Assembly: GCA_021234155.1 (NCBI GenBank)
Contig: JAJEKV010000042.1
Coordinates: 1,675,257-1,739,256 of the forward strand
Direction: 5' to 3'
Length of the DNA stretch: 64,000 bases
DNA from: Isoetes taiwanensis
Taxonomy: Eukaryota; Streptophyta; Lycopodiopsida; Isoetales; Isoetaceae
This document shows, in pieces, positions 1 to 64,000 of this stretch. Position 1 is the stretch's first letter. The number at the start of each line of letters is the position of its first letter. A program made the translations under genes and the position numbers. A model generated the notes under the pieces. That model ran no database searches. It was not told the origin of the DNA and saw only the letters and a program-made list of their open reading frames with translations.

Positions 1-64
1 CTCGTCATCGGGAGGTACTCAGAGAACAGATGAGTCTCGCCACTTCGGGGCCTCGGACACCGAG

Positions 65-454
65 GTGGAAGAGCAGCTCGAAGAACAGGTGGAGGAGCAG
101 CACCACCAGACCGAAGAAGCGGGCCCTTCAGTGCCCAAAAAGAAGGGTAAGGAAAAAGTCGCGGAGTGGCCAGAGGAGAGGGCCGCCAGGAAGAAGCGGG
201 AGCGGGAGAGGGAGCTGAGGGAGCAGGAGAGGCGGACGAAGAAGAGGAACGATGGCCCTCGCCGGACCATCGTTATTGACGAGCCTCAGCGGGAGGAAGA
301 GGAGCAGGAGGGCGGGGATGGCGAGGAGGAGGAGGGGCAGCAGGACCCCGACGCTAGGCCACCCTACCCCAAGTGGCCGGAACCACCTAAGGTGGTGAAG
401 AAGCAGAAGGTAGGGGAGCGGGCATTCAAGGCCCGCCAGACCGCTGAAGTTTAA
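65..454 (+). CDS. highly charged Glu/Lys/Arg-rich reading frame
   Basis: This is 129 codons of low-complexity, strongly charged sequence. A basic part (residues about 25-60, many K/R/E pairs) is followed by an acidic part (about 80-100, GDGEEEEG) and a Pro/Lys-rich tail. It ends about 55 nt before the reading frame with the histone H3 fold and could be an extended tail of the same protein separated by a frameshift. It has no recognised domain. It may begin upstream of the window because the frame is open at the left edge. Confidence 0.3.
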   Translation: MEEQLEEQVEEQHHQTEEAGPSVPKKKGKEKVAEWPEERAARKKRERERELREQERRTKKRNDGPRRTIVIDEPQREEEEQEGGDGEEEEGQQDPDARPPYPKWPEPPKVVKKQKVGERAFKARQTAEV

Positions 455-509
455 GCGGAAGATGGTGGTGATACAAGGAGTACCTTCGCCGCTGGACGAG
501 GTACAATGA

Positions 510-910
510 GTGGTATTGCCGCCAGGAGGTGCAAAGACGCCGCGGGTGGGCGGCAGGCCGAAGAAGAACCAGCCCAAGCCACCCCCACCGAGACCGGAAA
601 AACCCAAGAGGGTTCACCACGGGCCGAATAGCACATACGCCCGGGTGTTTAGGGAGATTCGGCACTTCCAGATGTGCACGAATCTCCTGATAAGGAAGGC
701 GCCCTTCGAGCGTCTCCTTAGAGAGGTTTTGCAGCAGTTCCGGACCGATTATAGGGTTACCCCTCTAATGACCCGCTCGCAAGAGGCTTCCGGGCGAGCT
801 GGTCCAGCTCTTCGAGGAAGGGAACCTTCAAGGCTATCCATGCTAAGAGAGTTACCCTTATGCCCAAGGATATTCACTTAGCACGAAGGATTCGCAGAGA
901 GAGGCCTTAG
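510..910 (+). pseudogene. histone H3-fold protein inside or next to the retroelement
   Basis: A Pro/Lys-rich tail (KPKRVHHGP, compare H3 KPHRYRPGT) leads into FREIRHFQ, then [17 protein letters not shown] (H3 has TELLIRKLPFQRLVREI), QQFRTDYR (H3 DFKTDLR) and QEA. After a frame change near 795 comes [12 protein letters not shown]. After another near 831 comes [19 protein letters not shown], almost the H3 C-terminus, ending in a stop at 908-910. Alpha-N, alpha-1, loop 1, alpha-2, loop 2 and alpha-3 are therefore all present. Loop 1 is not longer than in canonical H3, so this is not obviously a CENH3, but it is clearly divergent. It lies upstream of the element's gag and on the same strand. The ATG at 510 is the first in frame, and the true start is uncertain. 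Confidence 0.75.
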
Positions 911-1146
911 GCCTCAAATTTTGTAAATTTTGTAGGAAAGCTAAATTTTCATGTAACTATGTTTCTTATTAATATAAAAGTTATTTTCCCTCTATAATTA
1001 GAAAAAAATGTTGTATGCTTAAAATATAGGAAATAGAACCCAATTGTGGTAGAATTCTTCATAGCATGTCTAGAAACACCCTAGAAATCATGACTACAAC
1101 AAAATTTTGGCAAAAAAATCATCAAAAATGCTGAAGATCGGGCCAA

Positions 1147-1212
1147 CCGGGTGAGACCGCGCCTAGGGCCTCTGCGTTCCCGACGCAGGCGCGTTTCGCG
1201 CGGATTCACCCG
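1147..1212 (+). repeat. GC-rich stem-loop, copy 1
   Basis: The outer arms CGGGTGA-GA-CCGCGC and GCGCGG-AT-TCACCCG pair around an inner hairpin CTGCGT/ACGCAG. A diverged second copy with the same outer arms lies about 200 bp downstream. Confidence 0.6.
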
Positions 1213-1348
1213 ACTGGGCCCAAAATCATGCTTTTAGATGTCAGTTTTGCTCAAAATAAGTTGCTAGTTAGGTTAGAATTGGCCCAATTAGCCATATTAG
1301 CATCTTTCAATTCCCTAAATTGACCAAAAATTGGCCCAAAACAGGCCA

Positions 1349-1416
1349 ACCGGGTGAGACCGCGCCAAACACGTCTGCGTCCGCGACGCGGAGGCCATCC
1401 GCGCGGATTCACCCGG
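1349..1416 (+). repeat. GC-rich stem-loop, copy 2
   Basis: It has the same outer arms as the copy at 1147-1212 (CGGGTGA...TCACCCG and CCGCGC...GCGCGG). The inner loop sequence has changed but still has TGCGT and ACGC facing each other. Keeping the pairing arms while the loops differ suggests a structural role, perhaps in the element RNA. Confidence 0.55.
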
Positions 1417-1715
1417 GTCAGCCCATCTTTGGCCCAAATTAGCCAAATTTGATCCAACAAATTGCCATGTAGTGTTTCTTGCTTTGTTTTGCTTAAGTTT
1501 GCACTTCATGGTAGTTCATTTGGACACCCAGAGCCATAGAACCAAGGTCGTCTTAGGTAGGTACCTTTTTGCACGAACCCCGAGGTCACCCATAGTCTAT
1601 AAAAATAGGCCCCATTTGCCATTTTTCTTCCTACAGAACTGCTCCCAGCCCCTTAGGCAATTTTCTGATCCTCCACTGATCTTTGCAAGCCATTTTCTAC
1701 ACCCTTTCCTGCTCA

Positions 1716-2731
1716 ATGGCGCCCAGCAACTTTGAGAGATGGTACAATGCTGCCAGCCATATCCATCAGCTCCCAGTAGATCAAGCCTTCTCTGTGTTTG
1801 ATCACTTGTTTGATCTTCATGCAACTTTGACTAGAACACCCTACTACACGGACATTATGTGCCAATATGACCAGCAGGTCCTGCCTTGGGAAGTTAGACT
1901 GCCTCCTAGGGGAGGGAATTGGGTTTCCCTTGAGACACTTACCCAAGCCTTAGGTCGAGAGTTGGCAGGATCCAAAGGCAAGAAGCAGCTATGGGATAGG
2001 ACTAGGACCATGCCCGATTACATGACCTGCAGACATAATAGGCATAGGTACCTTTCAAAATGCATGCCCCTTGCCCTCTTCATGCACTATAAGTCAATCA
2101 ACAAAGTAGGGGAACCCTCTGTTCAGCCCTTAGACTTAGCGCCACTTGATACCCGTAGGGCCCAGGATCAAATCCTGAATATAGAGTCCTCCGCCTACGA
2201 ATACTATGGCACGACGTCAGGGGCACCATCTCTGCAGATCCATGAAGACTACGAGCAGCTAGGGGAACAGAACCCAGAATGGGAGAGCAGGGAGGCAACA
2301 AGAATGAAGAGGTACGCGTCGAGGCACGACGACGACATGAGAACAGCTACCGACCCACCAGTCGGCATCACAAATTGTCACCGATAGTCATCGACGGGGA
2401 GGAGTACATTTTTGCAAATGACATCCTCAACTTGTCCTATTGCCAGGAACAGGGTCTTCGAATCGACGAGCTCTTGGGCATGATAGCACACGGGAAGAGC
2501 ACAGACCTCATCGACTACTCATACCAGGAGATCCCAAGGGAGCTGGCGGAGAGACACTCTTATGCTGGGGAGACAATGTCGGATATAGCAGCCTATCAGC
2601 AGATAAGGGAGATCTATCGACAGCAGGAACCTATCATCTCAGAGGAGGAGTTCCAGCAGATACAGAGCACACTCTACAAACCAGGGAAGGGCCCAAGCTC
2701 AAGCCGACCGCCGATTCGAGCCAGAGCATGA
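1716..2731 (+). pseudogene. accessory reading frame of the gypsy element, unknown function
   Basis: The likely start is the ATG at 1716 (MAPSNFERWYN). The first part reads 224 codons to 2387, and a second frame from 2279 continues to 2731, so one frameshift lies in the 2279-2387 overlap. The joined region would be about 340 residues, hydrophilic, with W/Y-rich blocks (PWEVRLPPRGGNWVSLE, IVIDGEEYIFANDIL). There is no transmembrane segment and no zinc knuckle. It is not recognised as gag, which lies further downstream with its own knuckle. Extra frames between the 5' LTR and gag are known in some plant gypsy lineages, but I cannot match this one. Confidence 0.5.
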
Positions 2732-2736
2732 GGGAA

Positions 2737-3252
2737 AGGTCCAGCAGCATCAACTTGGACAACGCAACCAGCATGTGGAGGGATCATGAAGACCTTATGG
2801 CGGTGGATGCCTACGGCGAAGCAGCTCAAAGGAAGGGCACTGGATCGCGAGGCGTAGGGAAGGGCACGGCACTTCGCTACTATCTTCCAGCCCTCAGCCA
2901 AGGGCAAATGATAGTCTTCCACAAGGAGTTTAGCCCAAGGGGGGAAGAATCCGTGGCACTTCTCATAGCACTTTCGGGCCGGGCAAAGACTCAAGATATA
3001 CGCCCATGCCGATCACATCATTCTTTTTTCAAAAAGGGCCAAGGCTCCATTGCCTCGACTTTTGCGAGAGGGCACCTTAGGGATGCAACACTTTCAAGTG
3101 GTAGCAAAGAATAAAGACCGTAACTCCCGGAACCGGAGATGGCCCGAGCACTTGAAGGAAGATCGACGAGGAACATCTTGCGCAACCTCGGCAAAGGCCT
3201 CCGATTCAGGGATGTCAAGAACTTCTTCAGGCTTTCGGGAGGCCATTGAATA
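2737..3252 (+). pseudogene. degenerate continuation of the accessory region
   Basis: Short open segments in two frames (to 3114 and 3253) carry basic sequence such as RPCRSHHSFFKKGQG and NRRWPEHLKEDRRG. They follow the previous frame with several stops. The function is not recognised. Confidence 0.3.
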
Positions 3253-3464
3253 GTTGTAAAATTTTCTTAAGTTTTGTGCTAAATGTTTCTTGTACCCATT
3301 GTGCTAAGATATATCTACCTTATCATGTAATCCTTATGTATTAATGACTATTAACTGTTTTGTCAATGTAAGGCTTTGAATGATTTCTTATAACTAAAGA
3401 TAATTCAATTGCAAGTAAAATTGATCAACATCTAACCCAAATAAAATGTATTGATGATCAATCC

Positions 3465-4701
3465 TTGCAGCAAGGAACTCAAGTGCAGGATCTCAAGATC
3501 AGCACCGACCACGCAATTGGGTACCAAGGAACTTGTTTGGCAGAGAACAGGAAGACTTTGAGCAGGATATGTCACCGAGGAGGTCAACAAAGGTTGGTGC
3601 AGATGAGGAACCAGATGCAACACCTCATCAACTGGGCGACACCTCTCATGAATGCACAGGAAGATGGTCCTCCACCTCCACCTTGTTTTCCGGGTGATGA
3701 CTTAAGTCCCTCGCCAGAAGGGGAGGGCAACCTGTGGGAACGCGACGGGGATAGGAGAAGGAAGAGGAGAACAGGGAGTTCATCATCATCTAGCTCCAGC
3801 TCATCAGATAGCTCTTCCAGTGAGGACAGCTCTAGCTCCGACAGTCAGTCGGGCACACCTAAAGCAAGGAAAAGAGCAAGAAAGACAGATGACTATCAGA
3901 AAAAGGTGGATAGTGCTATGAGCAATGTATGGAAGACAAGGAAGCTTCGGCCGTTTCGTGGAAAGACAGATCAGGCATGGAGGCTGAAGCATGGCTTGAT
4001 GAAATGGAAGAATTTGGCAACTCATACGGTATGAAAGACAAGGACATAGGGAAAGTTGCTACAGCTAACCTTATTGGACCGGCAAGGATCTCGTGGAAGG
4101 GATATGCTAAATCCAATGTTCGAAGAGGAACAATTGCGGTGTTTAAGACCTTCAAACAAGGCTTTCCGCAAGCACTATGTGCCAAGGTCTCATACTAGTA
4201 GACGATTCAGCAGCTTTTACAGTTGAATCGTGGTAGCTTATCGCTGGCTAAGTATACCAAGAATTTATGAGGCTCAGCCGCATGTTCCCCGAGTCTCGAG
4301 AGGAGGCAAGCAGTGGATACTTATATTGAGGGGCTGAACAGCAATATCAAGAGGCTTGTTAGAGCAATCAACCCAAGGTCAGTCGCGCAGGCCGAAGATA
4401 AAGCTATAAGTTTGGAGGAGGCACCAGCAACTCCAGCAGAGAAGCAGTCAACCTTCAGGGGTAAGAGTTCAGGCGTGATCGGGGACAATATCGGGGTAAG
4501 CAATCAGCAGCCTACACCATCGTGGAGCCAAAGAAGAAGGTAAGGGTCGAGCAAAGCTTTTGGGGACCGTAAAGCCACGTAATGCATCGGGGGAAGCTCT
4601 TAAGCCGCCTCCTAGACGCCTCCCGAAGGAAAAGAGACAGAATGCATTGAGAAAAGCTATGTTTCAGGTGCTTCCAGCCAGGGCACCGAACACATGATTG
4701 T
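3465..4701 (+). pseudogene. gag: gag with CCHC zinc knuckle (broken)
   Basis: A Ser/Asp-rich segment (3780-3850) is followed in a shifted frame by GMEAEAWLDEMEEFGNSYGM and then PARISWKGYAK, typical of a Ty3/gypsy capsid domain. A further frame from 4313 (TYIEGLNSNIKRLV) is the capsid C-terminal part. The zinc knuckle is exact at 4660-4701: C-FR-C-FQPG-H-RTHD-C, the CX2CX4HX4C pattern. At least three frame changes separate these blocks. Gag forms the particle and binds the element RNA. Confidence 0.8.
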
Positions 4702-4879
4702 CCATTCGTCATGCAGTCAGCATTGGCAGAACTCTTGGATTGGGACTCCCCAACAGAAGCGGACGAGGACGACGACCAGCAGGAGGGCCAGGACTTCATA
4801 GATGGTGAGTGCCACATATGTGCAAACATTGAGACAGGTGATATAGAGAATCAGTCAATGTCATCATCGCCATGACGGG

Positions 4880-5230
4880 ATCATAGATAGTAATCCTTAT
4901 GTAGTCCTCATAGATACAGATAGCTCTCATAATTTTGCATCTCCTAGATTGGCTGCTCTAATGAAGAACAAGGTATTGAAGTCTAAGCCAAGGCCAGTAG
5001 CTATGGCAAACGGCGCCATTCGGCACACTAAGGGGAGGAGGATCACCTTTGACATAGACCTTAGTGGGGCTAAGTGGCCGATGGGAGCAGAAGTCATGGA
5101 CATCGGAAGATATGATCTGATAGTGGGGATGGAATTTTTGAAGCCAGCCAAAGCCATGATTGATTGCGACCGGAATGAAGTCACCATGACGGCACGTGAC
5201 GGCAAAGAAGTTGATAGTGAAAGGTAAGAA
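4880..5230 (+). pseudogene. retroviral-type aspartic protease
   Basis: VVLIDTDSSHNF at 4901-4936 is the active-site strand, with DTD in place of the usual D-T/S-G. Further on, YDLIVGMEFLKPAKAMIDC is the conserved flap-to-C-terminal block of plant gypsy proteases. The Gly to Asp change at the active site would probably inactivate the enzyme if it is real. The frame shifts near 5210 into the region leading to reverse transcriptase. Confidence 0.7.
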
Positions 5231-5399
5231 GCTAGATTCTCCTATGCAGTGTATTTCTTTGAAGCAGCTAAGGAAGAGTATAGAAAGGAATAAGGTGGAT
5301 TACATCTTGAGGATGGAATCAGTTGAGCCAGGCAAGCAGGATGGAAGTGACCCAAAGGGAAATCAGTTGCCCAGGCAGATAGCAAGGCTTATTTCAGAG

Positions 5400-6290
5400 T
5401 TCAAGGATGTATTTCCGGATGAAATCCGGCAGCTGCCACCTTATAGGGGTGTGGAATGTGAGATCACATTGGCTCCGGATGCGAAGCCTACCAGTAAGGC
5501 GCCATATAGAATGAGCACCCCAGAATTGATTGAGCTCAAGAAACAAACTTCGTGAATTGCTCGAGCTTGGATTTATAAGAGCAAGTGTGTCTCTTTTCGA
5601 GCACCTATACTCTTTGTGAAGAAGAAAGATGGGAGCTTAAGAATGTGATAGACTATCGCCAGCTTAATAAGCAGACGATAAAGAACAAGTATGCATTGCC
5701 AAGGGCAGATGATCTAATGGACCAGTTACAAGGAGCAAAGGTATTCTCTAAAATTGATTTGAGGTCAGGATACCATCAGATAAGAATAAAAGAAGAGGAT
5801 ATCCATAAGACCGCTTTCAGAACGCGGTATGGTCACTTTGAGTTTACAGTAATGCCCTTTGGACTATCGAATGCTCCAGCAACGTTTATGCGCCTCATGA
5901 ACGACATCTTCAGAGACTTCTTGGATGAGTTTGTTATTGTCTTCTTCGACGACATCCTAATCTACAGCAAGTCCCTTGAGGAGCATTGTCAGCATCTCAG
6001 GAAAGTGTTGGAGAAGTTGAGACGTCATCGGTTGTATGGGAAGCTCTCTAAGTGCCACTTTGCAACAGGCCGAGTGGAGTACTTGGGGCATGTAGTAACA
6101 TCCGAGGGAATCTCCACAGATCCATCTAAGATTGAGGCAATAGTTGATTGGCCAGCTCCAAGGAATGTGGCAGAAGTAAGAAGCTTTCTCGGGTTGGCGG
6201 GATATTACAGAAAGTTCGTCAAGGACTTTGCGAAGTGGGCGCCCCTCCGCCGGACCTCACTAAGGCCAAGAAGATTAAGGATTGACTAGC
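5400..6290 (+). pseudogene. pol: Ty3/gypsy reverse transcriptase
   Basis: LPPYRGVECEI and APYRMSTPELIELKKQ are the N-terminal blocks. After a frameshift at about 5547-5640 the domain continues with [52 protein letters not shown] and the catalytic strand [12 protein letters not shown] (about 5935-5970), then [11 protein letters not shown] and [15 protein letters not shown]. All seven RT blocks are visible and the FxDD catalytic pair is intact. The frame ends at 6287 in the linker to RNase H. Confidence 0.92.
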
Positions 6291-6292
6291 CA

Positions 6293-6760
6293 TTGGTTAG
6301 AGAAAGTCCAAGCTTCTTTTTTGAGAAGCTTAAAGAGGTTTTAACAACAGCACCGAAAGGCTTGTTCTTCCGGATCCGAAAGTAAAGATAAGTTGGTAGC
6401 AACAGATGCAAGCAAGATAGCAAAAAGGCGCCTTGATGCAAGAAGGAAGGGTAGTCGCCACTCGACTCGAAGAAGATGAACGACGCCGAGCAACGCTACC
6501 CAACCCATGATCAGGAGCTGCTAGCCATTGTCAGGGCATTGAGGATATGGAGGCATTATCTGCTGGGAAGGAAGTTTCAGTTGGATACCGATCACCAGAG
6601 CCTTCAGTATCTCTTCACCCAGCCACTCCTCAACTTAAGACAAAGGAGGTGGATAGAATTCCTTGAGGAGTATGATTTTGATATTATATATAAGCCTGGT
6701 AAGCTTAATGTTGTAGCAGATGCCCTCTCCAGGAGACCATTTCAGACAAGGACGCATTGT
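6293..6760 (+). pseudogene. Ty3/gypsy RNase H
   Basis: The first part (about 6293-6475, LVATDASK-like) is frame-broken. From 6476 the conserved block NDAEQRYPTHDQELLAIVRA is followed by WRHYLLGRKFQLDTDHQSL and IIYKPGKLNVVADALSR, the canonical end of gypsy RNase H. The acidic D/E residues of HDQELLA and DTDHQ are present. Confidence 0.88.
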
Positions 6761-6879
6761 AATGCGATTTTCACTCTTTTGAGTGAGTTTGGCAAGAAGA
6801 TTGAGGAGTCCTTGCCAACAGATGTGGACTTCAGGGAGGTATGGGAAAGCCTTTCCAAGGAAGCCAGAACAGATAAGGA

Positions 6880-7606
6880 GCGGGAAGCCTTCAAGAATTA
6901 TAAGAAGGAAGGCAACCTGTTGTATCACAAGCATAAGTTGTGTGTGCCCGAATCATCAGGGGTAAGGAAGCTAATTCTTCATGACACACATAACAGCCCA
7001 ATAGCAGGGCATGCTGGCTTCATGAAGACCTATTTCAAGATTCGAAGTAGCTACTTCTGGCCAGGAATGAAGAGGCAGATAGCTGCATATATTCGGGATT
7101 GCCAGTTATGTCAGCAGACCAAGGCGGAGCAACTTCGGATTCCGGGTGCTTTAGAGCCATTGGGGGTGCCAAATGCAAAGTGGGAGGTCATAAGCATGGA
7201 TTTCATCACAGGTCTCCCTAGAACTCTTCGAGGCAAGGATGCATTGATGGTTGTCGTAGATAAGTTATCTAAGATGGCACATTTTGTGCCTTGCAAGACT
7301 ACTGACACCGCATTAGATTCTGCCAAGCTATTTGTAAGGGAGATTTTCAGACTCCATGGCATGCCTCGGGAGATAATATCTGATAGGGATTCCAAGTTTA
7401 TGAGTGCCTTCTGGCAGGACCTCTTCAGCACCATTCAGACGAAGCTCTCCATGAGCACGGCATATCATCCCCAAACAGATGGCCAGACGGAGAGGACGAA
7501 TCGGATCATTGAAGACATGCTTCGGAACTATGTGTGGAACAAAGCGGTCAAGTGGGATGAGTACATCCACTTGGTGGAATTCCTTCTACAACAATTGCCA
7601 AGGTGA
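6880..7606 (+). pseudogene. Ty3/gypsy integrase
   Basis: The HHCC zinc domain is HDTHNSPIAGHAGFMKT...DCQLCQQTK (about 6980-7120). The catalytic core has MDFITGLPRT (first D), ISDRDSKFMSAFWQDLF (second D) and AYHPQTDGQTERTNR leading to the E. The frame breaks at about 7600 and resumes near 7836, so the core-to-tail linker is damaged. Integrase inserts the cDNA into chromosomal DNA. Confidence 0.9.
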
Positions 7607-7835
7607 GTCATCTCGGATGTCTCCTTTCATGGTAAATTACGGTACGGCTTAACGCCGGATACCGCACAATCCTCGTGTCCAAGGTAGAAGTATCCCAAAC
7701 AGATGTTAGGGGATATCAAAGCAGCCTAGTGGAAGAAGTAAGGGTTATTTATTGGAAAGCAAGAAGTCGGCGTAAGAGTGTAGCCGAGCAAGCCACAGGA
7801 TCATAAGAGAGTTTAAGGTAGGCGATACCGTTTGG

Positions 7836-8248
7836 TTGAAGATAAAGGTGAAGCAAGCCAAGCTGCGGATTGGGAGCTGCAAGAAGCTTGCCCCTAGGTG
7901 GGCTGGTCCGTTCAAGATTTTGGAGAGAGTGGGCTCTCAAGCCTACAAGTTGGATCTTCCAGCCCATCTCAAGGTTCACAAGGTCTTCCACGTAAGTTTA
8001 TTAAAAAGGCACAATCCTAACCCTGAGGAGGTTTTGGATACCCCAACCTTGTTGGAAATGACGGAGGAGCAAGTAGAAATAGTGCCTGAATTGCTTCTTG
8101 ATAAGTCATTCAAGAAGACTAGGAGGTCTCAGTTCCTCCAAAGATTTGGTTAAGTGGAAGCACTTACCCGTGGAAGATCGACATGGGTATTGAAGCAAGA
8201 CTTGGAGAAGCAATACCCGAGTTTATGAAGGAGTTTGATGGGTAGTCG
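7836..8248 (+). pseudogene. integrase tail with chromodomain-like module
   Basis: The GPY/F-type module reads LAPRWAGPFKILERVGSQAY with HKVFHVSLLK. It is followed by EQVEIVPELLLDKSF and, across small frame changes after 8150, KWKHLPVED and TWVLKQDLEKQYPEF. This resembles the E-x-I-L-D / W-K-x-x-P / W-E layout of chromodomains found at chromovirus integrase ends, which read histone marks and guide integration. The aromatic cage cannot be judged because of the frame breaks. Confidence 0.72.
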
Positions 8249-9136
8249 CCTCCCGACTTGGTCGACCCCGACTTGCCAGGTGGTTAGCTAGTATGTTGTT
8301 AGTTAGCCTTAATCCTGGCGCATGCATTCTAGTTACTAGGGTGCATGTGCCAGAACCTTGGATCGTGTGGGCGATGATGGGATACGCCTTTAGGGCATTC
8401 TCTAGGCCACACGCACCAAGAGGTGCGCATGACCATTAGGGTCATGTGAGGGAGGAATGAGGCATGGTGGGCGATGATGGGACATCGATCGGATGATCTC
8501 TATGCCACGATGCGGGGTACGCACACCTGGCCGTAGGAGGGTCATGGTGAAGGTTAAAGTGATCATCTTGGCGATGATGGGATCGCGGAGACGTTCCCTA
8601 GCTTCAAACCCATGGGGCATGATGCACTAGGGGTACTCGGCACCGGGTAACCGAGTACAAGGTAGCTCTCGATCATGGGCGATGATGGGAGCATCTTAAA
8701 TGATCCTTAAGCTCAAATCCGAAAGGGCCATGATCTTGGGCAAGGTAGTAGGACAACCTTGAGTCAGTAGTTCGGCTCAAGGAGGTAAGGGGGGTGGTCC
8801 CCTAAAACTACAAATTATTAACTAAACTAACGTAATGTGCTCCTTTTGCAGGCAAGTAGAAGGTGGACTTCAACGAGGAGCGACACGAGAAGATAGGGGA
8901 GCCATAATTTAGATTATGAACCCTAATAACTCTTACCATAATGTTTTGAATTATCGTAAGAAATAACCGTGTTAAGGCTATATAATTTTGTATAAGTACA
9001 AATATAGCCTAAAATTTTGACTTGAACTAATAAAACTTGATTACTATAATAAACTAAAGGTTATGACATGTTGTTGTTTGTGCAGGCATAAGGTAGGTTC
9101 GTCACCTTAGCGCAATGCTGAGGACAGCATTGTCCT
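8249..9136 (+). other. gypsy 3' non-coding region with spaced direct repeats
   Basis: No reading frame is seen. The motif GGCGATGATGGGA recurs about every 100 bp (near 8371, 8468, 8570, 8676), each time embedded in different sequence. Two splice-acceptor-like stretches, CTCCTTTTGCAG (about 8841-8852) and TTGTTTGTGCAG (about 9073-9084), lie further on. Confidence 0.55.
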
Positions 9137-9149
9137 AAGGGGGGGAGAA
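9136..9149 (+). promoter_or_regulatory. polypurine tract
   Basis: AAGGGGGGGAGAA sits directly before the TG of the 3' LTR, the normal position of the primer for plus-strand DNA synthesis. Confidence 0.85.
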
Positions 9150-10793
9150 TGTGACGGTCCAGGGGAATATACGCCATAAATACGTATATTCCTGGATCCG
9201 TCACCATACAAGTCTATCTTCATAGCCTTGTATACCATAGATTGTGGCACTAGGGGGCATGGCTAAGTTATTCTCATAACTTAGCCAACCATAGGTTAAG
9301 CCATTATCCACGTGGCCTTAACCTATTGGGGCACCGCCACACAGGACTCACCCGATTGGTGCCACGTGGCATCCTAGGTGGACCTAACTCATATAGGCAT
9401 AAACCCTAACCCTAGACCTCTTTCTAGCCCTAGCACCCAGAGACTCACCTACTCGTTCGAACCCCCGTTTCGAACATCGTTTGCTGTGGCATAGACTGGT
9501 GCAGCAGCCCCAGCAGGGTAGACTCGTTCTTGGAGTAGGAGCGGCATCTCGTGAGTCGGAGACCATGGAGGCACACGGATCTGGAGGGAGAGCTTCAGGA
9601 GCAGGTATGTAGGATAGTGGTTGTGATAGCTCATCTGGAAATTAGCATTCCAGATATGCTAGTATTTTGTATCTAGAGTAGAGCCATCCTAGAACCCATA
9701 TTCAACATCTTGAACCCTAATCAAGGAACCCTAACTATTAGTTAGATTTGTATGATTAGGTTAAGATGTTCTTCTTATGATTATTCTCATGATGTGATGA
9801 GTATGGATGTTGGTTGATCTTGTTTGCTCCTCTTGTATTGGGAAGGGGGGTAGAGACCTAGAGCCATATGTAGTATGCTCCTAGAGTAGATCCCTTAGTT
9901 CCTATTAGATGCGGCCTGTGCATAGGAGCCCACCAGGCTATTGAGGCTATGATATGACTCAGCACCATATAACGGGGCTAGAGGGAAAGTGGAGGGAGGA
10001 TCCCCGCCGAGTGGGGGGCTTGGGGGATCCCATAGTGGGCTAGGCTTATGGTCGGTCACTTGCGTGTGGGCGAGCATGGGTCCGACACCTCCCCGGGCAA
10101 TGGTGTTGCCACGCCTCGAGAGCCGCAAGTGTTGGCTTGGCTCTCGCTTTGGGGGTTCACTGGTACCTAATCGTGTGTCGCCACGATTCTCTAGCCGCCC
10201 ACGCACCTCTAGATCCCGGGAGGGGAGATGCAACCCTTCCCGCCTCATCGGACGGGGAGATGCAACCCGGAGTAGTCCCGGATGGGTGATGCCATGGGAT
10301 TGCGTATCCAGGAAGGCTAGAGTCCCGCCAGAGCCTCGATCTAGCCCATCCGCAAAGTATATGCAGGAGGGGCGGATGGAGTGGTCAACCCTAGCCATTG
10401 TTCTATGCCAGCCCTCGCCATTACCATGACTCGATGTCGCTTCTATCTTGAGGCCTAGCCTGGCCACCATCCTCCTTACGAAGTCCGGAAAGGGGTAGGA
10501 GCTCCCATGTTTTATGGTTCGTGATTATCATCTTTGCCTTGGTTTATGAGTGATGCACTACCCTTCGAGGTAGTATTTGTATATGTTGATGCTAGTTCTG
10601 ACGTGTTATCGCTTCCGCTGTTATAGGAGCCCATAGGGGAAGGGCGCGCAAGACACCTTCGTGTTCCCTTCCCGCACTAAGAGTCACCTCAGAGTGCGGG
10701 GTAGACGAAGGGCCCATGCGGTTGCTGAGCCGGATGGGGGATTTCCTGCCGAGTGTACGGCCGGGCGCCGTACGTTTAGCAGGGAGCGTCACA
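9150..10793 (+). repeat. 3' LTR of the gypsy element
   Basis: It starts TGTGACG immediately after the polypurine tract and ends CGTCACA, a perfect 7-bp terminal inversion with the canonical TG...CA ends. The length is 1,644 bp. No second LTR copy is in the window for comparison. It contains no supported gene; several open frames inside it are ignored as chance. Confidence 0.88.
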
Positions 10794-10849
10794 GAACTCG
10801 AGACCTATAGTTGCTTGACCTAATCTATTACCACTAGACTAAACGCCCA
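10794..10849 (-). other. tRNA-like (SINE-like) remnant cut by the LTR insertion
   Basis: On the minus strand TAGTCTAGTGG (10831-10841) fits an RNA polymerase III A box, and GGTCTCGAGTTC (10794-10805) resembles a B box about 25 nt later. The match stops exactly at the LTR end, as if the retroelement had inserted into a tRNA-derived sequence. It is too short to fold as a complete tRNA. Confidence 0.3.
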
Positions 10850-10859
10850 AACAATATTA

Positions 10860-11323
10860 GTGATATTAGTAGCAACAACTATTGTGGCATATACTATGGC
10901 CACACAAACATTGACAAAATTTGTGACACGAAAGGTGCTATTACATTTGATGCTAATAACACCATCTATAATGTCACTAGTTAGAATTGCCGCTAATAAT
11001 GATGCTACATGTGTAACAACAACTAACGCTATAATTGCTGTTAATAACAACACTTATAATGTCACTGATGGCTCTGACATTAACGCTTATGCTATACGTG
11101 TAGCAACTGGTGGCGCAATAATTGACGTTAATAGCAACATCTATAGCGTCATAACAAAATTACTGACACTTTGGGTGACACAAACTGTGACTCCACTGCT
11201 GAGAAAAATTGCGTCACCTATAGCATCACCGACGTATAAATGTCACTAATAATGTCATAATGTATATTTGCCAATATTGTGGTGACGTTTTGGTGACACT
11301 AATTGACCCCTTCTCTTGTAGTG
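10860..11323 (-). mobile_element. CACTA transposon end with subterminal repeats
   Basis: Read on the minus strand the sequence begins CACTACAAGAGAAGGGGTC at 11323, the standard CACTA terminal inverted repeat. It is followed by repeated GTGTCAC/GTGACG motifs typical of subterminal regions. Further inside are degenerate repeats of about 60 bp (TATAATGTCACT, TATAGCGTCA and similar). No transposase and no opposite terminus are present, so this is a truncated end. The long open frame here (10860-11249) is a by-product of the repeat. Confidence 0.75.
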
Positions 11324-12249
11324 TTCGGGGCTTAAAGGTGTTGTGTCTAGATATTTCTTGACAATTATAAAAAGGCCAATGCATAAGTGAAGGTTCATAC
11401 TTGAGCTACACAGCATGGAATAACATTGTGGACCATGCTCCCAAATGTGCTTTGTTTATATAATCATCCCTTTTACCATGAAAACAATCGTGGTCTGATG
11501 CAATGAAGTTTAGAGCTCCCACATAGTGATCTTGACTCCTTCCTTTCAGATTTATCTATACTTTGGGGTTCAATATGCCAAAAGAACCTGCAATATAAAA
11601 TAGATTCAAGCAACTTCAAATCTAAGAAAAACTTAAGAAAAATCAGAATTTACCTTCTTATATGAGGGATTCCAGGCATCGAGAGATGTCGGATGGGCAT
11701 ATTTGCCCATTATTCCTTGATCCAGACCGTACATTATTTAATTTAAATGTGTTGGACCCAATGGTTTGTGTTAATTAATGTTAATGGTAGTTATGTGTTG
11801 GTTGTTATACTAAAAAAAAATATGGGCCCTTCAGGCCCTAACAAAAGCAAACATAGGTAAACTTTAAGGACCTATATATTAATTACTAAGAAGCTTGGAT
11901 ATTCTAGTTGAACACATGTATAAGAGGGCATGGTTCATGCTAGAACATGGATTAGTTCCAAGAGGAACATGCAATTTGTCCAGATATAAAGATAGCAAGA
12001 ATATATTTAACGTTGAGCTATGAGACGAAATATTGGTAACATATCTTTTGAAAAGCCTCCAAATGCTCTCTATAGTCGCACCTGGATCTGTTTGAAAACT
12101 CCTATGATCTTCTTTCCAAAAGCATGAAATGATTTGTGCCTTCCCAATGTGCAAATACATGACCTTCACTTTCTAATGTCCATGCATATATGCTCAATGT
12201 TGGCTAATGTTGCTCCTAGCATTGTATATTGTAAAATGTAAAATAGATG
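11324..12249. other. no feature recognised
   Basis: This is AT-rich sequence with short scattered open frames. Nothing can be supported. Confidence 0.5.
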
Positions 12250-12719
12250 CTATATTTGATATTTTTGGGGGATTTTCGCCCATTGCGTTAACTTCTTCTC
12301 CAGCACACCTGCTAGAAGTTTTGCGAGTAACAGGCTGACCATGATCATACGGTAGTTGGTGGAGTCATCCCTGCTTCCCGTCTTATGAATAGGGGTGACC
12401 TTGCTAACCATCCATTCCTGCGGGAGGCCCTCTCTGATGGCCTGATTGATTATCCCTGTCAAAGGCCCGAGTAAAGCTGGCCCACCCCATTTCAATAGCT
12501 CGGCCTGAAGTCCCTGCAAGTTCTTTGCTTTACCATTAGCAAGATGCCTAAGACCCTGGTGGATGTCCTCCTCTGAAAGCTGTAGTGTTTCTCCTAGCTG
12601 ATCTGGTACGTCAGCGATTGCTCCTGGGGGGTCATACAACTCCTCCAACCGCTGTCTCCACTGGTCTGAGGTAACATTGCCAAGTGGTTGATGCCTCTTA
12701 TACAGCACTCTATGCCAAA
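12250..12719 (-). pseudogene. LINE fragment, start of reverse transcriptase
   Basis: On the minus strand the frame reads FWHRVLYKRHQPLGN, then a helical linker, then GLQAELLKWGGPALLGPLT, SKVTPIHKTGSRDD and NYRMIMVSLLLAKLLAGVLE, the N-terminal blocks of non-LTR (L1-type) reverse transcriptase. It is cut after about 145 residues, before the catalytic motif. Its 5' side stops exactly at 12719, the edge of the large inverted-repeat element. The missing upstream part continues at 38543 on the same strand. Confidence 0.88.
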
Positions 12720-12744
12720 AAGCATAATTTCATTAATTGTGGAC
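12720..12744 (+). repeat. left terminal inverted repeat of the large element
   Basis: It is paired with 38515-38539 (two mismatches in 25) and flanked outside by CAAA at 12716-12719. Confidence 0.8.
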
Positions 12745-12994
12745 TTTGCCTAAGTCCATATGACTCCCAAATGGACCCGATTTTTTAGAATATAAGGGTT
12801 TTATTTGGTGGAATGATGCAAAATTTCGAAATGCGTGCAGGTAGGTGAGTTGGCATGCCTTTTATCTACTATGCCAAAGAAGTGGCATCCGAGTTTGTTT
12901 GCCGCCCAAGCGCCTTTACTGGACGTGGTCTCTTGCCGCACCAACCGGCATTCGCAAATCTGCACAGTTTATATTCATAGTCGGGACAGTCAGA

Positions 12995-13498
12995 ATGGTC
13001 CGAACTAGGCGCAGCGACGGATTCACAATGAGCGAAATGCAGTGCCATATCTTCCAGCCAATATTAGCTCATGCGAATCAGCTTCAGCTTGAGGTGCAGA
13101 ACGAGATAAACGAAAATGGCACAGAAGAAATGAGACACCAACTGATGAAGCTCCTTCGTCGTGGAGAGTTGATGAAGGATGGTGATGAGACGGATCACCT
13201 CAGCAGGGTAGAGCTGGAAGGCTGTTTGATTTCCTTGAAAGGCCATATTTACAGGGCAGAAGCTCTGAAGAGGTTGCTGAAAATGGACGACGTTTGGCTG
13301 CACAACACGTTCCGGTCCATATTTAAGAAGCTTTACAAGAAGGAAAAAAGGGAGCGTGTGGGTTTGGTAACCAAACTCATCCTCAGCACTCCCTATCCAA
13401 TGGGAGAATTGGATGACTGGGTGGATCTGTATAGCAGACAAGCCATAACAGAGTTCGATCTGGGGGATCTAATTGCGGTGGAACTGGATATTGACTGA
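12995..13498 (+). CDS. small unknown protein, 167 aa
   Basis: ATG at 12995 (MVRTRRSDGFTMSEM) is chosen because the open frame upstream starts only at a non-homologous ATG (12845), and a TATA-like TTTATATTC lies about 25 nt before the chosen start. The protein is helical and charged: a leucine-rich helix (about 20-50), a K/R-rich stretch KKLYKKEKRERVG (about 110-122) and an acidic C-terminus (ELDDWVDLYS, VELDID). No catalytic motif is recognised. It is the first gene inside the left end of the large element, and the palindrome array at 13.7 kb lies just downstream. Function unknown. Confidence 0.6.
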   Translation: MVRTRRSDGFTMSEMQCHIFQPILAHANQLQLEVQNEINENGTEEMRHQLMKLLRRGELMKDGDETDHLSRVELEGCLISLKGHIYRAEALKRLLKMDDVWLHNTFRSIFKKLYKKEKRERVGLVTKLILSTPYPMGELDDWVDLYSRQAITEFDLGDLIAVELDID

Positions 13499-13691
13499 AA
13501 CGTCCATGTTTAATATTATCTATTACTATCTATTATCTTTCTATTCAACTATCTCTTTCGAGGCATGATGTTTAGTTGAAATTATTATCTATGTAATCCA
13601 TCCATGTACTCCATTCCTATATGAATAGAATGGTTCTTGTCTACATTGAGAACAGCCCATGACGTGCAATTTTTGAATAGTAATATCTTGT

Positions 13692-13797
13692 TTCCTTCCA
13701 GAGGAAATTGGGCGCCCGCCGATTTTCCTTCCAGAGGAAATTGGGCGCCCGCCCACTTTCCTTCCAGAGGAAATTGGGCGCCCGCCCACTTTCCTTC
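13692..13797 (+). repeat. three tandem 33-bp units carrying the palindrome
   Basis: The unit CCTTCCAGAGGAAATTGGGC plus GCCCGCCCACTTT repeats at 33-bp spacing three times. Each holds the interrupted palindrome found throughout the large element. It lies just downstream of the gene ending at 13498. Confidence 0.8.
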
Positions 13798-16700
13798 ATG
13801 TAGGCAAAAGGAAAACGAGAAAACGTAGATCATAACCGAAGATAAGAACTGAAAGATTACAACTGAATCATGCACAACACAGTTACATCATCGTATCATA
13901 TAAAGTTATGAAATACATGAGTCACAGATTGTAATTATTGGTGATTCTATTAATCTCAAAAGCCTCGCGCATGATAAATAATGTATCTATGGAACTACTT
14001 TTTTTGTGTCAAGACCAACAGGTTGAAATAACATAAATAAGCTAAAAGGCCATGCATTAAAGGTGGAGTCATCTACTTGGGAATCAACTATAGGGGAATC
14101 TAGGTCAATAAAACCATACAAGTTGAAGACGTCGCCACCGAGGTTTTTTTTTTTTTTTTTTTTCTTTTTTTTTTTTTTCAAACATCTCTCAACATAGACT
14201 TTAATTTTAGAACTTATTAAGTTCGTATTGAAATATGCAAACTTTTGTAGGCAAATTTCTAATAGTCAAACAGTTCTGGAATTTTGTATGCTCATCTTAT
14301 TTTATCCGTAGCAAGGATGAAATCTATTTGCTTTAGTGCATATCTGTGATTGCCTATGGTTGCATGCCAATTATCTTGCCTTGGCCACTGGTTGGGAACA
14401 ATGGCAACACAAATTTGATCAAAGAAGCATGTGTCCATGTGGTAGCCATGTGATGAGACATCAGTGCACTGGTCATGGCCTATAGTCTACCTCCACATAT
14501 AAATACTTGAGCAACCCTTGCTAAATTTGAAAAATATCCTTGTCATGTTTCTCAACTATCTATCATTTCATGCACTGCATTGACAAGGTTGTTGTTAAAG
14601 TGTTGAAATGCCGTGACAAATAAAAAAAACCACAGTCATTTGGCATTAACATGGTTTGCAATAATAGTAATGGACAGTTTCTGTGTGATAGGCCAACTTC
14701 TGCATAGCAGACTATCCACTCAAATAACATAATCTGCTCACATCTATCTTCTTTTCCCAACTGCATGCTGAGGTTAGCTACATTTCTGCAAGGTTGCATC
14801 TTAACAAATGAGGCTATACCCCATCAAGATACAAAAACTTTGTGCAAATCATAGCCATGTATGTCTCCGAACCATATGTCCTGCAGCAGAAAAATGTAGA
14901 GATCAATCGCAAAATATGATGGCCAACCACGTATTATCTTCAATCTACTAAGAGGAAGGCTAAAATTTATAGCACCATAAACCGCATTTACGTAAAAACG
15001 TAAATAGACGGGGTAGCTTCGCTGCAATTAAAGTCTTCTCTTAATTTAAAAAGATGTTTCAGATCTATATGTTAATTTACAACATGCAATAGCCATTGCT
15101 TCCTGCATTTTTTAGTCTCCCATTGTACATACCAAACCTGAGAATTTTTTAGTCTTTTCATTGTTTCTGTTTTCAGCTACATATATGTTGGAGCTGCATA
15201 TTCCATGGCCAGAAAGTTGATAAATAAGACTGCCTACCTATATCTAGAATGTCAGCATAATAACTTCCTTATTGTATGTAAGTAACTTCTCGATGTAGCA
15301 ACGATAATGTATGTTGAAACCAGAACTGACGCTGATGCACATGATTGGAGCGGAGGAAGGCAAGTTCTATGGCTCATGCTCATTCAATCAATGACCAACT
15401 TTTATACTGCAACTAACAATTTTTCCTCATTATGATAGTGTTTTAGATAACATCTCAAGTACAATTGTGGCTATTTCGACTGCAGAAGGTAAGGAAGGAA
15501 GTTCAGATTATTACTTTCCAAAAAATAGAATGGGATTTGATAGCTCTACTCTACTATGTGCTAAAAATACATAGAAAGGAAATAGAGTACAAATGGCAGT
15601 TTACAGAATTCTTCTAGGATTCATCCAACACCGTAATTATATCCATCAGTCTTTTTAATGGATTCCCTCGTATTGTATTACATGTCTCTCAGTTGGTTTG
15701 TCCCTTCATATTCATTAATTTTCCAAGTTATTATACATATTGGTTTTGCACATATCTTTCCCCAGCTCCTTCATATTACCGGTGTATATGGTTCTCTTCA
15801 GGACCTCACCTATGAATATGACTAATATTTGCCAAACGCCAACCAAGGCTTTATTCAATATAACAGCTGAAATATAGCTTAAATGCAATGGTCTAGTAAG
15901 GAATTTGTTAAAGACATATCAGCTACGGACAACCGATTCAATGGGTCCTGTTGGTCCTCTCACCGACTCCATTCTGGGAATGAGCATATGGAATTATTAG
16001 TTGCCCGCGAGTACCCTGAGCATCAGTAAACTCTGGAAATAGGACATGTATTCAGGACCCTGGAATGCTTTATTAACAAAGATTAAAGTCCCAAATGCTT
16101 CGTTTCTTGATCTACGTGACTCACCTGTCAAAGTTGAATCAACACGCACAAGAGATTTAGATGCAATGATGTGCTGATTCAGGAAAGGGAAGTCTGACTT
16201 CAAGGAGGAGGAGGATGAAAAATAATTTAATTCAAATGACCATATCAAAGCCACCATAAGGGTTCAGTTATTTGGTGCTTAACAGGCTGCTTTCCTGGCC
16301 TGCAGCACCGTCTATGAAGTTAAATCATTTCTCCATTTAAAATTTGGTGACCTTTGATGTAGCAAAGGACATTCTATGTGCATACACAATTCTGTGTGTA
16401 TATGCCTGGAAAAGCTGGCCAGTTTAGATGCAATTTCATCTCTTTCATATTACAAAGATGTTGCTCCCTAGGATTATTCTTCCAAACCAGTTTTCAGGTA
16501 ATGTAAGGGGATGAGGGTTGATATGTTTGTTAGAATCCCATTTCAGATGTCATAGTATTACCATTATCCTGATATCCCCTTTCCGACCCGCTTTCCTGCA
16601 GCATAACCACTTTATTATAGCGTCGCCCTCTTTTAACAATAAAGATATTTTCTACATACATGAAGGAGCCAAGAGCTGCTTTGCCAAATCTTCACGTCTA

Positions 16701-16884
16701 AGAGGTTTGTTCCTAATAGGCACTTGTTCCTAATAAGGCATTTGCTGCTTGATTCAGATACAATGCATGTTGCTTGCAGATGCGTTTCATGCAGTAGGAA
16801 GAGCAATTAATGTGAAAGAGAAATACAATGAAAAATGATAATCTGCATATTCAGTGCAGGGTTGTGCCATTTTTCTGCACAGGA
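13798..16884. other. long stretch without a supported gene
   Basis: A poly-T run at 14144-14178 (a poly-A tail if read on the minus strand) suggests a retroposed sequence to its right, but its source is not recognised. The rest is AT-rich with short open frames. The interrupted palindromes common elsewhere in the element are absent from here to 19.1 kb, so this part may be captured host sequence. Confidence 0.45.
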
Positions 16885-17390
16885 GGAAATCTGCAAGTCC
16901 TCATCTTATATGGCAACCAGCTTGCTGCTTCTATTTCTGACAATATGGGATCTGTCAATGCTTGGTAAGAATCACAAAATGCATTAATAAACTTACAAGG
17001 GGCGTAAAGGGCTCCGTATCTTCAAAGCATTAGAATGCTTAAGCTTATCGGTAACAATCTAAATGGCAGCATTGAAGGGGATCTTAATGCCCTCAACTTG
17101 AAATTTTTAGATTTCTTCAAGAACCAGATTCGTGTTACTCTTTCTGATCAAGTCGACAATCTAACCGCTTTGCAGAAGCTAGAAGCTGTGCATTTTGGAC
17201 AACTGGCTCGCTTAACCTATTCTTTGAGGCATTGCAAATTTGCACCTTAATGCAATCCCTCCTGAGATTGGAAAATGTGAAAGGCTTGCTACCATCATTT
17301 GAGTAGGAATCATCTCTCACTTGAGAAATACCTCCTGAGCTTTCTAATTAAGCTGCAGTTCCTAGACGTGCTAAACCATTTTAGGAAGTT
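16885..17390 (+). pseudogene. LRR receptor-kinase ectodomain remnant
   Basis: Successive leucine-rich repeats can be read with breaks: NLQVLILYGNQLAASISDNM (about 16887-16950), MLKLIGNNLNGSIEGDL (17035-17085), LKFLDFFKNQI, and PPEIGKCERLATII (about 17260-17310). These match the LxxLxLxxNxLxGxIPxxL pattern of plant LRR-RLKs. Stops, an intervening non-coding stretch and the absence of a kinase domain show a dead fragment. It lies inside the large transposon and is probably captured host DNA. Confidence 0.65.
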
Positions 17391-17499
17391 CTTAAGCAAA
17401 ATATGGCAATGAAGATAATGTGGCCTAGCCATATACAAATATTAGCTGGTTAGCATCCTAAATATTACTATTGAAGTAGAACTTAAGCGAAAGAATACA

Positions 17500-18040
17500 G
17501 AGCTCATGTCCAATAAGGGACATTCTTATATTTCCATGCTACGAAAAGTAATTTGTACTTACATGTATAAATATCCCTTCAGATTCGGCAGTGGAAATAT
17601 AGAGGAAGCCATTTTCAGCATCAAGCACATAGGATTTGCCATAATTTGAAGAATCTGCAAAAGGCTTCTTCAAAGATGGAGCTTTGGCATGACAGTAAAA
17701 ACAAGACCTTTTCTGGGCCATTTCTTGATGCTGCCATATCTTTGTAGACACGTTGTATTTCTCAGACCAATCTAATTCAAAGAATACATCTCATTCAAAC
17801 TGGAGCTCCTATCCAAAGAGGCATTCTTAGATTGCCATGCTACAAAATGTAGATTGTATTTATAGCTATAGACGTACCTTCAAATTCGGCAATATTTCAA
17901 AAAATCCGCAGAAGGCTTTCTTTGAAGATGGAGCTTCGTTATAAAGCTAAAAACATTGTTGTCCTTCCTCAATGCTGCCGTATCCATGTAGAAGCCTTGC
18001 ATTTCTCATACCAATCCAATTCGTATCACAATATCAATAT
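17500..18040 (-). repeat. diverged tandem duplication of about 260 bp
   Basis: Segments 17500-17770 and about 17805-18040 align along their length (shared GGCATTCTTA/GGACATTCTTA, TGCTAC, CTTCAGATTCGGCA/CTTCAAATTCGGCA, GATGGAGCTT, ATGCTGCC-AT-). The first copy has a minus-strand open frame of 70 codons (17539-17751, MSTKIWQHQEMAQK…), possibly an exon. The gene of origin is not recognised. Confidence 0.5.
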
Positions 18041-18331
18041 GTAATACAGAGGAAGAGGCGTGAATGCAAGAAAACCCTAGAAATGAGGAGCATAACTTTT
18101 TGCGCTCAGATAGCCGCTTTTTACAGCCGACAGAAAAACTGTCGCCAGCACATCCAAAGGACATAATGCAAATTTTTCGAAATGATCAAGCTACATTTTT
18201 TATAGAACAAATGCTGACCACTGCTCCATAGTCTACATAGACATGGCCGTTGACATGAAATCTTTTGGCCCTCTGCCAGAGGAGAAGCAATGCTCGTCCA
18301 AGATTTACCCATGGATGTGGTGCAAAAAGAC

Positions 18332-18661
18332 TCATGCCATGGATAAAATGTTCTCGTCAAATGCCTTTCCCAAAAACATGAAATGGTTTTGCCGGAGTAA
18401 GGCCCAACTGCTCATGGAAAAAAAGAAAACGCATCTCGACCATCTATTCAATCCAATGGCCAAAATTGCGCACAAACTATCATAAAACGCCATTATTATT
18501 ATATATAGATACTCGCCGGGGGAGTCTTTCTTTCGACCAGTAGCTATACCATACAGCCAGGGATCGAGGGAGATCCCTTTCAACTCGCAGGCATGAAGAT
18601 CGTCAAAGGTCATAAGGCAAGTAAGGGTGTCAAGATGGGGCCTCTGAAGATGGCGAGACAT
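18332..18661 (-). CDS. small paralog A of a three-member family
   Basis: The start at 18661 (MSRHLQRPHLDTLTC) aligns with the starts of the two neighbours and follows a TATA-like TATAAATATAG about 40 nt upstream. The family core reads TCLMTFDDLHAC then GISLDPWL, then a hydrophobic strand YIIIMAF. The frame stays open to 18332, longer than its relatives, so the C-terminal 35 residues are doubtful. It is divergent from paralog B with only about 200 bp between the two starts. Function unknown; the two conserved cysteines and DPW suggest a compact fold. Confidence 0.6.
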   Translation of the reverse strand: MSRHLQRPHLDTLTCLMTFDDLHACELKGISLDPWLYGIATGRKKDSPGEYLYIIIMAFYDSLCAILAIGLNRWSRCVFFFSMSSWALLRQNHFMFLGKAFDENILSMA

Positions 18662-18864
18662 GGCAGCGGAATGTGTTGTGCCCTCGAATGCAGCTATATT
18701 TATAGCAATGGAATTATTGATGACCACTGTAGCAGCATTATTGGGTGTATATACGAGTAGTATGTATATCCAATAATCTTTGCGTACAATACCATCAATA
18801 ATTATGGTGGGTATAAATATATCTGAAACCAATTTTGTCCATCAAATTTGGCCTTCGTCTAGCC

Positions 18865-19092
18865 ATGTGGTTTCATTCTGGTCCTGAACGTGATTCCATC
18901 ACCTGCAAGATGAATCACAAAAACTTCAAGCAGTGCCGCGAGCGAGAGATACCCATGGAAGACTGGATGACCACAGTCGCTCTAAATCCTCGCCATTACC
19001 CTGATCCCTTCGATGTTATCATCCATCTGATATGGAATAGAGAGCATCAAATGTACATGACAGAAAAGATCGCTGGGGTGATAAAGTATTAG
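18865..19092 (+). CDS. small paralog B of a three-member family, 75 aa
   Basis: The ATG at 18865 (MWFHSGPERDSITC) is preferred because it gives an N-terminus of the same length as in A and C and lies about 55 nt after TATAAATATAT. The core reads CKMNHKNFKQC, then IPMEDWM, then FDVIIHLIW and HQMYM. The two cysteines 9 residues apart and the E/D-x-W motif match the other two paralogs. It is divergent from A and upstream of C on the same strand. A palindrome pair lies between B and C. Function unknown. Confidence 0.65.
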   Translation: MWFHSGPERDSITCKMNHKNFKQCREREIPMEDWMTTVALNPRHYPDPFDVIIHLIWNREHQMYMTEKIAGVIKY

Positions 19093-19137
19093 TACAACTT
19101 GTCTTCTATATGTGCAACTTGTCCAACATGTCCCGTC

Positions 19138-19230
19138 AAATTGGGCGCCCGCCCACTTTGCACTAGAATGGTTCCCCTTGAATGCGCATAGTGAATGGTA
19201 CGCGAAATTGGGCGGCCACCCAATTTCGCG
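19138..19230 (+). repeat. two interrupted palindromes between paralogs B and C
   Basis: The first (19138-19159) is a near-consensus copy. The second has extended arms CGCGAAATTGGG and CCCAATTTCGCG (19201-19230), a 12-bp perfect inverted repeat. Confidence 0.75.
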
Positions 19231-19342
19231 TGGCTGTACAGGTATACCGTATACGGTCAATACTGGCGCTAGAATGTATGCCAATAATTGACATCAATAA
19301 TTTTTCACCACTATAAAAGCAGCTCCACTGCATTCATCTCTC

Positions 19343-19585
19343 ATGGCTTCCTTGCCGGATCGTCCGGAGAACATCCGATCCTTCAAGTGCTACTTGAGCT
19401 ACAACGATATTAACCAGTGCTATATGAATGGTGTTAGTCTTGATCCATGGCTCCAGTCCAAAGCAGATGGACCTGCGAGTGCTTGCAGGAAGCTCATTCG
19501 TGTTGTGGTCCACCTGTATTGGCTTCCTGATCAGCAGATCTTTGAGTTGAATGGCATCGCCTTGGCAGGCGTTGACGACGAGTGA
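19343..19585 (+). CDS. small paralog C of a three-member family, 80 aa
   Basis: ATG at 19343 follows a TATA box CTATAAAAG (19311-19319) by about 24 nt, a normal plant core promoter with a short leader. The protein reads MASLPDRPENIRSFKC, then YLSYNDINQC, GVSLDPWL, IRVVVHLYW and QQIFELNGIAL, aligning along its whole length with A and B. It is an intact frame with an acidic end (VDDE). No known domain is recognised. Its neighbours are paralog B upstream and the 3' end of the minus-strand methyltransferase-like gene downstream (convergent), with two palindromes in between. Confidence 0.7.
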   Translation: MASLPDRPENIRSFKCYLSYNDINQCYMNGVSLDPWLQSKADGPASACRKLIRVVVHLYWLPDQQIFELNGIALAGVDDE

Positions 19586-19771
19586 ATCGTTGTAGACTCG
19601 GATATAATAATGTACCTGACAAGGATATAATAATGTTGTAAGGATGTAATAAGCATAGTCAATATTATATAATGTAACGTACCTGAGTAATTCCTGAGGG
19701 TCTGCTCTTTCATCTCCACTGTTTCTGCACCTCCACTTCACTTCATGTTTGATGACGTTTACTCTGCTAGT

Positions 19772-19906
19772 AAATTGGGCGCACGCCCAATTTGTGGCCG
19801 AGGATAGCGAAGGTCTCAAGTTAACAGCAACAAGATTGGTCGTGAAATAAATTAAATTAAAGGTTTTAGTTTCTACGGGTAACCAAATTGGGCGCCCGCC
19901 CAATTT
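19772..19906 (+). repeat. two interrupted palindromes between convergent genes
   Basis: Copies at 19772-19793 and 19885-19906 have arms AAATTGGGCG and CGCCCAATTT. They lie between the 3' ends of paralog C and the minus-strand gene. Confidence 0.8.
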
Positions 19907-20940
19907 AGTTAGCAAAGTAAACTAGAGAATTTTAAGAGAAGGAAATGAGTGCAACGTTATCATTTCTGAAAAAGAAGTAATTACAAATGTTCATAACATA
20001 TTTCAAATATTTTGAAATCATAAATCGCTCATTCGTCTGGAGGCACCTCTTCTGAATGATCCTTGCTGGGTTCTTCATGCTGGGGCGGAGGTTGTTGTGC
20101 TGCCACTTTGATCTTTTCCATTCTTTGCCTAAAATCTTCGGCCCCCAGTTCCTCATTCTCCTCATCTGCACCCTGATTGTCTTCTGTGTTCGCGACCTCT
20201 TCCTCTACATCTTGACTGTTCAATGTGTTGGGGACCACATCCTCTCCATCCTGATTGTCCCCTTCCTGTGTTTCCATGACAACGACAGACTCAAGATCCC
20301 TAGCAACCTCTTCCTCGAACTTTGAGGTCGCCTCAATCATGTCCTGAGTATTCACCAGTGCCGTCCCTGCCAGTGCGTTGATGTTCTCTTTTCTTCTCCT
20401 AAATAGTTCCAAATCCTGAGAGCCAAGGCCGCTGCCTTTTTGAGCTCTACTTGAATGGAGCTCTTGTCCTGTCTGAGAATGGATTGCACTTCGTTTATGG
20501 TTGTAGAGGAGAACGGACAAGGTGTCTCGGGAGCAGGAAGCTGAGGCTGAGGAACATTTTTGGAAGTAGAGGCCTTCTTCTTTCCCTCTTTGATCTTTTC
20601 TAGTTCCCGAGCTCTTGATTTTTTCTCGTCTAACATGACATCGAGTTGCTCGAATATCTGTACAAGCTTAATTTCCAGCTTCTCGTCTGTCTCAAAAGAC
20701 AATGTTTTATAGCCCTCGCACACTGCAGCTCGGTTAAAAGCACCACCGGAAAAGAAGTCGAGAACAAGGCAACCTTCCAACATCAACTGTGACTAGATAG
20801 GTGCACGCCCTACTTTCCAACCGATTCTCGCACGAGTACTCCCTCCCCACTGGGCCGCACCCTTTGTCGCACCAAGGACGACATCTGACCAATAAGTCTG
20901 CGGGGAAAACAAATGTTAGAAACATTCATAGTCAACAACA

Positions 20941-20962
20941 AAATTGGGCGGGCGCCCAATTT
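20941..20962 (+). repeat. interrupted palindrome in an intron
   Basis: It has GG-spacer orientation and lies inside the 20898-20973 intron of the methyltransferase-like gene. Confidence 0.8.
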
Positions 20963-22119
20963 AAAATGCATACCTGCTGTACACTCATGATCAGGCAAAT
21001 TCTTTTCGATGTCCTGTTTTTCTCGTAAATGCTTGGGAAACTTAGCATATTGCTTTGGATGGTCGGAATTGGCGAAGCAAATATTTATTTCTGTCACGGA
21101 TGGCGAGCCAGCTGCGTCTCGGCAACATACATTAGCGGGACAAGACATTGCAACTCTCGAACTCTAGAGGTAGAAGAAGCGGTTCTTGCCGGGGTCTGGT
21201 AGGAACCAACCCAAACACTACCGCCACCGTCTATTGTCTTCATGGCGGATAGGCACTCATTGAGGCGGTCCGGGGTAATAAATATAGCTATCCAAGTAAA
21301 AGTCCGCCGGTCCACATCATCGGCCGAAATGGGTCAAGGAATTTTTCATAATCTTCCTTTGGCCATTTCTTTGTATATCCTCAAGTCGCATCCAATGAAG
21401 CGGCGTAAGTGTTTACCACGTCCACGCACAAACCTCGCAGACTAACGTGGAAACACTTGAACGGTTTGCCACCCTCCTCAACTGGCCCAAGAAGATATTC
21501 GTCTACTTTGCTGTAGAGGGACTCCGGAAAGCTTTCCTTCTCCATCTCTTTTGCGCCCTTACGCCCATCCAATCGACATCTGGCGGGCGAACATAAGCAT
21601 GAGATTCAGCTCTGTGAATATGGGATGAGCTTGCCTCAAGGCAGCCATGTCTTGAAAAGGAAGTTTCTTCACTTCCTTCATGTATCTGACAAGGGCCCGC
21701 TCCATTGTTCCAATCTTCTTCAGCTCTAAGGCTCTGACTTTCATGGTACGTCTCCTAGTATAATCCTTGCTTCCCTTCAGGAATGTGGTGCCATCCTTGA
21801 TCTCCTTCAGCAGCCTTTGCAGATCTAGAGGATGCATGGACTTTAATGGGCGACAGGAATTGTTGGTGAAAAGTCTAAGCCTATCTTTCACTTCAATTCT
21901 TTCTCCCTTCTCGTCCTTCAACCGGTCTTCGTAGAATAACTGGGCTACTTCGGTGCACATTGACCACGATTCGTTATCAAGATATACAAAGTAGTCGTAG
22001 TCACGCATAGTTGACTTTTTAATCGTTTGCAGCGCTATAGCTTTCCAATCCTGCATGACACAGAAGGCATTAGATAAGGCCCATACAAATCATCTTAATT
22101 TGCTTGCATTAGCAGTCCC

Positions 22120-22295
22120 AAATTGGGCGCCCGCCCAATTTCAGACCATCCGACACCGAAGTTTTTTCGTGGACCAATTTCCTGAACGGGTCGCAAATAG
22201 GGCGGGCGCCCAATTTGCACTCGTTCAGAGAAATTGGGCACCCGCCCAATTTGAAAAGAGTGTCAACAGTTTGAAATTAGGCGGGCGCCCAATTT
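22120..22295 (+). repeat. cluster of four interrupted palindromes in an intron
   Basis: Copies at 22120-22141, 22195-22216, 22231-22252 and 22274-22295 alternate between CC and GG spacers, that is, in orientation. All are inside one intron-like gap of the minus-strand gene. Confidence 0.8.
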
Positions 22296-23496
22296 AGAAG
22301 TGGTGGATAGCACGGACTGTCAGAAATAATGGTGATAGTGCACTCACAGAATAAGCTCCACCGACGGAGTGCCCGCGTTTGCCCTTTTTAGGCTTCCCAT
22401 AGAATGCCCACTGGTTTCGAAGCTGCTGAATTTCTTCGAAGAATACTTCTTCGTGTATAGTCTTCTTTGTTATGTCATTATTCTCCGGCCGACACCTAAC
22501 GTATTCGATTCTTTGGAGATTTCCTGCGGGACTCGCATTTCCTTTTGGCATAGAAAAGAATATCGGGCTTCTGCCAAGTGCTTCCTTTCAGGAGGCCATG
22601 CCAAAGCTTGTGTGACAAGCAGTTGAGCAACCGTGGTCGTATGGTTGCCATTTACAATCCAAAATTCTGCATTTTGCAGGTCCTCTGCCTTCTTCCACTT
22701 AATTGCTCGCCTCGCCTGCGTGGATCGAGCGGCGCGACATCAAGACGAGGGAGGGTGCATCCGATGGTCGATAAACGATTCGTAGAGAGTGTCCAAGTGC
22801 TCGGACTTATGACCCTACAAGTCATATTTGCGGGGCTTTATGCATCTTGAACACATCGACTTCAATCTCGAAGCCCACTCCCAGAGGGTAGATTCTCTCC
22901 CTGTGCTTGATGCTTGCTATGGCGCTCTGTGACAAATCATGTCTGCTCTCCTGTGTGACGTCGCCACCAAATGGAGTGAACTTCACGATCTGCCGGTTAG
23001 TCTCCCGTTCTTCAGACGAAGAAGCAGACAAAGACTCCCTCTCCGAACTATTTGGGCTCTGTGGTGAGATGTCCCGCTTGCGCCTCTTGGACGGACCACC
23101 TAAATCTTTTCCTCTGCGCTTAGAGGGTTCCTCTTCAGACGACTGTTCCTCTTCTGCACTCACCTGGAGTGACCTTGCTGTTCTCGACATTCCACCGAAT
23201 ACAAGTTTAGGGGCAGCTTTACGGGGAATAGCTGTAGCAGGTGTCCTCGCCTTCTTTGCTGCTGTCTCAGTCTCCATGGGCGCTGGCGCCTGCGCTTGTG
23301 CTGTCTCACTCTTCTTGTATCTAGACTTAAGCCACTTACTATCGTATACTTTAGGTTGGTTTTTGCCACGATACTCGTGAGCGATTGCTTTCGACCTGCT
23401 CGCATTTGTGTTCTAATATCCATCACCGACAACAGTAGTAGCCATCCAAGATATCAGTTCTTGATTTGATGTCCGAGCGCTCTAAATTTTCATATG

Positions 23497-23940
23497 AGTC
23501 TAGCGCCCATCCTTTATGAGCGCAAGAATGTGGGCTTTCCTTTATACTTGCGTTCATCATACATGGCTCGTATTTAGAAAGTGGAACTTTATAACGGATT
23601 TAAAGTCCGATCTCACGGTGTCTTCAACATCGATGAGGAAGTCATCGTTGTTCGGCGAGACCTCCATGTCGATGACGATACCCGCCGAAGTTCATTTTTC
23701 CGTCCCTCTCTTGCCAAAGAAAAGCAAAAGATCCTTGAGGTGGTTTGTCCGGAACCCGGGATGAATATTGCCTATCTCTATGCACGGACCCATTCCTCAA
23801 AGAACCGTCAAAACTTCATGGGGCACTACGGATGCCAAAGAAACAGTTCTTTCTCTTCTTCTGTTCTTGCATCCTCTCTTGCACTCTGCAAATTTGGGTG
23901 CGGGACCGGGAACCCGAGCAGTCTGCTTTGTTCGCGCCAT
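23497..23940 (-). CDS. small protein with histone H3 N-terminal tail, copy 1
   Basis: The ATG at 23940 in a good initiation context (ATT-ATG-GCG) gives MARTKQTAR, identical to residues 1-8 of mature histone H3 plus Met, then VPGPAPKF instead of KSTGGKAPR, then a basic stretch CKNRRRER. The first frame stops at 23797. Comparison with copy 2 shows the protein should continue in another frame (VVPHEVLTVAEEWVW…), so a frameshift sits at the CAG-rich site near 23890-23860. The rest has no recognised domain. The promoter side carries the palindrome array at 23.98-24.4 kb. The methyltransferase-like gene follows on the same strand. Confidence 0.55.
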
Positions 23941-23978
23941 AATAATTCCTGCAGAACGGAAAGTAGTGTTAGTACTTG

Positions 23979-24400
23979 GGAGACTTGGGGCTGAAGAGAC
24001 GGTTGTATCATAGAGGCCAAATTGGGCGCCCGCCCAATTTGGCCGGATCCCTACGCACACCAAATTGGGCGCCCGCCCAATTTACTCCGGCTCAACTCAT
24101 GGTGAGACTTGGGGCTGAGGAGACGTTGCATCATAGAGGCCAAATTGGGCGCCCGCCCAATTTGGTGGATCCCACAAGACACCAAATTGGGCCACCAATT
24201 TACTCCCGCCTCAACTCATGGTGAGACTTGGGGCTGAGGAGACGGTTGCATCATAGAGGCCAATTGGGCGCTGGCCCAATTTGGTGGGATCTTCACACAC
24301 CAAATTTGGCGCCCGCCCAATTTACTCCTGCCCAAGTCTACCATCCAAGGAAGTCGCGGTTGTCGGGATGAGTAAATTGGGGCCCCACCAATTTGGTGTG
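23979..24400 (+). repeat. tandem array of about 120-bp units with paired palindromes, copy 1
   Basis: GAGACTTGGGGCTGA recurs at 23979, 24103 and 24222. Each unit carries two palindromes, for example 24019-24040 (arms extended to GGCCAAATTGGGCG, 14 bp), 24062-24083 and 24142-24163, with degraded ones near 24182, 24262, 24301 and 24373. The array lies upstream of the H3-tail-like gene (minus). Confidence 0.85.
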
Positions 24401-24946
24401 AGGGAGAAGTTCTTTCATCGCCTTGAGAGTGTAGTTAAGATACCCCTCATGATGGAAGGGTAGCCTCTTTGGAGAAAAAGGCCAATGTTGTGCAAAATGA
24501 AAGCCCCTCAGGGAAGCAATTGGGTGCCCTATGAAGTTCTGCACACAGGTATGCATTTGTGGGGACCAGTGAGGCATCTAGAAGATGTTAATTTGTCAGC
24601 CACAGCCCAATTTCCTCTAAGCAAAAGTGGGATACTCAATCAGGCAGGCGCTCAAGTTTATATTAAGATAGTAGTCCAGCTTACCTTTGCCTCCTGTGGT
24701 GGGGCGAGATGCCATCAACTGCTAAGATTCCTTGGTGTACAGGGGTTCCCAGGCGATAGGACAATGAACAGAGGAAGGCGCCAACAGGATGGCGACAAGC
24801 GGCCGAGAAACACAAGGCGCCAAGTGCTCGATCCGAAGCCGACAGCTGGTTCGGGAGTATAGTGCGGCGACAGGATAGGGATGAGAATGACTTTCGTGGG
24901 TAAAAAATATGAAGGCGACAGTGTTAAGCGGGAGGAGTAAAGCCAA
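24338..24946 (-). other. possible small minus-strand gene(s), copy 1
   Basis: Two short open frames exist (24577-24338, MPHWSPQMHTCVQN…, 79 codons, and 24946-24722). Between them, at about 24703, an ATG reads MASRPTTGGK before GTAAGC, a good splice donor. All are kept in copy 2. The opposite strand is also open (24485-24862), so which strand codes is not clear. No domain recognised. Confidence 0.25.
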
Positions 24947-24949
24947 AGA

Positions 24950-26000
24950 AGCTACCGCAATTTTCTAAAAACTGCAATGAGGAGAATGAGGGGCTTTTAA
25001 AGGGTTATGGACCTTTCATGAGCGAAGACAAGTGTCGTGCATGAGAGTTTGCCCTTCAAATAAAATGGACCGTTGATGGGTTCGGAGTGGGGAATTAATT
25101 GTGGACCTTATTAATAATTGCACGGAGATTTAAATTTCAAATCCGGTCATTTAAAGCCCGCCCAAATTTAATTGAGTCATGCACGTGTCGCACGTGTTTT
25201 AGGCGGAAGTTGTGTTTAAAAGTTCCGCCAGGACATATTACTTCGAAAATTAGAAGGGACATTTAACTTTCAAAATAGGGGAAATTACATTCAAATTTTG
25301 AGGGGAATTTGTGTTTAAATGTAAATGCGCTTCAAACCTCGTTGTCTTTCTCGCACCGCTGCTCGTTTGGCTACTATCTTTTCTTCAAGACATAAAACAT
25401 CTTCAGCATTCATACTCATGGCCACGAAATCTCCAAAGGTTTGTCTTTGCTCCTCGTTTTATTCGCCATAGCTCGATGTGTAATTGTTGCAAATGTAATC
25501 CCAGAAGGGATGTAATCATTCACGCCTTTCCATTCCGGCCGTTTCATTCGCACCTCTTCAAGCACGCCTGTTCATTCACACCTCTTCATTCACTTTGTTC
25601 ATTCACACCTCTTCATTCACGCCTTTTCGATGGCGCCTGTTGATTTACTCCTCATCATTCACCGGGGTGGTAGTTCGGTCACATTTTTGAAGTTTGGACT
25701 TCGACAGCTATTGTCACATTAAAATTGGTGTGCAGGAATTGTGTGCTCTCTTTGTTTTTCTCCATGCTCGTTTGTTTGCCCCCAGTCCACCCTTGTTTGT
25801 AGTCAGGTCCTTCCAATACTCGATTGTATTTGTTTTGGTAGGTCAATGATAAATTCCACTTAGGTGTGCAGTCCAACCCTCCCCCTTTCAATCGAAGGGG
25901 GTTCTTTTAGTGTCTGCCTCCTTCAGTTTCATCTACAGAAAGGGACAAATTGGGCGGTCGGCCAGATTATCCCTTTGTGTAGATGACCAGATAGGTGAAA
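24950..26000. other. spacer with simple repeats
   Basis: There is no supported gene. Tandem TTCATTCACACCTC / TTCATTCACGCCTG units lie at about 25506-25625. The same block recurs at 46612-46728 in the second copy. Confidence 0.5.
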
Positions 26001-26007
26001 CTGGGCG

Positions 26008-26520
26008 GGTATCTCAAGTTGTGCCTATTGTGCCTATTCTCAAGTTGTCACTCGAATGTGTTTTCTCTATATTGACTAAATTGGGCGGTAGAGTCTTCGC
26101 CTACTTTTTCTTTCTTCTACAACCACGACCAAATTGGGCGGGCGCCCAATTTGTACGCGGACATGGCCTGTTCAGAGCGAGAACCTTTTTTTGTACCCAT
26201 TGTGAGGCTGACTGCATCAATACTAACCTTATATAAGCGCCTCATTCGGTTCAAGTATCTCAAGTTGTGCCTATTGTGCCTATTCTCAAGTTGTCACTCG
26301 AATGTGTCTTCTCTATGGCAGCTAAATTGGGTGGGCGCCGAGTCTCTGCCTTCTTTACAGTTCTTCTACAACCACGACCAAATTGGGCGCCCAATTTGTC
26401 CGCGGTCATGGCCTGTTCAGAGCGAGAACCTTTGTTTGTACCCATTGTGAGACTGACTGCATCAATACTAACCTTATATAAGCGCCTCATTCGGTTCAAA
26501 TTGGGCGGCCGCCCAATTTG
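26008..26520 (+). promoter_or_regulatory. duplicated promoter-like module of about 245 bp, copy 1
   Basis: ATCTCAAGTTGTGCCTATTG recurs at about 26012 and 26258. Each unit holds internal palindromes (26131-26152; 26381 onward) and ends with CTTATATAAGCGCCTCATTC, a TATA box at about 26229 and 26473. The second unit ends in a perfect palindrome CAAATTGGGCGG/CCGCCCAATTTG (about 26497-26520) directly before the DUF7869-like gene, so this is probably that gene's promoter. Confidence 0.55.
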
Positions 26521-29500
26521 CAACAAGGGGGATCTAAAGACCTCATAGGTAAAAAAGGGCACCCGCCCAATTTCATTGTCCGTGTAACCATTGAATGGCC
26601 ATCCCCCCATGTCCTTTGCATTGCTTTCTCGTCTTCCTTACTCGATTTTAACACTACTGAAATCCTTGTGCAGGTTGTGTATCTCTTCCTTAATAAACAT
26701 CTAGTAGCAAAGGGAGTTGTGGGGCAAATGACACAATGCCACTTCAAGGAGATATTGAATGGAGTAGTGAGCGTAGGTGTGGAGGAAGTGTTCGAAGGCC
26801 ACCATACCCTTCCTTGGCCAACTCCAAATGCAAACACAATAGCAGAAGCCAGGGGCTCATTCGTTCTCTGGAGAAGTGAAGATGCTCGTGAGTCGTCTGC
26901 TAATGACGTCCCCAGCAAAAGACAGCGGACAAAGGTGGGAAAGGAGACCCGCTGACAAGATATACCCTTCTTGAAAAGGATTGTGAGATATGGCACTCCT
27001 GCGACTCCATTATCGCCGGAAAGGGATTCATATTTTCACCGCCCCGATGATGCGCTTTTGTGACCGGTTGGTTTCAAGTTTGTGGGAGTATTCAGAATCG
27101 AAGGTTTCCCTTCCCTTTCTGAAGTGAACATCCGTTGCCAAGGTTGCTTGGTTTGCCGCGAAAGGGATGCTCGTGAGATGGAGCAATGACCTCGTCCATG
27201 TTGATGGAGTAAAGGTCTCGGAGATATTGACCGCAACACCGCAACAGGAAGCAGATATTGTGTCCAGCCAGGGGAGCTCAGAGCATCAGAAGCACCCAAA
27301 TTATGAGAAACGACATTACACTTTTCATTCCCGACAGCCCAGGAAGGTTGTAAGGCCACCAAAGCTTGCTCGTCTCACCACTCAGAATGCTATCCTCGCC
27401 TGGGAGGACCTTGTGTTGCAAGAATAGGTGTTGCGCCAAGTTCTCTACGAATCAAGTTGTTAGCATGCTTAAAGGAATTCCTTGCCATGAAATCAAGTGA
27501 TAGGGTTACTTTTGTTTATGACATGTTCGCCAACAACATGAAAGGTCAAGAGTGGGGGACGACTAGTGCCGCAAGGGAATCTCGCTTTTGCGAAAAGGGC
27601 GTGGTACCTTGGTCTCGGGATCTCAAAGTCGGCGTGATCTGAAATGGAAGGCCCAATTTCTTGAGGGTGCACGCAAGGTCAACATGATAACCGTGGCACC
27701 TTGAAGCCTCGCCTCGACGCTGGCATGTGAGGCCGTGTTTTCCATGTTTGTGAGGGAGAACGGTGAATCCTTGCCCCACCGCAGCAGGAGAAACGAGGAG
27801 GGGATAAGAGAGAACGCCGTGAAGTTGCCTCGCAATGTTTACTTAAGTCCAAAGATTCTAGAAGAGGTTAATGCAGAGGTTGTGGCATTGATCGGCAAGA
27901 AGGTATCACCGATGTGTTTTCATAGAACGTGGAGGCGGAGCTTCAGGGATGTCTTAAAAGATCGCGAAAGAAAATTGCATTCTCCAAATGCGATACATGT
28001 GAGATGATCCGCATAAAGTTATCAAGACCAAAGATGAAGGAGAGAGGAGGATGCCGCATGATGAAAGAAGAGCGATAGATCGGAGCAGCCTCGTGGTCGC
28101 ATTACAAGATCGGGTCGTGGAGATTATACTCCCATGTGTATCCCGCCAATATCTTTGTATTATTCACGACAAAATGGATCAAGCGAAAACAATGATTCCA
28201 AAATTGCAACAATCTATGAAGTCTCTCTGGAGACTTGACAAGCTCAAAACTACATTGACTGGTGCATTGACTCATGGTCATGGAAATGGATCCTATGGAA
28301 ATTTTGCCCTGGACTTATGGCCAGATGACTCTAACTTCCATGTAGGTTCTTTGAATAGCATCTTGAAGAGATTAGAGATGGGGCACGAGTATGCAGGAGG
28401 CCACCTGTCAGTGCCTGAATCATCTGCTCCAAAATGGGTGTCCTCCTTGCGAGACACCACGGCCTTGGGGTCAAAGTTGTCACTATCCAATAACAGCATA
28501 CCTGCTAATTTGCCACAGGCTGAGGGATCATCATTGAAGCCTCTGCCCAAGATACTTTATTTGCAGCTGGACAATGCATCTGGACAGAACAAGAATAGGT
28601 ATGTCTTCTCCTATCTTTCTTACCTAGTATATCTTGGTGTGTTTGAAGAGATTGAGCTAGGGTTCATGATGCCCGGTCATACACATGATGATATCGATGC
28701 CTTGTTTGGTAACTTCTCTACATCTTTAAAGAAGGCTGAGGTGCTCACAATGCCAGAACTACTGTATGAATTCCACAAATGCAACTTGAATACACCTGTG
28801 CCCTATGTTGTTGACAAAGTTCCGGATTGGAAGGGTTTTATAGAAGGCTACATACCAGATGGGGATGATAGATTGACAGGTCATACCACCCCTCTAACTT
28901 TCAGATTCGCTATGAATGGTGATTGGCCAGTCATGTATTACAAAACTCGACCCACTTACTTGGATTGGTTGCCTGCTGGTGGAATAAAGATGTGGAAAGA
29001 AAAAGAGGACGGGAAGCCCATGATGCCAGTTGGATATCCTAAGCTGCTTCCTCCCAAGAAATCGGTGAAGGACCTTGGCCTCCTGCGAAACAGTATCCAC
29101 AAGCATATATTGCATTGGGTTGCTTGTTCAACTAGTAACAAGGGAGTGCGAATTTTTAGAGGGTTTTTTTTGGAAGGGTTTAGAGCGTTTTTTAGATTGT
29201 CACATCAAATTTTGCTTTTGCCATTGGTGTAGAAGATGCAATTGAAGACTCCATACTATAGAAAATAACACTGCATTAAAGTTATGTAGAAGTAGTTTAA
29301 AGTAAACTATGGAAGACAAAATACTATAATCCATGTTATGAAAACCTAGACGACATGAAGTCCTCATCCTTCTTCACACTCGTCATCTACAAGTACACAA
29401 CGCCTACGTCTTCTTTCCTTATGAACTGGAGATTCCCTTTTTGACAAAACTGAAGCCATTGATTCTGCATACACAGGAAGAATGCTAATACGTTAAAAAG

Positions 29501-29555
29501 GATAAGTAGTACTACCATAATTGCTAAATATTTACAAAGAGAAATAATCAACGTA

Positions 29556-32552
29556 CTATGAAGGTTCTTCATCTTCCTCTGCCAGTTCGTCATCTGAATC
29601 CTCGGAAAGCTCGTAATTCTTCTCATCATACTTTTTTAAACCACTTGCAAGGGCTGAAAGACGAGATGCATTTACATGTTCCACTAACATTCTATCATTG
29701 TCTAACCCATAGCAATGACGAGATAAAACAGCAGATGCTACTATTGCTGAACCCGTTCCACTAAGCAAGTCCAATACAAGGCCTTCTCTTGGACTAAAAT
29801 TCTCAATAATGAACTCCATGAACGAAATAGACTTCTCGGTGGATTTCCTACCTGTGGTAGTAGGGCTTGCAGTAAGCTTACTGCCGTCCATAAAGAAATG
29901 AGCAAGTGATTGCTTAGAGAGTGTTAGACGTTTGTCTGAAATGGACAAATATTAATAAAACATAAAATGAGATATATTAAAATTAAGAAACACATGAAAT
30001 CAATATACATGAGATACGATAGTTTAAAATAAGATAGATAAAAAAAGAAAATCACTTACTTGAGAAATGAACATTGTCTTGGATGCTTGGAGAGGTGCCC
30101 TTTCTAAATCAAACAGTTACAAGCAAGACATTGCTTGTAAACTTTCCAAATCTGTCCTTCATGTATCCAAAAGGTTCTTTCTGGTGCAAAAAGTAAGTTC
30201 TGAAGGTCTCCAAGCATTTTAATCTTGCCTCTTTCTCTACTGTCCTTGCTTGTTCAACCGAACAAATAGAAACCAACCAACCATCATCATCAAGGCATAA
30301 TGTCCCAAATGAGAAAGCTGCTTGAATTAAAGAAGTATTGCATACGTTCCATGGTGGAATCTCAAAAATACCTCAAAGGCATGTTATTTGTAGGGAAATC
30401 AATAATAACTAAGTCAAATCCCCAATCTCTGACATTACCACTTCTCTTATACTCATGTGGCTTCCTAGCATGCCTTTTTGCAAATTCTCTAACGTCTTGA
30501 AAAACTGGAGCATCGATCTTCTTTGAATATTGTTCATAGGCACGCAAAATGTCTCCACAATGCAATTCAAGCGAGGTGTTGGAGACCACCTTGGAAATGT
30601 CGAAAGGGTGGACATCTTCCTCAGCATCGGCTAAATCCAGATCGATTGTTGTACCAGCTGCCACACGTGTAACACGGTGTCACATGGTTGTAAGAAATCA
30701 ATACGTACATGAATGCAAAGAAATAATGATAATTATTTACCAGAAATTTCTTGTGACTTCTCTTGCTTTCTTCTCTTTCTTTTTAGATCTCCTTTATCAA
30801 GTGGATCATCCAAACTTGTTTTTGTCTTTCCAGGTGACTCCACTTTTCTTTTAAGAGCCGGAACTTTCACATTTGCCTTATACTCCTCCTCTTCACTTAA
30901 TGGATATTCTCCAATAGCGAAATCGATCCACCAGGGACAATTTTGAATCTCATAATCACTTAGACCACCTTGCCTATCCAAGTTCCCCTTTTTTGAGTAC
31001 ATGCAATTTTCATGTGTGGACTTCCAACATTCCAATTCAGTTGGCAGGTTTGCTAAAAGTTTCTCACTGATAAGGTGTTTGTAATATCTGCAAAATTGCA
31101 CAAAAAAATTAAATGTATTCACACGAATAAAAAACTGTAGAAACTCTATTACTTATACCTGTAGGCTACTCTTCTTGAACTTCTATCAATCTCATAAGAA
31201 GACGCCATAGCCACAGTTGCAGACATGTGTTTGTGATATGGCTTGAACATAGTGGCTCTATTCTTTAATTTGAAGGCTCGGAACCAACTTTCTAAGTCAC
31301 CACCATGTGGTACTTGAATCTGCAATTGATATGTTGCAGTAGTCTCACTGAATACTTCACTAGACTTCTCCACCAAATGCTCCAACCAAACTTCCTTTTT
31401 TATCCAATCTTTGAAGCTTTTATCACCCTTAGGAATCCCGTACGTACTATGGATCGCGGACCCAGATGACATCCAATGCACCCAACGATCTCTTACGTCA
31501 TTGGGTACCTTAGCCTTCACCATCTCGAGGAGCTTTTCAATTGACAATCTAGATGTTTTGGAGTCAAAATCAGCCCTAGTAACAGCATCTAACCAACTTG
31601 TCCCCAATGCAGGATTGACAATAGCAAGCATCTTTCCCATTTTTTGAACCCATTTATCTTGAACCCTTTTTGTTGCTGCTGTACGTAAGGCGTCTTTGTC
31701 ATCACCATCTTTTGCTGCAGCCAATTCAACCGCTATCTCTTTATCCATTTGCCTCTATTTAAATCAAATAGGTGGTGTGAGCACACAATTAAGGACACTA
31801 AATTCAAAAGGGTTACTAAACAGATATGGAGTGTAACCTGAAATAGTATCTTGCAGTAAGCCAAACGTGGTAGTTGATACCATTGTTCTGTACCAGTGCT
31901 TGAAGAAGCATTATCTTTTATCTTCAATGTAGCTAGGTATTGAGGATCCAATTTGGAAAAATATTGCTCTGGATTTGCTGTTGCAATTTTGTGGACACTA
32001 TATATTGTATCCTTCATTGTGTTATGCACAACACCATCCTCATTCAACCTGAAGGCAACATAAAAACAATAAACATAATTGAATAGTGTAACGGATCCAG
32101 AATATTCAATTCACTTACTCATTAACTCTATTGAGGGCCGATATGAGTTGTTGAACATGGCACTTCTCCACATCAATGAAAGACACTTCAACACGAATGT
32201 GCCTGCGCTTCTCATAACAGAATTGATGGTTGTAACGTATCTCCTCCATCCAACCTGCTGTTCTATGATTACCATCCCAACAAAGAAACATCTTGCCTGA
32301 TAAGTCCTTCCATTCCTCAGAATCTTCAAGTTCCTTCTCGAAGTCGTCGTTGACCTCATTCCAGTAATCATCCCATTTAGAGCGAATAGAGTCAGTAACC
32401 GGAACATCACATCCCTTAATGGATTTCATGGATAACACAAATTTCCCTTTCTCAACAAACAAAATAATCAAGGTATATCTACTTCGAATTAAACTACTAA
32501 CATGACATTTCAAATAAAAACTATGTTTACCGGTGTGTCTGGTGCCCTCCAT
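29556..32552 (-). CDS. ParB-like plus DNA amino-methyltransferase gene, multi-exon
   Basis: The likely first exon at 32552 (MEGTRHTG) precedes a GT donor. The next (about 32455-32115) carries MFLCWDGNHRTAGWMEEI, the DGNHR loop of ParB/sulfiredoxin-like domains. Further exons are about 32050-31840, 31756-31160 (helical linker), 31090-30740 (NLS-like KRKRRKQEK), 30664-30110 and 29938-29556. The methyltransferase reads LHCGDILRAYEQ, FDLVIIDFPTNN (motif IV position; DFPT instead of D/N/S-P-P-Y), DDDGWLVSICSVE, then FMEFIIENFS and GLVLDLLSGTGSAIVASAV (motif I) and YGLDND. Motif IV before motif I is the beta-class order of N6-adenine/N4-cytosine enzymes. One T-run frameshift lies near 30362. The acidic C-terminus ends DEEPS. 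Confidence 0.72.
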
Positions 32553-32599
32553 AACTATGCTATAACAGATAACCAGATGGTCGAAACCGAGCTAATTCC

Positions 32600-34570
32600 T
32601 GCAATATTTAAAGTACCAAAACAGGCTAGACAATGAAAAATACTTCCTATGCCTGCAGCTTTGAACATCAATGCAAAATCAATGCTTTGAACATCAATGA
32701 CATCCAATGCAAAACTGGATTTAATAAAAATGACAGAAGGTCAATGCTTAAACATAAACAGATAAACTGATAGATAAACTGATGTTCGATCTAAAAAACA
32801 TAAACAGATAGCTTGGCTTGCACAGAAAGGTGGAGGTGCGCCGCCGCACTAGGTCCAAAAGCACTAAAGAAAAATGGATTTGCACAAAAATTTTGGATTC
32901 AAACAAAAATTTGAACTGGAGTTATCTGTTTATGAGCAATCTGTTTATGTTTTCTGAGTTATCTGTTTATGAGCTATCTGTAAAACAAAATTTTTTTAAA
33001 GTAATTCAGAAAGAAAGCATATGACAGATCTATGCACCTGTAATGGCGATGTCTCTGGAGTCCGGATTGCACAAAATCTGTGAGGAGCGCCGCCGCACTA
33101 GCTCTGGAAGGGCCAGGTCCGGATGAAAAAGAATAGTGTTTTTGAAAGGAATGCCTTGTATTCTTCAAAGGAATGCATTTGTATTTCTTAAGAAAACAAG
33201 CTTAAGACATATCTATTACCTGTAAGAGCGATTTGTCTGCAGTCAGATTGCACAAAATCTTTGAGGAGCGCCGCCGCACTCGCTCTGGAAGGGCCAGTTA
33301 CGGATCACAAAGAACAGTGCTTTTTGAAAGGAATGCGTTGTATTTTTCAAAGGAATGCATTTGTATTTCTTAAGAAAACAAGCTTAAGACATATCTATTA
33401 CACCGGAACAAATGATTTGTCCGCAAATGATTATAAAAAAATGCGGTGGAGGAGCGCCAGCCAAGACTCGGCCTGGAAGGGCCAGTTCCGGATCACAAAG
33501 AACAGTGTTTTTGAAAGGAATGTGTTGTATTTTTCAAAGGAATGCATTCGTATTTGTTAAGAAAACAAGCTTAAGACATATCTATTACCTTGAACAGCGA
33601 TTTGTCTGCAGTCAGATTGCACAAAATCTGTGAGGAGCGCCGCCGCACTCGATCTGGAGAAGAAAAAGCAAAAGAAGAAGTAGAGAAAAAGTCAAAATCT
33701 GTTCTAGCGCTTGCCCACAGTCATTTCCGCTTGCCCACAGTCATTTCCGCTTGCCCAGAAACAATGAGGAGCGCCGCCGCACTACCTCCAAAAGTATCCG
33801 CCATTTCCCCCTGATCGTTCTTTTTTTAAACGATCTTCAACTTTTTTTCCAATTAAAAATCCAACGTAAAAGCCATGGACCCCATCGTTTTTCTTTTCGT
33901 TATTTTCTATGCCTCTATTCTATTGCCTCTATTCTACAAAAACTTACGTTTCCTTTCCCATCAAAGTCACGGATTTCCAAAATATAAAATATATCATATC
34001 TGTATGTGTTAATAAAACCCTCCACCGATTTTCGAGCCTTTGTTAAGGCCCATATTGACCATACTTGGTAATAAAACTTGGTAAAAGGAAAACGACACGC
34101 TATAGTCTATATTGGTCTACATCTCATTATGCTCAAATGTTGGCTAGTCCTGACAAATAAGAATATAACAGCAGTAGCTAAATCCTACATTTATGTACAA
34201 CATTTTGTTGCTTTTCACAAATACATGTTTTCTATTTGCAACATATGTCAAGAATGCCAAGTTATATTTTTTAACTTATCATTTTCTTAAAATGATAGAA
34301 CAATTTTAAAGGAAGCACAATTTTCTCGTTTTTGCAAATAAACGGACAATTCTATAACGTATATAATTAATGTCATAAAATTTCAACGGGCAAGAAATTA
34401 ATTATCTTACGAAATTGTAGTAGTGCATTTCGCCAATTATGATTATTCGTGGTCCAAATTTAATGTGCTAAGGGATTTTCTTGTATTACCATTCTAGTTA
34501 CGCAGAGGGTGTGTTGTCTGTGTTCGCAGAGGGTGTGTTGTCTGTGTAGCACAAATTTTTTCTTCAAGCA
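32600..34570. promoter_or_regulatory. divergent intergenic region of the Mutator-like element
   Basis: This lies between the starts of the methyltransferase gene (minus) and the transposase gene (plus). Four tandem units of about 183 bp (33035-33660) share GATTTGTCTGCAGTCAGATT, GAGGAGCGCCGCCGCACT and TCAAAGGAATGCATT. The GAGGAGCGCCGCCGCACT core recurs near 32833 and 33767. A 24-bp direct duplication CGCAGAGGGTGTGTTGTCTG lies just upstream of the transposase ATG (34502-34548). The open frames here are repeat-derived. Confidence 0.65.
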
Positions 34571-37554
34571 ATGGCTGAAAACGATTGTGAGATTCTTGCT
34601 TTCACTGCAAATGACGTGATAGTCACATCACCAGGTAAATGATTGAGAATGGTATGCGCTTTCGAGAATGGAGAATGTCAACTGTCGAGGAAATGGCTGT
34701 GTGATAGTTTTCAATTTCGTAGTGAAAAATTGTGTGTTGTGCAATCCACGAGTGGGAGAGGCAGGACGGTCCTCCTTGAAGAAGTTTTGAGTCAAGAGGG
34801 TGATAGTGTGTATGTGGCCCTATCATGTAATGGGAACTTTGTAACAGTCGAAGGCACTCCTATTCCCACTGAGGTCAGCACTCCTCATGCACCAATAATT
34901 GTTGATAGTCCGACCCAACATATTCTTGAGAGCAATGTAAACATTGTATCCACGTTTCGCATGAGTTGATAGTTTTGGATCAAGCAAATTGAAAAGATTG
35001 TGTTCATCCTGTTTTACGCACCAACATCGAAGATGTCTACCCTCCCATTACAATGGCAATGTAGTATTCGAGCTGCCTCCAAATGAATTGAGTTCTATGG
35101 CAGGCATGGAAAGAAAGGTCGATCCACATCTATGGACCAAACCCGAGAAGACAAGTCACTCATTCGATGGCATAGTTAAATATTCCAAGTGTTGTGGTCA
35201 TTTAAGGTGCATGAACTGACATGTGACTATTTTCTTTCTAGAAGTCTACCAAATGATGTCCAATTGGAAAGGAACTATGAAGCAACAACCCGCACTTGGC
35301 CCCATATCACGATCACATGGAGTGCTTGCTTGTGAATACTGTGAGGAACAGCCAACATGCCTGGCACTATGCAGTTGTGTGATATATTATGTTATACCAG
35401 ACGAAGCCACACATACAAGATTAGCCCTTCATGCTGGTACACATAACCATCCTATCAGGACTCCTCCAACTCGTGAAGAATTAAATTTGCTATACCAAAT
35501 GGTGAATAGTAGACTTAATGCTTCAATAGGAAGCAAAAAGGGGGCAAAACAGATACAGATGGAGGTAGCCATGGAGATCACTATCAACAACTTGTTGACA
35601 ACTACTGACTGTGATGACATACAGTTGTGGGGGAGAGATAGAATAGACAATCCAGGAGGAGACTTAGAAGACTCTTGGGTCCATTTTGACCACGTAAAAC
35701 GCACTGTTGGATGGACTACTTTAGCATGTCATGTGTACGACCCTAGGTTTATTTGTTTTCTTTCTACTTTTCAATGGCCATTTTAAAATATTAAAGCAAT
35801 CTTTGGAAATGTTCAGTATGCGTTGTCTTCTTACAATAGCAACATGTGATATGAAAACGGAGGACACGGAAGCTCAGATAAAGTTCTGGAATAAGCTAAA
35901 CAGAGTCATGGTACTAAAGAACTCAACACCTGCTCAGTTCAAAGGATTCATGGCAGACGAAGCTCAAGCTAATTGGAATGCCATTCGAGCTGTGTTCAAT
36001 GATGGCCAGCCCATGGAAGGAAAGGAACGTGGTTGTAAATTTCATTGGGAACAGTGTCTTCAAAGACACACAAATAAGTACATATCACAAGAACATAGAC
36101 AAGAGCATCTGAATTTGTGCAGGGCCTGGAGATCCGCACCCACTGCGGAAGATTTGAAGTTGCTTTTGTAATATTGTCAATTGGTGGTTCGGAAAAACTA
36201 GCCCTTCAGACATAAGTTCCTTAGGCTCATGGCTAGCATGGTGGCATCAAAGAGTGAGCAGATGGGGCAACTTTATGGAGGATGGAGTGAATCTAGCAAC
36301 TGCAGCTCAAATCCCTAACACCAATCTATCTGAATCTGTGCATGCCAGTTGGTTGGCATCAAGAGGGTATGTGAATAAATTATCCTTGTACGATCTGACA
36401 GAAGCTGTGTTGCAAAGTGCAAAGTGCAAAGCCCATAGAGAGCATAATTTTGTTGGAATAGGTCCAGGTATGGATACTTTGATGCTGAGAATGGGCACTT
36501 CAATGACTAGTAATGTTACCCCGATCGCTTGTGTCGGTAGCAGTTGAACTCGGCAGTAGTTTTACATAGTGGAATACGACCCATTCATGCTGGTTCAGGA
36601 GGAAATAATCAGACTATTCTAAAAAGGACCAGAGATAGCACAGAATATAGCAAGGATGTAGGTTCTGGTAGTCATCGTCCCGACAAGAGGGCCCATACTC
36701 GCTCTAGAGTTAGGGTAGATGCTTCAGCAAAACGGAATATAATTTTTGATGATGCTACATATCTTGTCTGAGGAGTATGATATGCCGCCAGGAGGATTGG
36801 ACTATCGGAAGAACAGAGCCCCGGTAGTAAAATAAGATGTCAAGGTAGAATCAAGTCCAATGGTCGAAGATGCAATTCTGAAATTAATAGGGTACGTACA
36901 TAATCCACTATTGCACCATGCTTCACTGGGCAAAGGAAAGCAAATGGTAGAGAGGTCACACAAAGGTTTTGGTTTTGTCCTCAAAATGTGCAGCATACCT
37001 ACTATCCAGTTGCGAGCATCATAGCCATACCTACTCGTCCAGCAGATTGGCCTGTGGCAAAGGGTGTGAATATCACTAGTGCAGAGTTGGAAACATTGGA
37101 GAAAGGAAACTTTTCTATTAGAGGGATTAATCCAAGGAGCTCAATTCCCAATGTGACTAGTGTGAATTCTCCCATCGTTAATGACTCTTCCCACTTCATG
37201 GAACGTTTTGGGAAGCGATGAGCAGGGCGAGGGAAGCTTTGTGTAGAAGCTGAAACAAAGCTTAATCAAGCTTTACAACTAGAGTGTGATATAGAGTCCA
37301 TAAAGGTCAATATCCACCACACGGATGTTGAGTACCAGGTGCGTCGACCAGATGAAACTTATACAGTAAGGGTCTGCAAGCATCCCACATGCACATGCCC
37401 GGATTTCATGGTCAGAGAGCTGAAAAGGGTATATATTCCGTGCAAACATCTGATGTACGTATTTGCGAAAGTCCTCAACCATGACCCTAGGTTTTTTTTG
37501 GACATCATTCAGCCTGTATTGACAGAGGATGTTCTACATAGGCTCCTTCCTTGA
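34571..37554 (+). pseudogene. Mutator-like transposase with SWIM finger, several breaks
   Basis: The first exon starts at 34571 (MAENDCEILAFTANDV) and ends at a GGTAAAT donor. A zinc-binding N-terminal block (YSKCCGHLRC…CEYC…) ends in ALHAGTHNHP, like FLYWCH/WRKY-GCM1 DNA-binding domains. The core follows with TIATCDMKTED and FKGFMADEAQANWNAIRA (about 35950-36000), ERGCKFHWEQCLQR, and after a frameshift near 36168 NIVNWWFGKTSPSD and NLSESVHASWLASRG. After a linker comes a complete SWIM zinc finger CTCPDFMV…YIPCKHLMYVF (37390-37470). The domain order fits Mutator-like transposases. The frame is broken at about 35220, 35790, 36168, 36830 and 37220, some of which may be introns. Confidence 0.75.
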
Positions 37555-38514
37555 GGAAGAACGACAGTTTTTTGTATGCACTTTTTCATATCAAATTCTA
37601 ATAGTTAATAGTGTGGCTGGTAACCTGCACTGTATATATTAGTGAATGTATGCAATACATATATTATTCAGTCCATTTTTCTTTAGCTATACGTTGACGC
37701 GTACAGAATTCATTCTGGTATATGTTCATGCTGATACATGTTACCAAAAAAATGGCAACTAGTACAACATGCCATAACAAAATATTCTAAGGAATATTCT
37801 CTTGTAAAACCCTCCAAGCCATCCACAAAAAAACCTTCCAAATAAAATTCCCCTAACAAGGGTGCTCCAGAAACAGCCAAGTACTCGGCACAGTTCACGT
37901 CCACGATTGAATATTGGATGAAACTCTTGCAAGAACTCGGGAACATCAGCAGTGACGAAGGCACTTATAATGACTTCTGGCCACGTACTAGGCAAGGGCG
38001 AGCTCCACCTCATGTAGCTGTAGTGGTGGAGCCAATTGCTACTATCACTCCTCCTTATGTCGGCCCCTGGAAGGACAAACCTGTACCGGAATTCAACCCA
38101 TACAAAGATTTGAAGAAAGGTATGTTTATAATGGCACGCCCTGATGATGTGATGTGCCCAACTTGGGTGGGCCTAGCTACTGAGGACCCACAAATGGATA
38201 ATAAGAAGGAGAACTTCGAGACTATTCTTGTGACTTGGTGGGAGCCAATCCCAGTGAGGAACCAAGTCTACCCAGCTAATTATGCCAATTGTTGGAAGAA
38301 GAGATGGAGGCCAACGACTGCAAGTGACCGCATAGAATTGGAGACTATCGACTACGCTTGGGAGCCATCAAACAAGAAGAAGATACCTAATACTATTAAG
38401 ATACCCGTGCATGCTGCTGAGGCATATGCAGCACTCGCAGGGGATGTCAACTAGTGTATGAAAATGAGTCATTCATGCAAGTGTACTAAAAAATGGTCCA
38501 TAAATTCAGGTATT

Positions 38515-38539
38515 GTCCATAATTAATGAAATTGTGCTT
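38515..38539 (-). repeat. right terminal inverted repeat of the large element, copy 1
   Basis: It is the inverse of 12720-12744 with two mismatches, followed by CAAA (38540-38543). Confidence 0.8.
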
Positions 38540-38543
38540 CAAA

Positions 38544-38829
38544 AGGCTTTTGGCTCAGTCATCAATAGATCAAACATGCGTTGATGATTTTCTGCGATGT
38601 AGCGATGCTTTTTGGATTTCAAGAATGCCTTATAGTCCCTAATGGCCTGTTGCTGAAGCTGTGGATCTAAGATGGTGCATAGCTGACTCTTTAGAGCCTT
38701 ACATTCAGCGTCAAACCAGGGGTTTTGAGGGAATTGCGCAGTGTCCCTTCGCGGGGGCTTTCTTGCTTCAAAGCATTCACTGGCTGCTGCGAGTAAGGCC
38801 TTCACCAACCATTCACACTTATAATGCAA
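38544..38829 (-). pseudogene. LINE fragment between endonuclease and RT, copy 1
   Basis: The minus-strand frame reads WLVKALLAAASECFEARK, QNPWFDAECKALKSQL, AIRDYKAFLKSKKHRYIAEN and ends FDLLMTEPKAF at the transposon edge. This is the linker between endonuclease and reverse transcriptase in plant LINEs. The continuation FWHRVLYKRHQ is at 12719 on the same strand, so both are one LINE split by the 12720-38539 insertion. Confidence 0.85.
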
Positions 38830-38849
38830 TGTATAGAGGGTATCAATTC

Positions 38850-39329
38850 CCCGGGGGGTTCACCTCTTTTTTCCGTACAAAACATGTGGCGGAGAAGGGT
38901 TTTTTTTTAGTTTTTGAAGTACGTATACTTAAGGTGTCCCCCACGTTTTGGCGCCGGAGCTGCTGTATTTCCACGGTTTGAGGAGCGGTTTTCCTGCAGG
39001 GGTATGCACTTAGAAATATGTTCAAGGGGGTTAGATGCTTTGCTGTTTGCCGGGCAGATACATTTAAGGGTCCTTGGATTTCCGGAGGTATGTTTCTAAT
39101 TTTTTTTCCCTGTACATTTTTTGCCTCAGAATACTTGTTTTTATAGTTTCTTATGAACGGATTAGAAGTACTTTCATCTCAAACACATAAGGCATTGTTG
39201 AGGATTAAATCTGTTTAGTCCACCTCCATTACCCTGGATAAATTTTGTTTTGTGGCTCAACCTTCCCGTGCCTCCATTTTGGCCGTTTCTACAAGTTTTT
39301 GGGTCTGGATATCGAAGATAAGGTTTCCA
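38850..39329. other. no supported gene
   Basis: This is the spacer between the LINE piece and the next gene. It carries possible further LINE sequence but no clear motif. Confidence 0.4.
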
Positions 39330-42067
39330 ATGAAGAAGGCAATGATTCCTGATGACAGGTTAGTCGTGTTTTGGCATTCAGTTTCTGAGAACCATGGCAG
39401 AACTGGGGGCAGAACTATGGTTTTAGTGCTTGTTTAAGAAGTCTAAGAGAACTAATGGCCGGGCTAATGGCCTGCATTTCAGTGTTCAAGCAGGGTGAGA
39501 GCATTTCAGTGATTTACTTATTTGCATATCGTGAGCTACTTTGCAGCCATGCTTTGTCGTGCTAAAGAGTAGTTTTGTGCATGCATATCTCTAATACTAT
39601 AGATTTACATGCTCTAATATTTGATGCTTCTTCTTTGCAGGTTGACAAAAATGGAGAAGACATTAGTCATCAAGGTGAATGATGGGTGTGGAGTTGTGAC
39701 TGACCTTGGCCTTGTCATCGTCTCCCATGAGTGCACTTATGTGGATGTACGAAACGAAATAAGATGGGACGGGCTACTAGAGGATGAAAAAGAATTTGTA
39801 TTTCTTGGAGATAGAAAAGTGGCCTTCACACCAAGACAGGAGCTAAGGTTTAAGGTTTCTACGGACGAGGTTACTATCAAGGTGGTTGGGGAGCATGCAC
39901 ATAAAAGGCAAAGGACTGCAGTTGAAAGCATTGCATCTCTAAATCACCAATTTGTGATGATAGACCAAACTGTCATAGCCGAGGAACAGACCAATGAAGA
40001 GGTAAATGATGATGAATTCGATCTAGTTGAAAATGCTTCCTTTTTAGATGATGTGCCAGATTTGAATTCAGCAAAGGACAGGCTGCTATCCAAGTTAGCA
40101 ACTAAATTTGATGTTGCCAGATGGCAACATGCCCTGAAGAAGTTGAGTAGGAAGTTGAAGCAAAGAAATCGAAAGGACAGGTTTGAATTGTGCTCTTATG
40201 ATGTCCATGGTAAAGCAATATTTTCTATTTGGTGTCTTGAATGTGAAAAGAAATATGGGAAAGGTGGAGATGATACTATGTGTAACTTTGAACGCAACCT
40301 TCTAAAGTCCAAGGGCCATGCCGAGAATTATGAGCGTAACCTCAAGCGTGAGGAAAAGGGTCTGCCGGGGGGTCTGCAGATTGAGGAAAATGAGGATCAG
40401 CCTTGTAATGATGAGGAAGAGTTGCATATGTCCAAAGAGAACCAAGCTCTAGTTGAAAGTACGTTTTCTGTTGCCATTGCAAAGTTTCAAGAGGAAACTA
40501 GAGTATTCGATGTTGTGTTTAAGCTTTATGAGAATAGAGGGCTGTTCGTTGGATTCCGAGAGATGATTGTTTACTTGGCTTTTGTGGAAAGATGGAAGGA
40601 CATGTCTGCAATGGCACATTTGAGGTGGTTGTTGGCTCCAATGAAGTGGGCTACAATGTCATTACGAAGGCCTTCGAGGAGAATGTGATTTCTCACTATG
40701 CAAGAGTTCTTATTGTAAACCCCTTGCACAAGAAGCTACCCACGCTCGTCCTTGCTATTATTCTTACGTGTAATAGATTTGATCACCTTGACGTAAGACG
40801 TCAGTGGAAGCGCATCCAAGAGTTGTGGAATACGCTTGAGAATGGTTGTTGGCCCTCTAATCGGCCACAGCTCGGGATGAGATTCAAGGCGAAGAGCATG
40901 CATGTTTGAGGACTACACATTAAAGGGTTCAAAAGACTCTACATTTGAAGTGCCATGGATTGGTTGGCCTTTAAGTGCCTCAATTAATGATGATGTTTAT
41001 GGGCTGCATGATCAAGATTTCGTGCACAATGGCAAGAAGCTTGTTAATCCTTTGGACAGTGCATCTAGAAGATTGTACTTAGGGAACGAGCTAGTGACTC
41101 TTAATGACATATGCCATGTGTTTGACCTATGCCAAGGAAAGCATGGTCTGGAGGTTGGGGATGTGAAGCGTCAGGATAGGCAAAACTGGAGGGCTGCGCA
41201 ATGCCTTGCCTCAAGAAAGGTTCAAGGATGCTTGGACGACCCTAAAGAAACCGCAGCTGGGCCCACCAATACGGAATTTGGGGACAAAAGTTTATTTGGA
41301 AGTTGTGGCAACCTATATTGACATCTTCTTGTCACCTACTATGGACCTAAGAGCAAGGGTTAAGGCTGCTGCAACAGTTTCCTTCTTTTTTAGGTGTGCA
41401 AGAATATGTTTTGCTTCTTTTAGTTTGGATTGTTCTCTAAAATTCTGGGAGTTTGCTAAAATTCAACTTCTTTTTTCATAACAGACTTTGGAGGCTATGG
41501 TTGAAGGACCAAAGCACGCATTCGTTGAGTAGAAACTTCATTAGTCAGGAAAGCTTCATAGATGTGCAATTGTCATGTCATTTTGTTGTGCTGCTCATAA
41601 AGTATTTTAGGGATAAATTTGGGCATTTAGAGTTTCCCTTAGAGTGCACAAGATCGGACGAGTGCGAAAACTTCTTCTCCAAAGTGGGTGGCATGGTGCG
41701 TAATGTGGGGCAGACTTGTTGGAGAGTGCCTCTGCGTTGAATCATATCTCGAATTTCAGTCGCCACGACCCTCTTATTTCCGGCAACTCATGTCAAGCAA
41801 GAGCACATTTGGCAGGAGTTAGAAAAAAAGGTAGATACTGATGGTAAGGTGCTGAATAGTGACCTTGCAGATTATAGTGGCATGGATACGGATGACAAGA
41901 TTGTTGCTGCTTTAAAGGAAGGGCTTACTGCTGCACAAGAATTGTGCGAGAGTGTCGGCATTACATGCACGGGCACTGATAAATGGTTTACTGAACCATG
42001 GAACTTTGAGGATTGGTTTAAAAGTAATTTCTCGCTAGACTTGAGTTCTAACAATTGTAGGAGATGA
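39330..42067 (+). pseudogene. spliced transposase-like gene, copy 1
   Basis: Exon 1 (39330-39358, MKKAMIPDD) joins across an intron (GTTAGT…CTTTGCAG, 39359-39640) to RLTKMEKTLVIKVNDG, a ubiquitin-like-sized N-terminal domain. A zinc-finger-like block WCLECEKKYGKGGDD…LKSKGH follows (about 40230-40320). The core is FDHLDVRRQWKRIQ, GLHDQDFVHNGKKLVNPL, HGLEVGDVKRQDRQNWRAAQ, then across a 91-bp intron (41394-41484) FFFRLWRLWLK, and CTRSDECENFFSKVGG. The HDQD/DRQNW/SxxCExFF layout resembles a widespread family of eukaryotic transposase-like proteins whose name I cannot give. Frame changes near 40590, 40905 and 41245; the first two are shared with copy 2. Confidence 0.6.
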
Positions 42068-42353
42068 GACCGATGTTGTGGAAGAGAGCACGGAGCTGAA
42101 CATATATACAACTTTCCATCCAACTAAAACATATATACGATGTAAATCAAGAGACAAAATTTGTGAAACCATGTCATATATCATATTATATTATGTATTC
42201 ACAAAAAGGAACCGTCACAAGCTGCCCAAGCTTTTCAAAGATGATTCACAAAATAAAACACATCGGCCAAATGTTTTCGCTTGAGTTTACAACATAAGTT
42301 AAGGAGCCTTCGGATTTCATATACATAGCCGCGGAAAACAAAAACCTAGGATG

Positions 42354-42668
42354 CTAGTCGGACCAAGAAGCCACTAGGCGTGTCGGAGGAGGCATCTTCA
42401 GCTCCACATAGAGTTCATTGCCTTGAAAAAAAATTTCATCTCCAAAGTCACTCCTCATTGATATGAACCCGATCAACCAACCTTTGCACCTTTTCGAAAG
42501 GTAAGCTCCTAGTTCTCGCATGCGAGATACCTCGAACAAGAAAATCGAGCCACAATTTTCATTGTGGTGCCAGAACCTTGAGAATGGTCGAAACCCACGA
42601 TCCGCCCGCGCAGATCCGGACAGATTCATCCAAGTGGCTTTTGCTTTGGTGGTCTTGGTCCTCGCCAT
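42354..42668 (-). pseudogene. MARTKT small protein, copy 1 (frame-damaged)
   Basis: It starts at 42668 with MARTKTTKAKATWMNLSG and shares VSRMRELGAYLS and GNELYVELKMPPP with copy 2, but frame differences alter the middle. Every difference from copy 2 lies at or beside a CAG/CTG. It is convergent with the transposase-like gene. Confidence 0.5.
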
Positions 42669-43550
42669 TCCGAGAGCTTGAAAGAAGTAGAAGAAGTGGA
42701 AGCCGGATGGAAGAAGACGGATGTGTAGCTCGAAGGAAATGGAGATCAGAAGTTATATAGTTGCATGCCATAATGCCCGCCATAATGAAAAATCTTAAAA
42801 GACGTGCCACCCAATAATAAAATCTATAAACCCTATTAAGCCTAAGAAATTCATTCATACCCAATAATAAAATCTATAAACCCTATTAAGCCTAAGAAAT
42901 TCATTCATACTTAAATTCGGGATTTCCCAAGTGTGTTGGTTGGTGTTTCCTTTTTTTTTTTTGAGTGACCACCATTGAACTAAGAGGGACCATTGAACCA
43001 TTGAACCCTAAACCTTGAGTTAAACTATTGCCTTGAAATTTAAGCATGTTTGGATCAAGCATAGAATACTTAGAAGTTAATTGGGAGTAGATAATATAAA
43101 AATATTGATCTTATGGAACATATGCCTATAGTTCTTAGCCTTCATGTCAAGGAGCTCTACAGTCCTCTAGTCCTATGCAACCACTCTACAGGCACAAAAG
43201 AAATCCCAGATGTGCAATTTGGCTGAAATCAAGTTCAACTAATATGAATTTAGCATTGGTATGCAACCATCCTTGTGGAGCTTACAAAATTTGGAGGTTG
43301 AATGTAAATGTAAGGTAGAGGGTAGGCTACATTAGTGATATACTTGACGTAAAAATACGGTTAAGGGTAGGGTCAATGGGGATTGGACTAGGCGTAAATG
43401 TATGGAATCAAGTATTATTTTTCACCAACACCAGACTGTATACATAAAGGTTTCTATGGGGGGCGAGCCGTATACGGAGGGGTTTCTCCCGACCCCTGGA
43501 ACGCACATGCCATATCCCCTTTACATAGAGGTGAACCCCGGGATCAATTC
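42669..43550. other. spacer with a 50-bp tandem duplication
   Basis: ACCCAATAATAAAATCTATA begins two identical neighbouring 50-bp units at 42809 and 42859. There is no supported gene. The same sequence is found at 55520-55619. Confidence 0.6.
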
Positions 43551-43555
43551 CTCTG

Positions 43556-43740
43556 TAGCTCACGTTCAAGCACGTGCACTTCTTGGGAGGCTTGAATATC
43601 AAAGAGGAAATGCATATGCAGACTTTACAAGTTTTAAATGGTATTGACATGAATATGGTTGTTCCTGGTCTGGGAATGCCAAGTTCTCGAAAAGAAACGT
43701 CATATCTCCCAAATAGAAGTAGAAACACGTACCACTTGAT
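43556..43740 (+). pseudogene. NPG1-type TPR exon remnant, copy 1
   Basis: It corresponds to 56267-56449 in copy 2 but is frame-broken by small insertions. The shared parts are ARALLGRLEYQRGNAYA and LNGIDMN. Confidence 0.5.
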
Positions 43741-44589
43741 GCAGCAAAGAATGGATTAATGCTTCGAGTGGAAATATGATAACTCCGGATAGAGGAAGTT
43801 TACTGGAGGGTATTGATTTTGGGAGCTCTTGTATGTGCAAAGCACGTTGCATTTGCAAATAATGGTGGCCCATAGAAATGTAAAGAAACACTAGCAACAA
43901 TGGTGGCATGTAGAAATTTAAAGAAACACTAACAACCCAGTAAGGATATTAACAAAAGATTAGAAATATACTAGGTCACTCACATTTTTAGCTCCCTCCA
44001 AACCCCTTCTGCAATAAAGAGCTCTTTTTAGCTACAGGAAACTTGAATTCTAACAATTCTCAAAAAGATCAGAGGAGCCGAAGAACCAACCAAAACGAAC
44101 CTTCTTGTCTTCCATTTCTTTCCTTTTCCATAGCTGCATGAATTTCAAATGTAGGGCAGCTACTCTTTCCGGTCTACCCAGCCAAACCCAAAAGCTACAA
44201 TCGCGGCTCCTATAGCTTTCATCAAGTCAATTTTCCTCTGATATATATGCTGCTTCACATTCTATCTGAAACCCAGTTCCTCTCTCTTCCAAATTCTTCC
44301 CTGTAGCCGTTCTTAGGCCGAATACTCCCATAAAGCTGCCTTCAAGGATTTTGTGCATCTGGCAGCCGAAGCAAATCTGATGGGATCCTGAAACCCTAAA
44401 CTTAATAAACACGATGGTTGCAAGCCCCTTTATTAAAAAAAAGAGGGCTTTATTGTAAGCCCTTAGATCGTTTACCATTAAGATGGGTTGAGAAAAATGC
44501 ACAAGCTGCATCAAAATACTTGGCACACTTTAGATGTACTAATTAGTATATCTAATATAATACAGTCACTAAATCATATAAAAACCTTG
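43741..44589. other. no supported gene
   Basis: This is AT-rich spacer at the end of duplication unit 1, matched by 56450-57299. Confidence 0.5.
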
Positions 44590-44591
44590 TT

Positions 44592-45038
44592 GAGTCTAGC
44601 GCCCATCCTTTATGAGCGCAAGAATGTGGGCTTTCCTTTATACTTGCGTTCATCATACACGGCTCGTATTTAGAAAGTGGAACTTTATAACGGACGAAAG
44701 TCCGATCTACGGTGTCTTCAACATCGATGAGGAAGTCATCGTTGTTCTCAGGCGAGACCTCCATGTCGATGACGATACCCGCCGAGTTCATTTTTCCTGT
44801 CCCTCTCTTGCCAAAGAAAAGCAAAAGATCCTTGAGGTGGTTTGTCTGGGACCCAGGATGAATATTGCCTATCTCTATGCACCAGACCCATTCCTCAGCA
44901 ACCGTCAAAACTTCATGGGGCACTACCTGGATGCCAGCAAACAGTTCTTTCTCTTCTTCTGTTCTTGCATCCTCTCTTGCACTCTGCAAATTTGGGTGCG
45001 GGACCGGGAACCCGAGCAGTCTGCTTTGTTCGCGCCAT
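44592..45038 (-). CDS. small protein with histone H3 N-terminal tail, copy 2
   Basis: ATG at 45038 gives MARTKQTARVPGPAPKF, as in copy 1. Here the body is open for about 105 residues in one frame: EDARTEEEKELFAGIQVV, EEWVWCIEIGNIHPG, HLKDLLLFFGKRGTG, IVIDMEVSPENNDDFLIDVE, VDRTFVRYKVPLSKYEPC. One frame change near 44985 separates tail and body. The body is acidic with alternating strands and no recognised domain. Keeping the ARTKQTAR start in both copies while other positions drift supports it as the real N-terminus. The palindrome array is upstream. Confidence 0.6.
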
Positions 45039-45076
45039 AATAATTCCTGCAGAACGGAAAGTAGTGTTAGTACTTG

Positions 45077-45490
45077 GGAGACTTGGGGCTGAAGAGACGG
45101 TTGTATCATAGAGGCCAAATTGGGCGCCCGCCCAATTTGGCCGGATCCTACAAGACACCAAATTGGGCCCAATTTACAAAACTCAACTCATGGTGAGACT
45201 TGGGGCCGAGGAGACGTTGCATCATAGAGGCCAAATTGGGCCATGCCCAATTTGGCTGGAATCACACACACCAAATTGGGCGCCCGCCCAATTTACTCCG
45301 GCTCAACTCATGGTGAGACTTGGGGCTGAGGAGACGGTTGCATCATAGAGGCCAAATTGGGCGCCCGCCCAATTTGGCCGGATCCCTACGCACACCAAAT
45401 TTGGCGCCCGCCCAATTTACTCCTGCCCAAGTCTACCATCCAAGGAAGTCGTGCTGTCCGGGATGAGTAAATTGGGCGTCCGCCCAATTT
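45077..45490 (+). repeat. tandem array with paired palindromes, copy 2
   Basis: GAGACTTGGGGC units lie at about 45079, 45196 and 45318, with palindromes at about 45117, 45159 (short), 45232 (short), 45271, 45354, 45395 and 45466. The set of intact versus shortened palindromes differs from copy 1. Confidence 0.85.
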
Positions 45491-47100
45491 GGTGTGAGGG
45501 AGAAGTTCTTTCTACTGCCCTTGAGCGTAGTTAAGATACCCCTCATGATGGAAGGGTAGCCTACTGGAGAAAAAGGCCAATGTTGTGCAAAATGAAAGCC
45601 CCTCAGGGAAGCAATTGAGTGCCCTATGAAGTTCTGCACACATGTATGCATTTGTGGGGACCAGTGAGGCATCTAGAAGATGTTAATTTGTCTGCCACAG
45701 CCCAATTTCCTCTAAGCAAAAGTGGGATACTCAATCAGGCAGGCGCTGAAGTTTATATTAAGATAGTAGTCCAGCTTACCTTTGCCTCCTGTGGTGGGGC
45801 GAGATGCCATCAACTGCTAAGATTCCTTGGTGTACAGGGGTTCCCAGGCGATAGGACAATGAACAGAGGAAGGCGCCAACAGGATGGCGACAAGCGGCCG
45901 AGAAACACAAGGCGCCAAGTGCTCGATCCGGCCGCATACTGGTTCGGGAGTATAGTGCGGCGACAGGATAGGGATGAGAATGACTTTCGTGGGTAAAAAA
46001 TATGAAGGCGACAGTGTTAAGCGGAGCAGAAAGCGCCAAAGAAGCACAGAATTTTCTAAAACTGCAGTCGAGGAGAATGAGGGGCTTTTAAAGGGTTATG
46101 GACCTTTCATGAGCCGAAGACAAGTGTCGTGCATGTGAGAGTTTGCCCTTCAAATAAAAATGGACCGTTGATGGGTTCGAGCGTGGGGAATTAATTGTGG
46201 ACCTTATTAATAATTGCACGGAGATTTTAAATTTCAAATCCGTCATTTAAAGCCCGCCCAAATTTAATTCGAGTCATGCACGTGTCGCACGTGTTTTAGG
46301 CGGGAAGTTGTGTTTAAAAGTTCCCGTCCGGACATATTACTTCGAAATTAGAAGGGACATTTAACTTTCAAAATAGGGGGGAAATTACATTCAAATTTTG
46401 AGGGGAATTTGTGTTTAAATGTAAATGCGCTTCAAACCTGTTGTCTTTCTGGCACTGCTCTGTTTGGCTACTATCTTTTCTTCAAGACGCAAACATCTTC
46501 AGCGATTCATACTCATGGCCACGAAATCTCCAAAGGTTTGTGCTGCTCCTCAGTTTTATTCGCCATAGCTCGATGTGTAATTGCTGCAAATGTAATCCGA
46601 AGGGATGTAATCATTCACGCCTTTCCATTCACGGCTGTTCATTCGCACCTCTTCAAGCACGCCTGTTCATTCACACCTCTTCATTCACGCCTGTTCATTC
46701 ACACCTCTTCATTCACGCCTTTTCGATGGCGCCTGTTGATTTACTCCTCATCATTCACCGGGGTGGTAGTTCGGTCACATTTTTGAAGTTTGGACTTCGA
46801 CAGCTATTGTCACATTAAAATTGGTGTGCAGGAATTGTGTGCCTGCTGTTTTCTCCATGCTCGTTTGTTTGCCCCCAGTCCACCCTTGTTTGTAGTCAGG
46901 TCCTTCCAATGCTCGATTGTATTTGTTTTGGTAGGTCAATGATAAATTCCACTTAGGTGTGCAGTCCAACCCTCCCCCTTTCAATCGAAGGGGGTTCTTT
47001 TAGTGTCTGCCTCGTTCAGTTTCATCTACAGAAAGGGACAAATTGGGCGGTCGGCCAGATTATCCCTTTGTGTAGATGATCAGATAGGTGAAACTGGGCG
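45491..47100. other. spacer matching 24.4-26.0 kb
   Basis: It holds the copy-2 versions of the uncertain small minus-strand frames (45672-45433 and 46039-45776) and the TTCATTCAC repeats (46612-46728). Confidence 0.45.
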
Positions 47101-47612
47101 GGTATCTCAAGTTGTGCCTATTGTGCCTATTCTCAAGTTGTCACTCGAATGTGTTTTCTCTATGGCAGCTAAATTGGGCGGGCGCCGAGTCTCTGCCTAC
47201 TTTACAGCTCTTCTACAACCACGACCAAATTGGGGCGCCAATTTATGCAGCGGACATGCTTTGTTCGAGGCGAGAACCTTTTTGTACCCATTGTGAGGTG
47301 ATTTGCATCAATACTAACCTTATATAAGCGCCTCATTCGGTTCAAGTATCTCAAGTTGTGCCTATTGTGCCTATTCTCAAGTTGTCACTCGAATGTGTCT
47401 TCTCTATGGCAGCTAAATTGGGTGGGCGCCGAGTCTCTGCCTTCTTTACAGTTCTTCTACAACCACGACCAAATTGGGCGCCCAATTTGTCCGCGGCCAT
47501 GGCCTGTTCAGAGCGAGAACCTTTGTTTGTACCCATTGTGAGACTGACTGCATCAATACTAACCTTATATAAGCGCCTCATTCGGTTCAAATTGGGCGAC
47601 CGCCCAATTTGC
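47101..47612 (+). promoter_or_regulatory. duplicated promoter-like module, copy 2
   Basis: It has the same two units of about 243 bp as at 26008-26520, with CTTATATAAGCGCC boxes at about 47319 and 47564 and palindromes between them. Confidence 0.55.
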
Positions 47613-50600
47613 AACAAGGGGGATCGAAAGACCTCATAGGTAAAAAAGGGCACCCGCCCAATTTCATTGTCCGTGTAACCATTGAATGGCCATCCCCCCA
47701 TGTCCTTTGCATTGCTTTCTCGTCTTCCTTACTCGATTTTAACACTACTGAAATCCTTGTGCAGGTTGTGTATCTCTTCCTTAATGAACATCTAGTAGCA
47801 AAGGGAGTTGTGGGGCAAATGACACAATGCCACTTTAAGGAGATATTGAATGGAGTAGTGAGCGTAGGTGTGGAGGAAGTGTTCGAAGGCCACCATACCC
47901 TTCCTTGGCCAACTCCAGATGCAAACACAATAGCGAAGCCGAGGGGCTCATTCGTTCTCGGAGAAGTGAAGATGCTCGTGAGTCGCCCGCTAATGACGCC
48001 CCCAAAGAAAAGACAAATGGACAAAGGTGGGAAAGGAGACCCGCTGACAAGATATACCCTTCTTGAAAAGGATTGTGAGATATGGCACTCCTGCGACTCC
48101 ATTATCGCCGAAAAGGGATTCATATTTTTCACTGGCCCCGATGATGCAGTTTGTGACCAGTTTCTGGGTTTCAAGTTTGTGGGAGTATCTGTAACTGAAG
48201 GTTTCCCTTCCCTTTCTGAAGTGAACATCCGTTGCCAAGGTTGCTTGCAGCTGCCGAAACCGAGGATGCTCGTGAGATGGAGCAATGACCTCGTCCATGT
48301 TGATGGAGTAAAGGTCTCGGAGATATTGACCGCAACACCGCAACAGGAAGCAGATATTGTGTCCAGCCAGGGGAGCTCAGAGCATCAGAAGCACCCAAAT
48401 TATGAGAAACGACATTACACTTTTCATTCCCGACAGCCCAGGAAGGTTGTAAGGCCACCAAAGCTTGCTCGTCTCACCACTCAGAATGCTATCCTCAGTT
48501 ACAGGAGGACCTTGTGTTGCAAGAATAGGTGTTGCGTCAAGTTCTCTACGAATCAAGTTGTTAGCATGCGAAAGGAATTCCTTGCCATGAAATCAAGTGA
48601 TAGGGTTACTTTTGTTTATGACATGTTCGCCAACAACATGAAAGGTCGAAGAGTGGGACGACTAGTGCTGCAAGGGAATCTCGTTTGCGAAAGGGCATGG
48701 TACCTTGGTCTCGGGATCTCAAAGTCGGTGTATCTGAAATGGAAGGCCTAATTTCTTGAGGGTGCACGCAAGGCCGAACATGGTAACTGTGGCACCTTGA
48801 AGCCTCGCTCCTCGACGTTGGCATGTGAGGCCGTGTTTTCCATGTTTGTGAGGGAGAACGGTGAATCCTTGCCCCACCGCAGCAGGAGAAACGAGGAGGG
48901 GATAAGAGAGAATGTCAGGAAGTTGCCTGCAATGTTTACGAAGTCCAGCATTCTAGAAGAGGTTAATGCAGAGGTTGTGGCATTGACTGGCAAGAAGGTA
49001 TCACCGACAGGTTTTCATAGAACGTGGAGGCGGAGCTTCCGGGATGTCAGTATCGCAAAGAAAATTGCATTCTCCAAATGCGATACATGTGAGATGATCC
49101 GTACAAAGTTACTGAAGACCAAAGATGAAGGAGAGAGGAGGATGCTGCATGATGAAAGAAGAGCGCATAGACTGGAGCAGGCCTCGTGTCGCACACAGTA
49201 CTGGTCGTGGAGATTATACTCCCACAGGTATCCCGGCCAATATCTTTGTATTAGGGTAAAAGCATGTTAGGGTGTCCCTTAAAAAGTATTATTTAGTGAC
49301 CAAAAAGGTACCTAAAAAGGTAGCCAGGACTGGGTACTGGGTACCTGTATAATATCTCAATATAAGGTATGTTTTAGAACTTTTTATATATATATTGATC
49401 TTCGATAGCATTATCTTTATCCTAACTTTGAATATTACCATGTCCTTGACTTTTATTTTGGATTTTTGTATTAGTTTTAATGAAAAGAAAAATGAGAAAG
49501 TACCCAGTTCTGAAGTACCTAGTGTATGTACTTTTGCAGGTTCCAAAAGTGGTACACCCTAACATGCTTTTACCCATTATTCATGACAAAATGGATCAAG
49601 CGAAAACAATGATTCCAAAATTGCAACAATCTATGAAGTCTCTCTGGAGACTTGACAAGCTCAAAACTACATTGACTGGTGCATTGACTCATGGTCATGG
49701 AAATGGATCCTATGGAAATTTTGCCCTGGACTTATGGCCAGATGACTCTAACTTCCATGTAGGTTCTTTGAATAGCATCTTGAAGAGATTAGAGATGGGG
49801 CACGAGTATGCAGGAGGCCACCTGTCAGTGCCTGAATCATCTGCTCCAAAATGGGTGTCCTCCTTGCGAGACACCACGGCCTTGGGGTCAAAGTTGTCAC
49901 TATCCAATAACAGCATACCTGCTAATTTGCCACAGGCTGAGGGATCATCATTGAAGCCTCTGCCCAAGATACTTTTTATTTGCAGCTGGACAATGCATCT
50001 GGACAGAACAAGAATAGGTATGTCTTCTCCTATCTTTCTTACCTAGTATATCTTGGTGTGTTTGAAGAGATTGAGCTAGGGTTCATGATGCCCGGTCATA
50101 CACATGATGATATCGATGCCTTGTTTGGTAACTTCTCTACATCTTTAAAGAAGGCTGAGGTGCTCACAATGCCAGAACTACTGTATGAATTCCACAAATG
50201 CAACTTGAATACACCTGTGCCCTATGTTGTTGACAAAGTTCCGGATTGGAAGGGTTTTATAGAAGGCTACATACCAGATGGGGATGATAGATTGACAGGT
50301 CATACCACCCCTCTAACTTTCAGATTCGCTATGAATGGTGATTGGCCAGTCATGTATTACAAAACTCGACCCACTTACTTGGATTGGTTGCCTGCTGGTG
50401 GAATAAAGATGTGGAAAAAAAAAAGAGGGCGGGAAGCCCATGATGCCAGTTGGATATCCTAAGCTGCTTCCTCCCAAGAAATCGGTGAAGGACCTTGGCC
50501 TGCTGCGAAACAGTATCCACAAGCATATATTGCATTGGGTTGCTTGTTCAACTAGTAACAAGGGTGCTCCAGAAACAGCCAAGTACTCGGCACAGTTCAC

Positions 50601-51156
50601 GTCCACGATTGAATATTGGATGAAACTCTTGCAAGAACTCGGGAACATCAGCAGTGACGAAGGCACTTATAATGACTTCTGGCCACGTACTAGGCAAGCG
50701 CGAGCTCCACCTCATGTAGCTGTAGTGGTGGAGCCAATTGCTACTATCACTCCTCCTTATGTCGGCCCCTGGAAGGACAAACCTGTACCGGAATTCAACC
50801 CATACAAAGATTTGAAGAAAGGTATGTTTATAATGGCACGCCCTGATGATGTGATGTGCCCAACTTGGGTGGGCCTAGCTACTGAGGACCCACAAATGGA
50901 TAATAAGAAGGAGAACTTCGAGACTATTCTTGTGACTTGGTGGGAGCCAATCCCAGTGAGGAACCAAGTCTACCCAGCTAATTATGCCAATTGCTGGAAG
51001 AAGAGATGGAGGCCAACGACTGCAAGTGACCGCATAGAATTGGAGACTATCGACTACGCTTGGGAGCCATCAAACAAGAAGAAGATACCTAATACTATTA
51101 AGATACCCGTGCATGCTGCTGAGGCATATGCAGCACTCGCAGGGGATGTCAACTAG
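47609..51156 (+). pseudogene. DUF7869-like candidate transposase, copy 2
   Basis: The first long frame (47609-48751) covers the N-terminal region (VVGQMTQCHFKEILNGVV, FIFFTGPDDAVCDQFLGF). The next (48797-49250) has ENGESLPHRSRRNEEG, FHRTWRRSFRD and SKCDTCEMIRTK. A 322-bp MITE (49254-49575) interrupts it. The core follows with HDKMDQAKTMIPKLQQ, LDNASGQNKN, MMPGHTHDDIDALFG and a C-terminal part ending at 51156. A T-run (TACTTTTTATT, about 49974) and an A-run (about 50420) each shift the frame relative to copy 1. The C-terminal segment across 50556-50564 is uninterrupted, showing the pre-insertion state of copy 1. Confidence 0.7.
49254..49575. mobile_element. 322-bp MITE in copy 2
   Basis: Perfect 22-bp terminal inverted repeats begin GGGTAAAAGCATGTTAGGGT and are flanked by ATTA (49250-49253 and 49576-49579). 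Copy 1 at about 28150 has the empty site GTATTATTCAC. The short size, absence of coding sequence, GGG ends and a T/A-rich 3-4-bp target suggest a PIF/Harbinger-type MITE. Confidence 0.85.
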
Positions 51157-51216
51157 TGTATGAAAATGAGTCATTCATGCAAGTGTACTAAAAAATGGTC
51201 CATAAATTCAGGTATT

Positions 51217-51241
51217 GTCCATAATTAATGAAATTGTGCTT
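51217..51241 (-). repeat. right terminal inverted repeat of the large element, copy 2
   Basis: Identical to 38515-38539 and again followed by CAAA and the LINE piece. Confidence 0.8.
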
Positions 51242-51245
51242 CAAA

Positions 51246-51588
51246 AGGCTTTTGGCTCAGTCATCAATAGATCAAACATGCGTTGATGATTTTCTGCGAT
51301 GTAGCGATGCTTTTTGGATTTCAAGAATGCCTTATAGTCCCTAATGGCCTGTTGCTGAAGCTGTGGATCTAAGATGGTGCGTAGCTGACTCTTTAGAGCC
51401 TTACATTCAGCGTCAAACCAGGGGTTTTGAGGGAATTGCGCAGTGTCCCTTCGCGGGGGCTTTCTTGCTTCAAAGCATTCACTGGCTGCTGCGAGTAAGG
51501 CCTTCACCAACCATTCACACTTATAATGCAATGTATAGAGGGTATCAATTCCCCGGGGGGGTTCACCTCTTTTTTCCGTACAAAACAT
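51246..51588 (-). pseudogene. LINE fragment, copy 2
   Basis: Nearly identical to 38544-38829 (one CTC versus CGC codon change noted). The open frame here extends further upstream (MFCTEKRGEPPRGIDTLYT). Confidence 0.8.
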
Positions 51589-52033
51589 GTGGCGGAGAAG
51601 GGGTTTTTTTTAGTTTTTGAAGTACGTATACTTAAGATGTCCCCCACGTTTTGGCGCCGGAGCTGCTGTATTTCCACGGTTTGAGGAGCGGTTTTCCTGC
51701 AGGGGTATGCACTTAGAAATATGTTCAAGGGGGTTAGATGCTTTGCTGTTTGCCGGGCAGATACATTTAAGGGTCCTTGGATTTCCGGAGGTATGTTTCT
51801 AATTTTTTTTTCCCTGTACATTTTTTGCCTCAGAAAACTTGTTTTTATAGTTTCTTATGAACGGATTAGAAGTACTTTCATCTCAAACACATAAGGCATT
51901 GTTGAGGATTCGTCTGTTTAGTCCACCTCCATTACCTACAGATAAATTTTGTTTTGTGGCTCAACCTTCCCGTGCCTCCATTTTGGCCGTTTCTACAAGT
52001 TTTTGGGTCTGGATATCGAAGATAAGGTTTTCA

Positions 52034-55007
52034 ATGAAGAAGGCAATGATTCCTGATGACAGGTTAGTCGTGTTTTGGCATTCAGTTTCTGAGAACCATG
52101 GCAGAACTGGGGGCAGAACTATGGTTTTAGTGCTTGTTTAAGAAGTCTAAGAGAACTAATGGCCGGGCTAATGGCCTGCATTTCAGTGTTCAAGCAGGGT
52201 GAGAGCATTTCAGTGATTTACTTATTTGCATATCGTGAGCTACTTTGCAGCCATGCTTTGTCGTGCTAAAGAGTAGTTTTGTGCATGCATATCTCTAATA
52301 CTATAGATTTACATGCTCTAATATTTGATGCTTCTTCTTTGCAGGTTGACAAAAATGGAGAAGACATTAGTCATCAAGGTGAATGATGGGTGTGGAGTTG
52401 TGGTGACCTTGGCCTTGTCATCGCGTCTCCCATGAGTGCACTTATGTGGATGTAAAACGAAATAAGACGGCGGGGGACGGGCTACTAGAGGATGAAAAAG
52501 AATTTGTATTTCTTGGAGATAGGAAAGTGGCCTTCACACCAAGACAGGAGCTAAGGTTTAAGGTTTCTACGGACGAGGTTACTATCAAGGTGGTTGGGGA
52601 GCATGCACATAAAAGGCAAAGGACTGCAGTTGAAAGCATTGCATCTCTAAATCACCAATTTGTGATGATAGACCAAACTGTCATAGCCGAGGAACAGACC
52701 AATGAAGAGGTAAATGATGATGAATTCGATCTAGTTGAAAATGCTTCCTTTTTAGATGATGTGCCAGATCTGAATTCAGCAAAGGACAGGCTGCTATCCA
52801 AGTTAGCAACTAAATTTGATGTTGCCAGATGGCAACATGCCCTGAAGAAGTTGAGTAGGAAGTTGAAGCAAAGAAATCGAAAGGACAGGTTTGAATTGTG
52901 CTCTTATGATGTCCATGGTAAAGCAATATTTTCTATTTGGTGTCTTGAATGTGAAAAGAAATATGGGAAAGGTGGAGATGATACTATGTGTAACTTTGAA
53001 CGCAACCTTCTAAAGTCCAAGGGCCATGCCGAGAATTATGAGCGTAACCTCAAGCGTGAGGAAAAGGGTCTGCCGGGGGGTCTGCAGATTGAGGAAAATG
53101 AGGATCAGCCTTGTAATGATGAGGAAGAGTTGCATATGTCCAAAGAGAACCAAGCTCTAGTTGAAAGTACGTTTTTTGTTGCCATTGCAAAGTTTCAAGA
53201 GGAAACTAGAGTATTCGATGTTGTGTTTAAGCTTTATGAGAATAGAGGGCTGTTCGTTGGATTCCGAGAGATGATTGTTTACTTGGCTTTTGTGGAAAGA
53301 TGGAAGGACATGTCTGCAATGGCACATTTGAGGTGGTTGTTGGCTCCAATGAAGAGGGCTACAATGTCATTACGAAGGCCTTCGAGGAGAATGTGATTTC
53401 TCACTATGCAAGAGTTCTTATTGTAAACCCCTTGCACAAGAAGCTACCCAAGCTCGTCCTTGCTATTATTCTTACGTGTAATAGATTTGATCACCTTGAC
53501 GTAAGACGTCAGTGGAAGCGCATCCAAGAGTTGTGGAATACGCTTGAGAATGGTTGTTGGCCCTCTAATCGGCCACAGCTCGGACAGAGATTCAAGACGA
53601 AGAGCATGCATGTTTGAGGACTACACATTAAAGGGTTCAAAAGACTCTACATTTGAAGTGCCATGGATTGGTTGGCCTTTAAGTGCCTCAATTAATGATG
53701 ATGTTTATGGGCTGCATGATCAAGATTTCGTGCACAATGGCAAGAAGCTTGTTAATCCTTTGGACAGTGCATCTAGAAGATTGTACTTAGGGAACGAGCT
53801 AGTGACTCTTAATGATATATGCCATGTGTTTGACCTATGCCAAGGAAAGCATGGTCTGGAGGTTGGGGATGTGAAGCGTCAGGATAGGCAAAACTGGAGG
53901 GCTGCGCAATGCCTTGCCTCAAGAAAGGTTCAAGGATGCTTGGACGACCTCAGAAATGGTACTGCAGGCCCACCAATACGGAATTTGGGGACAAAAGTTT
54001 ATTTGGAAGTTGTGGCAACCTATATTGACATCTTCTTGTCACCTACTATGGACCTAAGAGCAAGGGTTAAGGCTGCTGCAACAGTTTCCTTCTTTTTTAG
54101 GTGTGCAAGAATATGTTTTGCTTCTTTTAGTTTGGATTATTCTCTAAAATTCTGGGAGTTTGCTAAAATTCAACTTCTTTTTTCATAACAGACTTTGGAG
54201 GCTATGGTTGAAGGACCAAAGCACGCATTCGTTGAGTAGAAACTTCATTAGTCAGGAAAGCTTCATAGATGTGCAATTGTCATGTCATTTTGTTGTGCTG
54301 CTCATAAAGTATTTCAGGGATAAATTTGGGCATTTAGAGTTTCCCTTAGAGTGCATAAGATCGGACGAGTGCGAAAACTTCTTCTCCAAAGTGGGTGGCA
54401 TGGTGCGTAATGTGGGGCAGACTTGTTGGAGAGTGCCTCTGCGTTGAATCATATCTCTGAATTTCAGGCTGCCACGACCCTCTTATTTCCGGCAACTCAT
54501 GTCAAGCAAGAGCACATTTGGCAGGAGTTAGAAAAAAAGGTAGATACTGATGGTAAGGTGCTGAATAGTGACCTTGCAGATTATAGTGGCATGGATACGG
54601 ATGACAAGCTTGTTGCTGCTTTAAAGGAAGGGCTTACTGCTGCACAAGAATTGTGCGAGAGTGTCGGCATTACATGCACGGGCACTGATAAATGGTTTAC
54701 TGAACCATGGAACTTTGAGGATTGGTTTAAAAGTAATTTCTCGCTAGACTTGAGTTCTAACACTGTAGGAGATGAGACCGATGTTGTGGAAGAGAGCACG
54801 GAGCTGAACATATATACAACTTTCCATCCAGCTAAACATATATACAGACAGAAATCAAGAGACAAAATTTGTGAAACCATGTCATATATCATATTATATT
54901 ATGTATTCACAAAAAGGAACCGTCACAAGCTGCTCAAGCCAGTTTACAGCATGATTCACAAAATAAAACACATCGGCCAAACGTTTACGCCAGAGTTTAC
55001 AACATAA
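52034..55007 (+). pseudogene. spliced transposase-like gene, copy 2
   Basis: It has the same exon layout as 39330-42067. Copy 2 keeps the frame through LDDLRNGTAGPPIRNLG where copy 1 is shifted, but is itself shifted near 52400-52450 where copy 1 is open. This complementary damage means the pre-duplication gene was more intact than either copy. The C-terminal part is open to 55007 (ASALNHISEFQAATTLLFPA, DKWFTEPWNFEDWFKSNFSL). Confidence 0.6.
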
Positions 55008-55160
55008 GTTAAGGAGCCTTCGGATTTCATATACATAGCCGTGAAAACAAAAACCTAGGATGCTAGTCAGACCAAGAAGCCACTAGACGTGTCCAGGAGG
55101 AGGCATCTTCAGCTCCACATAGAGTTCATTGCCTTCAGCAAAAAATTTCATCTCCAGCAG

Positions 55161-55379
55161 TCACTCCTCATTGATATGAACCCGATCAACCAACTGCTGC
55201 ACCTTTTCAGAAAGGTAAGCTCCTAGTTCTCGCATGCGAGATACCTCTGAACAAGAAAATCGAGCCACAATTTTCATTGTGGTGCCAGAACCGCCAGAAT
55301 GGTTGAAACCCACAGATCCGCCCGCAGATCCGACAGATTCATCCAGTGGCTTTTTGCTGGTGGTCTTGGTCCTGGCCAT
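55161..55379 (-). CDS. small protein starting MARTKTTSKK, 72 aa, copy 2
   Basis: The intact frame starts at 55379 in a good context (GGA-ATG-GCC). It reads MARTKTTSKKPLDESVGSAG, then a Gly/Ser-rich stretch, then MKIVARFSCSEVSRMREL and AYLSEKVQQLVDRVHINEE. The first residues resemble the H3 tail (ARTKQTARK) with Lys4 kept. After the stop the same frame continues open (LLEMKFFAEGNELYVELK), so the stop may be a single change. It is convergent with the transposase-like gene upstream on the plus strand. No known domain. Confidence 0.55.
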   Translation of the reverse strand: MARTKTTSKKPLDESVGSAGGSVGFNHSGGSGTTMKIVARFSCSEVSRMRELGAYLSEKVQQLVDRVHINEE

Positions 55380-56266
55380 TCCGAGAGCTTGAAAGAAGTA
55401 GAAGAAGTGGAAGCCGGATGGAAGAAGACGGATGTGTAGCTCGAAGGAAATGGAGATCAGAAGTTATATAGTTGCATGCCATAATGCCCGCCATAATGAA
55501 AAATCTTAAAAGACGTGCCACCCAATAATAAAATCTATAAACCCTATTAAGCCTAAGAAATTCATTCATACCCAATAATAAAATCTATAAACCCTATTAA
55601 GCCTAAGAAATTCATTCATACTTAAATTCGGGATTTCCCAAGTGTGTTGGTTGGTGTTTCCTTTTTTTTTTTTTGAGTGACCACCATTGAACTAAGAGGG
55701 ACCATTGAACCATTGAACCCTAAACCTTGAGTTAAACTATTGCCTTGAAATTTAAGCATGTTTGGATCAAGCATAGAATACTTAGAAGTTAATTGGGAGT
55801 AGATAATATAAAAATATTGATCTTATGGAACATATGCCTATAGTTCTTAGCCTTCATGTCAAGGAGCTCTACAGTCCTCTAGTCCTATGCAACCACTCTA
55901 CAGGCACAAAAGAAATCCCAGATGTGCAATTTGGCTGAAATCAAGTTCAACTAATATGAATTTAGCATTGGTATGCAACCATCCTTGTGGAGCTTACAAA
56001 ATTTGGAGGTTGAATGTAAATGTAAGGTAGAGGGTAGGCTACATTAGTGATATACTTGACGTAAAAATACGGTTAAGGGTAGGGTCAATGGGGATTGGAC
56101 TAGGCGTAAATGTATGGAATCAAGTATTATTTTTCACCAACACCAGACTGTATACATAAAGGTTTCTATGGGGGGCGAGCCGTATACGGAGGGGTTTCTC
56201 CCGACCCTTGGAACGCACATGCCATATCCCCTTTACATAGAGGTGAACCCCTGGGATCAATTCCCT
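55380..56266. other. spacer with a 50-bp tandem duplication, copy 2
   Basis: Two identical 50-bp units lie at 55520-55619, as in copy 1. No supported gene. Confidence 0.55.
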
Positions 56267-56449
56267 GTAGCTCACGTTCAAGCACGTGCACTTCTTGGGA
56301 GGCTTGAATATCAAAGAGGAAATGCATATGCAGCTTTACAAGTTTTAAATGGTATTGACATGAATATGGTTGTTCCTGGTCTGGGAATGCCAAGTTCTCG
56401 AAAGAAACATCATATCTCCCAAATAGAAGTAGAAACACGTACCACTTGA
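56267..56449 (+). pseudogene. NPG1-type (calmodulin-binding TPR) exon remnant, copy 2
   Basis: VAHVQARALLGRLEYQRGN followed by AALQVLNGIDM matches the signature helix pair of plant NPG1/NPGR TPR proteins (ARALLGRLEYQRGN…AL.VF.GID). Only this exon is present, with no start, no calmodulin-binding region and no promoter, so it is a stray gene fragment. Confidence 0.65.
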
Positions 56450-57299
56450 TGCAGCAGCAATGGATTAATGCTTCGAGTGGAAATATGATAACTCCGGATA
56501 GAGGAAGTTTACTGGAGGGTATTGATTTTGGGAGCTCTTGTATGTGCAAAGCACGTTGCATTTGCAAATAATGGTGGCCCATAGAAATGTAAAGAAACAC
56601 TAGCAACAATGGTGGCATGTAGAAATTTAAAGAAACACTAACAACCCAGTAAGGATATTAACAAAAGATTAGAAATATACTAGGTCACTCACATTTTTAG
56701 CTCCCTCCAAACCCCTTCTGCAATAAAGAGCTCTTTTTAGCTACAGGAAACTTGAATTCTAACAATTCTCAGAAAGATCAGAGGAGCCGAAGAACCAACC
56801 AAAACGAACCTTCTTGTCTTCCATTTCTTTCCTTTTCCATAGCTGCATGAATTTCAAATGTAGGGCAGCTACTCTTTCCGGTCTACCCAGCCAAACCCAA
56901 AAGCTACAATCGCGGCTCCTATAGCTTTCATCAAGTCAATTTTCCTCTGATATATATGCTGCTTCACATTCTATCTAAAACCCAGTTCCTCTCTCTTCCA
57001 AATTCTTCCCTGTAGCCGTTCTTAGGCCGAATACTCCCATAAAGCTGCCTTCAAGGATTTTGTGCATCTGGCAGCCGAAGCAAATCTGATGGGATCCTGA
57101 AACCCTAAACTTAATAAACACGATGGTTGCAAGCCCCTTTATTAAAAAAAAAGAGGGCTTTATTGTAAGCCCTTAGATCGTTTACCATTAAGATGGGTTG
57201 AGAAAAATGCACAAGCTGCATCAAAATACTTGGCACACTTTAGATGTACTAATTAGTATATCTAATATAATACAGTCACTAAATCATATAAAAACCTTG
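56450..57299. other. no supported gene
   Basis: AT-rich spacer identical in kind to 43741-44589. Confidence 0.5.
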
Positions 57300-57399
57300 G
57301 GAAAAAAAGTACAAAAATACGAAAGAAACCCCCTGTTATTATGCTATATATTGTTCATCATGTACTAGTTCATGAAGTCCACAATGTCTTTGGCACCCT

Positions 57400-59601
57400 C
57401 CAATTTCCAGGACTCATACTTTAATTGCTCTCTTGCCAAAGTTAAATTGCACCTTGTCCATCATGTTCTGCCTTGCCATGAGAATTGGTAAAGAAATTCC
57501 ACTCATACTCAATTCCTTCACTAGACTCATAGTTCCTTCCTAAATACCAAAAAGGCCTTGCTCCTTTAAACTGTGCTGTGCAATCATCACTCTAAAAATA
57601 TGTTTCTTGTACACAATATTCTCTGCTCTAAGCCATTTAGCATGTACTTTCAATCAATGTTGTACAAACTCGCTGCTATGCTCCCTCTCATCTGAAATAT
57701 AAAAATGTACTTCCTTTATGATTCTCCTCTCATTAGTGATGATGGCCTCCTGACTTGTCTTCTTCTCTCTTTTCAGCTTATCCTTCTCTATTCCCTTTTC
57801 TCTGTCTCTTTAACCTCCATCTCCTCTATCTCAGTCTGGGTTGCATGTCTATATGTGGTATGAACCAAAACTGAGGCCTGGTCCGTGTGTTAGTGGCAAG
57901 ATTGTGCCTCCCTCTGAATTTTAAAACAGTAATTTTCAGCAAAGTCAATTACAGAGACAATTGGATCTTCAAGAAAGGTATCCAAACATGTCCTGAATTG
58001 CTTTGGCTACCAGTGTGCCACATAATTGTGTGGGACAAATTGTACCATTGTCTTGGAGGCATGCTTCATGAACTGGGGCAGACTCTCTTTTTTGTATGCA
58101 AGTCTTGTTACCTTTGCTGGTTTTTTAATCTCCCATTATTTCCTTAGTAGTCTCCTTCATGGAACCAACTTCTTGCTGATTTCAGACAATAAATATTTCT
58201 GTCAGTTTGCAGGTTATTTATTACACAAGCACAATTCAATTAAGCACAAATGCCAAATATAATACCTTCTCAAACTGTTTCCACGTCATGTTGTAATCAA
58301 TTTCCTCCTTCTTCTGAGGACAAAAAGAAAATCTGTTTAAAACACCACAATTAAAATTACTGAGAATTACTATCTTTAAACATCATAACATTGAAGAGAC
58401 AAACTTAAGAGTACCTTTTCAGCCCACAATCCTTGCATGCCACGAACAGACATTGATATTTGTGCCATTCTTCATCCTCTTCTCTAGGGCAGACCATTTG
58501 CCTTTAAAAATTACTAGTAGGTTTATAAACATGGTTCTTGGCATTATAGAAGTTACTATCACCACAAACAACACAATTGTAATTGCAATCTTTGTGCACC
58601 CCAATTAATTATGTTTTGATTTTGTTGAGTGCTTGTATCACATACTCAAAGTGCATGTGATATTGGCAGTAGCAGGTCTCTCTTTCTTTTAAGTGCCTCA
58701 CAAAAGATGGCTTAGCAATTCAAATGTGTGATGGGTAATCTTTATGTCATTGAATTCCTTTTGAAGGCCATGTAAAATTGCAACTATAAGCAAAGCAAAA
58801 ATACAGAGTTCCAAGAAAATTTAAAAGCCGCAATATAAGAAAACAGAACAAGCAGTAAAACATATGAAGCATAATAATTACTTGAGAGATTTCAAGCAGT
58901 TGTATTGGATGATCAACTTTTATACCCTCTTTCGTAACAAGCTTTCTAACATGCTTCCTCTATGGTGAGACTCTTGTGTTTTCTGTCCAGAACTTGTAAA
59001 CAGAATTCTTAACCTCATCAGTTATTGCATTTGATCTCTTTTTCCTTGAAAACATTGATTACAGACTAGATTCTTGTTCTGCCATTTTTGTTCTTCTGGT
59101 TGCTGCAATAACAGATTTTTTTGATATATAAAGGAGGCATGCAACTGCAGATTGGTTGGTTTTGTTTGGTGTTGAAGATAACATATGCAATGTGGACTTT
59201 CTTGCTTGCAATATATCTGTCTTCCTCAGTTTCTTTTGCTGATTGAGTGTCTCTTGAACATTTCTAATGACATTCTTTGTAATCTTGCTTTGATCATGAT
59301 TAACAAAACCCACCTCCAGTGCCAGTTTCGCTTTCACTCTCTTCACAAATCTGTGCACCACCAGTGCCTTATCCCCTTCTTTCAAAGGCTTTGTAATATC
59401 ATTGAAATAATCATCCAAATTCTTGGACAATTCTTGAAGCCTTCTCGCACTCAGCCGCTGTCAACTTGAGGCTGTATATTTTCTTTCTCCTTCTCCCTTT
59501 CTCTTTCCCGATGTCTAGATTGCCTTCTTCTCTTGGCTTGAATCTCCCGAAAATTTTGAGGTTTCTTTTCTTCATTCAAATTTGATACTGATTGATCCAT
59601 T
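57400..59601 (-). pseudogene. decayed DDE-type transposase-like gene, multi-exon
   Basis: From the start (59601, MDQSVSNLNEEKKPQNFREI) a basic coiled region is followed by RRLQELSKNLDDYFNDIT (59460-59059), then FSRKKRSNAITDEVKNSVYKF (59045), VRHLKERETCYCQYHMHFEY (about 58700), zinc-ligand-like CNYNCVVCGD…CKDCGLKR (about 58590-58420), NMTWKQFEKV (58290), SVIDFAENYCFKIQREAQSC (about 57955-57900, first D), SDDCTAQFKGARPFWYLG (57591, second D) and NSHGKAEHDGQGA (57482). The DFAENY / SDxxxxQFK / HGKxxxDG series is typical of a eukaryotic transposase-like family. Many stops, and the C-terminus is missing. Confidence 0.65.
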
Positions 59602-60639
59602 TAGGATCGTGTTGTACAGAAAATTGTGTTGTACAAAGAAACTGCATTGTACAAAGAAAAATTCGGTTCAGGGGGTACAACCTGGACAATGCTTCACGCC
59701 ATAGCCAAATCTAAGAAACTCGCCCGCCATCTCAAAACAACCTCGCCAAATTGTTTATGTATTGAATCTGATTTTGCGGGTAGCCATGTCATCGATCCGG
59801 AAACAATTTGCTAAAAGAGGATCATCGCGTTACTACATGCCAAGCACCCCCAAGCAAAGTGAACCCAACATGAAAAGCAGAGCGTCTGGACGGGCGCTTT
59901 TCTACCCCAATATCTAACTTACACTCGTATGCTAACTGAGGTCTTTTGACTCATCGTTATCTGCCATATTCAGATCTAAAATCATTTTTTGATGCTTCTA
60001 CTAAGCTTGGAGATAAGCCCCTAGCCATGAAGGAGACATGGAAAATAACAATGAGAAACTCATAAAAAACATAGAATCAATTCCATGGGCGTTTTGTCTC
60101 TCTGCAAAATTAGAGTACTCAAGAAAAGCATGGTGTTCATCTTCTATTGTAGGTTCCATCAACATAGACAGAATCTCAAATCACGTGGGACATCATGATC
60201 ATGCTCCACCTCCAATACGTGGGATCTGAAATGAACTTGAGAAATAAGCTTGCATCCTTTCAGACCCATCCCTGTATTGAGATATTCTTATTTAGCATAT
60301 AAAACTATTGGATTTACATCATTTCAATAATAATCTATTTTTTTGTGCTAAAGGAAATTCCTATAAGCTATTTATGACTCTTGCAAAAACCAAACTGCGA
60401 ATTCCCAAAATTGTATCAAGAGTACCTATAATGTCTAAGCCCCATCTACGTATCGATTCTAGGAGCTGCTTTTACCATTCAGTATATGATCGCTTCAAAG
60501 ATTCTTGAAGAGCTTCCTCGTCAAGGTGCTAATCTCTCTGAAAATGCTCAAACATCAGACACAATACTTCAGCCTTTAATGGTAAAAATCATGTTTCTGA
60601 GCATCATAATATAAGGCATTTTGTCAAGAACTTCTTTTA
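59602..60639. other. no supported gene
   Basis: Short open frames only; nothing recognised on either strand. Confidence 0.5.
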
Positions 60640-61170
60640 TATCTATTCAATACTTATCAATTTCTTTTTTGATAAACCTGGTCCCCAAACTCGGTATTCA
60701 TATAATACCATATGTTGCATCACCATCTTGAACATGATTTTTCTCATATACCATTTCTGAATAGGCATATTCCTTAAATTCATAGTGCCATACAAAGCCT
60801 GCATCTTACTACCAACCCTTTTTATCACACTTGCATTCTACTTGTAATTATCAGTAAATTCAACTTCCAATATTTATATTGGCATACTTTTCAATCCTCT
60901 CTCCATCAAATTGCATTTGAAAGATTTTCTCTTTGCACTACTACCATCATTTATTTCCTTTTTGTTTACTACCATTGTTTTTTCCTCACAAAATGATTCT
61001 AGTGCTTCTAGATGTTTCTGAAGTCATGTTGATGTTTTAGAAAAAAGAACAACAATCACATATTTACCAAGGCACATTCCTGCATCACCTTTTCTCCTCA
61101 ACCACTCCTTAAGTTCATCTAAACCCCTAAACAAATCAAATAGTGCCGAGGAAATTGGACAACCTCGCTT
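60640..61170 (-). pseudogene. LINE reverse-transcriptase remnant
   Basis: The minus strand reads MKRGCPISSALFDLFRGLDE and LKEWLRRKGDAGMCLGKYVI, then VVLF directly followed by SKTST-LQKHLEALESFCEE. The catalytic FADD strand between VVLF and SKTS is deleted. The segment after motif 5 (KMQALYGTMNLRNMPI) is still readable. Confidence 0.6.
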
Positions 61171-62229
61171 CATACTTGCAAAGAAAAATGGTCGTGTCTC
61201 ATCTCCATGATTGGGCTCATCACTCGCACCTGTTCAGGGTCTTGGTAGAACCTATGGGCACAGAAGTCCACAATCCCAGATTAGATTTTGTTGCAGGAGA
61301 CAAGCTTCTTACCCCTTTAAAGGCCAGCCCTTGATCGCCACATCGTCTAGCTTTCAAAAGGTGGTCAATATGGACGATGCTCGTCTCCCTAGCCTGGTTT
61401 ATACCATGGAAATGGAGCCACAATGCTCCAAGGCTTGTTGAAAGAAAAAGCAAGCTCAGTGGCTTGCGAGATGGAATGTGCAGGAGCACAGATGCATACA
61501 CGTACAAACACAGGCAGATTGCCACAGCTTGAGACAGTACCGTGATATTTGCTTCCCACCAAGCTCTGGGGTGCCAGCTTGAACAGATCAAGACAGCACA
61601 TTACCAGTGTCACATAAATCCCATATTGGAACGAGGTCAGCAGTGCTACCTGCATACCCACCTGCCTATGAAAAGGCACAGGCTCATTGCCTTGATGCAC
61701 ACACGTGCACATCATCTCCAAATTGAGACAGACAAATGGATTCGGGAGCCACGACAGGATAGGCTTTCTCGATAAATACCATGCCCTCTAGAGTTGTCCG
61801 ACGTATGATCAAATCCGGGCACGCTGAGTGCCCCTGCATGTGATATTGGGCACATCTTCAGTAAGATACTGAGATTATACCTTCAGGAGGTAATGGATAT
61901 GGGGGATTAGCTGTGTCCCAGGACACTCGCTTGACTTGTAAGTATGTTACACAAATATTACTAAGAATGATTCATCGCATAAATGCATATTTATATGGCC
62001 ACATTGCTATGGTTTTAATTAATAATAATAATAATAATATATTAACGTCCTCTGAAGCCCGAGGGCTATGGGACAAGGAAAATACATATCTAGTACACTC
62101 AATGAAGTAGTGGAGTCTCTAATCATGTAGAGATATATCTCTAGCCATGTTCAACATTATTCAAAAGCTCTCTAAGAAAGTTTCCCAAGTGAGGGAGTGA
62201 GGGAGTGTGTTGAAACAACTCATTCATGG
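61171..62229. other. no supported gene
   Basis: Open frames on both strands without recognisable motifs; a short AAT microsatellite lies at about 62020-62040. Confidence 0.45.
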
Positions 62230-62231
62230 GT

Positions 62232-62355
62232 AGCATATATTTAGTTTGACATATGAAACCCATATTTCTAGAGTGTGCGCATACTGTTAATTAGAGCATA
62301 TATTTAGTTTGACATATGAAACCCATATTTCTAGAGTGTGCGCATACTGTTAACT
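62232..62355 (+). repeat. 63-bp tandem duplication
   Basis: AGCATATATTTAGTTTGACA starts two neighbouring, nearly identical copies at 62232 and 62295. Confidence 0.8.
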
Positions 62356-62715
62356 TGCTTACTTATCATGTTTGCATAACTATGACTATAGTTTTTGTAG
62401 GCATGCATTTTCATGTACATGCAAGGCATTTTGTTCACTTCTTGATGTCTACTTTATATGCATGCCTCGAGCGAAGCCATTTTTGGGCTTCTAACGATTC
62501 CTCGACTTGCTTCAGATGACGGTGTTGGAGTTGGCTTGCCAGGGAGTCGGCATGGTTGAGCTCAAGGGGATGCCCACATGTATATCTGCTTCCCATGTAT
62601 AACAACTTCTGCCTTTGTAAATGAGGTGGAATTTTGTACAAGTTCAATTCAAATGAGGATTTAAGAGGTGCCCATGAACGCATTTTTGCAGCAAAATTGA
62701 AACCCTGAGATTTGT

Positions 62716-63010
62716 TTAAATTTTTAGGAGCAAGATCCATGATGAAATTTCTTTCTCATGAAAAGCAACAAGGTTAATAGCCATAGTAGAGTCACTCTCC
62801 TCCAATCCCTCTTGATCTTCATATTCAAATAGAGCATTGGGAAGGTAGGAGCTTGGATTATTGACTAGGTGGACTACTTTCACACTAATATCATAGGATT
62901 GAACTTTACATGCCCATCTACGAAGTTTAGCTTTTGACTGATTTTTGGCAAAGAGAAGAGACATGGGGTTTTGTTTCATAGACACCTGAATATGTAGCAA
63001 AATAACAGGA
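62716..63010 (-). pseudogene. gypsy RNase H fragment
   Basis: The minus strand reads KQNPMSLLFAKNQSKAKLRR, WACKVQSYDISVKVVHLVNN and PSSYLPNALFE, matching the TDxxPLxYL…AKLRRWxLxLQxYDFxIxxxxGxxNxxADxLSR end of gypsy RNase H. The key residues of the last motif are lost. Confidence 0.6.
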
Positions 63011-64000
63011 GATTCCAGATCTGGATAATGAAAACTTGGGGATCTATTTGTGCATTCAGTTTGATGCTACTCTGTAGTTTGCGATCCTTTCATTGAATAT
63101 TGTCCTGTTTCCATTCCTGTAAAAGCCTTTAATTGTCCAGCCGCCCTACCAAATTTTTGCTGGAAATTGTTACCTATGTCTAGTAAAAATTTGGGAAGGT
63201 TTGCATCACGTCATATGAGATTATCGCATCTTCTATTCTATCTGCAATCCAATCATTCTCTATTTTCAACAATTTCTTGGCGGCAAACATGCATCTCATT
63301 CTTTGAAAGGTGCAAAATAAGAATTTAGTTCCAATAAGCTTAGCATGCATGACCTTTTCCGAAAGCAAACTGGTTATTTTCTCAAATGCATTAATTCTGT
63401 AGTAGAATGAAGAAAGAGATTTATGATTAGCTTATGATAACTTCAACATAAAGGATCGATGCTAAAAAAGGTTATTAATGAAAATACAAACTATGATTGC
63501 TTTCAGGATATGGTCGCTGCTCTAGAATTTGTCCTCTGTTTCTATAGGGCTGAACAGGGTAAGAATATGTCCTTCTATTTCTGCCATTTGATTTGAGTCT
63601 AGATCAGATTAACTTACCATTCTGCAAGCACTTGAAAGCATCTTAATGCCTTAGAGCTTCAGCAACAATAAGGCTTGCTTGTATTTCTTATGTTTGTTTG
63701 ATTGGTGCCTCGCGTTGCTTCTAGGGTTATGTGTGCATGCATGATTTGGCAGCTTTCAGCATGGAAAATAGACATGCAAATACCATTTGTTTTACAGACA
63801 ATAGAGAAAGAAGGACCAGAAGGAAATATTATTTGCTATCATAAAATGAATATTATTCTGTTGGTTGTATAACTATTTTGTGATATCTTAGATTGAATTT
63901 CTATTCTCGTATTCTGCCATTATGTTGTTTTTATTACAGTTCTTCTCTTCCACGTGAAGAATGGCACATAGATCTGAATGTGCTTCACAGTAGGAGAGGC
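63011..64000. other. no supported gene
   Basis: AT-rich; a minus-strand frame (63368-63180) has no recognisable motif. Confidence 0.45.

Follow-up and report, generated by a model that had tools for sequence, protein, structure and literature searches.

Transposon-Borne Chromatin Factors and DNA-Modification Enzymes

VANDAL transposons encode their own anti-silencing proteins, the VANC proteins, and the short motif described for this system is concentrated in the noncoding DNA of the elements, including introns and tandem repeats (PMC5735166). Moreover, fungal DNA transposons encode TET/JBP dioxygenases in 11 lineages (PMC12730594), retrotransposons encoding DNMTs are found in dinoflagellates and charophytes, and DIRS elements contain Dam-like enzymes (PMC5890265). 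The bdelloid enzyme N4CMT, a eukaryotic member of the N6_N4_MTase family that targets transposons and some tandem repeats, is the product of a host gene with a chromodomain, and replacement of its SPPY motif by APPA abolished its activity (PMC8885841). A survey of Mutator-like elements (MULEs) does not use the word methyltransferase in its main text (PMC6446971), and a literature query on beta-class N4/N6 methyltransferase genes as DNA-transposon cargo, with histone mimics outside its scope, returned no case among the matches listed. In phages and bacteria, fusions of ParB with methyltransferases, such as that of Streptococcus phage Javan424 (locus L001), have an N-terminal GxH loop followed by a C-terminal beta-class methyltransferase. 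Viruses also possess mimics of the histone H3 tail, in which a short H3-like sequence is located at the end of a protein.

The locus considered here lies in a stretch of 64,000 nucleotides of Isoetes taiwanensis, referred to as a whole as the window, and contains two genes of interest, gene 1 in an outer block and gene 2 in a DNA transposon nested in that block. As in the VANDAL/VANC system, an element-borne gene is accompanied by a short motif concentrated in noncoding DNA, introns and tandem repeats included, but here methyltransferase homology is present, the motif of the outer block is an inverted repeat of 22 bp, and binding and anti-silencing are putative. With the fungal elements the inner element has in common that a DNA transposon carries a gene related to DNA-modification enzymes, although theirs are dioxygenases and not methyltransferases. 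The DNMT and DIRS elements likewise represent transposon-borne DNA methyltransferases, whereas they are retrotransposons with C5 or Dam-like enzymes and here beta-class N4/N6 homology occurs in a DNA transposon. Gene 2 resembles N4CMT in family, but it is transposon cargo and has DFPT instead of SPPY. The order of a GxH loop near the N-terminus and beta-class methyltransferase homology at the C-terminus, possible only in the case of gene 1, recalls the ParB-methyltransferase fusions, but the genes described here have no significant ParB match, a far longer linker, and introns. Unlike the viral mimics, the H3-like sequences begin ORFs that belong to a transposon-like block, and one of these ORFs is possibly part of a methyltransferase gene.

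A DNA Transposon Inserted in One Copy of a Tandem Duplication

The outer block includes two duplicated units, copy 1 (23495–44589), which holds the inner insertion, and copy 2 (44591–57299), which has the empty site. The inner element, of 8,709 bp (29145–37853), sits in the DUF7869 gene of copy 1, the plus-strand ORF of which (28003–29232; PF25273, 3e-43) enters the element after position 29144. The insertion is missing from tandem copy 2 (49576–57299), where the DUF7869 ORF continues uninterrupted. A 9-bp target-site duplication (TSD), TAACAAGGG, flanks the element on the left (29136–29144) and on the right (37854–37862), and its ends show a weak candidate for a terminal inverted repeat, imperfect, with 30 matches in 38 positions (blastn E 0.009 within the 600-bp ends). 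The nesting proposed in a preliminary description of this DNA is, thus, confirmed.

As a DNA transposon, the inner element has a TSD like that of Mutator-like elements, 9 bp being within the range of 8–11 bp given for MULEs (PMC6446971). Its transposase-like frames (34643–37551, plus strand) are broken and end in a SWIM-like C-terminus, the SWIM match being sub-threshold (E 0.029, 14.4 bits against a cut-off of 19.6) and reaching E 3 in a hand-joined transposase composite of 487 aa; no Pfam match to a MULE transposase domain was obtained with the ORFs scanned or with this composite. Terminal inverted repeats are absent from some MULE families, and the SWIM zinc finger is common, although not universal, in MULEs. 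Because no MULE domain was matched and the frames are broken, the element was not classified as a MULE; the Mutator-like label that had been attached to it keeps the TSD, the weak inverted repeat and the sub-threshold SWIM match in its favor, but the transposase domain is unassigned. Between its two divergent genes, the element contains a tandem array of 3.5 units of 182 bp (33008–33658), in which three of the five GCGCCGCCGC sites of the region 32838–33780 are located.

The 12.7-kb outer units abut and no TSD is seen between them; therefore, they are interpreted as a tandem duplication and not as two insertions. The comparison of the flanks (7.6–23.5 kb against 57–64 kb) detected no inverted repeat that could represent outer-element termini; the direct matches were limited to two of 17 bp (E 0.84). 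The span 20029–23445, previously taken for a large element, corresponds to a gene only, and no termini of an outer element came out of this comparison. Between the two copies, the left part of the unit has 272 mismatches and 60 indels, and the right part has 89 mismatches and 30 indels, none of the latter a multiple of 3 and 9 of the 23 single-base ones in homopolymers; frameshifts may be a product of assembly error.

A Methyltransferase Homologue as Cargo of the Inner Element

Gene 2 (29556–32429, minus strand) runs antiparallel to the transposase, wholly within the inner element, and has seven exons (32429–32119, 32048–31838, 31754–31159, 31087–30741, 30657–30372, 30317–30060 and 29935–29556) covering a GNH-loop N-terminus, a linker, a C-terminal region of methyltransferase homology and an acidic tail. 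Exons 1–5 are joined in frame with GT-AG borders. The reading frame is lost once, between exons 5 and 6, and exon 6 contains a single in-frame TGA. The ORF of the motif X/I region (LDLLSGTGSA; 29559–29951, minus strand) matches Pfam N6_N4_Mtase (PF01555) at 5.2e-7, with 30.3 bits against a cut-off of 26.7, and the joined gene matches the same family with 27.5 bits and PHROGs 3008 and 498 at 6.7e-9 and 1.1e-8, respectively. As judged from these matches, the C-terminus of gene 2 is firmly placed as a homologue of beta-class DNA amino-methyltransferases. That this homologue is carried inside a transposon with a TSD at its borders is well supported; for the outer block, a similar arrangement is possible.

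Motif IV precedes motif I in gene 2, and the alignment of the motif IV region (30365–30679, minus strand) with nine phage methyltransferases shows IDFPTNN where DPPY or DIPY is expected. Activity of beta-class amino-methyltransferases requires (D/N/S)PP(Y/F/W) in motif IV. Since DFPT, devoid of the aromatic residue, occupies this position, gene 2 is considered a homologue and not an active enzyme. Marking of its own DNA by each element, as suggested earlier, is putative: the present copies look inactive, and both genes are probably dead.

In comparisons with phages, viral contigs and the PDB, phage methyltransferases are the only relatives found. At E up to 1, gene 2 matched 185 phage records, and no match covered over 80% of the length of the gene; the best 20 of these 185 all lie in the methyltransferase part, the best near 1e-3, and the C-terminal part alone gave 737 records at E up to 10. 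The N-terminal ORF of gene 2 and gene 1 yielded only chance-level phage matches (E 3 and above). Among viral contigs, searched with short peptide patterns, no confirmed relative of gene 2, the first 600 residues of gene 1 or DUF7869 was found, and neither gene 2 nor DUF7869 nor the H3-like start described below had a significant match in the PDB.

A Possible Distant Counterpart in the Outer Block

Gene 1 (20032–23412, minus strand; introns 22347–22051 and 20973–20898) is degenerate, with six frame changes and three stops when read by hand, and probably starts further upstream, at 23940. The five peptides on which the preliminary description was based are all present, on the minus strand and in the claimed order. 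The patterns [ND]GNH[RT] and motif I, devised after these peptides had been seen, each occur in 2 of the 1,269 six-frame ORFs of at least 30 residues in the whole window, namely those of genes 1 and 2. A methyltransferase profile not selected on gene 1 ranked its motif-I ORF (LVLDFFSGG; 20355–20792, minus strand) second of the 1,269 (E 0.29, or 0.18 when gene 2 was added to the profile), and hhalign gave 72% and a score of 36.9, whereas the ORFs other than the two with motif I scored 20.8 at best. Among shuffled ORFs, 20 of 126,900 score as high, about 0.2 per window. Downstream of the motif, this ORF has sub-threshold matches to the unrelated Pfam families PigL_N and MEIOC, and no methyltransferase match was obtained for the gene 1 composite in Pfam, NCBIfam or PHROG. 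The C-terminal parts of the two genes show no likeness beyond shuffles (152 of 500 score as high), and both genes have the same strand, the same order from GNH loop to motif I and, by eye, an acidic C-terminal tail. Gene 1 may, on sequence grounds, also be a methyltransferase gene and a distant counterpart of gene 2; the earlier assignment of both as methyltransferases is, thus, firm for gene 2 and weak for gene 1.

The GNH loops are located in minus-strand ORFs at 32118–32591 (WDGNHRT, gene 2, the claimed ParB-like ORF) and 22473–22739 (VNGNHTT, gene 1). Aligned as two rows, the gene 1 loop ORF and the N-terminus of gene 2 have 24% identity, a weak similarity that 17 of 500 shuffles equal in score. 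Both N-terminal halves had been described as ParB-like, and profile searches that assign no ParB/Srx fold had been named beforehand as a refutation; as far as the searches were run, this was their outcome, with no ParB/Srx domain assigned in either gene. Pfam and PHROGs were searched at E up to 10 with the N-terminal pieces and NCBIfam at E up to 1, and a dedicated profile of 23 ParB sequences was applied with HMMER, the filters of which discard most weak matches, to the 1,269 ORFs and with hhalign to 376 queries. None of these searches supported a ParB identity, and neither did a score-matrix test based on shuffles, a two-row profile or two AlphaFold2 runs, in which the mean pLDDT (33 for the gene 2 loop ORF and 44 for 32118–32429) was too low for a fold search. 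The ParB-like half is, thus, not supported, and what remains of it, at the level of sequence, is the common GNH[R/T] loop and the N-terminal similarity of the two genes. Weak matches to PHROGs of unknown function (E 0.017 and 0.0048) also appeared in the course of these searches.

Inverted Repeats and Histone H3-Like N-Termini

A field of 22-bp inverted repeats, AAATTGGGC-N4-GCCCAATTT, extends over 19138–27659, with 14 half-sites at 19–23.5 kb and 20 in the left part of unit 1, and is found again in tandem copy 2 (45117–47664) with 21 half-sites. The gene 1 neighborhood and the duplicated units hold 55 of the 58 half-sites of the window, the three located outside the outer block being at 13.7 kb. 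Eight half-sites are in the two introns of gene 1 and none in its coding segments, and the DUF7869 ORF is also free of them. This layout, as counted within the window, is like that reported for VANC21 targets (PMC5735166). The repeat may also be a host repeat that gathers at the outer block; its 20-bp core is absent from the viral contigs searched.

Two types of ORF in the outer block start with H3-like residues, all on the minus strand. The probable start of gene 1, MARTKQTAR (23914–23940), is identical to histone H3 residues 1–8 after Met and is present in a second copy at 45012–45038; the other type starts with MARTKTTKA in copy 1 (42642–42668) and with MARTKTTSK in copy 2 (55353–55379). 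Among the 2,886 ATGs considered, these two types match at 8 of 9 and 6 of 9 residues, and none of 200 shuffles reached at least six matches. When the initial 33 residues of gene 1 were compared with the PDB, no histone was retrieved and, therefore, the likeness is limited to the eight residues at the start; a histone match, as expected of a histone fold, was likewise missing from the adjoining ORF of copy 2 and from the gene 1 composite. The repeats around gene 1 and the H3-like N-termini, neither of them part of the preliminary description, make a chromatin-directed role more plausible.

Possible Roles and Alternative Explanations

The best reading, although a tentative one, is that these genes belong to transposon-borne self-marking or anti-silencing modules, the copies here being probably dead. 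In intact relatives, the N-terminal part would direct the protein to the noncoding repeats of its own element, the methyltransferase would mark or occupy those repeats, and the H3-like tail would engage or distract the host proteins that read H3; in this way, the element would escape or tune silencing, in the manner of VANDAL elements with their VANC proteins. A more elaborate version seems quite improbable; a single transposon-encoded protein would join an H3 tail mimic, a DNA-recognition domain and a bacterial-type amino-methyltransferase, and would act as a self-addressed writer of 4mC or 6mA on 22-bp repeats planted in its own introns and flanks, drawing H3 readers to or from the element, with a related module in a second, unrelated transposon.

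Passive capture of a host or horizontally acquired methyltransferase gene, carried as cargo with no selected function and with gene 1 as a decayed gene from the same source, is somewhat unlikely. Mutator-like elements do gain additional ORFs (PMC6446971), both copies are disrupted and motif IV of gene 2 is degenerate, but a similar gene order recurs in two blocks with different transposase-like genes, and in gene 2 five exons still splice cleanly and the whole gene is inside the element, parted from the transposase by the intergenic repeat array. A role of the proteins as DNA-binding factors or as accessory factors in transposition, with a methyltransferase domain that has lost catalysis and would bind the element repeats but write no marks, is also unlikely. 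The presence of DFPT in place of DPPY and the inactivity of N4CMT with APPA (PMC8885841) speak for such a loss of catalysis, whereas motif I of gene 2 is well preserved and a single degenerate copy tells little of the family. A further unlikely reading is that gene 1 is not a methyltransferase at all, its LDFFSGG match being due to chance in a decayed transposon ORF and the inner element being the sole carrier; the E value, the shuffled ORFs that attain its score and the lack of a database match for the composite are in agreement with chance, but the hhalign score stands apart from those of all ORFs other than the two with motif I, and strand, order of motifs and acidic tail are common to both genes.

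Transposon-borne modules for self-marking or anti-silencing, the preferred reading, would add to cargo already known from transposons, which comprises 5mC oxidases, C5 methyltransferases, Dam-like enzymes and anti-silencing factors. A gene of the beta-class N4/N6 methyltransferase family carried inside a DNA transposon with a TSD, together with H3-tail-like starts in the block that this transposon entered, would enlarge the repertoire with which transposons write or imitate epigenetic signals. It would also suggest that enzymes for 4mC or 6mA can reach eukaryotes by way of transposons.

Nested and Duplicated Structure

The preliminary description had placed one transposon inside another, and this nesting is borne out by an 8,709-bp insertion (29145–37853), which has the 9-bp repeat TAACAAGGG on both sides, whereas unit 2 of the surrounding block holds a single copy, which marks a clean empty site. 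The interval 23495–57299 is a 12.7-kb unit duplicated head to tail, in which unit 1 (23495–44589) is longer than unit 2 (44591–57299) because it carries the insertion; the aligned parts are 93.8%, 99.3%, and 98.3% identical, and no target-site duplication was seen at the junctions of the units. The insertion, or inner element, interrupts a DUF7869 gene (PF25273, 3e-43), the reading frame of which is continuous over the empty site in copy 2. In addition, a Ty3-like retrotransposon with reverse transcriptase, RNase H, and integrase domains lies at 5579–7603 on the plus strand; together with the spliced gene structure, this retroelement suggests eukaryotic DNA.

The Inner Element and Its Methyltransferase-Like Gene

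In its target duplication the inner element resembles Mutator-like elements, to which it may belong. The inverted repeat at its ends is weak (30 of 38 positions, E 0.009), the transposase-like frames on its plus strand are broken and contain a sub-threshold SWIM match (E 0.029), and no MULE transposase domain was assigned within it, the hand-joined composite included. Its two divergent genes are separated by a tandem array of 3.5 copies of 182 bp (33008–33658), and five GC-rich sites, GCGCCGCCGC, occur between these genes, within the array and beside it, a modest signal given that shuffles average 1.4 near-matches and reach four at most.

Gene 2, the minus-strand methyltransferase homologue of this element, extends over 32429–29556, with seven exons in the spliced reading. 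The first five exons, A to E, are joined in frame across GT–AG borders; the frame is off by one base between exons E and F, no alternative splice site that would repair it being seen by eye, and exon F contains an in-frame TGA. The last exon matches PF01555 above the cut-off (5.2e-7), and the joined gene matches two PHROG methyltransferase families (6.7e-9 and 1.1e-8) and, weakly, one NCBIfam methyltransferase (E 0.0034, far below the cut-off of that family). When gene 2 is aligned to nine phage enzymes, its motif I proves well conserved and its motif IV reads DFPT, whereas the phage enzymes have DPPY or DIPY. Since the eukaryotic relative N4CMT, a bdelloid amino-methyltransferase, is reported to lose its activity when the catalytic Ser and Tyr residues in motif IV are replaced (PMC8885841), this copy of gene 2 probably lacks activity.

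The Outer Gene

Gene 1, the minus-strand gene of the outer block, extends over 23412–20032 with introns at 22347–22051 and 20973–20898, in a reading made partly by eye that requires six frame changes outside the introns and three in-frame stops. The 1,269 six-frame ORFs of at least 30 residues in the window were searched with a methyltransferase profile built from 22 phage and bacterial sequences. Gene 1 played no part in the choice of the source loci of this profile: nine were taken for their similarity to gene 2 and the others were reached through one of these nine, thus the first rank of gene 2 (45.8 bits) is partly built in and the independent evidence for a methyltransferase in gene 2 is the Pfam match. 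The gene 1 ORF containing LVLDFFSGG ranked second (6.6 bits, E 0.29) and, with gene 2 added to the profile, still had an E value of 0.18 at rank 4, after three gene 2 ORFs. With hhalign, the same ORF reached 36.9 (72%); the next-best ORF, the gene 2 exon with motif IV, scored 20.8, and the best outside both genes attained 20.5. Counting against the match, besides the small gain from adding gene 2 to the profile, 6.6 bits were attained by 20 of 126,900 shuffled ORFs, about 0.2 per window, and the gene 1 composite matched no methyltransferase family in Pfam, NCBIfam, or PHROG. The ORF also has sub-threshold matches to unrelated Pfam families (PigL_N, 0.0018; MEIOC, 0.0051), mostly past the motif.

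The N-Terminal Loop

All five peptides quoted in the preliminary description, including WIVNGNHTTT in gene 1 and CWDGNHRTAGW in gene 2, were found in place on the minus strand. The loop pattern [ND]GNH[RT] and the motif I pattern each occur in two of the 1,269 ORFs, those of genes 1 and 2, counts that are descriptive and not a test, both patterns having been composed after the peptides were seen. The ParB-like character ascribed to both genes was not confirmed: neither Pfam nor PHROGs named ParB/Srx in the N-terminal pieces (E up to 10), nor did NCBIfam in the joined genes (E up to 1), and a 23-sequence ParB profile gave no significant match among the 1,269 ORFs or in hhalign, where gene 2 aligned at the expected place but with a score no better than noise (rank 7 of 376) and gene 1 ranked 94. 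In a score-matrix test at two gap costs, 20 and 52 of 300 shuffles equalled or exceeded gene 2; the counts for gene 1 were 63 and 34 of 300. With a two-row profile, 26 of 200 column shuffles scored as high and the best alignment lay away from the loop. AlphaFold2 models of the gene 2 piece had a mean pLDDT of 33 from one row and 44 from two, insufficient for a structure search. An N-terminal domain common to both genes is plausible, because their N-termini are more alike than shuffles (17 of 500 as high); for the middle and C-terminal parts, which do not stand out, the counts are 52 and 152 of 500.

Histone H3-Like Starts and Inverted Repeats

Two identical minus-strand starts, at 23914–23940 and 45012–45038 (ATGs at 23940 and 45038), read MARTKQTAR, which after the Met is identical to residues 1–8 of mature H3. 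The ATG at 23940 precedes the gene 1 ORF by about 0.5 kb, comes directly after a possible splice acceptor, and probably marks the 5′ end of gene 1. A short minus-strand ORF in the right part of the duplicated unit begins with MARTKTT (42642–42668 and 55353–55379; ATGs at 42668 and 55379). Of the 2,886 ATGs on the two strands, only those of these two loci, each in two copies, have at least five matches to H3 residues 1–9 (eight and six, respectively), a comparison made only after the first such start had been noticed; 200 first-order shuffles yielded 22 with five matches and none with six. When an ATG was not required, a six-residue H3 prefix appeared in one of 60 shuffles and a five-residue prefix in three. 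No histone fold match was obtained, either for the adjoining ORF of copy 2 or for the gene 1 composite, and no PDB chain was found for the first 33 residues from the MARTKQTAR start.

A 22-bp inverted repeat, AAATTGGGC-N4-GCCCAATTT (19138–27659 and 45117–47664), occurs in noncoding DNA around gene 1 and in the duplicated unit, partly in local tandem repeats. In all, 58 occurrences of the half-site AAATTGGGC or of its complement were counted in the window, against a mean of 1.13 and a maximum of six in 100 first-order shuffles, and 27 inverted pairs were counted with one mismatch allowed per arm, 24 of them with a 4-bp spacer. Fourteen half-sites lie at 19.0–23.5 kb, and the left parts of units 1 and 2 hold 20 and 21, respectively; the other three, at 13.7 kb, are in a 33-bp tandem array (13705–13779) outside the main field. 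None occurs in the inner element, the right parts of the units, the first 7.7 kb with the Ty3-like retroelement, or the right flank. Near gene 1, the two introns contain eight and the 3′ flank six, and another 20 lie upstream in the direction of DUF7869, with none in the coding segments of gene 1 or the DUF7869 ORF. The left border of the 12.7-kb unit lies within what is probably the upstream part of gene 1. This position, if the start of gene 1 is right, and the repeat common to both support the view that the gene 1 region and the duplicated unit are one element. The layout resembles that of the motifs of VANC21, which are reported to lie mostly in noncoding DNA, introns included, and frequently within tandem repeats, and to be rare in other elements (PMC5735166).

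A Possible Chromatin Factor

These results rest on one window, on phage and bacterial relatives, and on profile libraries. The copies of genes 1 and 2 found here are probably dead, and their frame breaks may come from assembly error. The methyltransferase gene could also have been passively captured, its product could be an accessory factor that is catalytically dead, or the methyltransferase match in gene 1 could be due to chance; all three compete with the best-supported reading, that of a transposon-borne, self-addressed chromatin factor.

The nearest known cases are fungal DNA transposons with TET/JBP genes (PMC12730594), retrotransposons with DNMTs and Dam-like enzymes (PMC5890265), VANDAL elements with anti-silencing VANC proteins (PMC5735166), MULEs with extra ORFs (PMC6446971), and bdelloid N4CMT (PMC8885841). 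As far as the consulted portions of these sources describe them, none is a DNA transposon that carries a beta-class amino-methyltransferase. If the self-addressed chromatin factor is the right reading, the encoded factor would recognise the noncoding repeats of its own element and the methyltransferase domain would mark or occupy them, with a putative effect on silencing; moreover, in the outer element, the H3-like tail may engage H3 readers.
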